This document shows, in pieces, positions 1 through 64,000 of a stretch of DNA of 64,000 bases. Both the position numbers and the translations under genes were made by a program. Origin of the DNA: Daphnia pulex (Eukaryota > Arthropoda > Branchiopoda > Diplostraca > Daphniidae); NCBI RefSeq assembly GCF_021134715.1, contig NC_060019.1, positions 62,001 to 126,000 on the forward strand, written 5' to 3'. The notes beneath the pieces were generated by a model, which saw nothing but the letters and a program-made list of their open reading frames with translations, was not told the DNA's origin and ran no database searches. Each line of letters starts with the position of its first letter. Position 1 is the stretch's first letter.

Positions 1-377
1 CGAAAACTGATTCCGAGTTTCAATCACTCGTGAATATCTGCGAACAGTATACTATATCTGAAATGACTCCCGCACGCTGCGGCTTATCACCGTGCGGCTC
101 CTTCGCTCACATGTCCCTTACAGATGACCGGTTCAATCCCGGGTCACGGTCTGGCTAGCTGGCTCCCGCTAGAGTGTCCAATGCTGTATAGCCGTTGCCA
201 CAGCTGCTCGTATGCACCAGCCACCAAGCCCACCGTGATATACACGGCGCGTGGCTCCCTCCCGAAAGCAATCACGGCTTCGCCGTGAGCGTGAGTAGGA
301 CCTAGCTAACCCATCCTATAGAGGCTGCCCCCCACTACACACAACACACAATACATGAGTCAAGTAAGATATAGTAT

Positions 378-450
378 CACTCAGTAGCTCAGTTGGTAGA
401 GCATCGGCCCGGAATGCCAAAGGTCTGTGGTTCAACTCCCAGGTCAGTGA
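378..450 (+). tRNA. tRNA-like sequence, probably degenerate, in the 496-bp repeat
   Basis: The A box TAGCTCAGTTGG (385-396) and B box GGTTCAACTCC (429-439) fit the Pol III internal promoter consensus. The D arm GCTC/GAGC (387-390 with 399-402) pairs perfectly. The anticodon stem (404-408 with 416-420) has four of five pairs. The acceptor (378-384 with 443-449) pairs at five of seven positions, and the T stem pairs only with a bulged T. Position 33 is C instead of the invariant T, and the implied anticodon would be GGA in a short-variable-arm body, which does not suit a serine tRNA. I read it as a tRNA-derived module that may still recruit Pol III, not as a working tRNA. Confidence 0.4.
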
Positions 451-873
451 TGTCCATTAAGTGACACTCTGGTGCAGGTTGCACCTTCGCATGCTGCGAA
501 AACTGATTCCGAGTTTCAATCACTCGTGAATATCTGCGAACAGTATACTATATCTGAAATGACTCCCGCACGCTGCGGCTTATCACCGTGCGGCTCCTTC
601 GCTCACATGTCCCTTACAGATGACCGGTTCAATCCCGGGTCACGGTCTGGCTAGCTGGCTCCCGCTAGAGTGTCCAATGCTGTATAGCCGTTGCCACAGC
701 TGCTCGTATGCACCAGCCACCAAGCCCACCGTGATATACACGGCGCGTGGCTCCCTCCCGAAAGCAATCACGGCTTCGCCGTGAGCGTGAGTAGGACCTA
801 GCTAACCCATCCTATAGAGGCTGCCCCCCACTACACACAACACACAATACATGAGTCAAGTAAGATATAGTAT

Positions 874-946
874 CACTCAGTAGCTCAGTTGGTAGAGCAT
901 CGGCCCGGAATGCCAAAGGTCTGTGGTTCAACTCCCAGGTCAGTGA
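874..946 (+). tRNA. tRNA-like module, second copy
   Basis: Identical copy of the tRNA-like block at 378-450, one 496-bp period later. It has the same intact A and B boxes and the same acceptor and T-stem defects. Confidence 0.4.
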
Positions 947-1369
947 TGTCCATTAAGTGACACTCTGGTGCAGGTTGCACCTTCGCATGCTGCGAAAACT
1001 GATTCCGAGTTTCAATCACTCGTGAATATCTGCGAACAGTATACTATATCTGAAATGACTCCCGCACGCTGCGGCTTATCACCGTGCGGCTCCTTCGCTC
1101 ACATGTCCCTTACAGATGACCGGTTCAATCCCGGGTCACGGTCTGGCTAGCTGGCTCCCGCTAGAGTGTCCAATGCTGTATAGCCGTTGCCACAGCTGCT
1201 CGTATGCACCAGCCACCAAGCCCACCGTGATATACACGGCGCGTGGCTCCCTCCCGAAAGCAATCACGGCTTCGCCGTGAGCGTGAGTAGGACCTAGCTA
1301 ACCCATCCTATAGAGGCTGCCCCCCACTACACACAACACACAATACATGAGTCAAGTAAGATATAGTAT

Positions 1370-1442
1370 CACTCAGTAGCTCAGTTGGTAGAGCATCGGC
1401 CCGGAATGCCAAAGGTCTGTGGTTCAACTCCCAGGTCAGTGA
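1370..1442 (+). tRNA. tRNA-like module, third copy
   Basis: Identical copy of the tRNA-like block at 378-450, two periods later, with the same boxes and the same structural defects. Confidence 0.4.
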
Positions 1443-1865
1443 TGTCCATTAAGTGACACTCTGGTGCAGGTTGCACCTTCGCATGCTGCGAAAACTGATT
1501 CCGAGTTTCAATCACTCGTGAATATCTGCGAACAGTATACTATATCTGAAATGACTCCCGCACGCTGCGGCTTATCACCGTGCGGCTCCTTCGCTCACAT
1601 GTCCCTTACAGATGACCGGTTCAATCCCGGGTCACGGTCTGGCTAGCTGGCTCCCGCTAGAGTGTCCAATGCTGTATAGCCGTTGCCACAGCTGCTCGTA
1701 TGCACCAGCCACCAAGCCCACCGTGATATACACGGCGCGTGGCTCCCTCCCGAAAGCAATCACGGCTTCGCCGTGAGCGTGAGTAGGACCTAGCTAACCC
1801 ATCCTATAGAGGCTGCCCCCCACTACACACAACACACAATACATGAGTCAAGTAAGATATAGTAT

Positions 1866-1938
1866 CACTCAGTAGCTCAGTTGGTAGAGCATCGGCCCGG
1901 AATGCCAAAGGTCTGTGGTTCAACTCCCAGGTCAGTGA
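1866..1938 (+). tRNA. tRNA-like module, fourth copy
   Basis: Identical copy of the tRNA-like block at 378-450, three periods later. The following unit is cut before its own copy by the telomeric array at 2291. Confidence 0.4.
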
Positions 1939-2290
1939 TGTCCATTAAGTGACACTCTGGTGCAGGTTGCACCTTCGCATGCTGCGAAAACTGATTCCGA
2001 GTTTCAATCACTCGTGAATATCTGCGAACAGTATACTATATCTGAAATGACTCCCGCACGCTGCGGCTTATCACCGTGCGGCTCCTTCGCTCACATGTCC
2101 CTTACAGATGACCGGTTCAATCCCGGGTCACGGTCTGGCTAGCTGGCTCCCGCTAGAGTGTCCAATGCTGTATAGCCGTTGCCACAGCTGCTCGTATGCA
2201 CCAGCCACCAAGCCCACCGTGATATACACGGCGCGTGGCTCCCTCCCGAAAGCAATCACGGCTTCGCCGTGAGCGTGAGTAGGACCTAGC

Positions 2291-3105
2291 TAACCTAACC
2301 TAACCTAACCTAACCTAACCTAACCTAACCTAACCTAACCTAACCTAACCTAACCTAACCTAACCTAACCTAACCTAACCTAACCTAACCTAACCTAACC
2401 TAACCTAACCTAACCTAACCTAACCTAACCTAACCTAACCTAACCTAACCTAACCTAACCTAACCTAACCTAACCTAACCTAACCTAACCTAACCTAACC
2501 TAACCTAACCTAACCTAACCTAACCTAACCTAACCTAACCTAACCTAACCTAACCTAACCTAACCTAACCTAACCTAACCTAACCTAACCTAACCTAACC
2601 TAACCTAACCTAACCTAACCTAACCTAACCTAACCTAACCTAACCTAACCTAACCTAACCTAACCTAACCTAACCTAACCTAACCTAACCTAACCTAACC
2701 TAACCTAACCTAACCTAACCTAACCTAACCTAACCTAACCTAACCTAACCTAACCTAACCTAACCTAACCTAACCTAACCTAACCTAACCTAACCTAACC
2801 TAACCTAACCTAACCTAACCTAACCTAACCTAACCTAACCTAACCTAACCTAACCTAACCTAACCTAACCTAACCTAACCTAACCTAACCTAACCTAACC
2901 TAACCTAACCTAACCTAACCTAACCTAACCTAACCTAACCTAACCTAACCTAACCTAACCTAACCTAACCTAACCTAACCTAACCTAACCTAACCTAACC
3001 TAACCTAACCTAACCTAACCTAACCTAACCTAACCTAACCTAACCTAACCTAACCTAACCTAACCTAACCTAACCTAACCTAACCTAACCTAACCTAACC
3101 TAACC
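2291..3105. repeat. Telomeric repeat array, 163 perfect copies of TAACC (TTAGG)
   Basis: 815 bp of uninterrupted TAACC, the complement of the arthropod telomere repeat TTAGG. With the C-rich strand running 5' to 3' on the + strand, this is how a left chromosome end looks, with the interior to the right. On the right it degenerates through CAACC (3106-3110) and CAACT before entering the 328-bp satellite. On the left it is joined to a 496-bp repeat at a natural TAACC in that unit, so it is not at the end of the sequence: it is either interstitial or an assembly join. Confidence 0.98.
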
Positions 3106-3111
3106 CAACCC

Positions 3112-6100
3112 AACTCGAATTTCGCAATATAAAACTCGTACGGCCACTTGGTATCCCTCAAAACTCGATTCAAACACTTGAAAGTCAAAATTTTCACAAG
3201 TACCATCACTGAAAGTGGATGACTGATCAACCATATGGTTTCTTGTTCAGTTTTTCATTTAGAATCGAATAACGTTTGTCTGGTGTCGCTGCGATAAGCC
3301 GTTCTCGAGATATTCGCTTTCCAAATTTCAGGACTTCCTTGGGGCTCACTTGGTAAAAAAATCCAGAGGTAAGGTTAGGTTACATCAACTTCTTCCGATT
3401 TTGACGAAAAAGACATAAAAGACGTGTTTTGACACGAGGAACTCGAATTTCGCAATATAAAACTCGTACGGCCACTTGGTATCCCTCAAAACTCGATTCA
3501 AACACTTTAAAGTCAAAATTTTCACAAGTACCATCACTGAAAGTGGATGACTGATCAACCATATGGTTTCTTGTTCAGTTTTTCATTTAGAATCGAATAA
3601 CGTTTGTCTGGTGTCGCTGCGATTAGCCGTTCTCGAGATATTCGCTTTCCAAATTTCAGGACTTCCTTGGGGCTCACTTGGGCTCACTTGGTAAAAAAAT
3701 CCAGAGGTTAGGTTAGGTTACATCAACTTCTTCCGATTTCGACGAAAAAGACATTAAAGACGTGTTTTGACACGAGGAACTCGAATTTCGCAATATAAAA
3801 TTCGTACGGCCACTTGGTATCCCTCAAAACTCGATTCAAACACTTGAAAGTCAAAATTTTCACAAGTACCATCACTGAAAGTGGATGACTGATCAACCAT
3901 ATGGTTTCTTGTTCAGTTTTTCATTTAGAATCGAATAACGTTTGTCTGGTGTCGCTGCGATAAGCCGTTCTCGAGATATTCGCTTTCCAAATTTCAGGAC
4001 TTCCTTGGGGCTCACTTGGTAAAAAAATCCAGAGGTTAGGTTAGGTTACATCAACTTCTTCCGATTTTGACGAAAAAGACATAAAAGACGTGTTTTGACA
4101 CGAGGAACTCGAATTTCGCAATATAAAACTCGTACGGCCACTTGGTATCCCTCAAAACTCGATTCAAACACTTTAAAGTCAAAATTTTCACAAGTACCAT
4201 CACTGAAAGTGGATGACTGATCAACCATATGGTTTCTTGTTCAGTTTTTCATTTAGAATCGAATAACGTTTGTCTGGTGTCGCTGCGATTAGCCGTTCTC
4301 GAGATATTCGCTTTCCAAATTTCAGGACTTCCTTGGGGCTCACTTGGTAAAAAAATCCAGAGGTTAGGTTAGGTTACATCAACTTCTTCCGATTTTGACG
4401 AAAAAGACATTAAAGACGTGTTTTGACACGAGGAACTCGAATTTCGCAATATAAAACTCGTACGGCCACTTGGTATCCCTCAAAACTCGATTCAAACACT
4501 TGAAAGTCAAAATTTTCACAAGTACTATCACTGAAAGTGGATGACTGATCAACCATATGGTTTCTTGTTCAGTTTTTCATTTAGAATCGAATAACGTTTG
4601 TCTGGTGTCGCTGCGATAAGCCGTTCTCGAGATATTCGCTTTCCAAATTTCAGGACTTCCTTGGGGCTCACTTGGTAAAAAAATCCAGAGGTTAGGTTAG
4701 GTTACATCAACTTCTTCCGATTTTGACGAAAAAGACATAAAAGACGTGTTTTGACACGAGGAACTCGAATTTCGCAATATAAAACTCGTACGGCCACTTG
4801 GTATCCCTCAAAACTCGATTCAAACACTTGAAAGTCAAAATTTTCACAAGTACCATCACTGAAAGTGGATGACTGATCAACCATATGGTTTCTTGTTCAG
4901 TTTTTCATTTAGAATCGAATAACGTTTGTCTGGTGTCGCTGCGATAAGCCGTTCTCGAGATATTCGCTTTCCAAATTTCAGGACTTCCTTGGGGCTCACT
5001 TGGTAAAAAAATCCAGAGGTTAGGTTAGGTTACATCAACTTCTTCCGATTTTGACGAAAAAGACATAAAAGACGTGTTTTGACACGAGGAACTCGAATTT
5101 CGCAATATAAAACTCGTACGGCCACTTGGTATCCCTCAAAACTCGATTCAAACACTTTAAAGTCAAAATTTTCACAAGTACCATCACTGAAAGTGGATGA
5201 CTGATCAACCATATGGTTTCTTGTTCAGTTTTTCATTTAGAATCGAATAACGTTTGTCTGGTGTCGCTGCGATTAGCCGTTCTCGAGATATTCGCTTTCC
5301 AAATTTCAGGACTTCCTTGGGGCTCACTTGGTAAAAAAATCCAGAGGTTAGGTTAGGTTACATCAACTTCTTCCGATTTCGACGAAAAAGACATTAAAGA
5401 CGTGTTTTGACACGAGGAACTCGAATTTCGCAATATAAAATTCGTACGGCCACTTGGTATCCCTCAAAACTCGATTCAAACACTTGAAAGTCAAAATTTT
5501 CACAAGTACCATCACTGAAAGTGGATGACTGATCAACCATATGGTTTCTTGTTCAGTTTTTCATTTAGAATCGAATAACGTTTGTCTGGTGTCGCTGCGA
5601 TAAGCCGTTCTCGAGATATTCGCTTTCCAAATTTCAGGACTTCCTTGGGGCTCACTTGGTAAAAAAATCCAGAGGTTAGGTTAGGTTACATCAACTTCTT
5701 CCGATTTTGACGAAAAAGACATAAAAGACGTGTTTTGACACGAGGAACTCGAATTTCGCAATATAAAACTCGTACGGCCACTTGGTATCCCTCAAAACTC
5801 GATTCAAACACTTTAAAGTCAAAATTTTCACAAGTACCATCACTGAAAGTGGATGACTGATCAACCATATGGTTTCTTGTTCAGTTTTTCATTTAGAATC
5901 GAATAACGTTTGTCTGGTGTCGCTGCGATTAGCCGTTCTCGAGATATTCGCTTTCCAAATTTCAGGACTTCCTTGGGGCTCACTTGGTAAAAAAATCCAG
6001 AGGTTAGGTTAGGTTACATCAACTTCTTCCGATTTTGACGAAAAAGACATTAAAGACGTGTTTTGACACGAGGAACTCGAATTTCGCAATATAAAACTCG

Positions 6101-9100
6101 TACGGCCACTTGGTATCCCTCAAAACTCGATTCAAACACTTGAAAGTCAAAATTTTCACAAGTACTATCACTGAAAGTGGATGACTGATCAACCATATGG
6201 TTTCTTGTTCAGTTTTTCATTTAGAATCGAATAACGTTTGTCTGGTGTCGCTGCGATAAGCCGTTCTCGAGATATTCGCTTTCCAAATTTCAGGACTTCC
6301 TTGGGGCTCACTTGGTAAAAAAATCCAGAGGTTAGGTTAGGTTACATCAACTTCTTCCGATTTTGACGAAAAAGACATAAAAGACGTGTTTTGACACGAG
6401 GAACTCGAATTTCGCAATATAAAACTCGTACGGCCACTTGGTATCCCTCAAAACTCGATTCAAACACTTGAAAGTCAAAATTTTCACAAGTACCATCACT
6501 GAAAGTGGATGACTGATCAACCATATGGTTTCTTGTTCAGTTTTTCATTTAGAATCGAATAACGTTTGTCTGGTGTCGCTGCGATTAGCCGTTCTCGAGA
6601 TATTCGCTTTCCAAATTTCAGGACTTCCTTGGGGCTCACTTGGTAAAAAAATCCAGAGGTTAGGTTAGGTTACATCAACTTCTTCCGATTTTGACGAAAA
6701 AGACATAAAAGACGTGTTTTGACACGAGGAACTCGAATTTCGCAATATAAAACTCGTACGGCCACTTGGTATCCCTCAAAACTCGATTCAAACACTTGAA
6801 AGTCAAAATTTTTACAAGTACCATCACTGAAAGTGGATGACTGATCAACCATATGGTTTCTTGTTCAGTTTTTCATTTAGAATCGAATAACGTTTGTCTG
6901 GTGTCGCTGCGATTAGCCGTTCTCGAGATATTCGCTTTCCAAATTTCAGGACTTCCTTGGGGCTCACTTGGTAAAAAAATCCAGAGGTTAGGTTAGGTTA
7001 CATCAACTTCTTCCGATTTTGACGAAAAAGACATAAAAGACGTGTTTTGACACGAGGAACTCGAATTTCGCAATATAAAACTCGTACGGCCACTTGGTAT
7101 CCCTCAAAACTCGATTCAAACACTTGAAAGTCAAAATTTTCACAAGTACCATCACTGAAAGTGGATGACTGATCAACCATATGGTTTCTTGTTCAGTTTT
7201 TCATTTAGAATCGAATAACGTTTGTCTGGTGTCGCTGCGATAAGCCGTTCTCGAGATATTCGCTTTCCAAATTTCAGGACTTCCTTGGGGCTCACTTGGT
7301 AAAAAAATCCAGAGGTTAGGTTAGGTTACATCAACTTCTTCCGATTTTGACGAAAAAGACATAAAAGACGTGTTTTGACACGAGGAACTCGAATTTCGCA
7401 ATATAAAACTCGTACGGCCACTTGGTATCCCTCAAAACTCGATTCAAACACTTGAAAGTCAAAATTTTCACAAGTACCATCACTGAAAGTGGATGACTGA
7501 TCAACCATATGGTTTCTTGTTCAGTTTTTCATTTAGAATCGAATAACGTTTGTCTGGTGTCGCTGCGATTAGCAGTTCTCGAGATATTCGCTTTCCAAAT
7601 TTCAGGACTTCCTTGGGGCTCACTTGGTAAAAAAATCCAGAGGTTAGGTTAGGTTACATCAACTTCTTCCGATTTTGACGAAAAAGACATAAAAGACGTG
7701 TTTTGACACGAGGAACTCGAATTTCGCAATATAAAACTCGTACGGCCACTTGGTATCCCTCAAAACTCGATTCAAACACTTGAAAGTCAAAATTTTCACA
7801 AGTACCATCACTGAAAGTGGATGACTGATCAACCATATGGTTTCTTGTTTAGTTTTTCATTTAGAATCGAATAACGTTTGTCTGGTGTCGCTGCGATTAG
7901 CCGTTCTCGAGATATTCGCTTTCCAAATTTCAGGACTTCCTTGGGGCTCACTTGGTAAAAAAATCCAGAGGTTAGGTTAGGTTACATCAACTTCTTCCGA
8001 TTTTGACGAAAAAGACATAAAAGACGTGTTTTGACACGAGGAACTCGAATTTCGCAATATAAAACTCGTACGGCCACTTGGTATCCCTCAAAACTCGATT
8101 CAAACACTTTAAAGTCAAAATTTTCACAAGTACCATCACTGAAAGTGGATGACTGATCAACCATATGGTTTCTTGTTCAGTTTTTCATTTAGAATCGAAT
8201 AACGTTTGTCTGGTGTCGCTGCGATTAGCCGTTCTCGAGATATTCGCTTTCCAAATTTCAGGACTTCCTTGGGGCTCACTTGGTAAAAAAATCCAGAGGT
8301 TAGGTTAGGTTACATCAACTTCTTCCGATTTTGACGAAAAAGACATTAAAGACGTGTTTTGACACGAGGAACTCGAATTTCGCAATATAAAACTCGTACG
8401 GCCACTTGGTATCCCTCAAAACTCGATTCAAACACTTGAAAGTCAAAATTTTCACAAGTACTATCACTGAAAGTGGATGACTGATCAACCATATGGTTTC
8501 TTGTTCAGTTTTTCATTTAGAATCGAATAACGTTTGTCTGGTGTCGCTGCGATAAGCCGTTCTCGAGATATTCGCTTTCCAAATTTCAGGACTTCCTTGG
8601 GGCTCACTTGGTAAAAAAATCCAGAGGTTAGGTTAGGTTACATCAACTTCTTCCGATTTTGACGAAAAAGACATAAAAGACGTGTTTTGACACGAGGAAC
8701 TCGAATTTCGCAATATAAAACTCGTACGGCCACTTGGTATCCCTCAAAACTCGATTCAAACACTTGAAAGTCAAAATTTTCACAAGTACCATCACTGAAA
8801 GTGGATGACTGATCAACCATATGGTTTCTTGTTCAGTTTTTCATTTAGAATCGAATAACGTTTGTCTGGTGTCGCTGCGATTAGCCGTTCTCGAGATATT
8901 CGCTTTCCAAATTTCAGGACTTCCTTGGGGCTCACTTGGTAAAAAAATCCAGAGGTTAGGTTAGGTTACATCAACTTCTTCCGATTTTGACGAAAAAGAC
9001 ATAAAAGACGTGTTTTGACACGAGGAACTCGAATTTCGCAATATAAAACTCGTACGGCCACTTGGTATCCCTCAAAACTCGATTCAAACACTTTAAAGTC

Positions 9101-12100
9101 AAAATTTTCACAAGTACCATCACTGAAAGTGGATGACTGATCAACCATATGGTTTCTTGTTCAGTTTTTCATTTAGAATCGAATAACGTTTGTCTGGTGT
9201 CGCTGCGATAAGCCGTTCTCGAGATATTCGCTTTCCAAATTTCAGGACTTCCTTGGGGCTCACTTGGTAAAAAAATCCAGAGGTTAGGTTAGGTTACATC
9301 AACTTCTTCCGATTTTGACGAAAAAGACATAAAAGACGTGTTTTGACACGAGGAACTCGAATTTCGCAATATAAAACTCGTACGGCCACTTGGTATCCCT
9401 CAAAACTCGATTCAAACACTTTAAAGTCAAAATTTTCACAAGTACCATCACTGAAAGTGGATGACTGATCAACCATATGGTTTCTTGTTCAGTTTTTCAT
9501 TTAGAATCGAATAACGTTTGTCTGGTGTCGCTGCGATTAGCCGTTCTCGAGATATTCGCTTTCCAAATTTCAGGACTTCCTTGGGGCTCACTTGGTAAAA
9601 AAATCCAGAGGTTAGGTTAGGTTACATCAACTTCTTCCGATTTTGACGAAAAAGACATTAAAGACGTGTTTTGACACGAGGAACTCGAATTTCGCAATAT
9701 AAAACTCGTACGGCCACTTGGTATCCCTCAAAACTCGATTCAAACACTTGAAAGTCAAAATTTTCACAAGTACCATCACTGAAAGTGGATGACTGATCAA
9801 CCATATGGTTTCTTGTTTAGTTTTTCATTTAGAATCGAATAACGTTTGTCTGGTGTCGCTGCGATTAGCCGTTCTCGAGATATTCGCTTTCCAAATTTCA
9901 GGACTTCCTTGGGGCTCACTTGGTAAAAAAATCCAGAGGTTAGGTTAGGTTACATCAACTTCTTCCGATTTTGACGAAAAAGACATAAAAGACGTGTTTT
10001 GACACGAGGAACTCGAATTTCGCAATATAAAACTCGTACGGCCACTTGGTATCCCTCAAAACTCGATTCAAACACTTGAAAGTCAAAATTTTCACAAGTA
10101 CCATCACTGAAAGTGGATGACTGATCAACCATATGGTTTCTTGTTCAGTTTTTCATTTAGAATCGAATAACGTTTGTCTGGTGTCGCTGCGATAAGCCGT
10201 TCTCGAGATATTCGCTTTCCAAATTTCAGGACTTCCTTGGGGCTCACTTGGTAAAAAAATCCAGAGGTTAGGTTAGGTTACATCAACTTCTTCCGATTTT
10301 GACGAAAAAGACATAAAAGACGTGTTTTGACACGAGGAACTCGAATTTCGCAATATAAAACTCGTACGGCCACTTGGTATCCCTCAAAACTCGATTCAAA
10401 CACTTGAAAGTCAAAATTTTCACAAGTACCATCACTGAAAGTGGATGACTGATCAACCATATGGTTTCTTGTTCAGTTTTTCATTTAGAATCGAATAACG
10501 TTTGTCTGGTGTCGCTGCGATAAGCCGTTCTCGAGATATTCGCTTTCCAAATTTCAGGACTTCCTTGGGGCTCACTTGGTAAAAAAATCCAGAGGTTAGG
10601 TTAGGTTACATCAACTTCTTCCGATTTTGACGAAAAAGACATAAAAGACGTGTTTTGACACGAGGAACTCGAATTTCGCAATATAAAACTCGTACGGCCA
10701 CTTGGTATCCCTCAAAACTCGATTCAAACACTTGAAAGTCAAAATTTTCACAAGTACCATCACTGAAAGTGGATGACTGATCAACCATATGGTTTCTTGT
10801 TCAGTTTTTCATTTAGAATCGAATAACGTTTGTCTGGTGTCGCTGCGATAAGCCGTTCTCGAGATATTCGCTTTCCAAATTTCAGGACTTCCTTGGGGCT
10901 CACTTGGTAAAAAAATCCAGAGGTTAGGTTAGGTTACATCAACTTCTTCCGATTTTGACGAAAAAGACATAAAAGACGTGTTTTGACACGAGGAACTCGA
11001 ATTTCGCAATATAAAACTCGTACGGCCACTTGGTATCCCTCAAAACTCGATTCAAACACTTGAAAGTCAAAATTTTCACAAGTACCATCACTGAAAGTGG
11101 ATGACTGATCAACCATATGGTTTCTTGTTCAGTTTTTCATTTAGAATCGAATAACGTTTGTCTGGTGTCGCTGCGATAAGCCGTTCTCGAGATATTCGCT
11201 TTCCAAATTTCAGGACTTCCTTGGGGCTCACTTGGTAAAAAAATCCAGAGGTTAGGTTAGGTTACATCAACTTCTTCCGATTTTGACGAAAAAGACATAA
11301 AAGACGTGTTTTGACACGAGGAACTCGAATTTCGCAATATAAAACTCGTACGGCCACTTGGTATCCCTCAAAACTCGATTCAAACACTTTAAAGTCAAAA
11401 TTTTCACAAGTACCATCACTGAAAGTGGATGACTGATCAACCATATGGTTTCTTGTTCAGTTTTTCATTTAGAATCGAATAACGTTTGTCTGGTGTCGCT
11501 GCGATAAGCCGTTCTCGAGATATTCGCTTTCCAAATTTCAGGACTTCCTTGGGGCTCACTTGGTAAAAAAATCCAGAGGTTAGGTTAGGTTACATCAACT
11601 TCTTCCGATTTTGACGAAAAAGACATAAAAGACGTGTTTTGACACGAGGAACTCGAATTTCGCAATATAAAACTCGTACGGCCACTTGGTATCCCTCAAA
11701 ACTCGATTCAAACACTTTAAAGTCAAAATTTTCACAAGTACCATCACTGAAAGTGGATGACTGATCAACCATATGGTTTCTTGTTCAGTTTTTCATTTAG
11801 AATCGAATAACGTTTGTCTGGTGTCGCTGCGATAAGCCGTTCTCGAGATATTCGCTTTCCAAATTTCAGGACTTCCTTGGGGCTCACTTGGTAAAAAAAT
11901 CCAGAGGTTAGGTTAGGTTACATCAACTTCTTCCGATTTTGACGAAAAAGACATAAAAGACGTGTTTTGACACGAGGAACTCGAATTTCGCAATATAAAA
12001 CTCGTACGGCCACTTGGTATCCCTCAAAACTCGATTCAAACACTTTAAAGTCAAAATTTTCACAAGTACCATCACTGAAAGTGGATGACTGATCAACCAT

Positions 12101-15100
12101 ATGGTTTCTTGTTTAGTTTTTCATTTAGAATCGAATAACGTTTGTCTGGTGTCGCTGCGATTAGCCGTTCTCGAGATATTCGCTTTCCAAATTTCAGGAC
12201 TTCCTTGGGGCTCACTTGGTAAAAAAATCCAGAGGTTAGGTTAGGTTACATCAACTTCTTCCGATTTTGACGAAAAAGACATAAAAGACGTGTTTTGACA
12301 CGAGGAACTCGAATTTCGCAATATAAAACTCGTACGGCCACTTGGTATCCCTCAAAACTCGATTCAAACACTTGAAAGTCAAAATTTTCACAAGTACCAT
12401 CACTGAAAGTGGATGACTGATCAACCATATGGTTTCTTGTTCAGTTTTTCATTTAGAATCGAATAACGTTTGTCTGGTGTCGCTGCGATAAGCCGTTCTC
12501 GAGATATTCGCTTTCCAAATTTCAGGACTTCCTTGGGGCTCACTTGGTAAAAAAATCCAGAGGTTAGGTTAGGTTACATCAACTTCTTCCGATTTTGACG
12601 AAAAAGACATAAAAGACGTGTTTTGACACGAGGAACTCGAATTTCGCAATATAAAACTCGTACGGCCACTTGGTATCCCTCAAAACTCGATTCAAACACT
12701 TGAAAGTCAAAATTTTCACAAGTACCATCACTGAAAGTGGATGACTGATCAACCATATGGTTTCTTGTTTAGTTTTTCATTTAGAATCGAATAACGTTTG
12801 TCTGGTGTCGCTGCGATTAGCCGTTCTCGAGATATTCGCTTTCCAAATTTCAGGACTTCCTTGGGGCTCACTTGGTAAAAAAATCCAGAGGTTAGGTTAG
12901 GTTACATCAACTTCTTCCGATTTTGACGAAAAAGACATAAAAGACGTGTTTTGACACGAGGAACTCGAATTTCGCAATATAAAACTCGTACGGCCACTTG
13001 GTATCCCTCAAAACTCGATTCAAACACTTGAAAGTCAAAATTTTCACAAGTACCATCACTGAAAGTGGATGACTGATCAACCATATGGTTTCTTGTTCAG
13101 TTTTTCATTTAGAATCGAATAACGTTTGTCTGGTGTCGCTGCGATAAGCCGTTCTCGAGATATTCGCTTTCCAAATTTCAGGACTTCCTTGGGGCTCACT
13201 TGGTAAAAAAATCCAGAGGTTAGGTTAGGTTACATCAACTTCTTCCGATTTTGACGAAAAAGACATAAAAGACGTGTTTTGACACGAGGAACTCGAATTT
13301 CGCAATATAAAACTCGTACGGCCACTTGGTATCCCTCAAAACTCGATTCAAACACTTTAAAGTCAAAATTTTCACAAGTACCATCACTGAAAGTGGATGA
13401 CTGATCAACCATATGGTTTCTTGTTCAGTTTTTCATTTAGAATCGAATAACGTTTGTCTGGTGTCGCTGCGATTAGCCGTTCTCGAGATATTCGCTTTCC
13501 AAATTTCAGGACTTCCTTGGGGCTCACTTGGTAAAAAAATCCAGAGGTTAGGTTAGGTTACATCAACTTCTTCCGATTTTGACGAAAAAGACATTAAAGA
13601 CGTGTTTTGACACGAGGAACTCGAATTTCGCAATATAAAACTCGTACGGCCACTTGGTATCCCTCAAAACTCGATTCAAACACTTGAAAGTCAAAATTTT
13701 CACAAGTACCATCACTGAAAGTGGATGACTGATCAACCATATGGTTTCTTGTTAAGTTTTTCATTTAGAATCGAATAACGTTTGTCTGGTGTCGCTGCGA
13801 TAAGCCGTTCTCGAGATATTCGCTTTCCAAATTTCAGGACTTCCTTGGGGCTCACTTGGTAAAAAAATCCAGAGGTTAGGTTAGGTTACATCAACTTCTT
13901 CCGATTTTGACGAAAAAGACATAAAAGACGTGTTTTGACACGAGGAACTCGAATTTCGCAATATAAAACTCGTACGGCCACTTGGTATCCCTCAAAACTC
14001 GATTCAAACACTTGAAAGTCAAAATTTTCACAAGTACCATCACTGAAAGTGGATGACTGATCAACCATATGGTTTCTTGTTTAGTTTTTCATTTAGAATC
14101 GAATAACGTTTGTCTGGTGTCGCTGCGATTAGCCGTTCTCGAGATATTCGCTTTCCAAATTTCAGGACTTCCTTGGGGCTCACTTGGTAAAAAAATCCAG
14201 AGGTTAGGTTAGGTTACATCAACTTCTTCCGATTTTGACGAAAAAGACATAAAAGACGTGTTTTGACACGAGGAACTCGAATTTCGCAATATAAAACTCG
14301 TACGGCCACTTGGTATCCCTCAAAACTCGATTCAAACACTTGAAAGTCAAAATTTTCACAAGTACCATCACTGAAAGTGGATGACTGATCAACCATATGG
14401 TTTCTTGTTCAGTTTTTCATTTAGAATCGAATAACGTTTGTCTGGTGTCGCTGCGATAAGCCGTTCTCGAGATATTCGCTTTCCAAATTTCAGGACTTCC
14501 TTGGGGCTCACTTGGTAAAAAAATCCAGAGGTTAGGTTAGGTTACATCAACTTCTTCCGATTTTGACGAAAAAGACATAAAAGACGTGTTTTGACACGAG
14601 GAACTCGAATTTCGCAATATAAAACTCGTACGGCCACTTGGTATCCCTCAAAACTCGATTCAAACACTTGAAAGTCAAAATTTTCACAAGTACCATCACT
14701 GAAAGTGGATGACTGATCAACCATATGGTTTCTTGTTTAGTTTTTCATTTAGAATCGAATAACGTTTGTCTGGTGTCGCTGCGATTAGCCGTTCTCGAGA
14801 TATTCGCTTTCCAAATTTCAGGACTTCCTTGGGGCTCACTTGGTAAAAAAATCCAGAGGTTAGGTTAGGTTACATCAACTTCTTCCGATTTTGACGAAAA
14901 AGACATAAAAGACGTGTTTTGACACGAGGAACTCGAATTTCGCAATATAAAACTCGTACGGCCACTTGGTATCCCTCAAAACTCGATTCAAACACTTGAA
15001 AGTCAAAATTTTCACAAGTACCATCACTGAAAGTGGATGACTGATCAACCATATGGTTTCTTGTTCAGTTTTTCATTTAGAATCGAATAACGTTTGTCTG

Positions 15101-18100
15101 GTGTCGCTGCGATAAGCCGTTCTCGAGATATTCGCTTTCCAAATTTCAGGACTTCCTTGGGGCTCACTTGGTAAAAAAATCCAGAGGTTAGGTTAGGTTA
15201 CATCAACTTCTTCCGATTTTGACGAAAAAGACATAAAAGACGTGTTTTGACACGAGGAACTCGAATTTCGCAATATAAAACTCGTACGGCCACTTGGTAT
15301 CCCTCAAAACTCGATTCAAACACTTTAAAGTCAAAATTTTCACAAGTACCATCACTGAAAGTGGATGACTGATCAACCATATGGTTTCTTGTTCAGTTTT
15401 TCATTTAGAATCGAATAACGTTTGTCTGGTGTCGCTGCGATAAGCCGTTCTCGAGATATTCGCTTTCCAAATTTCAGGACTTCCTTGGGGCTCACTTGGT
15501 AAAAAAATCCAGAGGTTAGGTTAGGTTACATCAACTTCTTCCGATTTTGACGAAAAAGACATAAAAGACGTGTTTTGACACGAGGAACTCGAATTTCGCA
15601 ATATAAAACTCGTACGGCCACTTGGTATCCCTCAAAACTCGATTCAAACACTTTAAAGTCAAAATTTTCACAAGTACCATCACTGAAAGTGGATGACTGA
15701 TCAACCATATGGTTTCTTGTTCAGTTTTTCATTTAGAATCGAATAACGTTTGTCTGGTGTCGCTGCGATAAGCCGTTCTCGAGATATTCGCTTTCCAAAT
15801 TTCAGGACTTCCTTGGGGCTCACTTGGTAAAAAAATCCAGAGGTTAGGTTAGGTTACATCAACTTCTTCCGATTTTGACGAAAAAGACATAAAAGACGTG
15901 TTTTGACACGAGGAACTCGAATTTCGCAATATAAAACTCGTACGGCCACTTGGTATCCCTCAAAACTCGATTCAAACACTTGAAAGTCAAAATTTTCACA
16001 AGTACCATCACTGAAAGTGGATGACTGATCAACCATATGGTTTCTTGTTCAGTTTTTCATTTAGAATCGAATAACGTTTGTCTGGTGTCGCTGCGATTAG
16101 CCGTTCTCGAGATATTCGCTTTCCAAATTTCAGGACTTCCTTGGGGCTCACTTGGTAAAAAAATCCAGAGGTTAGGTTAGGTTACATCAACTTCTTCCGA
16201 TTTTGACGAAAAAGACATAAAAGACGTGTTTTGACACGAGGAACTCGAATTTCGCAATATAAAACTCGTACGGCCACTTGGTATCCCTCAAAACTCGATT
16301 CAAACACTTGAAAGTCAAAATTTTCACAAGTACCATCACTGAAAGTGGATGACTGATCAACCATATGGTTTCTTGTTCAGTTTTACATTTAGAATCGAAT
16401 AACGTTTGTCTGGTGTCGCTGCGATAAGCCGTTCTCGAGATATTCGCTTTCCAAATTACAGGACTTCCTTGGGGCTCACTTGGTAAAAAAATCCAGAGGT
16501 TAGGTTAGGTTACATCAACTTCTTCCGATTTTGACGAAAAAGACATAAAAGACGTTTTTTGACACGAGGAACTCGAATTTCGCAATATAAAACTCGTACG
16601 GCCACTTGGTATCCCTCAAAACTCGATTCAAACACTTGAAAGTCAAAATTTTCACAAGTACCATCACTGAAAGTGGATGACTGATCAACCATATGGTTTC
16701 TTGTTCAGTTTTACATTTAGAATCGAATAACGTTTGTCTGGTGTCGCTGCGATTAGCCGTTCTCGAGATATTCGCTTTCCAAATTTCAGGACTTCCTTGG
16801 GGCTCACTTGGTAAAAAAATCCAGAGGTTAGGTTAGGTTACATCAACTTCTTCCGATTTTGACGAAAAAGACATAAAAGACGTGTTTTGACACGAGGAAC
16901 TCGAATTTCGCAATATAAAACTCGTACGGCCACTTGGTATCCCTCAAAACTCGATTCAAACACTTGAAAGTCAAAATTTTCACAAGTACCATCACTGAAA
17001 GTGGATGACTGATCAACCATATGGTTTCTTGTTCAGTTTTTCATTTAGAATCGAATAACGTTTGTCTGGTGTCGCTGCGATTAGCCGTTCTCGAGATATT
17101 CTTTTTCCAAATTTCAGGACTTCCTTGGGGCTCACTTGGTAAAAAAATCCAGAGGTTAGGTTAGGTTACATCAACTTCTTCCGATTTTGACGAAAAAGAC
17201 ATAAAAGACGTGTTTTGACACGAGGAACTCGAATTTCGCAATATAAAACTCGTACGGCCACTTGGTATCCCTCAAAACTCGATTCAAACACTTAAAAGTC
17301 AAAATTTTCACAGGTACCATCACTGAAAGTGGATGACTGATCAACCATATGGTTTCTTGTTCAGTTTTCCATTTAGAATCGAATAACGTTTGTCTGGTGT
17401 CGCTGCGATTAGCCGTTCTCTAGATATTCGCTTTCCAAATTTCAGGACTTCCTTGGGGCTCACTTGGTAAAAAAATCCAGAGGTTAGGTTAGGTTACATC
17501 AACTTCTTCCGATTTTGACGAAAAAGACATAAAAGACGTGTTTTGACACGAGGAACTCGAATTTCGCAATATAAAACTCGTACGGCCACTTGGTATCCCT
17601 CAAAACTCGATTCAAACACTTGAAAGTCAAAATTTTCACAGGTACCATCACTGAAAGTGGATGACTGATCAACCATATGGTTTCTTGTTCAGTTTTCCAT
17701 TTAGAATCGAATAACGTTTGTCTGGTGTCGCTGCGATTAGCCGTTCTCTAGATATTCGCTTTCCAAATTTCAGGACTTCCTTGGGGCTCACTTGGTAAAA
17801 AAATCCAGAGGTTAGGTTAGGTTACATCAACTTCTTCCGATTTTGACGAAAAAGTCATAAAAGACGTGTTTTGACACGAGGAACTCGAATTTCGCAATAT
17901 AAAACTCGTACGGCCACTTGGTATCCCTCAAAACTCGATTCAAACACTTGAAAGTCAAAATTTTCACAGGTACCATCACTGAAAGTGGATGACTGATCAA
18001 CCATATGGTTTCTTGTTCAGTTTTCCATTTAGAATCGAATAACGTTTGTCTGGTGTCGCTGCGATTAGCCGTTCTCTAGATATTCGCTTTCCAAATTTCA

Positions 18101-19722
18101 GGACTTCCTTGGGGCTCACTTGGTAAAAAAATCCAGAAGTTAGGTTAGGTTACATCAACTTCTTCCGATTTTGACGAAAAAGACATAAAAGACGTGTTTT
18201 GACAAGAGGAACTCGAATTTCGCAATATAAAACTCGTACGGCCACTTGGTATCCCTCAAAACTCGATTCAAACACTTGAAAGTCAAAATTTTCACAAGTA
18301 CCATCACTGAAAGTGGATGACTGATCAACCATATGGTTTCTTGTTCAGTTTTTCATTTAGAATCGAATAACGTTTGTCTGGTGTCGCTGCGATTAGCCGT
18401 TCTCGAGATATTCGCTTTCCAAATTTCAGGACTTCCTTGGGGCTCACTTGGTAAAAAAATCCAGAGGTTAGGTTAGGTTACATCAACTTCTTCCGATTTT
18501 GACGAAAAAGACATAAAAGACGTGTTTTGACACGAGGAACTCGAATTTCGCAATATAAAACTCGTACGGCCACTTGGTATCCCTCAAAACTCGATTCAAA
18601 CACTTGAAAGTCAAAATTTTCACAAGTACCATCACTGAAAGTGGATGACTGATCAACCATATGGTTTCTTGTTCAGTTTTACATTTAGAATCGAATAACG
18701 TTTGTCTGGTGTCGCTGCGATAAGCCGTTCTCGAGATATTCGCTTTCCAAATTACAGGACTTCCTTGGGGCTCACTTGGTAAAAAAATCCAGAGGTTAGG
18801 TTAGGTTACATCAACTTCTTCCGATTTTGACGAAAAAGACATAAAAGACGTGTTTTGACACGAGGAACTCGAATTTCGCAATATAAAACTCGTACGGCCA
18901 CTTGGTATCCCTCAAAACTCGATTCAAACACTTGAAAGTCAAAATTTTCACAAGTACCATCACTGAAAGTGGATGACTGATCAACCATATGGTTTCTTGT
19001 TCAGTTTTACATTTAGAATCGAATAACGTTTGTCTGGTGTCGCTGCGATTAGCCGTTCTCGAGATATTCGCTTTCCAAATTTCAGGACTTCCTTGGGGCT
19101 CACTTGGTAAAAAAATCCAGAGGTTAGGTTAGGTTACATCAACTTCTTCCGATTTTGACGAAAAAGACATAAAAGACGTGTTTTGACACGAGGAACTCGA
19201 ATTTCGCAATATAAAACTCGTACGGCCACTTGGTATCCCTCAAAACTCGATTCAAACACTTGAAAGTCAAAATTTTCACAAGTACCATCACTGAAAGTGG
19301 ATGACTGATCAACCATATGGTTTCTTGTTTAGTTTTTCATTTAGAATCGAATAACGTTTGTCTGGTGTCGCTGCGATTAGCCGTTCTCGAGATATTCGCT
19401 TTCCAAATTTCAGGACTTCCTTGGGGCTCACTTGGTAAAAAAATCCAGAGGTTAGGTTAGGTTACATCAACTTCTTCCGATTTTGACGAAAAAGACATAA
19501 AAGACGTGTTTTGACACGAGGAACTCGAATTTCGCAATATAAAACTCGTGCGGCCACTTGGTATCCCTCAAAACTCGATTCAAATACTTGAAAGTCAAAA
19601 TTTTCACAAGTACCATCACTGAAAGTGGATGACTGATCAACCATACGGTTTCTTGTTCAGTTTTTCATTTAGAATCGAATAACGTTTGTCTGGTGTCGCT
19701 GCGATAAGCCGTTCTCGAGATA
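3112..19722. repeat. 328-bp subtelomeric satellite, about 50.6 copies
   Basis: Head-to-tail repeat with a 328-bp period. Units can be phased on the sequence GGTTAGGTTAGGTTA, whose downstream edge recurs near 3380, 3718, 4046 and then every 328 bp to 19462. One unit is 10 bp longer because GGCTCACTTG is doubled at 3671-3690. Units differ by a few substitutions that define subfamilies, for example TTTAAAG versus TTGAAAG, ACATAAAAG versus ACATTAAAG, and AGTTTTTCATTT versus AGTTTTACATTT. A 60-codon minus-strand frame is open in most units and broken in others with no sign of coding constraint. The last unit is cut in CTCGAGATA at 19722. Confidence 0.97.
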
Positions 19723-22700
19723 ACAATACTTAGAAAAACTCCTTCTACGAGCTCAGAAACATGCAATCTAGGGTATATTCTTGATCAGCATTTCACGCTG
19801 AACACGATGCGATCAAAATAAAATTTAGTTCCAAAACTTGCCACCAGGTGGCTTTGATTTCAATACTTAGAAAAAGGCACTTCTACTGCTCAGAACCATG
19901 TGAAACAAACATATTCTTGAACAGAATTTCACGCTGAGCACGATGCGATCAAAATAAAATTTAGTTCCAAAACTTGCCACCAGGTGGCGCTGATTTCAAT
20001 ACTTAGAAAAAGGCACTTCTACTGCTCAGGACCATGTGAAACAAACATCTTCTTGATCAGAATTTCACGCTGAGCACGATGCGATCAAAATAAAATTTAG
20101 TTCCAAAACTTGCCACCAGGTGGCGCTGATAGTTCCAAAACTTGCCACCAGGTGGCGCTGATTTCAACACTTAGAAAAAGGCACTTCTACTGCTCAGAAC
20201 CATGTGAAACAAACATATTCTTGATCAGAATTTCACGCTGAGCACGATGCGATCAAAATAAAATTTAGTTCCAAAACTTGCCACCAGGTGGCGCTGATAG
20301 TTCCAAGACTTGCCACCAGGTGGCGCTGATTTCAACACTTAGAAAAAGGCACTTCTACTGCTCAGAACCATGTGAAACAAACATATTCTTGATCAGAATT
20401 TCACGCTGAGCACGATGCGATCAAAATAAAATTTAGTTCCAAAACTTGCCACCAGGTGGCGCTGATTTCAATACTAAAAAAAGGCACTTCTACTGCTCAG
20501 AACCATGTGAAACAAACATATACTTGATCAGAATTTCACGCTGAGCACGATGCGATCAAAGTAAAATTTAGTTCCAAAACTTGCCACCAGGTGGCGCTGA
20601 CTTCAATACTTAGAAAAAGGCACTTCTACTGCTCAGAACCATTTGAAACAAACATATTCTTGATCAGAATTTTACGCTGAGCACGATGCGATCAAAATAA
20701 AATTTAGTTCCAAAACTTGCCACCAGGTGGCGCTGATAGTTCCAAAACTTGCCACCAGGTGGCGCTGATTTCAACACTTAGAAAAAGGCACTTCTACTGC
20801 TCAGAACCATGTGAAACAAACATATTCTTGTACAGAATTTCACGCTGAGCACGATGCGATCAAAATAAAATTTAGTTCCAAAACTTGCCACCAGGTGGCG
20901 CTGATAGTTCCAAAACTTGCCACCAGGTGGCGCTGATAGTTCCAAAACTTGCCACCAGGTGGCGCTGATTTCAATACTTAGAAAAAGGCACTTCTACTGC
21001 TCAGAACCATTTGAAACAAACATATTCTTGATCAGAATTTTACGCTGAGCACGATGCGATCAAAATAAAATTTAGTTCCAAAACTTGCCACCAGGTGGCG
21101 CTGATAGTTCCAAAACTTGCCACCAGGTGGCGCTGATTTCAACACTTAGAAAAAGGCACTTCTACTGCTCAGAACCATGTGAAACAAACATATTCTTGTA
21201 CAGAATTTCACGCTGAGCACGATGCGATCAAAATAAAATTTAGTTCCAAAACTTGCCACCAGGTGGCGCTGATTTCAATACTTAGAAAAAGGCACTTCTA
21301 CTGCTCAGAACCATTTGAAACAAACATATTCTTGATCAGAATTTTACGCTGAGCACGATGCGATCAAAATAAAATTTAGTTCCAAAACTTGCCACCAGGT
21401 GGCGCTGATAGTTCCAAAACTTGCCACCAGGTGGCGCTGATAGTTCCAAAACTTGCCACCAGGTGGCGCTGATTTCAATACTTAGAAAAAGGCACTTCTA
21501 CTGCTCAGAACCATGTGAAACAAACATATTCTTGATCAGAATTTCACGCTGAGCACGATGCGATCAAAATAAAATTTAGTTCCAAAACTTGCCACCAGGT
21601 GGCGCTGATAGTTCCAAAACTTGCCACCAGGTGGCGCTGATTTCAACACTTAGAAAAAGGCACTTCTACTGCTCAGAACCATGTGAAACAAACATATTCT
21701 TGATCAGAATTTCACGCTGAGCACGATGCGATCAAAATAAAATTTAGTTCCAAAACTTGCCACCAGGTGGCGCTGATTTCAATACTTAGAAAAAGGCACT
21801 TCTACTGCTCAGAACCATGTGAAACAAACATATTCTTGATCAGAATTTCACGCTGAGCACGATGCGATCAAAATAAAATTTAGTTCCAAAACTTGCCACC
21901 AGGTGGCGCTAATTTCAACACTTAGAAAAAGGCACTTCTACTGCTCAGAACCATGTGAAACAAACATATTCTTGATCAGAATTTTACGCTGAGCACGATG
22001 CGATCAAAATAAAATTTAGTTCCAAAACTTGCCACCAGGTGGCGCTGATAGTTCCAAAACTTGCCACCAGGTGGCGCTGATAGTTCCAAAACTTGCCACC
22101 AGGTGGCGCTGATTTCAATACTTAGAAAAAGGCACTTCTACTGCTCAGAACCATGTGAAACAAACATATTCTTGATCAGAATTTCACGCTGAGCACGATG
22201 CGATCAAAATAAAATTTAGTTCCAAAACTTGCCACCAGGTGGCGCTGATAGTTCCAAAACTTGCCACCAGGTGGCGCTGATTTCAACACTTAGAAAAAGG
22301 CACTTCTACTGCTCAGAACCATGTGAAACAAACATATTCTTGATCAGAATTTCACGCTGAGCACGATGCGATCAAAATAAAATTTAGTTCCAAAACTTGC
22401 CACCAGGTGGCGCTGATTTCAATACTTAGAAAAAGGCACTTCTACTGCTCAGAACCATGTGAAACAAACATATTCTTGATCAGAATTTCACGCTGAGCAC
22501 GATGCGATCAAAATAAAATTTAGTTCCAAAACTTGCCACCAGGTGGCGCTAATTTCAACACTTAGAAAAAGGCACTTCTACTGCTCAGAACCATGTGAAA
22601 CAAACATATTCTTGATCAGAATTTCACGCTGAGCACGATGCGATCAAAATAAAATTTAGTTCCAAAACTTGCCACCAGGTGGCGCTGATAGTTCCAAAAC

Positions 22701-25700
22701 TTGCCACCAGGTGGCGCTGATAGTTCCAAAACTTGCCACCAGGTGGCGCTGATTTCAACACTTAGAAAAAGGCACTTCTACTGCTCAGAACCATGTGAAA
22801 CAAACATATTCTTGATCAGAATTTCACGCTGAGCACGATGCGATCAAAATAAAATTTAGTTCCAAAACTTGCCACCAGGTGGCGCTGATTTCAATACTTA
22901 GAAAAAGGCACTTCTACTTCTCAGAACCATTTGAAACAAACATATTCTTGATCAGAATTTCACGCTGAGCACGATGCGATCAAAATAAAATTTAGTTCCA
23001 AAACTTGCCACCAGGTGGCGCTGATAGTTCCAAAACTTGCCACCAGGTGGCGCTGATTTCAACACTTAGAAAAAGGCACTTCTACTGCTCAGAACCATGT
23101 GAAACAAACATATTCTTGATCAGAATTTCACGCTGAGCACGATGCGATCAAAATAAAATTTAGTTCCAAAACTTGCCACCAGGTGGCGCTGATAGTTCCA
23201 AGACTTGCCACCAGGTGGCGCTGATTTCAACACTTAGAAAAAGGCACTTCTACTGCTCAGAACCATGTGAAACAAACATATTCTTGAACAGAATTTCACG
23301 CTGAGCACGATGCGATCAAAATAAAATTTAGTTCCAAAACTTGCCACCAGGTGGCGCTGATTTCAATACTTAGAAAAAGGCACTTCTACTGCTCAGAACC
23401 ATTTGAAACAAACATATTCTTGATCAGAATTTCACGCTGAGCACGATGCGATCAAAATAAAATTTAGTTCCAAAACTTGCCACCAGGTGGCGCTGATAGT
23501 TCCATAACTTGCCACCAGGTGGCGCTGATAGTTCCAAAACTTGCCACCAGGTGGCGCTGATTTCAATACTTAGAAAAAGGCACTTCAACTGCTCAGAATC
23601 ATGTGAAACAAACATATTCTTGATCAGAATTTCACGCTGAGCACGATGCGATCATAATAAAATTTAGTTCCAAAACTTGCCACCAGGTGGCGCTAATTTC
23701 AACACTTAGAAAAAGGCACTTCTACTGCTCAGAACCATGTGAAACAAACATATTCTTGTACAGAATTTCACGCTGAGCACGATGCGATCAAAATAAAATT
23801 TAGTTCCAAAACTTGCCACCAGGTGGCGCTGATTTCAATACTTAGAAAAAGGCACTTCTACTGCTCAGAACCATTTGAAACAAACATATTCTTGATCAGA
23901 ATTTTACGCTGAGCACGATGCGATCAAAATAAAATTTAGTTCCAAAACTTGCCACCAGGTAGCGCTGATAGTTCCAAAACTTGCCACAAGGTGGCGCTGA
24001 TAGTTCCAAAACTTGCCACCAGGTGGCGCTGATTTCAATACTTAGAAAAAGGCACTTCTACTGCTCAGAACCATGTGAAACAAACATATTCTTGATCAGA
24101 ATTTCACGCTGAGCACGATGCGATCAAAATAAAATTTAGTTCCAAAACTTGCCACCAGGTGGCGCTGATAGTTCCAAAACTTGCCACCAGGTGGCGCTGA
24201 TTTCAACACTTAGAAAAAGGCACTTCTACTGCTCAGAACCATGTGAAACAAACATATTCTTGATCAGAATTTCACGCTGAGCACGATGCGATCATAATAA
24301 AATTTAGTTCCAAAACTTGCCACCAGGTGGCGCTGATAGTTCCAAAACTTGCCACCAGGTGGCGCTGATTTCAACACTTAGAAAAAGGCACTTCTACTGC
24401 TCAGAACCATGTGAAACAAACATATTCTTGATCAGAATTTCACGCTGAGCACGATGCGATCAAAATAAAATTTAGTTCCAAAACTTGCCACCAGGTGGCG
24501 CTGATTTCAACACTTAGAAAAAAGCACTTCTACTGCTCAGAACCATGTGAAACAAACATATTCTTGATCAGAATTTCACGCTGAGCACGATGCGATCAAA
24601 ATAAAATTTAGTTCCAAAACTTGCCACCAGGTGGCGCTGATTTCAATACTTAGAAAAAGGCACTTCTACTGCTCAGAACCATTTGAAACAAACATATTCT
24701 TGATCAGAATTTTACGCTGAGCACGATGCGATCAAAATAAAATTTAGTTCCAAAACTTGCCACCAGGTGGCGCTGATAGTTCCAAAACTTGCCACCAGGT
24801 GGCGCTGATTTCAACACTTAGAAAAAGGCACTTCTACTGCTCAGAACCATGTGAAACAAACATATTCTTGATCAGAATTTCACGCTGAGCACGATGCGAT
24901 CAAAATAAAATTTAGTTCCAAAACTTGCCACCAGGTGGCGCTGATTTCAATACTTAGAAAAAGGCACTTCTACTGCTCAGAACCATGTGAAACAAACATA
25001 TTCTTGAACAGAATTTCACGCTGAGCACGATGCGATCAAAATAAAATTTAGTTCCAAAACTTGCCACCAGGTGGCGCTGATTTCAATACTTAGAAAAAGG
25101 CACTTCTACTGCTCAGAACCATTTGAAACAAACATATTCTTGATCAGAATTTCACGCTGAGCACGATGCGATCAAAATAAAATTTAGTTCCAAAACTTGC
25201 CACCAGGTGGCGCTGATTTCAACACTTAGAAAAAGGCACTTCTACTGCTCAGAACCATGTGAAACAAACATATTCTTGAACAGAATTTCACGCTGAGCAC
25301 GATGCGATCAAAATAAAATTTAGTTCCAAAACTTGCCACCAGGTGGCGCTGATTTCAATACTTAGAAAAAGGCACTTCTACTGCTCAGAACCATTTGAAA
25401 CAAACATATTCTTGATCAGAATTTTACGCTGAGCACGATGCGATCAAAATGAAATTTAGTTCCAAAACTTGCCACCAGGTGGCGCTGATTTCAATACTTA
25501 GAAAAAGGCACTTCTACTGCTCAGAACCATTTGAAACAAACATATTCTTGATCAGAATTTCACGCTGAGCACGATGCGATCAAAATAAAATTTAGTTCCA
25601 AAACTTGCCACCAGGTGGCGCTGATAGTTCCAAAACTTGCCACCAGGTGGCGCTGATTTCAACACTTAGAAAAAGGCACTTCTACTGCTCAGAACCATGT

Positions 25701-28700
25701 GAAACAAACATATTCTTGATCAGAATTTCACGCTGAGCACGATGCGATCAAAATAAAATTTAGTTCCAAAACTTGCCACCAGGTGGCGCTGATTTCAATA
25801 CTTAGAAAAAGGCACTTCTACTGCTCAGAACCATTTGAAACAAACATATTCTTGATCAGAATTTCACGCTGAGCACGATGCGATCAAAATAAAATTTAGT
25901 TCCAAAACTTGCCACCAGGTGGCGCTGATAGTTCCAAAACTTGCCACCAGGTGGCGCTGATTTCAACACTTAGAAAAAGGCACTTCTACTGCTCAGAACC
26001 ATGTGAAACAAACATATTCTTGATCAGAATTTCACGCTGAGCACGATGCGATCAAAATAAAATTTAGTTCCAAAACTTGCCACCAGGTGGCGCTGATTTC
26101 AATACTTAGAAAAAGGCACTTCTACTGCTCAGAACCATGTGAAACAAACATATTCTTGAACAGAATTTCACGCTGAGCACGATGCGATCAAAATAAAATT
26201 TAGTTCCAAAACTTGCCACCAGGTGGCGCTGATTTCAATACTTAGAAAAAGGCACTTCTACTGCTCAGAACCATTTGAAACAAACATATTCTTGATCAGA
26301 ATTTCACGCTGAGCACGATGCGATCAAAATAAAATTTAGTTCCAAAACTTGCCACCAGGTGGCGCTGATTTCAACACTTAGAAAAAGGCACTTCTACTGC
26401 TCAGAACCATGTGAAACAAACATATTCTTGAACAGAATTTCACGCTGAGCACGATGCGATCAAAATAAAATTTAGTTCCAAAACTTGCCACCAGGTGGCG
26501 CTGATTTCAATACTTAGAAAAAGGCACTTCTACTGCTCAGAACCATTTGAAACAAACATATTCTTGATCAGAATTTTACGCTGAGCACGATGCGATCAAA
26601 ATGAAATTTAGTTCCAAAACTTGCCACCAGGTGGCGCTGATAGTTCCATAACTTGCCACCAGGTGGCGCTGATAGTTCCAAAACTTGCCACCAGGTGGCG
26701 CTGATTTCAATACTTAGAAAAAGGCACTTCAACTGCTCAGAATCATGTGAAACAAACATATTCTTGATCAGAATTTCACGCTGAGCACGATGCGATCATA
26801 ATAAAATTTAGTTCCAAAACTTGCCACCAGGTGGCGCTAATTTCAACACTTAGAAAAAGGCACTTCTACTGCTCAGAACCATGTGAAACAAACATATTCT
26901 TGTACAGAATTTCACGCTGAGCACGATGCGATCAAAATAAAATTTAGTTCCAAAACTTGCCACCAGGTGGCGCTGATTTCAACACTTAGAAAAAGGCACT
27001 TCTACTGCTCAGAACCATGTGAAACAAACATATTCTTGATCAGAATTTCACGCTGAGCACGATGCGATCAAAATAAAATTTAGTTCCAAAACTTGCCACC
27101 AGGTGGCGCTGATAGTTCCAAGACTTGCCACCAGGTGGCGCTGATTTCAACACTTAGAAAAAGGCACTTCTACTGCTCAGAACCATGTGAAACAAACATA
27201 TTCTTGAACAGAATTTCACGCTGAGCACGATGCGATCAAAATAAAATTTAGTTCCAAAACTTGCCACCAGGTGGCGCTGATTTCAATACTTAGAAAAAGG
27301 CACTTCTACTGCTCAGAACCATTTGAAACAAACATATTCTTGATCAGAATTTCACGCTGAGCACGATGCGATCAAAATAAAATTTAGTTCCAAAACTTGC
27401 CACCAGGTGGCGCTGATAGTTCCATAACTTGCCACCAGGTGGCGCTGATAGTTCCAAAACTTGCCACCAGGTGGCGCTGATTTCAATACTTAGAAAAAGG
27501 CACTTCAACTGCTCAGAATCATGTGAAACAAACATATTCTTGATCAGAATTTCACGCTGAGCACGATGCGATCATAATAAAATTTAGTTCCAAAACTTGC
27601 CACCAGGTGGCGCTAATTTCAACACTTAGAAAAAGGCACTTCTACTGCTCAGAACCATGTGAAACAAACATATTCTTGTACAGAATTTCACGCTGAGCAC
27701 GATGCGATCAAAATAAAATTTAGTTCCAAAACTTGCCACCAGGTGGCGCTGATTTCAATACTTAGAAAAAGGCACTTCTACTGCTCAGAACCATTTGAAA
27801 CAAACATATTCTTGATCAGAATTTTACGCTGAGCACGATGCGATCAAAATAAAATTTAGTTCCAAAACTTGCCACCAGGTAGCGCTGATAGTTCCAAAAC
27901 TTGCCACCAGGTGGCGCTGATAGTTCCAAAACTTGCCACCAGGTGGCGCTGATTTCAATACTTAGAAAAAGGCACTTCTACTGCTCAGAACCATGTGAAA
28001 CAAACATATTCTTGATCAGAATTTCACGCTGAGCACGATGCGATCAAAATAAAATTTAGTTCCAAAACTTGCCACCAGGTGGCGCTGATAGTTCCAAAAC
28101 TTGCCACCAGGTGGCGCTGATTTCAACACTTAGAAAAAGGCACTTCTACTGCTCAGAACCATGTGAAACAAACATATTCTTGATCAGAATTTTACGCTGA
28201 GCACGATGCGATCAAAATAAAATTTAGTTCCAAAACTTGCCACCAGGTGGCGCTGATAGTTCCAAAACTTGCCACCAGGTGGCGCTGATTTCAACACTTA
28301 GAAAAAGGCACTTCTACTGCTCAGAACCATGTGAAACAAACATATTCTTGATCAGAATTTCACGCTGAGCACGATGCGATCAAAATAAAATTTAGTTCCA
28401 AAACTTGCCACCAGGTGGCGCTGATTTCAATACTTAGAAAAAGGCACTTCTACTGCTCAGAACCATGTGAAACAAACATATTCTTGAACAGAATTTCACG
28501 CTGAGCACGATGCGATCAAAATAAAATTTAGTTCCAAAACTTGCCACCAGGTGGCGCTGATTTCAATACTTAGAAAAAGGCACTTCTACTGCTCAGAACC
28601 ATTTGAAACAAACATATTCTTGATCAGAATTTCACGCTGAGCACGATGCGATCAAAATAAAATTTAGTTCCAAAACTTGCCACCAGGTGGCGCTGATTTC

Positions 28701-31700
28701 AACACTTAGAAAAAGGCACTTCTACTGCTCAGAACCATGTGAAACAAACATATTCTTGAACAGAATTTCACGCTGAGCACGATGCGATCAAAATAAAATT
28801 TAGTTCCAAAACTTGCCACCAGGTGGCGCTGATTTCAATACTTAGAAAAAGGCACTTCTACTGCTCAGAACCATTTGAAACAAACATATTCTTGATCAGA
28901 ATTTTACGCTGAGCACGATGCGATCAAAATGAAATTTAGTTCCAAAACTTGCCACCAGGTGGCGCTGATAGTTCCATAACTTGCCACCAGGTGGCGCTGA
29001 TAGTTCCAAAACTTGCCACCAGGTGGCGCTGATTTCAATACTTAGAAAAAGGCACTTCAACTGCTCAGAATCATGTGAAACAAACATATTCTTGATCAGA
29101 ATTTCACGCTGAGCACGATGCGATCATAATAAAATTTAGTTCCAAAACTTGCCACCAGGTGGCGCTAATTTCAACACTTAGAAAAAGGCACTTCTACTGC
29201 TCAGAACCATGTGAAACAAACATATTCTTGTACAGAATTTCACGCTGAGCACGATGCGATCAAAATAAAATTTAGTTCCAAAACTTGCCACCAGGTGGCG
29301 CTGATTTCAATACTTAGAAAAAGGCACTTCTACTGCTCAGAACCATGTGAAACAAACATATTCTTGATCAGAATTTCACGCTGAGCACGATGCGATCAAA
29401 ATAAAATTTAGTTCCAAAACTTGCCACCAGGTGGCGCTGATAGTTCCAAAACTTGCCACCAGGTGGCGCTGATTTCAACACTTAGAAAAAGGCACTTCTA
29501 CTGCTCAGAACCATGTGAAACAAACATATTCTTGATCAGAATTTCACGCTGAGCACGATGCGATCAAAATAAAATTTAGTTCCAAAACTTGCCACCAGGT
29601 GGCGCTGATTTCAATACTTAGAAAAAGGCACTTCTACTGCTCAGAACCATGTGAAACAAACATATTCTTGATCAGAATTTCACGCTGAGCACGATGCGAT
29701 CAAAATAAAATTTAGTTCCAAAACTTGCCACCAGGTGGCGCTGATAGTTCCAAGACTTGCCACCAGGTGGCGCTGATTTCAACACTTAGAAAAAGGCACT
29801 TCTACTGCTCAGAACCATGTGAAACAAACATATTCTTGAACAGAATTTCACGCTGAGCACGATGCGATCAAAATAAAATTTAGTTCCAAAACTTGCCACC
29901 AGGTGGCGCTGATTTCAATACTTAGAAAAAGGCACTTCTACTGCTCAGAACCATTTGAAACAAACATATTCTTGATCAGAATTTTACGCTGAGCACGATG
30001 CGATCAAAATGAAATTTAGTTCCAAAACTTGCCACCAGGTGGCGCTGATAGTTCCATAACTTGCCACCAGGTGGCGCTGATAGTTCCAAAACTTGCCACC
30101 AGGTGGCGCTGATTTCAATACTTAGAAAAAGGCACTTCAACTGCTCAGAATCATGTGAAACAAACATATTCTTGATCAGAATTTCACGCTGAGCACGATG
30201 CGATCATAATAAAATTTAGTTCCAAAACTTGCCACCAGGTGGCGCTAATTTCAACACTTAGAAAAAGGCACTTCTACTGCTCAGAACCATGTGAAACAAA
30301 CATATTCTTGTACAGAATTTCACGCTGAGCACGATGCGATCAAAATAAAATTTAGTTCCAAAACTTGCCACCAGGTGGCGCTGATTTCAATACTTAGAAA
30401 AAGGCACTTCTACTGCTCAGAACCATGTGAAACAAACATATTCTTGATCAGAATTTCACGCTGAGCACGATGCGATCAAAATAAAATTTAGTTCCAAAAC
30501 TTGCCACCAGGTGGCGCTGATAGTTCCAAGACTTGCCACCAGGTGGCGCTGATTTCAACACTTAGAAAAAGGCACTTCTACTGCTCAGAACCATGTGAAA
30601 CAAACATATTCTTGAACAGAATTTCACGCTGAGCACGATGCGATCAAAATAAAATTTAGTTCCAAAACTTGCCACCAGGTGGCGCTGATTTCAATACTTA
30701 GAAAAAGGCACTTCTACTGCTCAGAACCATTTGAAACAAACATATTCTTGATCAGAATTTTACGCTGAGCACGATGCGATCAAAATGAAATTTAGTTCCA
30801 AAACTTGCCACCAGGTGGCGCTGATAGTTCCATAACTTGCCACCAGGTGGCGCTGATAGTTCCAAAACTTGCCACCAGGTGGCGCTGATTTCAATACTTA
30901 GAAAAAGGCACTTCAACTGCTCAGAATCATGTGAAACAAACATATTCTTGATCAGAATTTCACGCTGAGCACGATGCGATCATAATAAAATTTAGTTCCA
31001 AAACTTGCCACCAGGTGGCGCTAATTTCAACACTTAGAAAAAGGCACTTCTACTGCTCAGAACCATGTGAAACAAACATATTCTTGTACAGAATTTCACG
31101 CTGAGCACGATGCGATCAAAATAAAATTTAGTTCCAAAACTTGCCACCAGGTGGCGCTGATTTCAATACTTAGAAAAAGGCATTTCTACTGCTCAGAACC
31201 ATGTGAAACAAACATATTCTTGATCAGAATTTCACGCTGAGCACGATGCGATCAAAATAAAATTTAGTTCCAAAACTTGCCACCAGGTGGCGCTGATAGT
31301 TCCAAAACTTGCCACCAGGTGGCGCTGATTTCAACACTTAGAAAAAGGCACTTCTACTGCTCAGAACCATGTGAAACAAACATATTCTTGATCAGAATTT
31401 CACGCTGAGCACGATGCGATCAAAATAAAATTTAGTTCCAAAACTTGCCACCAGGTGGCGCTGATTTCAATACTTAGAAAAAGGCACTTCTACTGCTCAG
31501 AACCATGTGAAACAAACATATTCTTGTACAGAATTTCACGCTGAGCACGATGCGATCAAAATAAAATTTAGTTCCAAAACTTGCCACCAGGTGGCGCTGA
31601 TTTCAATACTTAGAAAAAGGCACTTCTACTGCTCAGAACCATGTGAAACAAACATATTCTTGATCAGAATTTCACGCTGAGCACGATGCGATGAAAATAA

Positions 31701-34700
31701 AATTTAGTTCCAAAACTTGCCACCAGGTGGCGCTGATAGTTCCAAAACTTGCCACCAGGTGGCGCTGATTTCAACACTTAGAAAAAGGCACTTCTACTGC
31801 TCAGAACCATTTGAAACAAACATATTCTTGATCAGAATTTCACGCTGAGCACGATGCGATCAAAATAAAATTTAGTTCCAAAACTTGCCACCAGGTGGCG
31901 CTGATAGTTCCAAAACTTGCCACCAGGTGGCGCTGATTTCAACACTTAGAAAAAGGCACTTCTACTGCTCAGAACCATGTGAAACAAACATATTCTTGAT
32001 CAGAATTTCACGCTGAGCACGATGCGATCAAAATAAAATTTAGTTCCAAAACTTGCCACCAGGTGGCGCTGATAGTTCCAAGACTTGCCACCAGGTGGCG
32101 CTGATTTCAACACTTAGAAAAAGGCACTTCTACTGCTCAGAACCATGTGAAACAAACATATTCTTGAACAGAATTTCACGCTGAGCACGATGCGATCAAA
32201 ATAAAATTTAGTTCCAAAACTTGCCACCAGGTGGCGCTGATTTCAATACTTAGAAAAAGGCACTTCTACTGCTCAGAACCATTTGAAACAAACATATTCT
32301 TGATCAGAATTTTACGCTGAGCACGATGCGATCAAAATGAAATTTAGTTCCAAAACTTGCCACCAGGTGGCGCTGATAGTTCCATAACTTGCCACCAGGT
32401 GGCGCTGATAGTTCCAAAACTTGCCACCAGGTGGCGCTGATTTCAATACTTAGAAAAAGGCACTTCAACTGCTCAGAATCATGTGAAACAAACATATTCT
32501 TGATCAGAATTTCACGCTGAGCACGATGCGATCATAATAAAATTTAGTTCCAAAACTTGCCACCAGGTGGCGCTAATTTCAACACTTAGAAAAAGGCACT
32601 TCTACTGCTCAGAACCATGTGAAACAAACATATTCTTGTACAGAATTTCACGCTGAGCACGATGCGATCAAAATAAAATTTAGTTCCAAAACTTGCCACC
32701 AGGTGGCGCTGATTTCAATACTTAGAAAAAGGCACTTCTACTGCTCAGAACCATGTGAAACAAACATATTCTTGATCAGAATTTCACGCTGAGCACGATG
32801 CGATCAAAATAAAATTTAGTTCCAAAACTTGCCACCAGGTGGCGCTGATAGTTCCAAAACTTGCCACCAGGTGGCGCTGATTTCAACACTTAGAAAAAGG
32901 CACTTCTACTGCTCAGAACCATGTGAAACAAACATATTCTTGATCAGAATTTCACGCTGAGCACGATGCGATCAAAATAAAATTTAGTTCCAAAACTTGC
33001 CACCAGGTGGCGCTGATAGTTCCAAGACTTGCCACCAGGTGGCGCTGATTTCAACACTTAGAAAAAGGCACTTCTACTGCTCAGAACCATGTGAAACAAA
33101 CATATTCTTGAACAGAATTTCACGCTGAGCACGATGCGATCAAAATAAAATTTAGTTCCAAAACTTGCCACCAGGTGGCGCTGATAGTTCCATAACTTGC
33201 CACCAGGTGGCGCTGATAGTTCCAAAACTTGCCACCAGGTGGCGCTGATTTCAATACTTAGAAAAAGGCACTTCCAACTGCTCAGAATCATGTGAAACAA
33301 ACATATTCTTGATCAGAATTTCACGCTGAGCACGATGCGATCATAATAAAATTTAGTTCCAAAACTTGCCACCAGGTGGCGCTGATAGTTCCAAAACTTG
33401 CCACCAGGTGGCGCTGATTTCAATACTTAGAAAAAGGCACTTCTACTGCTCAGAACCATGTGAATCAAACATATTCTTGATCAGAATTTCACGCTGAGCA
33501 CGATGCGATGAAAATAAAATTTAGTTCCAAAACTTGCCACCAGGTGGCGCTGATAGTTCCAAAACTTGCCACCAGGTGGCGCACTTAGAAAAAGGCACTT
33601 CTACTGCTCAGAACCATGTGAAACAAACATATTCTTGATCAGAATTTCACGCTGAGCACGATGCGATCAAAATAAAATTTAGTTCCAAAACTTGCCACCA
33701 GGTGGCGCTGATTTCAATACTTAGAAAAAGGCACTTCTACTGCTCAGAACCATTTGAAACAAACATATTCTTGATCAGAATTTTACGCTGAGCACGATGC
33801 GATCAAAATAAAATTTAGTTCCAAAACTTGCCACCAGGTGGCGCTGATAGTTCCAAACTTGCCACCAGGTGGCGCTGATAGTTCCAAAACTTGCCACCAG
33901 GTGGCGCTGATTTCAATACTTAGAAAAAGGCACTTCTACTGCTCAGAACCATGTGAAACAAACATATTCTTGATCAGAATTTCACGCTGAGCACGATGCG
34001 ATCAAAATAAAATTTAGTTCCAAAACTTGCCACCAGGTGGCGCTGATAGTTCCAAAACTTGCCACCAGGTGGCGCTGATTTCAACACTTAGAAAAAGGCA
34101 CTTCTACTGCTCAGAACCATGTGAAACAAACATATTCTTGATCAGAATTTCACGCTGAGCACGATGCGATCATAATAAAATTTAGTTCCAAAACTTGCCA
34201 CCAGGTGGCGCTGATTTCAATACTTAGAAACAGGCACTTCTACTGCTCAGAACCATTTGAAACAAACATATTCTTGATCAGAATTTCACGCTGAGCACGA
34301 TGCGATCATAATAAAATTTAGTTCCAAAACTTGCCACCAGGTGGCGCTGATGCGATTATAATAAAATTTAGTTCCAAAACTTGCCACCAGGTGGCGCTGA
34401 TTTCAACACTTAGAAAAAGGCACTTCTACTGCTCAGAACCATGTGAAACAAACATATTCTTGATCAGAATTTCACGCTGAGCACGATGCGATCAAAATAA
34501 AATTTAGTTCCAAAACTTGCCACCAGGTGGCGCTGATAGTTCCAAAACTTGCCACCAGGTGGCGCTGATAGTTCCAAAACTTGCCACCAGGTGGCGCTGA
34601 TAGTTCCAAAACTTGCCACCAGGTGGCGCTGATTTCAACACTTAGAAAAAGGCACTTCTACTGCTCAGAACCATGTGAAACAAACATATTCTTGATCAGC

Positions 34701-35428
34701 ATTTCACGCTGAGCACGATGCGATCAAAATAAAATTTAGTTCCAAAACTTGCCACCAGGTGGCGCTGATAGTTCCAAAACTTGCCACCAGGTGGCGCTGA
34801 TTTCAATACTTTGAAACAGGCACTTCTACTGCTCAGAACCATTTGAAACAAACAAATTCTTGATCAGAATATCACGCTTAGCACGATGCGATCATAATAA
34901 AATTTAGTTCCAAAACTTGCCACCAGGTGGCGCTGATTTCAATACTTAGAAACAGGCACTTCTACTGCTCAGAACCATTTGAAACAAACATATTCTTGAT
35001 CAGAATTTCACGCTGAGCACGATGCGATCATAATAAAATTTAGTTCCAAAACTTGCCACCAGGTGGCGCTGATGCGATTATAATAAAATTTAGTTCCAAA
35101 ACTTGCCACCAGGTGGCGCTGATTTCAATACTTAGAAACAGGCACTTCTACTGCTCAGAACCATTTGAAACAAACAAATTCTTGATCAAAATTTCACGCT
35201 GAGCACGATGCGATCATAATAAAATTTAGTTCCAAAACTTGCCACCAGGTGGCGCTGATTTCAATACTTAGAAACAGGCACTTCTACTGCTCAGAACCAT
35301 TTGTAACAAACATATCCTTGATCAGAATTTCACGCTGAGCACGATGCGATCATAATAAAATTTAGTTCCAAAACTTGCCACCAGGTGGCGCTGATTTCAA
35401 TACTTAGAAACAGGCACTTCTACTGCTC
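19723..35428. repeat. Modular satellite (136-bp backbone plus 32-bp modules) with CTCF-like motifs
   Basis: The backbone runs from TTCAATACTTAGAAAAAGGC through GATCAGAATTTCACGCTGAG to CAAAATAAAATTT and recurs every 136 bp when one motif module is present. The 32-bp module, running from AGTTCCAAAAC to GGTGGCGCTGAT, is present one to four times per unit, giving units of 136, 168, 200 or 232 bp. A higher-order repeat of 776 bp (five backbones plus three extra modules, eight motifs) is seen at 26568, 27344, 28896, 29976, 30752 and 32304, with some spacings of 1552 or 1080. Edge units at 19723-19860 and 34200-35428 are the most diverged. Confidence 0.96.
19836..35390 (+). promoter_or_regulatory. 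Field of CTCF-consensus-like sites (CCACCAGGTGGCGCT), same orientation
   Basis: Each 32-bp module contains CCACCAGGTGGCGCT, which agrees with the known CTCF core (CCASYAGRKGGCRS). Its right half, AGGTGGCGC, also agrees with the shorter motif described for Drosophila CTCF. The asymmetric GCGCT half is always on the right, so all sites face the same way. The core GCCACC-A-GGTGGC is also a 6-bp inverted repeat around one base, and it contains the E-box CAGGTG. From eight motifs per 776 bp I estimate about 160 sites; they were not counted one by one. Sequence match is seen; occupancy by CTCF is inference. Confidence 0.6.
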
Positions 35429-38400
35429 AAAATACACTCAAAAGAACCACTTTGACAAAGAGAGAACATGAATATTGGATATTAAATAATATAACCAATG
35501 GAATTTCTTTAAAACTCAATTCAAAATTCCCTAAAGCATTAACTTTGTTATTATCTGCTTGTTTTCGCTTCGATGTTTATGAGTTTGGCAACATGGCAAG
35601 TGCTGAAGTGTTATTTGTGTAGCAGAATCAATTGGTTTTGGTAGTTGTTTGGCAGTTCATTTTCATTGGAATCAGCTAGCAGCCGGTAGCTATATTAATG
35701 TCATTTGGTTTTCAAATCCAATTAAGTTATTATTTCTTGAGTATTAATTATAGTTGTTCCCTGAATGGTTTTTAGAATGTAAGGTTTTTTGATCATGTGC
35801 TTTGTTGAATGTTATCAGTGTTGAGTTGACGCCTTTTCCAGATTGCAATTATTTGTGATTTTCAGTGACCAAGAACAAAATTTATTGAATCTGCATTTTC
35901 TGTTAAAGAATGCATGGATCCATGAAGACTGAATTGATTCATTTCACAATGTTCATGTGCACGGAAATTGGAATGGATTGTGCAGGGAGTATCATGCATG
36001 ACTAATTTGAGTTGCACAATACTGTTAAATTGGATACTGATCTATTGCATCATTGACTATGATTTCTCTGCAGGGTTGGATGGAGATCTGAATTTACTTA
36101 TTAATTGGCTCAACCAGATGACTTGATTGTATCGGATCCAGACAGCATGCAATTTGAGTAATTATTGATGTGTCTTTTCACCCAGTCCTACTGGTACTTT
36201 CTGTTTAGTAATTTTGATAAGCAGTTATTCTGTTTTTCTTTTCCATTTGTTTTTATTTATTTTTTATGTTTTTTAATCAGAAGGATTTAACCTGCACGAA
36301 CAAGGCATCATAGTTATTTTGTTATTAAAATCAATTAGATAGACCAAAAGAACTTATTCTTGTTATTGTTTCAGGTTAAAGACAGTGACATCGGAAGAAG
36401 AAAGCTCCTGTTAAAGTTTTATCCAATTGGCAATTGTCATTTTTTACCGTAAGATGGCTTCGAGTTTATCTCTTGACATCCGGTATCAGATTCAGATCGT
36501 CTGCAATTGAACAAAACACGAGTGACGAGAGCGTTTTGTTTGTGTTTGTTTGCTGAAAAAAGCCTCCATTAATTGCACATAGTTTTGTTGCAAAAACCCA
36601 CATGTGAACTGCTACATTCAATTTAGTGAAGTTGTCATCCTAATAGCAATTTTAACATTTTTTTTTGTTTCTTATTTAGATATGGCCTATAAGACCAAAT
36701 GTCTGGCTGTCTCCAAAACAAGGCAATGACCACACGTTCAACGCGGATCATTCGTTTTTTCATCGAAATTGACTCATTTTATCTTCTGAATTGCTCAGGA
36801 AACCTGATTGGCGTTACCTGTTAACTTCATCTTGTCATGCCACTGAATTTAAATTTCGTTTACATTTTATTTCTTGATCTAGCCATTTAGGTAATGACCG
36901 GGAAGATGCGGCCTATACATGAACATCATTTAGGCGGCCAGCATCATTCGACTACCCAACCGAGTCTCAACACAGCACGGAGTTTTACACTTTAAATATT
37001 TGGCTGTTCGCAATTTGTGATGGCGTTTCCTTGGACGAGATATGATTTGGCGAGAAAAATATTGCGTGAGTATCTCATATTTGATCTTTATATTGTCTTT
37101 TACGTCATTGTTATTTATGAATTTAATGTCGACGAGGTAGAGCAGGGACGTGTTTGTTTTCAAGTTTTCTTTCTGTTCAAGTTTTGCGAGTATTTCAAGG
37201 ACTCATCTACACTTACGTCTACCTAATGTCTATCTAATATTTAGGGACGATTTCATGCTGTCCTTTACCATGGACCAATCTCTCATTCCATCTGAGAACT
37301 TTGGATAACTGATTGGTGGTTTCATGTGTAAGTTCACTTGTCATCTTACTGATCTTTCTTCGTTGCAGTCTTATATATGTTTTATAAGTATTGATCTGCA
37401 CTTACGTCTATCTAATGTTTAAGAGGCAATTTCGAGTGTAGGCTATACCGATAACTGTATAATTATTCTTTTAGATCAGACATCAAGCACATTGATGACA
37501 CAAATTATAAACAAGGTTACTTTTATTTTTTTTATTTACGGGTTCCAAATTACAGGTTTCTAAATTGACATGACAGACTTTATGAGAAGTAATGTCCTTT
37601 CAAGAAAGAAACAAGGTCCCTTGTTTGCTAATCCAATAGCTGCTACCCTTGAATCTCCCCTTTTACTTCCTTAAACGGGCCCTCTTGATTTGAGGTAATG
37701 TTTTCTGTCGCTACAATTTTTTGAAAAGTATTGTCATCCAAATTAAATGTTCTGCTTACAGGGTAATCCTTTGCTACTTATTGTGGACTTCAACCATTGC
37801 CTGGAAGCCTGTAAACCAACCTTGAGAGCATGCTGTCATTCAAGACTGTTTAATTGTGTAGTTAGCTAAATTGCAAGTGCATATCTGGGCTCCCTTCTTT
37901 TCTGTGGCCCCGTTTCCCTAACTAACCACTAACCAACGCCCGCCGGTGGTCACTCACCCGCTGTGAAACCAGGAGGAGGGGAGGGCTCTGGTCGAACGGG
38001 GACTTGGAAGGTCCATGATCTGATGAAAACTTTTGGAGGGTCATGAGTCTAACCCGGAAGCCTAGTATGACTACATCTCCCCGGAAAAACTTGCCTCGTA
38101 CTTCTCTCTTCTTCTCGGTCCAGATACTATCTCTGGGGGCCGTAGACAAAACCTATAACAGCATGTGCGAGTTTATAAGAAGCAGCCCACTACCCAATGA
38201 AAGAAAAAGCTGTGGATTAGTTTAGCGGAAATCTGCGTCAGTCACGCAGATTTTCGCACAAATAGACCATCGCTTTTTGTCTCATTGCCGCAGCGGTGGT
38301 GGCGGGTTTGCAATAAACTCGTACAGTAGATAATGTCTTGAACCGAACGCTCTGTTTATTGAATTATTAAATAGAAAAAGAAAAAAAGGCTGGTTTAAAA

Positions 38401-40176
38401 TACAAGTTTTTTTATTCATTATTGACATTACATTGATTGGGCTTAATATTGGTTTATGTGGTTTAGGGTATAAATTTGGGGATTGAAAGGTGTTTGTTTG
38501 TGGGGTTTGAAGAATTGGAAGGTTTAAGTTTGTGGAGTTTGAAGATTAATTGGTAGGGATATGTTTGTGGGGTTATGGATTAACTGATTTTTTATCCAAA
38601 CTTAAATCACCCCTCCCTCCAACATCCTCCACTTTCCTTTCCCAATCCCGAAAACATGTTTATTATTTGTTTGACATGAACATCCCATATTTGTTTTTGT
38701 TGCTTCTTAACTTTTAAACGATAACTATGCACAGATACAATGACAATTTAACAATATATGATGATTGATGATGCAAATTTGGTAACACGACACCACCATC
38801 AAGGAACGACCAGTTAAACTAGATGCAGAAAGAACTGTTGCACACAAAATGATGAATTCTCTCTCTCATCAGCAACAAAGAATTGGATCTGGTGAAGGCA
38901 TTAATATCTTGAAGATTAACAACTTGAAAGGGAAAAGTAAATGTGAATATTATTGTCTTAAAGAACACAGTAATTCAAAATATTTTTGGTAAAATAGCTA
39001 ACCTGCAACAGAAATGACTTTTCTTCAGAAGACATAGGTTGTGAGCTCGCATTATTGGATTAAACCATTTCATTTCTACTGTCAAGAGCACCTAGTTGAC
39101 CAGGTACATGAAAACTTCAGCTGAAATTATCTGAAACATTAAGTCAAGAATGCAGTAAGAATCTTTAGCTAAAGATTATTTCATCTATTACTTAAAAACA
39201 GTTACTTGTTATCCCCAATGTCCGTTGTTAAACTTTTTAAGTAACTTATGAAAGTTACGACGTGTAATGTCATGTCTGTCTGTGATTGACTGTGCATTAG
39301 GTTTCAAAACTCATTACTAGATGTCGCCAGAGTCGCCGATGTTGTTCTTTCATCATGGTGAAACGAGTCGAAATGAGCGAAACAAATTGTTGCTAATTTA
39401 TGCTTATTCCTGTTATTTCAAATACCAAATTGAACTTCGTATCTTATGTAGGTTTATCTTTACCTAGTTTTCTTATTTTTATACTGTAGCAGCTTATTTC
39501 TTCAAATTCTAGATGCATGATACTGTCAGTCATTCCAACAAGTTGTTGACTCAGCGCTCAGTCAATTTCCATCCATTAGATCCTCATGCTGTCAAAAGCC
39601 TAAAACTCATATTTGAAGCAAACATATTGTGGAAATGTGGAATACAAATGTGCCGAGATTAGGTATTCCTCTTTACTGCTACCAGACAATTACAATTCAG
39701 ATTTTCATACAACATAGGTATTCTTGCTTATGAACCATAGGATTTTTTTCTGAATCTCGCAATTTTGGTGGTGTACCCTGCAACAGCACGTTTGTTGTTA
39801 TGGCTGTTTTTACTTTGGTTTAGAAGGCAACCCAGCTAAGAGATATAGGTAGAGTTAAATTTCTTATAGGTAAATTTGTGTTAATTTGTAAATAACAAAG
39901 AGAATTTCCTTGTTCCATTTCCACTTAGAGTTTCAGTGACCTGAAGAGTGTGAAGTGAACCACCTATCACTACGCTACTGCAATACTTCATGACTCTTTC
40001 TTTAGCATCAGAAAATTTATCTCAACATGTGGAGTAATGCTGTTGGTTGCTGTGCATTCCATTTTTACGGTTTTGTCATCATGAACTTTTCAGTGTGCTT
40101 CTTAGAAAAGGTAAAGATTGATATGCTTTATTCATTTTTATATTTTCATTAATGTATAACATTTTTTTTTTTACAG
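35429..40176. other. Gene-poor unique region between the satellite and first genes
   Basis: About 4.7 kb of AT-rich single-copy sequence. I find no protein-coding gene: open frames are short, unrelated to families I know, and without codon-like pattern. It holds splice-like boundaries discussed under the putative non-coding transcript, a 14-bp hairpin at 38225-38257, and an AATAAA at 38312-38317 on the + strand. Confidence 0.7.
38225..38257 (+). other. Strong hairpin, 14-bp stem and 5-base loop
   Basis: GCGGAAATCTGCGT (38225-38238) pairs with ACGCAGATTTTCGC (38244-38257), 14 pairs including one G-T, around the loop CAGTC. An AATAAA lies about 55 bases downstream (38312-38317). It is too short for a typical microRNA precursor and does not match the histone stem-loop; its role is unknown. 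Confidence 0.75.
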
Positions 40177-40682
40177 AGCACGCAGTTTCTTTGTGGAATC
40201 GTGTGGTCCTGGCACGGATATTCTTGAGCCAACGCTGGCTTTTGTCCACGACCAACGTTCTGCTCCATCCTTATCTTCCCGACGTACGCTCATCCAGCTT
40301 CTGCTTCATCACTTCGTACACAAAAATACAACTTGTCTTGCTTCACTGACGAGTTGGAACACTTCAGCCGTCGCTTCCGTGCCTCTGTTACACACCTGCA
40401 GTCACTCACCACGGGATTATGCCCAGGTACCCGACAATTTACTTATTTTCGTAGATTATCTATTCCAATAGTATACTTACTTGTGTCTGTAATAATTCCG
40501 AAATCAGGCCCTACTTGCGCGCTAAAAAGTTTTACTTAGACGTTTCTTTTTCTAACGCTAGATGGCTTAATTGTCAGCTGTCAAAACAGTCAGTTTCAGT
40601 TACTTTTAAAATCTCCTTAAACATTTATCGGCAGCTTTCGTTTTGAAATTTTTTAGTGAAAACTGACGATAACTATTCCACC

Positions 40683-41071
40683 AACAAAGCTCACTTGTTA
40701 GATTTTGAAATAATGTGTTTTTTTTTCTACTTCCGGTTTTCTTATTTCAGTCAGTAGTTCAGTAAATATTCATTCTACGCACAAAAGAACCACAAATTCG
40801 TGATCCTCATCAAATTTGTGGTAAAGTTCATGTTGTTTTTTTTACGTTTTCGTACTTCCGGTTTTGAGAATTTTCCTGAACTATGGTTCAGGAAAATTCT
40901 CGATTTTGGCAAAAATTTGGATTTCGTTTAAATCACATCTATTCGACCCCAAATTTCACGTAGATCACGAATATGTGGTTTAATTTGACGACAGCTCAAT
41001 GGTTGAGGCGCTGTGGTTACTTCCGGTATACTTCCGGAAAATTTTAAAAAAACTAGCAAGTGAGCTTTGTT
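40683..41071. mobile_element. 389-bp fold-back element, unclassified
   Basis: Terminal inverted repeats AACAAAGCTCACTTGTTAG (40683-40701) and CTAGCAAGTGAGCTTTGTT (41053-41071) match at 18 of 19 positions. Nested inside are AACCACAAATTCGTGATC (40788-40805) and its near-perfect inverse (40963-40980, 17 of 18). At the centre is a perfect 16-bp hairpin (40866-40881 with 40886-40901, loop TATG). All three pairs share nearly the same centre (about 40877-40884), so the element is one long imperfect palindrome. Four copies of ACTTCCGG lie at 40729, 40854, 41019 and 41030. No target-site duplication was recognised, so the transposon class is open. Confidence 0.7.
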
Positions 41072-41339
41072 CTGTTTACAATTCTCAATAATGCAAGCTT
41101 GATTTTAAGTTTTAAAAATTGCATCTTCAAATCTTTGAGCCAAAAAACCTGACTATTGTTTCTATCTGTATTATGTAACTTTTATTGGCATTTCACTTAA
41201 TAACAACTGTTTTTTCTTTATTCAGGTAATGCAGAGGAGACGTCGAGAAGATGGACACCAAAACATCTCCGTTATCTCCAAAATGTCAGCGCGGATCATC
41301 ATTTGTTGTTGGTAATATGTTGTTGTTTGTGTTAGTTAA

Positions 41340-41542
41340 CCCGTTGTCTGCCACGCCTTTGTTCTCCCCTAGCTCCTTAGCACGGGCCTCCCTAGAGGCC
41401 TCCTAAATGCGTGCATTCCATCTTCCCTGTCAGCCCGGACTTGTCAGCAATGGCAAGTCCCACCTTGGCCATGGATCCTTCAGACATGGCGCGTAGAGAG
41501 TAGAGAACAACCTACGGGTTGTATGGCGTGGCAGCCAACGGG
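41340..41542. mobile_element. Non-autonomous piggyBac-type MITE, 203 bp
   Basis: Terminal inverted repeats CCCGTTGTCTGCCACGCC (41340-41357) and GGCGTGGCAGCCAACGGG (41525-41542) match at 17 of 18 positions when inverted. They are flanked on both sides by TTAA (41336-41339 and 41543-41546). TTAA target duplication and termini beginning CCC are hallmarks of the piggyBac superfamily. At 203 bp with no transposase frame it is a non-autonomous derivative. It lies in the last exon of the possible non-coding transcript. Confidence 0.85.
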
Positions 41543-41640
41543 TTAACTTAAGTGTATGTATCTATGTATGTATATGTGTGATTGTAAAAAGTGGTGGAAT
41601 TGTGGGTGGAGGTGGGATAATAAAGCAATTCCTTTTAAAG

Positions 41641-43386
41641 TTTGTTGTTTGCTGTGTCTTATAACTTACAATAAAATCATGTTTCGCACTTGACTTGTAT
41701 ATTTCTTACAACTTTGAAGTTTTACAAAAGTTATAGGCAGAAGTGGCTAATCATCTCCAAACTCTTTACATTAACTTCTATGTGGAACCAAACACACTAT
41801 CTGCAACTCCTGTGGCACAGCAATTTCGGAACACCAGCACAGCTACTTCAGATCTTTTTCTTCAATCCTATATCAGCTGCATAATCGGCTGCAAAACCAC
41901 TGCACATTGAACAGCACAGGCATAGTTTAAGTATCACCAAGTCCTATGGGGAAAAGGAATGCAAAAGAAATCGTGTAAAACAAATGACATCAGACATTTT
42001 TCCAAGATTCCATTGGCAAATGAATTTTAAATAAAGATTAAATCATTAAATGCCATGAAAAGAGACTTCTGTACATCTAATTCTTAAGTGTTAGAAAACG
42101 TTGGTAATACACAGTGGAAATTTTTGTTTTACTTAGATCAGAAGAAAATTGTTAACTCAAAGGAAGCTGATCTCTATCTGATATCTTTCACGGAAACTAT
42201 AATTTGGAAGCAAGAAATAGCACCATTTGTTGTCTACATCAGATCAGAGTTCACTTGTCAGTTGCATTTCACAAAAAAAAGACTTCCCAAATTACAACCA
42301 ATAAATTCAATCAACTTACCATTTCAAAAAGTCTTCCTGCGATGACACTTCAGGATAACACCAGCTCGATAAACTGCATGCAGCAGCTGCAGCTCAACTT
42401 AACTCAATCACACCTTTCACCAGCTGGCTCCAACAAAATCACTGTAATGATGCCGGCCATGGAGCTCAGACTTTGTTGAGTTCTCACATTCTGCAACAGT
42501 TAGGCAACGGGATCTCCAAGCTGAACACAAAATAATAAAATTTATAGCATCATTGCAGGGAAATTTATCAACAAAATTACTCTACTACCTCTGTAGTGTT
42601 TCGGCGTGAGATGACAGGTACATCCGAACGAACAGGTAAAGGTAACAACCGACGACATTCCGGCAAAATAGAAAGCAGTTCCTGATCGATTATTTGGCCA
42701 AATGGAAATTATATGCCAGATTGCCTGTAAATTCACACAGCAACGTCTAGGATTAATTACATTTGTGAAATCCAAACTAGAATTTACCATAAATTTCAAT
42801 TTCAATGCTGAAAATGTAGATCGACATCTCAATTCCGTAACGAATTTGGAATACTTTTTCACTTGGCGTTTCAGAACAAAATGGCGAAAATTTCGTCCTC
42901 TCAAAGAGACTCGCGTCATCTGGCGGCTGGGGGGACAACTTGATTTTAGCCACCTACTGACGGAGCCAAAAGATTCCTCCACGTTTGACTGTACGGAAAG
43001 GAATCAAGGATGGATGGATTGTCGGACTTTGAGATTGAGACTCTAGACGCTCCATCAAAGGATGAAGTGACTGAAAAAAAAATGGCAAAAATAACCAATT
43101 AATCCACGACAATTTCATTATAATCTCAAAATGTTACCTGATCGCCGGAAAATGGCTGTCAAACAATATTTGGTCAGACGGTATCCAAAGTTTCACGGCA
43201 TCTGAGTGGAATCTGAAGTAAATTTCGAATTCTTAAAAATTTAAAATATAACCTGAACGAGCTTAACAGCTACGCGGCTTACCTCGTTACACACTTGCAT
43301 TTAGGCTAGACAACAGGCAGACGATAAAATTAAGACTTCATTAACGGATCCATGTGAGGTCATTTATCATTTCGATATCCGTTTTA
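41641..43386. other. Intergenic region without a supported gene
   Basis: Opposing open frames of 146 codons (42542-42982, minus) and 114 codons (42702-43046, plus) overlap each other and resemble no family. Some minus-strand pieces have splice-like ends, for example 43221-43136 and an acceptor before 43070, but chaining them meets a stop after a few codons. I see no supportable gene here; fragments of a decayed minus-strand gene are possible. Confidence 0.5.
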
Positions 43387-43548
43387 GGGCAACAGCCTCC
43401 GTCAGCGTTTTTGAAAACCCACCTAAAACAATAAATGCTGAAGAAAAACTGAATGCTGAAAAAAGGAAATGATTGCTGTGAAATGTCAATTCAATGAAAA
43501 ATGATAAGATTTTCTTAAACTTACATTCTTCTTAGTTGGTGAATTCAC

Positions 43549-43579
43549 CGCTATGGGCGCCCTGTCGTTTTCCAGACAT
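43549..43579 (-). other. Putative divergent first exon, copy 1 (MSGKRQGAHS...)
   Basis: On the minus strand an ATG at 43579 opens a frame reading MSGKRQGAHS, followed by a donor-like GTGAAT. The same peptide opens at 50366 in the duplicated region, there with a stronger donor GTAAGT. A possible second exon after TTTTAG begins GGFSKTLTEAVALKRISK and then stops. The product is not recognised. It may be the remnant of a gene that shared a bidirectional promoter with the coiled-coil gene to the right. Confidence 0.25.
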
Positions 43580-43802
43580 GTCCAGACCGGCAACATTGAA
43601 TCCCAACCGGAATTTTGAAAAACCTTTATTTCAAAATGCAATTAAATGATTAAAATGAATTGCAATTAATTCAAAACAAAATGAACAATGTTCGTTAGAT
43701 CTTAAAGTATGATATCAAATCAATACCAAAAGTTAAATAGCATAAACATAATTGAAAATCAGTGGAAATGGAAAGTGCAAAACGGGATTCCCCTGGCAAG
43801 TC

Positions 43803-43810
43803 TATATAAG
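43803..43810 (+). promoter_or_regulatory. TATA box of the coiled-coil/KH gene
   Basis: TATATAAG lies 77-84 bases upstream of the chosen ATG (43887), inside a block conserved with the second paralogue (TGGCAAGTCTATATAAGCAA). A start of transcription about 30 bases further on, near 43833-43840, would leave a short leader. Confidence 0.7.
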
Positions 43811-43886
43811 CAACCCCAACGGCACTAGCAGGTATCGCAGTTTTGAATTGCAAACAAACTATCACGAACTATCACACAGTTTGAAA

Positions 43887-46403
43887 ATGATCGGAACTTT
43901 GGAAGTGACTATATTTGCTTTCCTTTTTCTTAGGATCATGGATTTCTTCAGACGAATGACCGAATCACCAACTCGGCATTCTTCTGCTAACCTGAATAAG
44001 ATTAAACCTGACGTTGCATGCAGTAACCAGCATGCACTTCCCCGACCTGTAATTAACGATGGATTTTTGACTGCCAGCGGAGAAGACTTGAACAACCAAA
44101 GTTTTCTTCGTCTGAAGGAAAAAGTCGACGAAAATAACCTGATTGTATTGGAAAACGAACGTTTGGCGAATGAGTTGAGTCTAGTTCAATCCCAACTGAC
44201 AGACTCCCATTCCAAAGTGAAACAATTCCGAATCGAGTCAGCTACTACCAAAACTAAACTCGAAAAACAGAAACGTTTTATTACTGACATAACAGTGAAA
44301 AATATTCGCTTGACAAATGAGGATTTGCGACTAAGGCGAAAACTGGAAAGTACAAATTATTTTCTTGAATCCAGTAGAGCGGAATCGGAACGTCTCCGGA
44401 CTTCCCTTGCTGAACAACAATTGGACACTCGCGAGTTGGCCGTGGCTACACGTGAGCTAGAGTCGAAGAATACAACCATTTCTGAACTTGAAACGGAGAA
44501 TCTCCGTTTAGCCGAAAACGATTCGCAACTTAGGCGAAATATTGAAGACCGGGATAGAATTATCGCATCTAGTGCGATTGAGAAAAACCTGATTGTATTG
44601 GATAAAGAACGTTTGGCGAATGAGTTGAGTCTAGTTCAATCCCAACTGACAGACTCCCATTCCAACCTGCAATTATTCCAGAACGTACACGACGAGTTGG
44701 CAACTACCAAAAGAGAACTCGAAAAACAGAAAAGTCTAATGACTGACATGACAGAGAAAAATCTCCGCTTGGCAAATGATGATTCGCGTCTAAGGCGAAA
44801 AATTGAAGACAGGGATAGAACGATCACACAGATTGTGATGGAAAAAGAACGTTTGGCGAATGAGTTAAGTCAAGTTCAATCACAACTGGCAGACTCCTCA
44901 TCAAAGCTGCAAATGTTTCAGAATATACACGACGAGTTGGAAACTACCAAATGCGAACTCGAAGAAACAAACACTCTAATTTCTGCCAAAACAGAAGAAA
45001 TTCACCATTTGACAAATGAGAATTCGGTGCTAAGGCGAAAAGTTGAAGCCAAGGATAGAGTTATTGCATACACACGAGCGAATTTGGAGAAACTACAGAA
45101 TAGACTTGAAGAAGAAAAATTGCACAAGGTACACGATGAGCTTGCTTTGAGTCAACGTGTTCTGGTATCCAAAAACAGAACCATAACAAAACTTCAAGAG
45201 CAAAATCGAGAAAGTCGAGTGGAATTGGAGCAACTCCGGACTTGCCTAAACGAAAAACAATTGGACACGCAGCAGTTGGCCGTGGCTAATCGAGAGCTAG
45301 AGTCGAAGAATACAATCATTTCTGAACTTGAAACGGAAAATCTCCGTTTAGCCGAAAACGATAGCCAGTTGAGGCGAAAACTGGAAGACGCTGATTGTCT
45401 TGTTCTATCCAGTAAGATGGCATTGGAAGAACTCCAGCTATCACTTAACAAACAGACCGAAAGGGTCAATCAGCTGGTGGATCAAATGAGAACCCTAGAC
45501 CAGGAAAAAGACGAAGCGGTTCGAAAGTTGACCGAATTGCAACAGAAACAAATCCAACCGAAAATGACAACGGACGTCGGGTGTGGCTGTAATGAAGTAT
45601 TCCACCAAATTGAAGAGCCTATCCCTGCAGTAACTGAAATAACCGACATTGTAACTGCATTTTTAGCATCCGGATTAAAACCTCAAGCCGACTCATCGAC
45701 CACCGAGCCACAACCCGTGAACTTGTCTGAAATTTTACCCTCAGTATTCCACCATCATCAAATTGAAGAGCCCATTCGTCCATCAGATGAGATAACTGAT
45801 GTCGTAACGGCCTTTTTAGCTTCAGGTTCCACCAAATCTCAAGCGAAATCGCCAGTCACCGTACCACAGGCACATCGGCCTCTCCCCACTGACGTATTGA
45901 AAAATTCTCCTGCACGCAACGCAGTTGAGAAGAAAGCCGTCAAGGTATCTACTAAGCAACCGTCGGCTGTACTACCTGAATTTTACATTAAATCAACCGT
46001 AGAAAAACAAGTTGACGTCGATCAAATCGTCGTGTTTGGGATATCGAAAAGTGATTGCGGGAAAGTTATTGGACGAAATGGTTGCAATGCCGAAAGGATA
46101 GAAGAGGAGTATGGGGTGTGGATAAGTTTTGTCAATGGCGAACTTTTTATCACCGGAGGAGATGCTGAACGTCGACTGGCCGCTTGCTCCGACGTCTGCG
46201 AAAAATTGACAGTGACATTGGAGTGTCCGTACTTGAACTTGAGAAATAACAAGTATTCCAACGATTACCTGTTGAGAAAATTGTCCTCCGACAACTATGT
46301 ATGCATCAATCCCCCCTCGCTAGAAAACAGATACGTCACCATCTGGGGTCCCCTAGCCAATTGTCGTACAGTTTTCGAAATACTCAAGTCCGGTTCTCGC
46401 TAG
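43887..46403 (+). CDS. Membrane-anchored coiled-coil protein with C-terminal KH domain
   Basis: Single-exon frame of 838 residues; I chose the ATG at 43887 because the paralogue at 50675 starts at the matching methionine and the TATA box lies upstream. Residues about 4-20 are hydrophobic (TLEVTIFAFLFL) and followed by basic residues, as in a signal anchor. Residues about 70-560 are charged heptad-rich coiled coil built from degenerate repeats, one type around LTDSHSKLQ-F-NVHDELATTK and another around LESKNTTISELETENLRLAE. Two copies of a QIEEPI...EITD-VTAFLASG motif lie near residues 574 and 625. Residues about 710-775 form a KH domain with the RNA-binding GXXG loop as GRNG (729-732). Function is not known. 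A membrane-tethered RNA-binding role is inferred from architecture only. The lack of introns among intron-rich neighbours suggests origin by retrocopy or a very old single-exon family. Confidence 0.85.
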   Translation: MIGTLEVTIFAFLFLRIMDFFRRMTESPTRHSSANLNKIKPDVACSNQHALPRPVINDGFLTASGEDLNNQSFLRLKEKVDENNLIVLENERLANELSLVQSQLTDSHSKVKQFRIESATTKTKLEKQKRFITDITVKNIRLTNEDLRLRRKLESTNYFLESSRAESERLRTSLAEQQLDTRELAVATRELESKNTTISELETENLRLAENDSQLRRNIEDRDRIIASSAIEKNLIVLDKERLANELSLVQSQLTDSHSNLQLFQNVHDELATTKRELEKQKSLMTDMTEKNLRLANDDSRLRRKIEDRDRTITQIVMEKERLANELSQVQSQLADSSSKLQMFQNIHDELETTKCELEETNTLISAKTEEIHHLTNENSVLRRKVEAKDRVIAYTRANLEKLQNRLEEEKLHKVHDELALSQRVLVSKNRTITKLQEQNRESRVELEQLRTCLNEKQLDTQQLAVANRELESKNTIISELETENLRLAENDSQLRRKLEDADCLVLSSKMALEELQLSLNKQTERVNQLVDQMRTLDQEKDEAVRKLTELQQKQIQPKMTTDVGCGCNEVFHQIEEPIPAVTEITDIVTAFLASGLKPQADSSTTEPQPVNLSEILPSVFHHHQIEEPIRPSDEITDVVTAFLASGSTKSQAKSPVTVPQAHRPLPTDVLKNSPARNAVEKKAVKVSTKQPSAVLPEFYIKSTVEKQVDVDQIVVFGISKSDCGKVIGRNGCNAERIEEEYGVWISFVNGELFITGGDAERRLAACSDVCEKLTVTLECPYLNLRNNKYSNDYLLRKLSSDNYVCINPPSLENRYVTIWGPLANCRTVFEILKSGSR

Positions 46404-46548
46404 TTTTTTTTTTTTCTTAAATTAAAGTTATGTAACAATTGAAGCTGGACGTCAGTTTTGCCTATCAGAATAGTTGTTGGCTTGCGATGACTATTTCGAT
46501 GGTAGAAGCTGGTCCAGTTTCTTTTGTTTTTCTCTCTTTTTCGATTCA

Positions 46549-46554
46549 AATAAA
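46549..46554 (+). terminator. Polyadenylation signal of the coiled-coil/KH gene
   Basis: AATAAA, 146 bases after the stop codon of the coiled-coil/KH gene. Confidence 0.6.
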
Positions 46555-46559
46555 ACTTC

Positions 46560-47947
46560 ATTTTAAACTTCAAAAAAAAATTGTTCCGTCTTTCATTTTA
46601 CTCGGCCAAGGGGAAAAAGAAAAAAACAGATTCTTGGCTGATTTTATGTTGAATATTAAACGAAAATGGTTAAAAAGGAGAATACGTCAACAAGAGGCTG
46701 CCGTATTCGCAATGTCAATGATATTGGTGAAGTTAAGAAGACGGCAGGAATTAATTTCATTCAAAAGTTTTTTCCCGCTCTATCTGACTAGAAGATTTTT
46801 TCAAAAGCGTTAGAAAGGTCATGTATAGGCATACTACCCTGGTTAATAAAGTACTATTAAAATGCGACAAGGACCTTTTCCGGAGGTTTGACCTGTAAGT
46901 CGTTTTCTTACTTCTACGATCACATTTCAGACTTTTGAACATAAACTATGCTTTAATTACACCTTGACACCTTCACAAATTGGGATTAGACTTCTGCCTG
47001 GCTCTATTACAAGTTATCCAAATTTCCTTTCTGTCAAGCAACGATTGCATATCTGATCCGGCGAATTCTTTCTATTCTATTAAATTCCTATCTATTTGCC
47101 TACAGCTGCTAACATTTGCGATAAAAACCAAAATTAAACGAAAATAGGGGGGTTAAGGACGATGTGCGTGTTCGAGCGTGTCGTTCGGGAGTGTTGACCC
47201 TGATGGGATGATTCCCTGTAAACGTTCACCTTTGAAACCAAGTCCGACCCATTGCAACTCCCTCTGCTTCTGATAACAAACTACCCGCCGGCGGAATCAA
47301 CAAGACAATCAAGATATCTGAAAAAGAGGACCCAGGTAGGCTCAAGCTGAAGCTCGTTTTCAAACAAACTGACGAAAGTAGACAAGACAAGTTTTTCTTC
47401 TTGTAACGAAGAAAGAGAACGAAAAGAAAGGGTTTGAAATGCAGTGGTCGATAAGTTGGAATGGACAGCGGGCAAACAATTTTCAAATCCCAAAAAGTAG
47501 CTAACGGCAAAAGAGGATGCAATTAGCTGCCGGACAAGATATGTAAAATAAGATCTCAAGTGGTGAAATGCGGTAGGAGGATCTACCTTATCCTCCCCAG
47601 GTGGAGGGAAGCCCCTTTCGTCATAAAAGTGACAAAATCATTCCTTCTCATTGATTAAAAACTAACGGATACATTGCACACGTACTGGAACCTTCATTTG
47701 ATCTTGTTTTGAAAACATTTGTGCATCATTATGGAGAAATGAATAAAAATGTTCCCATTTGTGCGTGACTATTTAGGTGGCGAAAGAGGAGACCGAAATA
47801 ATAAACCTGCGCTATTTCGATTTTAATTCAACGAAGATTTAAGTAAATGTCGCGACCGCTCTCCATCATGCATCATGTGCCAAACACATGACTACTTTTC
47901 GCTATTACTTGCTGAAAAAGGGAGAAGACCCCATCATTTCTGGCTAA
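46560..47947. other. Intergenic region, nothing supported
   Basis: Short open frames on both strands have no family resemblance. The segment near 46620-46690 resembles 52040-52110 downstream of the second coiled-coil paralogue, so it is the duplicated 3' flank. Confidence 0.6.
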
Positions 47948-48151
47948 AGATATCTTGGAATTGACGAACTAATCCTCAATCACGAAGATGTGGACGTCAA
48001 TTATTTAAACAAGCGCAGGCAAAACGCGCTGGATTGCGCAAAGAACAACAAACATGGACAAAGAGAGGGAATTGCTAATCGATTAAAAGAAAATGGCGTC
48101 ATGGGAACCAAAACAAAATGTATATGTCTAGATGAATGCTTTCATTCATAG
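47948..48151 (+). pseudogene. Ankyrin-repeat remnant
   Basis: An open frame without a start codon reads LILNHEDVDVNYLNKRRQN, then ALDCAKNN and finally IANRLKENGV. This follows the ankyrin pattern: a leucine helix end, H-(D/E)-DVDVN, a short loop, then ALD-A and a last helix ending L-ENG. It is bounded upstream by an in-frame TAA (47945-47947) and ends in TAG at 48149-48151. Just upstream, in another frame, SLLLAEKGRRP looks like the end of a preceding repeat, so a frameshift is likely. I read it as the decayed end of an ankyrin gene; a last exon of an unfound gene is less likely. Confidence 0.5.
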
Positions 48152-48161
48152 GGGGGAAAAT

Positions 48162-48704
48162 CTACTTCGAAATCGCATTTTTAAATATGGTTTTGTCCTG
48201 AAATTAAGTAGTCTATCGCTGGTGTGTACAGCGTTACAGAATAATTTCTAGGGTTTATACTAGTGGGTAAGCTAAAGAACTGACCTGAACAAAGGCAGCT
48301 GCGGTGTGTTGTGTCAGGATCAATTTCCGCATAGACATCATCCGACAGCAGGAGCAGTGGCCATAATCCGGAGGTAACGGGAGTTGAGCTGAAGACGCCG
48401 GAAGAATATTTCCTGGATTGAATTGTTATCGTTAGTTTTAGTGAAATGTACAATTGAAAGTCTTGGTGAACTTTGGTCTCGTTTGGTAGCTCATCTCAGA
48501 CCTTACCGAGGGTTTCGATTGGGCAACAATGTACCCCAGCGCGAGATTGTCGTAAACCAAGATAGAAAGAGCCCAAATCATCACTGTGGATAATGAGAAA
48601 TAGCTTCTAACTAACACACACAACTTACACAATGTCGAGGATTAACCAGTAACCGCCAAATGTAGACACGCTGCAGCAACGCCAGGCTCCAACACCAGGA
48701 TTCT
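48162..48704 (-). CDS. Possible multi-exon gene fragment, unknown product
   Basis: Four minus-strand segments with splice-consensus ends chain in one open frame. They are 48704-48629 (TTTCAG / GTAAGT), 48583-48507 (CCACAG / GTAAGG), 48412-48285 (TCCAG / GTCAGT) and 48197-48162, which ends in TAG. The predicted peptide starts NPGVGAWRCCSVSTFGGYW and ends FVQDKTIFKNAISK. The 5' part was not found: an exon-like piece at 48926 downward (VVFLIDPFVSALYTHV) does not join in phase. Alternative frames of the second piece are more hydrophobic. I do not recognise the family, and the chain of about 100 codons could be chance. Confidence 0.25.
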
Positions 48705-48929
48705 CTGAAACGAGACAATAACAACATGTTAATGTTAGACTGTAGGCTACAAGCAATACAATTTTAAACGATTGTCATAGTATCCTCAAAGTCATCAGTC
48801 CAAGTATGTGGTAGTTATCACATTTTCAAGAAATACGACCACAGAATGAGATTCGATCTTCCAGCTAATTATGTTGGTGACATGGGTGTAAAGAGCTGAC
48901 ACGAATGGGTCAATCAGGAAAACAACCTA

Positions 48930-50045
48930 CGAGAGAGAAAATTTAGCACTACCACAAATTAAAACTCACATTTAGAAGAAAATACAATCGTCAAGTGATT
49001 TCCTTGTTGACAGATGTTGCAGTAGAAAGTCATCCATACAGGGTGACTGGCCATCAAACACTAGTTGTAGGGCACTGACGGAATTAGAAACTTGTAGTTA
49101 CATAAAAAACAGTTGATTTCACTTCCATATCATCGGCCTGGAAATAGAATTTCTTTTGTTATCATGAATTCTTAACTAGCCGACCAAAGTTGTAAATAGA
49201 ACATACCAGCAGGATAGCCTTGGACCAAAATTCACAACTGTAATTCCTCGAGTTGAATCCCATCTGGACTGTAGCACTACAGTAATAATCCAGTCTTTGT
49301 GGTGAACCGATGAGCAATTTTTAATCATTATCTAAACATCATGAAAAAGACATTATAGTTAATAATACAATAATCACCAAACAACTTATCTGAATTGCGT
49401 AACTTAAATCAGAGTCCTGCATGACTAATATTGAATCACCACACAACATTGTGCTGAACAGAATGAACTATCATCATTGCAGAAAGATGTCACATGATAT
49501 CCGCTACTATTTAACTGCACTGCTGCACATGGTGAAAGGAATCAATCAAGTTTAGGACCCACACATTCTGTAAAAAATTACTGTAGTTGAGATTAATGTA
49601 ATTTACCATTCAAAACACAGAAATAGCTGATTGAAGCTGGTGAAGCATAAAACATTCATAGCCTTCGTCTCGATACACAACTTAACACAACAAGATATCT
49701 TCCAATGCTCCATAACTAACGCAAAGGCTCTGACTGCTGACCGACGTGACCGTATATTGCTGCTGACTGAATGCTGACATTTTTTTTTGGCGGGGAGAAG
49801 CGGGAAGAAGGAGGAGCCATAGTGGCCACAGGCTAAGTTGGCAATGCTGCCATGTTGCCAAACCGAATTAAATACCGAAGCGAAATCAAGCGGCAAAAAC
49901 AAGATATTTTTAAAATCCGAAATCTGGAAGAAAAAAAAAACAATAAAAATGAAATTTTGAAAATGATTACATTAATACCGCTAATACATCAACTCTTGCT
50001 ATGATATGTCTGCCATGACTTCGACACGGGGTAAAAAACACTAGA
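48930..50045. other. Intergenic region, nothing supported
   Basis: AT-rich sequence with a 99-codon minus-strand frame (49603-49902) that lacks an ATG start and family features. No gene is supported. Confidence 0.5.
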
Positions 50046-50366
50046 TCAATAATTAAAAGTACAATTTTGTAGAACAATTTGCACTAACACGCATATTCCC
50101 GGGCAAGTTTCAATAACGTTCGTTGATGATTGCTGAAGGTACAGTTGATGTTGATGATGATGTCCAATCATTTCCATTATCAAAACGTCAAAATATCTAA
50201 AAACCAACAAATAAAAAGTAAAAAGAAGAGATGAATATTCAATTTTTTTGCTGATTTTAGTTAACGGGAAAATGAATGCAGTCAACGTTTTTGCAAACCC
50301 ACCTAAAAAACGAAATTCTTAGTTGGCGAACTTACCGCTATGGGCGCCCTGTCGTTTTCCAGACAT
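50046..50366 (-). CDS. Putative small two-exon gene, divergent from coiled-coil paralogue 2
   Basis: Exon 1 (50366-50336) encodes MSGKRQGAHS and ends in a good donor GTAAGT. A 33-bp gap ending TTTTTTAG leads to 50302, where the frame continues as GGFAKTLT and stays open to a TGA at 50046, giving about 95 residues with a histidine-rich patch (GHHHQHQ). The first 18 residues are conserved at the copy near 43579; after that the two copies diverge. A 33-bp intron is unusually short, so the second segment may instead be untranslated or hold a further intron. The product is not recognised. Confidence 0.3.
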
Positions 50367-50599
50367 GTCCAGACCGGCAACATTTGAATCCCAACCTGAA
50401 TTCCGAAAACCTTTAATTCAAAATGCAATTAAAAGATAAAAATTGAATTACAATTAATTCAAAACTACTTGAACAATGTTCGTTACACCTTAAACTATAT
50501 AACAAATCAATACAAAAAGTTAAATAGCATAAATATAATTAGAAATCTGATTAAAACAGCGGAATTGGACAGTGCGAAACGGGATTAGCCTGGCAAGTC

Positions 50600-50607
50600 T
50601 ATATAAG
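50600..50607 (+). promoter_or_regulatory. TATA box of coiled-coil paralogue 2
   Basis: TATATAAG, 68-75 bases upstream of the ATG at 50675, within the same conserved promoter block as at 43803-43810. Confidence 0.7.
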
Positions 50608-50674
50608 CAACCCCAACAGCAATAGACAACATCGCAGTTTTTAATTGCAACCAAACTATCAAACAGTGGTGAAA

Positions 50675-51970
50675 ATGATCGAAACTTTTGTAGTCACTAT
50701 ATTGGCTATTTTAGCTTATGTCTGCTTGGATATAGGCAGGAATATCTATACGGATTTTATCAGTCGACTGACCGAATCACAAACTCGGCTTTCAGCTGTT
50801 AACCTGAATAAGATTAAACCGGACGATTTTTGCACAACTAAACCTGTAATTGATGATGGATTAATAACTACCAGCGAAGATAAATTGAACCAACTAACTA
50901 TTCTTCGTTTTATGGCAAAAGTAATAGAAGAAAACAACCAGATTTTATTAGAAAAAGAACGCTTAACAAATCAGGTTAGTCTAGTTCAATCACAACTGAC
51001 AGACTCCGATTCAAAGCTGCGACAGTACCAAAACGTACACGACGAATTAGCAACTACCAAAAGCGAACTCGAAGAAACGAAACGTGAAATGACTGACATT
51101 ACTGTTGAGAAAAATCTCCGCTTGACCAATGATGATTTGCGACTAAGCCGAGAATTGGAAGATAGGCCTACCAATCGGGGGGAATTGGAAAATCTCCAGG
51201 TTTGCCTTGAACAATTGGACAAGGTGAATGTAGATTTGGCCGTGGCTAAAAATGAGATTGACTCAAAGAATAAAACCATTTCTGATCTTGAAACGGAGAA
51301 TCTCCGTTTGGCCGAAAATGTTTCACAGATGATGCGTAAATTGGAAGATATCGAGCGTATTCATCTATCCAACCATGCAGAACTGGAAAAAATACGAGTA
51401 TCCCGAGAACACATATCCCTTTTTACTGAACAACAATTGGACAAGTTGCACAAAGTCTTGGACGCAAATTCACGTGATCTTCAGTCAAAGAATAAAATTA
51501 TTTCTGAACTTGAAACGGAAAATCTCCGTTTAGCCGAAAATAATTCACAGTTGAAGCGAAAAAACAATCTTCTACTTGTATCGAATCACGCGGGATTGGA
51601 AGAGTTAAAAGTACTCAGAACTGGCGAACCACAATTGGACAAGGTGCCCGAAGACTTGGCTGCGGCTACACGTGAGATTGAGTCAAAGAATAAAATCATT
51701 TCTGAACTAGTAACGGAGACTCTGCGTTTGGCCGAAAATGATTCACAGTTGAGGCGACAATTGGAACATAGCGAAAATCTTCTTCTATCCAGTATGATGT
51801 CATTGGAAGAGTTACGAGTACTCAGCAAAACTGAACAACCATTGGACAAGGTGCACGAAGACTTGGCTGTGGCTAAAAGTGAGCTAGAGTCAAAGAATAA
51901 AATCATTTCTGAACTAGAATCGGAAAATCTCCGTTTGGCTGAAACTTCTCTATCAAAATGGGGTTCGTGA
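50675..51970 (+). CDS. Membrane-anchored coiled-coil protein, truncated paralogue without KH domain
   Basis: Single-exon frame of 431 residues, clearly a tandem paralogue of the gene at 43887. It shares the hydrophobic N-terminus (MIETFVVTILAILAYVCLDI), the conserved block NLNKIKPD, and the coiled-coil repeats with ETENLRLAEN. It stops after ENLRLAETSLSKWGS, where a short unrelated segment carrying TGA replaces the usual NDSQLRRQLE. The frame downstream resumes RRQ for three codons and then nothing like the KH region follows. The 3' flank near 52040 again resembles the 3' flank of the first gene, so the C-terminal half was lost by internal deletion. Whether the shortened protein works is unknown; its coiled-coil frame is intact. 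Confidence 0.8.
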   Translation: MIETFVVTILAILAYVCLDIGRNIYTDFISRLTESQTRLSAVNLNKIKPDDFCTTKPVIDDGLITTSEDKLNQLTILRFMAKVIEENNQILLEKERLTNQVSLVQSQLTDSDSKLRQYQNVHDELATTKSELEETKREMTDITVEKNLRLTNDDLRLSRELEDRPTNRGELENLQVCLEQLDKVNVDLAVAKNEIDSKNKTISDLETENLRLAENVSQMMRKLEDIERIHLSNHAELEKIRVSREHISLFTEQQLDKLHKVLDANSRDLQSKNKIISELETENLRLAENNSQLKRKNNLLLVSNHAGLEELKVLRTGEPQLDKVPEDLAAATREIESKNKIISELVTETLRLAENDSQLRRQLEHSENLLLSSMMSLEELRVLSKTEQPLDKVHEDLAVAKSELESKNKIISELESENLRLAETSLSKWGS

Positions 51971-52119
51971 AAAAGGCGACAATGGCTTGTCGATTGCACG
52001 ATACACAACAAATTTATGGTTTAAAACCCTAAATTTTTCTATTGATTCTTGGTTGATTTTTTGTTGAATATTATGCGATAAATGGTAAAAAGCGATAAAA
52101 AGATAAAAATAACCCTCGT

Positions 52120-52125
52120 AATAAA
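52120..52125 (+). terminator. Polyadenylation signal of coiled-coil paralogue 2
   Basis: AATAAA, 150 bases after the stop codon, at nearly the same distance as in the first paralogue. Confidence 0.5.
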
Positions 52126-52978
52126 AAAACCCAATAATTATAAAGATTAAACCTCGATAGAGATGAAAGGGCAAATTAATAATGAATTCCTTGTGGAATC
52201 CTAGCTTAATCGACCTTAATGGAACGATGGATGCGATCTGGATGTCGCCAAAAAGGTTTTCGCGTGCTGATTCTCACGGCCTGAACTACTCTGCTGATTG
52301 ACCAAATGATGTAGAACTTCTTAACTCTAGAGTATTCCAATTCTGCGCAATAGAAACATTAGTAGCTAAATAATATTTTTGAAGTCAACAATTTTACCCG
52401 CAAAGTATTATTCCATCTGCACCGGAATAACTAAAAGCGTCGTCACTGCAGTCTTGGCACACGAGTTATTGGACACAGCACCTGACAGGGAAAAAAAGCC
52501 AAAGAGAAAGTAGCCGCAATAATAATAGTTGCGTCCGTTACGTATGAACGGATCGGGTGAAAGCATCAAAACAACAAAACCATCGCCATTTAACCACATA
52601 CAACATTTTAGCAAACAACTTTAAATGCAATTCACCTAATAATCGAAATTCAAAATGACAACGTTTGAAAAATTTCAATAATTAAGTTGTCAAAATTCTT
52701 ATTAAAATAACCACAAGACTTGTATTAAATATTAAGCCTCTGGCATTCGCATCCCGCGTTGATTGAAGCGAAGAAATAAAACCAGGGGAGTGGATCAAAT
52801 CCCGCTCGGAAATTGGAGGGGGGGTTTTCTCATGTGACTTATTTTATCCTTTGTTTCGACAATCATCATCTGCTTTGCTCACATAACCATTCATCCGGCA
52901 TTCGTGCCACTTGCTCATTCTTTGATTGTTTGTCTTGGTCGTCAGTCGCCTCATTTTCTCGTCTGAATCAAAAGGAAA
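52126..52978. other. Intergenic region and probable promoter of the kinesin-derived gene
   Basis: No supported gene. A 68-codon minus-strand frame (52408-52614) is rich in hydrophobic and cysteine residues and has a donor-like CAGGTGCTG inside, but it has no recognisable relatives. Confidence 0.5.
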
Positions 52979-53632
52979 ATGTCGAGCACGTCAGTCAGCG
53001 ATTTGGTTAAATTATTTGGCCCACGGTTTGTCTACACATTTCTGTAATTGTTTTCCTATTTTTATAATTGCATTTTATTGAATAGAGCAAAATTAAGTCG
53101 ACATGTCTCCTCGGTAAACGACGAATCTAAAGAAGATTGGAAAATTCGATTCGATAAGGAACGTGAAAATGCCATTCGTGCTGAAGCAGATCTCAGTAGG
53201 CGAAGATCATCTGGAAGATTTTCCAGTCAAATTGAACAAGTAATGAATCATCATTTATAATTCATGTGTCATTTTCAATTGTTTAATGTAATTTTTAGAT
53301 TAACCAGCAACACGAGGCTATGGATGAATCCAATCCAACTGGTGTCAGTTTCACTGCGGTCGATCCCGTATCACATCCTGCATCCTCCACCACTTCCCTT
53401 GAACAAGCCGATTGGGAATCTGAACGCGATGGCCTTTATCAGCTACTGAAAAATAAGGTTCGATTATCACTATACTTTTGTTACACACATTAACACGTTT
53501 CAACTGATTTAGGATGCAGAAATCAACGAATTACATCAACTTGTAGAGAAACTCAAGAAACAGACAATGGAACAGGAGGAAACAATCGGTGCCGTTTGGG
53601 AGCTCGCACTGAATCAATCTACATCTTCTTAA
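52979..53632 (+). CDS. Short motor-less protein derived from kinesin-1 heavy chain neck and coiled coil
   Basis: Four exons chain in frame: 52979-53025, 53086-53239, 53299-53457 and 53513-53632, 159 residues. The start MSSTSVSDLVKLFGPRAK and then VNDESKEDWKIRFDKEREN follow the end of the kinesin-1 motor domain and neck (known form LxFGQRAK...VNxELTAEEWKxRYEKEKE). The last exon DAEINELHQLVEKLKKQ then TMEQEE follows the first stalk coil (DEEINQQSQLxEKLKxQ...QEE). The motor catalytic core (P-loop, switches) and the cargo-binding tail are both missing; full kinesin-1 heavy chains are about 950 residues. Retained introns show that it arose by DNA-level partial duplication, not as a retrocopy. It could dimerise with kinesin-1 or be a decaying fragment. 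Confidence 0.75.
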
Positions 53633-53900
53633 ATGTTCATTTCTATTGTTTTAAAATTTTGTCATAGTCAATATCTTGCCAATTTTTATCATCCCTTTCA
53701 TCCTGAAGAAGAAATACAATCCGATAATATTAAAAAATGAAAAGCTAAATTTCAAACAACAGTAGAGGCTTCGTAGCAGACGAATATATTATGCCGTTGC
53801 TCGGAAACTGGGCTGTGTCAACTTGTTATTATCGATGAATTTGTTGTCAAAAGAAAAATAAATCTTGGTCGTAACTTGGCTCTAATCGGAAGATTAGAAA

Positions 53901-54864
53901 ATGGGAAACTCGGGTCTGAAGCAACATTTGGAAAATTCGAGTAAAACTGGCGTGTTTCAACTCAAAGACGCCAATCTATCCGAGGTAAATTCTGACAGCT
54001 TGTTGACGTACCAAAGAATCATAATGTAAATTACATTTTTCATGCACAGTTACCCCCAGAACTACTTCAAATTGCTCAGACACTGAGAACTCTCGATTTG
54101 TCTGGAAACAAAATAGAGCAGTTACCATCCAAAATCAGCTCGTTCAACATGTTGAAACACCTTACCCTCAACAAAAACCGACTTGGTATCAATTTTCCCC
54201 ATCATTGTGCGTCATAAAACTAACTGAATTTATTACAGGAATTATCCCTTCCGAACTGGGGCAGCTCACCAAACTTGAAACACTTATTTTGAGTTCCAAC
54301 AGACTGACCAGCATTCCACCTACCTTGTCGAAATTAAGAAACTTGAAACTAGTCAATTTAAGGTATTCAATTTTAATATTGTTAACCCTATCAATTTTGA
54401 TCATGAATTAATCTCTATTTTGACTAAACAGCGACAACCGTTTGACCACATTTCCCCTGGAATTCTGTGATATGAAGCATCTGGATGTGCTCGACCTATC
54501 GATGAACAAAATGACAGAAGTTCCTGCAGGAGTGGGCAAATTGCAAGTCGTGGAGCTGAATCTCAACCAAAACCAAGTACAACGTTGGCCCTTGCATTTC
54601 TATCACCATTAATATAATAACTGTGGTTCTATATTTTTACAGATCCAATTGCTTTCTGACGAATTAGCCGAGTGTCAGCGATTGAAAACCTTACGCCTTG
54701 AAGAGAACTGCCTGCAGATGATTTCCGCAACCATCCTGAAAGAATCATCCATTTCCTTGTTGGCTGTCGACGGCAATTTATTCGACAGCAAGGATTTAAT
54801 GAAAGCCGATGGCTACACCCAGTACATGGAACGCTACACGGCGACCAAGAAAAAGATGTACTAA
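53901..54864 (+). CDS. LRRC57: Leucine-rich repeat-containing protein 57
   Basis: Five exons: 53901-53984, 54050-54185, 54239-54362, 54432-54576 and 54643-54864, giving 236 residues against about 239 in vertebrates. The N-terminus MGNSGLKQHLENSSKTGVFQL is the family signature, and the MGNS start fits N-myristoylation. Leucine-rich repeats follow (LRTLDLSGNKIEQLP, LETLILSSNRLTSIP, LDVLDLSMNKMTEVP, VVELNLNQNQI). The C-terminus ends YTQYMERYTATKKKMY, as usual for the family. Introns are 50-70 bp. It is probably a membrane-associated scaffold protein; the biochemical role is not well known. It follows the kinesin-derived gene by 268 bp on the same strand and converges on BTBD7. Confidence 0.95.
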
Positions 54865-55509
54865 AAATTATAAAAATTATGTTTTATGTTCTTAAAAAAA
54901 ATATCTGTTGTAAAACGCCGAGGTTGCTGCGAAATCATCGAAAAAGCAGACCAATTATATTCTTGACTATCTCACCCTTATTTTGTGCTTAAACACGTTA
55001 ATTGGTCCCTTTACTAAAATCAATGTCACAAGTGTTGTACTATAATTTTTGTCAACGTTTATTACAAAATCATGTGATGATGGCGCAGGAAAAGAATGAT
55101 GAAATGATGCTGCCGGGCGGGGAGATCTTCATCTGTAACATATCGGAATGGGAGAGAGATAGAAATAGTGAGACTATGAGAAAAAAGATTCACACAAGAC
55201 CAAACGTAGACAATTTCGATGTGTCAAAAAAAAAAAGATGTACGGCAGATAAGAGACTCGTAAAGAATTGCAATCTCACCAGAAAAAGAAATAACCATTT
55301 AGTCCCCACCAAAACAACAGAGAACGAAACAAATGTCAACAATAAAGAGAAAAAGAATAAACAAACCACAAAAGGAGAAATTTCACAACACCAAAAAATC
55401 CATCAGATCTTTTTTTTTGTTTCTAAAGAAAAAAGATAAACAAATCGATATTTTTTACATAATCAACAGCAGCCATGATTGTACAAAAAAAGAGTATTCA
55501 GAATATAAA
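54865..55509 (-). other. Tail-to-tail region, BTBD7 3' untranslated region
   Basis: Between the stops of LRRC57 and BTBD7. A minus-strand AATAAA (TTTATT at 55058-55063) suggests the BTBD7 message ends near 55040, giving about 450 bases of 3' untranslated sequence. Plus-strand frames here (55002-55439) are lysine-rich by-products of A-rich sequence. Confidence 0.6.
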
Positions 55510-58500
55510 TCAGATAAACACTCGGACGTCGGCTGCCCGCCCGGAACGGGATCGCCGCTGGGTCCGAGGTGAGCCAGTGGATGCCGCAATAGCTGCAGCA
55601 GCTCCCCCGAGTGAAGCTGCCGATGGCCTTTCGGCTTGTTGTTCGGCCCAATCGTCGTCTGAGCGAAATGTAGACATGCGGATGGGGTTGGAGGCTGGAG
55701 GAGCCATCGAGGCTCCTGATGATCGGACGATAGACCATTCGACGCTACTCAAACGGGAGATACTCGCACCGTCACCTAAATCCAATTGTAGTTCCCTGGA
55801 AGATAAAAATAAAGATTTTAATCGTCTTTTGACTGGAAATTAAGACATTTTCTTACCTGTAGGGTTCAGGAGGCTGGAGAGAGGGTACGAATTGGGGTAG
55901 AGGGTTGATGGACAAGGCCGCAATATCTGGAATAAATTCCGACAGCTGCGACTGATGAAGCTGATGGTCATCGTCGTCAAAGTCCAAGGCCGGCTCAGAC
56001 TTTTGAAAAGGTTTGGGACGAGAGGTCATCCTCTTTGGCGGAACTGGAACGCGTACCGAACTGGACTTTCTCGGCTCCCAAATGAGCGCAGACGTCGCCT
56101 GAATCTGCTGCTGCTGTTGAGATTCATCCGCCTCTTCGGCAAACTGGTAGGCCGCCGATTCCAGCTCTTCGGCGATCGAGTCGGGTAAGTTGAATTCCCG
56201 CACAACTCGTAAACGAATCTGTCGATTAATGTCCCGTCTCGACGCCAACTGAAGTGAATACGCCCGTTGTGCTAATGGCGATAATCGAAGTTTCCTCTCA
56301 CGACGAATCATCGCTTGTAGCGTCTCAGAATCTGGAACTTTGAATTGAATTTTTTAAATTAATAGTACAGGTAATAAAAGATGATTTGATTTTTTACCTG
56401 GAACAGCTCCAGTGACGACATCCAAGTCACTGGTGGCGCTGGATGAGGAAGTGGCCATTTGACTGGAAGCTTCCAATCCAGCTGGAGCGTCGTCAATCAT
56501 GTACAACGTGTCGGGAATGTGTGACGACATGCGGACCATCCTGTGCCGGACGAGTTCCATTTCCTGGACGAGCTGATCGGCCAAAAGACTTTTGGTTTCT
56601 TCAAAGTAAGGCATAAATAGGCGTGGCTTGACGTAGAGGCCGGTGTGGTGGTGGTGTTTGGCAGTGTGGTGGTGGTGGTGATGGTGATGGCCTCGGATCC
56701 AAGCGGACAAAGCACCTCGTCCACCACCCGGCCCACCACCTCCTACAGACAATTTGTGGCTATTGTCACCGCCAATCATGTGGCTGGGTGGTGTAGATAC
56801 CAATCCCCGTCTAATAGCCTGGGCAAGACTCTCGTGACTGGGCGGTAGGACGTGGTCCACTCGAACGTGTGGCAGCAACTCGGATAGAATGTCCCTCAAC
56901 TCCACATCGTTCAAATCCCGTCGTCTGACGCCTTTACGGGCAACAGAATGGGCCGTTTGGCTCACAATGTTGGGCTCACGATCTTCCATCCGCCGAACCA
57001 ATTGATGTTCACCCCATCGAAGAACTGCTTGCAACACTTCCAGCTCGCTGGCCTGCAGGAAATCGCTCTGAAGAGCTTCAATCAGGTGACTCTTGTCCAG
57101 TTCGAGCAACACTGGGGCCTGGGCGATGGGACTAAACTCTTCGCGGAGTAACTGGAGCGCCTGCCGACGGACCCAAGGCGATCCGTGTGGTAACTCTGAC
57201 CACCTAAGCACTTGAGGTAGGTTATCTAGTGACAGATTGTCAACAATCACGTCTTCGCAACCTTGAGACAAAATGTCCAACTCTAAGAAGCGACCAATCT
57301 GTAAAATAGCCGGAATAAATTTAAAAATCCATTTCATTTGGGTTATTTGATTATTATGGACAATTTACCTGATACAGTTCAGTAGCTTCTTCGAAAAGGG
57401 TTGGAGGTGCTGGACGAGGGACTGGTAATCCAGTATTAGTGGCTGCCGGAAGGCCACCGGATGCTCCGCTGGTTGAATTGGGAGTTTCTTCCGTTGTGCT
57501 GCTGCTGGATTCGTTGCATCCGCTCCGGACGATGCAATTCATGTCGACCGTGTCCAAGTAAAGGGCTTGCATCAATACATGGGCGTAGCGTCGGGGTATA
57601 ACTGATTCGTCGAGAATGATTCGAGTGGGAGTCACGGCTGTCAAATAATTCAATCATGAAAATGTCAATTTAAAAAAGAAAGTAGTTTAGATATTAAAAT
57701 GTTACCATTTTCGGTTGTCCTGCAGCGACGTTGGATAAGACTGCGGAAAAAAGGCGAACGGGCGCTGAGAATGGCCCGGTGGCATCGCATTTCCATCCGC
57801 GGATAAAAGCCATAATCCGAAGATGACGAGCCAATGTTGCCCGTTGTGCTGTTGCCCAGTGACGAGTTGGAGCAATGAGGTTTCCCCGTGGCAAGGGCGA
57901 AATCTTGGCCAGAAGCGAAGACTAAAACGGCGTCGGCCAAATCGCCGGTATCCATCAGATAGCGAAGGTCGTGCTCCAATTGGTTGGGCGTGCCGAATTC
58001 CTGGCCCAGGCGGATTAGGACGTCCAGGTCCGTCTGAGACGTCGTGTCACCACCGCCGTCCAGTAGACAAAAGTCGCCCGTGTAGAGGTAGCGGAGTAAA
58101 GCGGCGAAGGTTGGCACGTCGATCCCGCGTGATTGCAGCAAAGAGTCGACGTGAACTTGAGCGCCGTGAACCGTTCGCGTGTTGTTGCCACTCGCTCCGC
58201 TGGCCAGCAGCTCCCGGAAGTAGGAACATCGTGAACTGAGAATGGCTCGATGGACTGGGAAACAGGCGCCCTGGAAAATGAGCGTCACATCGCTGGCGTA
58301 TTTGTAGTCGAACAAGTCCGACAAGTCTTGTTTGTGCGTTGAGGCCGGTGGACGGGCCAAATCGGCTTGGACGGACAAATCCTTGAGCGCTGCCGTCGCT
58401 TCGTACTCTTCCACCAGCGTGTTGAGTTCCAATGGGCTCCAATCGGACACGAATTCACGTATCACTTTGCCGTGATCGTACGATTTCGATGTCCTACGTC

Positions 58501-58802
58501 GACGTATCAATTTGCGACGTAACGTGGCGAACCCAGTCATCTTTTTCTTCTTTTCTCTGCATTAAAATTGTACAATGTAGTTATTTGTATTAAAACGACC
58601 AACTAAAACTAACTGGGAACCAGTAGAAAAACCAATCACAAATCGAAAAATACCTGACGGATACTCCAACAAGCTGATCGCCAGAGTGCATTGATGAGAA
58701 TGTTTTGGATGAGTCTGAATTCCTGGCAGATCGGTGGCAAGGAGTTGTGCCAGTAGATGTAACGCATTTTCCATCATGAAAACCCGATGCACTGGCTCCC
58801 AT
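55510..58802 (-). CDS. BTBD7: BTB/POZ domain-containing protein 7
   Basis: Six exons chain in frame: 58802-58654, 58556-57706, 57637-57369, 57298-56398, 56331-55857 and 55795-55510, 976 residues (human about 1130). The start MGASASG matches the MGA-NAS-type myristoylation start of the family. A basic stretch LRRKLIRRRR precedes the first BTB domain (about 130-240, DVTLIFQGACFPVHRAIL). A second BTB domain lies at about 253-400 (CHRAILSARSPFFRSLIQRR, RIILDESVIPRRYA), then BACK (about 424-575, with LSQGCED and LRWGEHQLVRRMEDREPN). Also conserved are RMVRMSSHIPDTLYMIDDA and a late REFNLPD block. A glycine-rich segment with histidine runs of eight (627-634) and four (638-641) sits where vertebrates have a short linker. 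In vertebrates BTBD7 promotes epithelial branching and E-cadherin turnover. It diverges from NAA20. Confidence 0.94.
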
Positions 58803-59619
58803 TTTCTTATCCAAAACAAAAAATAGACGTGAACTTTTCTTCGCTGCTGAGACTCTGGACGTTTCCCTCTGACCACTTCTTTTGATTATATGGCTGGTCA
58901 GTTGAATGTGTTTTTCAATCGATTTTGACACATTGGCCCGTTTGGTTGGCGAAAATTGCACATGCAAATCTTGAACGTCTTTTCTTGGAGAATCAACTCA
59001 ACGAGATTTCTGATCGTCCGACATTTCTCACTTGTTGTAATTCAATTTCACTCTGCGACAATTTACAAGCAACACTGCCACCATCTTGTTTCAACTATTA
59101 AGTCTAAAACAGGCTCGCCGACTGCCCTCCACTACAGTTCAAAGCGAGTCTACACTATTGGCTATCTTTTACTAAATCAAGGGAAATGGAAAGTGGAAAC
59201 GAGAATTCAACATGAAGAAAACTCCCAAATAATTCACAATTTATGATTTTTTAAACTTATTAAGAATTTCGACAAGCTTTTCTCGTTGATATTTCATTTT
59301 TGGGATAATCAAGTGTTGTCACAAATTATTTTCCGCGAGTTTTACTGTGGTGGAATCTTTCCGTAATTTAGTTTTCTGCTTTCCATTTTCTTTCAATTAG
59401 CAATGGCTTTCAGTGGCGAGCGACTCTTAGCAGTCCAGACGGCGCCTTTTACTTAATGACAGTAGACTCCCCTCTCTTCTTCTTGTTCCCATAAGGCAAC
59501 GAATTCCTCTCAATTATATGGTTTACGACCTCTAGGGCGAATTCTCCTTCTGGCGAAAGAAGTATATATAAATAATTGTTCTTTGGGGTTTTTTTCTTTA
59601 AAACCCACTTCACTTAAAA
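58803..59619. promoter_or_regulatory. Divergent intergenic region between BTBD7 and NAA20
   Basis: 818 bp separate the two start codons. The left part is the BTBD7 leader and promoter (no TATA box recognised); the right part holds the NAA20 TATA box. A 96-codon plus-strand frame (58956-59246) has no family features. Confidence 0.6.
59563..59574 (+). promoter_or_regulatory. NAA20: TATA box of NAA20
   Basis: TATATATAAATA ends 46 bases upstream of the NAA20 start codon. Initiation about 30 bases on would fall in the pyrimidine-rich stretch at 59589-59599, leaving a leader of about 25 bases. Confidence 0.6.
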
Positions 59620-60496
59620 ATGACGACACTAAGGCCGTTCACCTGTGATGATATGTTTCGTTTTAATTTCGTGTAAGTCCCTATCAAAAAGTTTTGTAAA
59701 CAAACTTATTTTTTAAATTATTAATTCGGCTTTCATTTTTATGGTCACCGTTTAGAAATCTAGATCCTCTGACCGAAACGGTAATATCTCTTGCATAAAT
59801 CATGGCCAACAGCTACGAGACTAATAATGCATATTTTTTCCAACAACTTTTCCATGTAGTACGGGCTCACTTTCTACCTGCAATACATGGCTCATTGGCC
59901 GGAATACTTTCAACTGACTGAAGCACCTGGTGGAGAAATCATGGGATACAGTAAATTGATATTCACGTCCAAGTGAAAGCCTCTCAATTAATCAAGACTT
60001 TTCTCTACATCCGGACAGTTATGGGTAAAGCAGAAGGGCACGCCACCAACTGGCACGGCCATGTTACCGCTTTGAGTGTAGCACCAGACTACAGAAGGCT
60101 GGGGCTGGCTGCAAAACTTATGTTTGGATTAGAAGAAATTTCTGAAAAGTAAGCCTGATACTACCGAATGCTATCACTGTAGGATGAATTGAAACTAAAT
60201 GTCATTTACTCAGGAAACAAGCCTATTTTGTTGACCTGTTTGTCAGGGTGTCTAACACTGTGGCCATCAACATGTACAAAAATTTAGGTTACATCATATA
60301 TAGAACTGTGTTGGAATATTATTCTGGCTCACCTGATGAAGATGCCTATGGTGAGCCCTGCATTTTATTTTAAATCAGAATTTTAAACTTAATTCTTTTT
60401 CCCACCTTAGACATGAGAAAATCTTTATCAAGAGATGTGGATAAATTATCAGTAGTGCCTCTAACTCATCCAGTCAGACCAGAAGATATTGAATAA
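59620..60496 (+). CDS. NAA20: N-alpha-acetyltransferase 20, NatB catalytic subunit
   Basis: Six exons: 59620-59672, 59756-59780 (25 nt), 59860-59950, 60019-60148, 60214-60350 and 60411-60496, giving 173 residues (about 178 in human). The start MTTLRPFTCDDMFRFNFVNL and the block YLQYMAHWPEYFQ are family hallmarks. The GNAT acetyl-CoA loop is RRLGLA (residues 82-87, pattern R/Q-x-x-G-x-A), and VDLFVRVSNTVAINMYKNLG is the conserved C-terminal core. It acetylates the N-terminal methionine of nascent chains starting Met-Asp, Met-Glu, Met-Asn or Met-Gln, at the ribosome with NAA25. The AATAAA at 60492-60497 overlaps the stop codon, so the 3' untranslated region must be very short or use a later signal. 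Confidence 0.96.
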
Positions 60497-60497
60497 A
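60492..60497 (+). terminator. NAA20: Polyadenylation signal overlapping the NAA20 stop
   Basis: AATAAA includes the TAA stop codon of NAA20 (60494-60496). Confidence 0.5.
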
Positions 60498-60537
60498 AAT
60501 ACATGGTCATATTCTTTCAATTATTTGAAAACTTGGT

Positions 60538-60543
60538 TTATTA
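60538..60543 (-). terminator. Polyadenylation signal of the sororin-like gene
   Basis: TTTATT on the + strand, AATAAA on the minus strand, 107 bases beyond the stop at 60650. The 3' ends of the two convergent genes therefore nearly touch or overlap. Confidence 0.5.
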
Positions 60544-60649
60544 GAATAGGAAAGGAAAAAATGGCTTTACTTGAGGGGCAAAAAAAAAGAAAAATAAAAC
60601 AAAAGGAAATATTTGGAACGTTCTATGGAAACGAAAGACATTTTTTAAA

Positions 60650-63436
60650 TTAACTTGACAAATTAAACTTTTCGATATCTTCAAAGTGCGAGTTCATCAC
60701 TTTGCACCATTGCTCCTCTTCCTTGTCGCGTTTGTTCTTCTTTTGTCCAGTTCGCTTCTTCAACTTTTTGGGGGTTTCATCGACATCCCCGAAATCATCG
60801 AAATCTTCGGTTTCCAAGAGTATTTTTCGTTTGGCTATCCGCAAGTCACGTTTCGAGTAGGACTTCCTAGCAGGCTACAAAATAATTATTAATAATTTTT
60901 ACTTGAATAAGGTGAGAACTCAATTTCTTACCTCGTCGAAAACTGTGGGCGGTGTAGGAGGGACAACAACTTTCTTTGGAACGGCATTTTCTTCGTTCAC
61001 GTGATTCTCACCCACTACTTGAATGTACTGCACCAATTTGGTCGACTTTGGTTTGACTGGCTCGAGAGGTCGGATACCACGAATCAAATCACGCGCCACA
61101 TTTTCATCGATGCGGGCTGGACGATTGATGGACTTTCGTATAGCCTTGGAGAGTTTACGAACGGGCGAAACAGACGAGAAGCAATCGGCAACTGTTTCTT
61201 GTCTAATGGGTGTAGATTTGACGAGTTTACTTTCAATTACTTTAGTGGTCGGCTCATTTTCAGGCTCTTGTTCAAATCCAAACAATTTTTCCATTTCCAT
61301 TTCAACTTGAGAATCACGAGTCATATCGGAAGTTTGTTCTCCTTCGAAATCTCCAGCAAGTACGCCAGAGGTCGACTTTTCATCCAGACACGGTTGGTGC
61401 TGGTCAAAATCCATTTCTTCGGGTAGAGTCGTATCGTAAACTGTGGACGAATGATTGGCGATGGGCGAAAAGTTTAAGATGGACACCACGTCTTCCAATT
61501 CAGGTGTTTGGGCAGGTTGCACCAGGTTGTTGAGTTTTTCGGCGACAGATTTGAGTAGGTTGGTTGTGTTCATTGGCAAATTCTTTTCAGTTGGTTTAGA
61601 TCGGACGGGAGTTTTAGGTTTTTCAATTGGTTTGGATTTGATCGGAGTTTTAGGCTTTTCAATTGGTTTGGATTTGATCGGAGTTTTGGGCTTCTCAGCG
61701 AGTGGTACGGCGGTTCTTTGTAAACGTTTGGTCGGTTTGGAGGCTGCTGCTTTGACTCTGCTTGATTTGAAAATATCGTTGTCGTCATTTTTGGGCTTTC
61801 TGGTCCTCTTCTTCTTGACAGGTTTGCAGTCGGAAGGATCGCACTCGAATCCGTAAACATCATCAGGTGCCGATTTGAAAGCTTCAGGCTTGGGCTCCGT
61901 CTTCCAAACAGGAACTTTCTTGGTCGCCAGAGTCTTTGATGCTGATTTAGGAGACTTGAACTTTGATCCGCTTTTGGGTGACATTAGTTTAGAACTTGGT
62001 GATTTCGTGCCGTGTTTAGGAGACTTGAAGGAGAGCATGGAAGAACTGGATGAGACATTGGATTGAGTCGATTGTAAGCGAGACGATTGTCGACATGTTC
62101 TGGATGAACCACCTGGTAAAATTGTATCTCCAGCCTCTTCCAACCATCTCTCCAATACGGTTTTTCTTTTCGGTTTGCTCTTTGTAGCAGAAGCTGGTGC
62201 TGCTTTATTCTTTCTAGTGCTTCTCAGGACAGGAGACTCTGTAACTTGAGATCGAGTCTGACAAACAGGTGTTTCCTTGGAATTAGCATTATTCTTGGCT
62301 GTAGGTTTAGGTGATCTCAGATTGTGTAGCGGCTCGTTCTCAGTGTTCTGTGATGTGTCCATACTCCTCAGCCGCCTAGTTGATCTGGGTGATTCGAATA
62401 TCTCCGTTTCTGAATCTAGAAATTATTTTAAAAAATACACACAAGTTACTTAAATCATTCCTTTACATTTGAATAGTGAATAAACCCAACTAAAGTAGTG
62501 GGTATCAACAATAAACACAAAATAAAACCAATGAGAAGCACACAAGGGCCCAAATAGCACAGGAACATTGCTAAATAAAGTTTTAACCAGCCTTCAAAAT
62601 TCTACATTTAAGAAAAAATGTTGCAAATAAAAATTTCTAGAGAAATCACTGAAAGAGCTGTAGCCAAAACTATAGCGTCACTTGTAAGAGCCAAATATCA
62701 ACACTTTTACCATCAACTTACCTAAAGACAATGTGGATGGGACTTTGTTGGATGAATTTTTGGGTTTCGGCAAATTATCTTCTTTTTCAATATCTGAAAG
62801 TTCTTCTTGAATTGGTTGTAGAATTTCTTTAGGCAAGGAAGTCTGGCTAGTCTCTTTAGCTGCTGAGGATTTCTTGGGTTTCAGGACGATATCCTCTTCC
62901 TCGTGATCTGATGGTTCTTCTTCTAGTGTTTGCAGGGTTTCTTTGAGTGAGTGAGTCTTGCTGGATTCTGAGGAACGCTGGCATGAATTTGCAGACTCTT
63001 TGGCCAATTTTCTGGAAGGTTGTGGTAATTTTCTTGCATTGCTCAGATTTTCCCCAACATTTACCGTTTCTTCAACTTCATCAACTCCAGAAATGTTGGC
63101 TTTCTTTGAAGAATTTTTCGTCCTGCACTTTGTTTGGTTCTCGGTAGAATTCAATGTGACATCAACCTTTCCTTTACTTCTGGTTTGTCGTCCAACTTGT
63201 GGCTTTGTAATTGCTTGTTCTTTTTCATATTCTGTATCCTTATCTGAAGCATTACCCATATTTTTTAATGGAGTATTTACCAAATTTTTGTTAGTCAAGT
63301 CTTTAAGAGCGATTTTGTTTTTCTGGATATGATTTTTGTTCGAACGTGCTTCAGGAGATTCTGAACCATGCCTGTTGTTCTCGGATTCTTGAACAAAGGT
63401 CCGAATTCTCGGGCTTTTCAGTCTTTGCGAACTCAT
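60650..63436 (-). CDS. CDCA5: Sororin/Dalmatian-like sister chromatid cohesion protector
   Basis: Three exons chain in frame: 63436-62722, 62415-60932 and 60874-60650, 807 residues. The C-terminus has the sororin domain pattern: ARKSYSKR (about 735-742, compare RRSYSR in vertebrates), a lysine-rich stretch, then EEQWCKVMNSHFEDIEKFNL near the end (compare W-x-x-x-MN-x-x-FE-x-x-E-x-F-x-L). An FGF motif (LFGFEQ, 616-621) fits the Pds5-binding element. The rest is low complexity, with many SPK and SPR sites (likely CDK targets), three tandem KPIEKPKTPIKS-type repeats near 475-510, and RIRTFVQE and ALKDLTN near the N-terminus. Vertebrate sororin is about 250 residues; the insect Dalmatian is much longer and merges sororin and shugoshin roles, so the length favours a Dalmatian-type protein. 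It would antagonise Wapl and keep cohesin on DNA. It converges on NAA20. Confidence 0.75.
62416..62721 (-). other. Large intron of the sororin-like gene
   Basis: 306-bp intron with donor GTAAGT and acceptor TTTCTAG, longer than most introns nearby. Nothing else was recognised in it. Confidence 0.75.
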
Positions 63437-63521
63437 CCTTCAATTTTTTTTCGTTTGATGCTAATTTGAATAATTTTCTAACACCAAACAAAAAACACCA
63501 AACTGTTTTTTTCGGTAAAAT

Positions 63522-63622
63522 CTATTGCACTCCGGAGTCCGGAGCGCTCTAGTGTCAAAAGTGGCTATTGCACTCCGGAGTCCGGAGTCCTCTAGCGTCA
63601 AAAGTGGCTATTGCACTCCGGA
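63522..63622. repeat. 43-bp tandem repeat upstream of the sororin-like gene
   Basis: About 2.4 copies of a 43-bp unit start at CTATTGCACTCCGG (63522, 63565 and 63608). Each full copy holds CTCCGGAGTCCGGAG, which includes the palindrome CTCCGGAG, followed by TCTAG-GTCAAAAGTGG. It begins 86 bases upstream of the start codon, so it lies in or next to the core promoter. Confidence 0.85.
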
Positions 63623-64000
63623 AAGGAAATATGTAGTACTTTCATTTGGCGACCGATGGCATTCTGTTTCTGTGTTTTGAAATTTGAATGGATTAGATTT
63701 GAATTCTTTGGAAATTCAAATAAAATGTATTTATAACAATCAAATATATTTGAATCTCAATAATAAATAGAAATAGTCAGTGTATAGAAGGAACTTTTAT
63801 TTCGTTATCGTTAACTTAGCTAGAGTACAATGTCCAACATTGAATCAGTACCTTACAATTCAAATTGTAAATATTTATAAACATTTCAATTCAGGGTGAT
63901 ATTTCTTGTTAACCAAACAGGTTGTTAAACACGCTATAAACGCACGACATAGTGAGTCACCCTCTGTCGCCCCCTTACTTGCCTGAAGGTCGAGCCGGAG
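63623..64000. other. Right edge, possible 3' end of a further minus-strand gene
   Basis: TTTATT at 63796-63801 would be a minus-strand AATAAA, so a gene beyond the right edge may end here. No reading frame supports it within the window. Confidence 0.25.

Follow-up and report, generated by a model that had tools for sequence, protein, structure and literature searches.

The question raised by this locus is what a satellite made of co-oriented CTCF-type sites could be doing near the end of a Daphnia pulex chromosome. The window analyzed here is a 64,000-nt stretch of chromosome C3 (C3:62001-126000), part of a 133.19-Mb assembly whose 13 contigs are 12 chromosomes (C1 to C12, with L and R marking left and right ends) and a 15,333-bp contig. 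Our answer, whose functional part has about even odds, is that the array belongs to a family of CTCF-site subtelomeric satellites that would act as polar boundaries and cohesin stops.

Organization of the satellite array

The features of the window are the following:

1..2302, + strand: outer satellite in 496-bp units; best CTCF score there 5.1 bits
2290..3114, − strand: telomeric-type tract, (CTAAC)n on the + strand, i.e. TTAGG on the − strand
3112..19722, + strand: subtelomeric satellite with a 328-bp unit, filling the interval from the TTAGG tract to the CTCF array; no CTCF score above 5.0 bits
19723..35428, + strand: CTCF-site satellite array, family A, units of 104 + 32n bp
19723..19860, + strand: outer-edge unit, in part like the sister family B (judged by eye), with the altered core CCACCAGGTGGCTTTG at 16.7 bits
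19977..35392, + strand: 159 exact cores CCACCAGGTGGCGCT in one orientation, the 3′ side (predicted CTCF N-terminal side) facing the interior
20098..20162, + strand: first 32-bp duplication, TAGTTCCAAAACTTGCCACCAGGTGGCGCTGA, consisting of GTTCC, a 5-bp linker and a 19-bp core
34505..34633, + strand: longest listed run of 32-bp modules (four)
35429..64000, no strand assigned: interior DNA beyond the array, with gene-like ORFs bearing KH, BTB and BACK domains

The initial annotation had described about 160 co-oriented CTCF-consensus sites facing rightward, toward the interior, and this was borne out by the exact core CCACCAGGTGGCGCT, which occurs 159 times on the + strand of the window (starts 19977 to 35378) and 0 times on the − strand, every copy lying within 19723-35428. 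The site-to-site spacings (n = 163) are mostly 136 bp (96 times) and 32 bp (61 times), with 6 others, so that a unit comprises 104 bp and, in addition, between one and four 32-bp modules. The motif-carrying 32-bp modules of the earlier description are thus present, but the repeat is not simply a 32-bp one. Likewise, the array is subtelomeric as had been proposed but does not directly adjoin the telomeric repeat, since it lies 81.7-97.4 kb from the start of C3 and is separated from the nearest TTAGG tract by 16.6 kb of the 328-bp satellite. Between the TTAGG tracts, C3:30001-50000 holds no ORF of at least 200 aa with common starts.

Strength of the CTCF match

Sites were scored with a human CTCF matrix of the MA0139.1 type, for which the maximum is 29.4 bits. 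The usual site of the window array reaches 26.3 bits, and 164 forward sites in the array score at least 16 bits, while on the reverse strand within the array 0 sites reach 12 bits and 160 reach 10 bits, the latter because the core is nearly palindromic (reverse reading 10.3 bits). Outside the array, two sites in the window reach 12 bits. Among 5000 dinucleotide shuffles of the 136-bp unit, none scored 20 bits or more, three scored at least 16 bits and the best reached 18.6 bits; the core is therefore not a product of composition, and the near-ideal match claimed initially, for which a matrix scan against shuffled satellite had been proposed, withstood that comparison. The chance of a 26.4-bit score is 2.8e-10 per position. 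The CTCF core consensus CCASYAGRKGGCRSY has 159 matches in the window, all of them inside the array.

The CTCF gene and CTCF-type sites elsewhere in the genome

By searching with the finger region of human CTCF, the best match was found on C12 (E 5e-65, 68% identity over 149 residues), where the main CTCF exon aligns to human CTCF in the PDB, starting in finger 1 and reaching into finger 6. At positions -1, 2, 3 and 6, fingers 3-5 are identical to human at 11 of 12 residues, with fingers 3 and 4 complete and a single change in finger 5; at the same four base-reading positions, fingers 2, 7 and 9 carry two changes each, finger 10 one and finger 11 three, and finger 6, which an intron interrupts, also differs from human. 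The initial annotation had made its reading depend on a CTCF gene in the species, and one is present on C12 with the core-reading fingers conserved. D. pulex CTCF is named in PMC2889900, and cloning of its N-terminal domain is reported in PMC7021899. In the exon before the main exon, NLAVYDFDEGEE aligns with human DVSVYDFEEEQQ (the YDF motif), collinear into finger 1 (E 0.31). When the whole 86-aa exon was used as the query, three collagenase entries (E 0.15-0.19) outscored CTCF (0.38), so the YDF call rests on position rather than on score. In human CTCF, YDF is reported to bind cohesin SA-Scc1 (Li et al. 2020 as cited in PMC10656103).

Outside the known arrays, CTCF-type sites exceed the reversed control about 5.5- to 6-fold. 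For CCASTAGRKGGCRSY, 58 sites were found, 28 of them in the C10 array, and the other 30 compare with 5 for the reversed control; for CCANTAGRKGGC, 395 sites were found, at most 367 if those 28 are set aside, compared with 67. The fourth letter among the 100 listed places of CCANTAGRKGGC was counted by hand as C 52, A 31, G 13 and T 4 (two of the A being in the C2 left array), so that A is better tolerated here than in the human matrix. The consensus CCASYAGRKGGCRSY matches 1,960 times in the assembly against 27 for its control. The exact family A core accounts for 1,779 of the 1,960 and the C10 form for 28, leaving at most 153 elsewhere. From the score, the CTCF gene and the excess of sites elsewhere, the identity of the satellite core as a CTCF-type site appears well supported and holds up well.

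Distribution and orientation at chromosome ends

In the whole assembly CCACCAGGTGGCGCT occurs 1,779 times (824 forward and 955 reverse) and its reversed pattern 0 times; the 100 places listed for it all lie in the C1 right array. The sister family B has a unit of 127 bp and the core GCCACTTGGTGGCGCT (19.9 bits with the same matrix), which is found 614 times exactly (367 + 247) with 0 matches for the reversed pattern, and it still carries a CACTTG E-box. A further form, AACTTGTCACTAGATGGCGCT, is present in 85 copies on C10 only, at 17.8-51.6 kb, 28 of these being CCACTAGATGGCGCT. Among the places listed and the stretches sampled, arrays occur at at least 15 of the 24 chromosome ends, on 10 of the 12 chromosomes: family A at C1 R, C2 R, C3 L, C4 L, C5 L, C8 R, C10 L and C10 R, and family B at C2 L, C3 R, C5 R, C6 L, C7 L and C7 R, with B mixed with A at C9 L. 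The arrays at C5 R and C7 R are each known from a single 200-bp sample at 60 kb from the end, and the contig ends within the array at C1 R, C3 R, C5 L, C7 L and C10 R. At the other nine ends (C1 L, C4 R, C6 R, C8 L, C9 R, C11 L, C11 R, C12 L and C12 R), no array was seen in the sampled stretches, each 200 bp to 10 kb long and taken from about the outermost 65 kb.

The motif lies on the + strand at left ends and on the − strand at right ends, that is, it points inward at 15 of 15 array-bearing ends; these are not independent events, since the arrays share ancestry. Exchange between ends would copy orientation without selection. Wherever the TTAGG tract, a 328-type satellite and the array were all seen (the window, C2 R, C9 L and C10 L), the array is innermost, and at C6 L the family B array starts directly at the TTAGG tract. 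The repeat is thus shared among ends near telomere-associated repeats, as a subtelomeric satellite is. Relatives in viral contigs numbered 0.

Conservation within and between arrays

The initial annotation had called the motif the best-kept part of the unit, a claim that stands in part. Within arrays, variation was computed on units of the commonest length only. For the 96 units of 136 bp in the window array, the longest invariant run covers 32 columns, AAATTTAGTTCCAAAACTTGCCACCAGGTGGC, and the next longest 13; the former spans AAATTTAGTTCC to CCACCAGGTGGC, from GTTCC to the core, and hence most of the module. By mean variation, 27 of the 136 windows are as quiet as the 15-bp core (41 by the count of variable columns), and elsewhere the corresponding figures are 123/136 at C1 R, 119/127 at C7 L, 85/127 at C6 L and 13/136 at C5 L. 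The core as the quietest part of every array was accordingly rejected, the cores of C1 R, C6 L and C7 L being unremarkable. At C1 R, 44 units of 136 bp hold only 4 distinct sequences, and families A and B both keep other blocks too, for example TTTCACGCTGAGCACGATG.

Diverged relic units of about 150 bp were found at the inner array edges of C1 R, C2 L, C7 L and C10 L, and none was seen by eye beside the window array. A landmark outside the core served to cut these four edges, giving 9 units that run from landmark to landmark and 4 trailing stretches, and the 13 were aligned with A and B; two members of this set, C7L_0 and C2L_0, are family B hybrids, and those from C10 are near copies of one another. 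Landmark windows aside, the best-kept 11-bp block across the 15 aligned units is TAGATGGCGCT (0.867 against a mean of 0.727). GRTGGC is kept in 14 of 15 rows and GRTGGCGCY in 13 of 15, the core being lost in one trailing stretch, and CCAC is intact in 0 of the 13 relic stretches. Core scores run from 7.6-15.3 bits in the relics to 24.0 in the C10 form and 26.4 in family A. What remains of the claim is therefore that TAGATGGCGCT is the best non-landmark block among diverged units and that the longest invariant run covers the core, whereas in several arrays the core is not the quietest part. Two further ideas were rejected. Column conservation does not track the human CTCF matrix (Spearman -0.12, 0.07 and -0.11, with C2L_last, which has lost the core, left out of one of the three correlations), and across 9 variants the CTCF tolerance of the core substitutions does not exceed that of random neighbours (fractions 0.08-0.69). 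Taken from sequence comparison, the pattern in the relics is suggestive of selection maintaining the CTCF match; against such selection speak these two results, the unremarkable core of some arrays, and the fact that end-to-end exchange could by itself account for the orientation.

The 32-bp module and its upstream GTTCC

The satellite carries GTTCC at a 5-bp linker from the core, and only 5 of 10 letters match the CAGCTGTTCC-type consensus of the upstream CTCF motif. GTTCC stands at that distance in 1 of 30 dispersed CTCF-type sites, so it was rejected as an upstream element common to other such sites; a looser upstream search gave 27 matches, 26 of them within the C10 array. The 32-bp module, duplicated separately, covers about one CTCF footprint. 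From GTTCC through the 5-bp linker to the end of the core, it resembles the extended CTCF site reported in PMC12885311, a likeness that is suggestive only. As 32, 136 and 168 bp approximate whole turns at 10.5 bp, adjacent sites may lie on the same face of the DNA.

A candidate polar boundary at chromosome ends

Fingers 3-7 of CTCF read the core, and the N-terminus of the protein lies on the motif's 3′ side. The satellite family would be one built around a CTCF site, with family A of 136 bp + 32n, family B of 127 bp, the core variants of C10 and the old relics of about 150 bp, and CTCF very probably occupies its arrays at high density. Each array would turn the CTCF N-termini toward the chromosome interior, since the arrays seen point inward, and a cohesin stop is to be expected because the N-termini would face the interior and because CTCF keeps a YDF motif like the human cohesin-docking one. 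Cohesin coming from the interior would then meet the arresting side of CTCF. The array may in this way halt cohesin extruding from the interior to the telomere and keep the satellite chromatin associated with the telomere apart from the arm that bears the genes, a proposal for which we see the case as roughly even. Extrusion has been reported to be halted only with sites facing one direction (PMC10656103), insulation to be greater with the CTCF N-terminal side facing the enhancer (PMC12885311), and a bank of co-oriented CTCF motifs to direct long-range contacts at mouse Dxz4 (PMC5899087). By analogy with Dxz4, each array would form a polar boundary between telomere-associated satellites and genes.

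A wider form of this proposal, which we regard as doubtful, would have inward-facing CTCF super-arrays cap the chromosome ends on their inner side (about 2,500 sites in the assembly against at most about 150 strict-consensus sites elsewhere), convergent on two-array chromosomes, where they would serve as terminal cohesin stops and loop anchors holding a large share of the cell's CTCF; they would have grown by footprint duplication, the amplified families presumably having moved toward the ideal site.

Alternative explanations

A strong rival to the polar boundary remains in a neutral or selfish satellite, binding CTCF by happenstance and spread by ectopic exchange, in which occupancy would be without chromosomal consequence or would only aid amplification, for example through fork stalling that duplicates the footprint. 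We consider it somewhat unlikely overall. It would account for the strong homogenization exemplified by the C1 R units, the uneven presence at 15 of 24 ends, the shared orientation, which end-to-end exchange passes on, and the 32-bp module that duplicates by itself, and it is in keeping with the substitution and column tests, neither of which was significant; against it, the core is the best-kept non-landmark block in relics, across different families and four ends.

The remaining alternatives are much less probable. A TERRA-type element, in which CTCF on the array drives transcription toward the telomere as in human subtelomeres, has a human precedent (PMC5727389) and would suit C6 L, where the family B array begins right at the TTAGG tract; the 328-bp satellite that keeps the window array away from its tract and the array G+C of about 0.40-0.43, unlike a CpG island, make it highly improbable. 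No better placed is another protein as the true ligand, such as a Snail/E-box, YY1-type or palindrome binder, which could draw on the CAGGTG E-box and the perfect dyad GCCACC-A-GGTGGC of the A core, or on AGATGGCG in the relics, which is near the YY1 type. The C10 and relic cores break both CAGGTG and the dyad, which disfavors an E-box or palindrome ligand; YY1's ATGG is missing from A and B, which disfavors a YY1-type one; and GRTGGCGCY persists in all but two of the aligned units. The Snail/E-box alternative named in the initial annotation fares no better against the variants TCACTAGATGGCGCT and AATAGATGGCGCTG, from which CAGGTG is absent. Finally, an accidental resemblance with nothing bound is conceivable, in that satellites drift and one of many motifs may fit after the fact, but the per-position probability of the score, the presence of a CTCF gene and the enrichment of the CTCF motif in the same genome leave it the slimmest chance of all.

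Relation to known systems and significance

DXZ4-type macrosatellites have kilobase-long units. The present satellite shares with them tandem, co-oriented CTCF motifs and lacks the kilobase units, and because its units are short and it occupies many chromosome ends, it is not a DXZ4-type member; if the boundary reading is right, it may nevertheless work like DXZ4. DXZ4/Dxz4 on the mammalian X is described as a tandem repeat in which CTCF motifs form a bank, all pointing one way in mouse, and their orientation directs long-range contacts, but it is a single X locus with 10-100 copies in human, including two sets of opposite orientation, and 14 in mouse (PMC5899087), whereas one array here has 159 exact cores, most at intervals of 32 or 136 bp, and arrays occur at many ends. 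The D4Z4 repeat at 4q35 is likewise tandem and described as a CTCF-dependent insulator, but its human unit measures 3.3 kb (PMC2639723), against short units on 10 of 12 chromosomes here. Human subtelomeric CTCF/cohesin sites resemble the satellite in lying at most chromosome ends, but they are reported within a few kb of the telomere and tied to a CpG island (PMC5727389). The satellite, in contrast, is kilobases long, AT-rich and often many kb from TTAGG. Generic subtelomeric satellites are homogenized, common to several ends and fixed in orientation; what sets this one apart is that nearly every unit has a near-ideal site for an architectural protein encoded in the genome. In agreement with the initial annotation, which knew of no such satellite in crustaceans, none of the titles and abstract openings listed by a limited open-access search describes a CTCF-site satellite of this kind in an arthropod; the term "subtelom" does not occur in the accessible text of a D. 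pulex tandem-repeat survey (PMC3152781), nor "CTCF" in that of PMC9498494.

These arrays may act as natural boundaries between the telomere region and genes, and they offer a possible system for the titration of CTCF by repeats. The satellite also bears on the question of whether the repeat unit of a growing satellite can be dictated by a protein footprint. Most of what is known of polar CTCF-cohesin boundaries comes from vertebrates, and the extent of their use in arthropods is disputed. With arrays at some ends, apparently absent at others, and a CTCF that bears YDF, polar boundaries in an arthropod become testable.

Conserved blocks in the satellites

The block TTTCACGCTGAGCACGATG is likewise kept between family A (window 19723-35428) and family B, the two sister satellites built of CTCF-type sites, and in satellite A it is flanked by TTGATC and GATCAA; it is possibly a second binding site. 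A dispersed CTCF-type site at C10:9477740-9477764, on another chromosome contig, is preceded by GTTCCAAAA, an arrangement also found in the satellite module, although its flanks otherwise appear unrelated.

Organization of the chromosome ends

At the left end of C3, the chromosome contig that holds the window, several TTAGG tracts, all in one orientation, are found within C3:29501-65114 (including window 1-3114), with kilobases of other sequence between successive tracts and the 496-bp satellite adjoining some of them. Distal to the outermost tract lie approximately 29 kb without TTAGG or 496-bp satellite repeats. Interior to the array, the window holds gene-like ORFs:

Window 43752-46403: ORF with a KH domain, coiled-coil-like by eye
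Window 50645-51970: ORF, coiled-coil-like by eye
Window 56354-58540, minus strand: ORFs with BACK and BTB domains

The first two appear by eye to be related to each other and are possibly a duplication. The BACK and BTB ORFs are perhaps a single gene.

In the sampled stretches of the C4 and C11 right ends, no CTCF array was seen; a minisatellite of CACGCCAGAGCACGCCAATG-like units is present at both. At C10:52049-52860 and C7:4700-5120, the interior-facing borders of two arrays that belong to different families, a single 308-bp alignment with 90% identity takes in shared relic units (diverged satellite units of ~150 bp) together with the beginning of the flank. This sharing points to exchange between chromosome ends.
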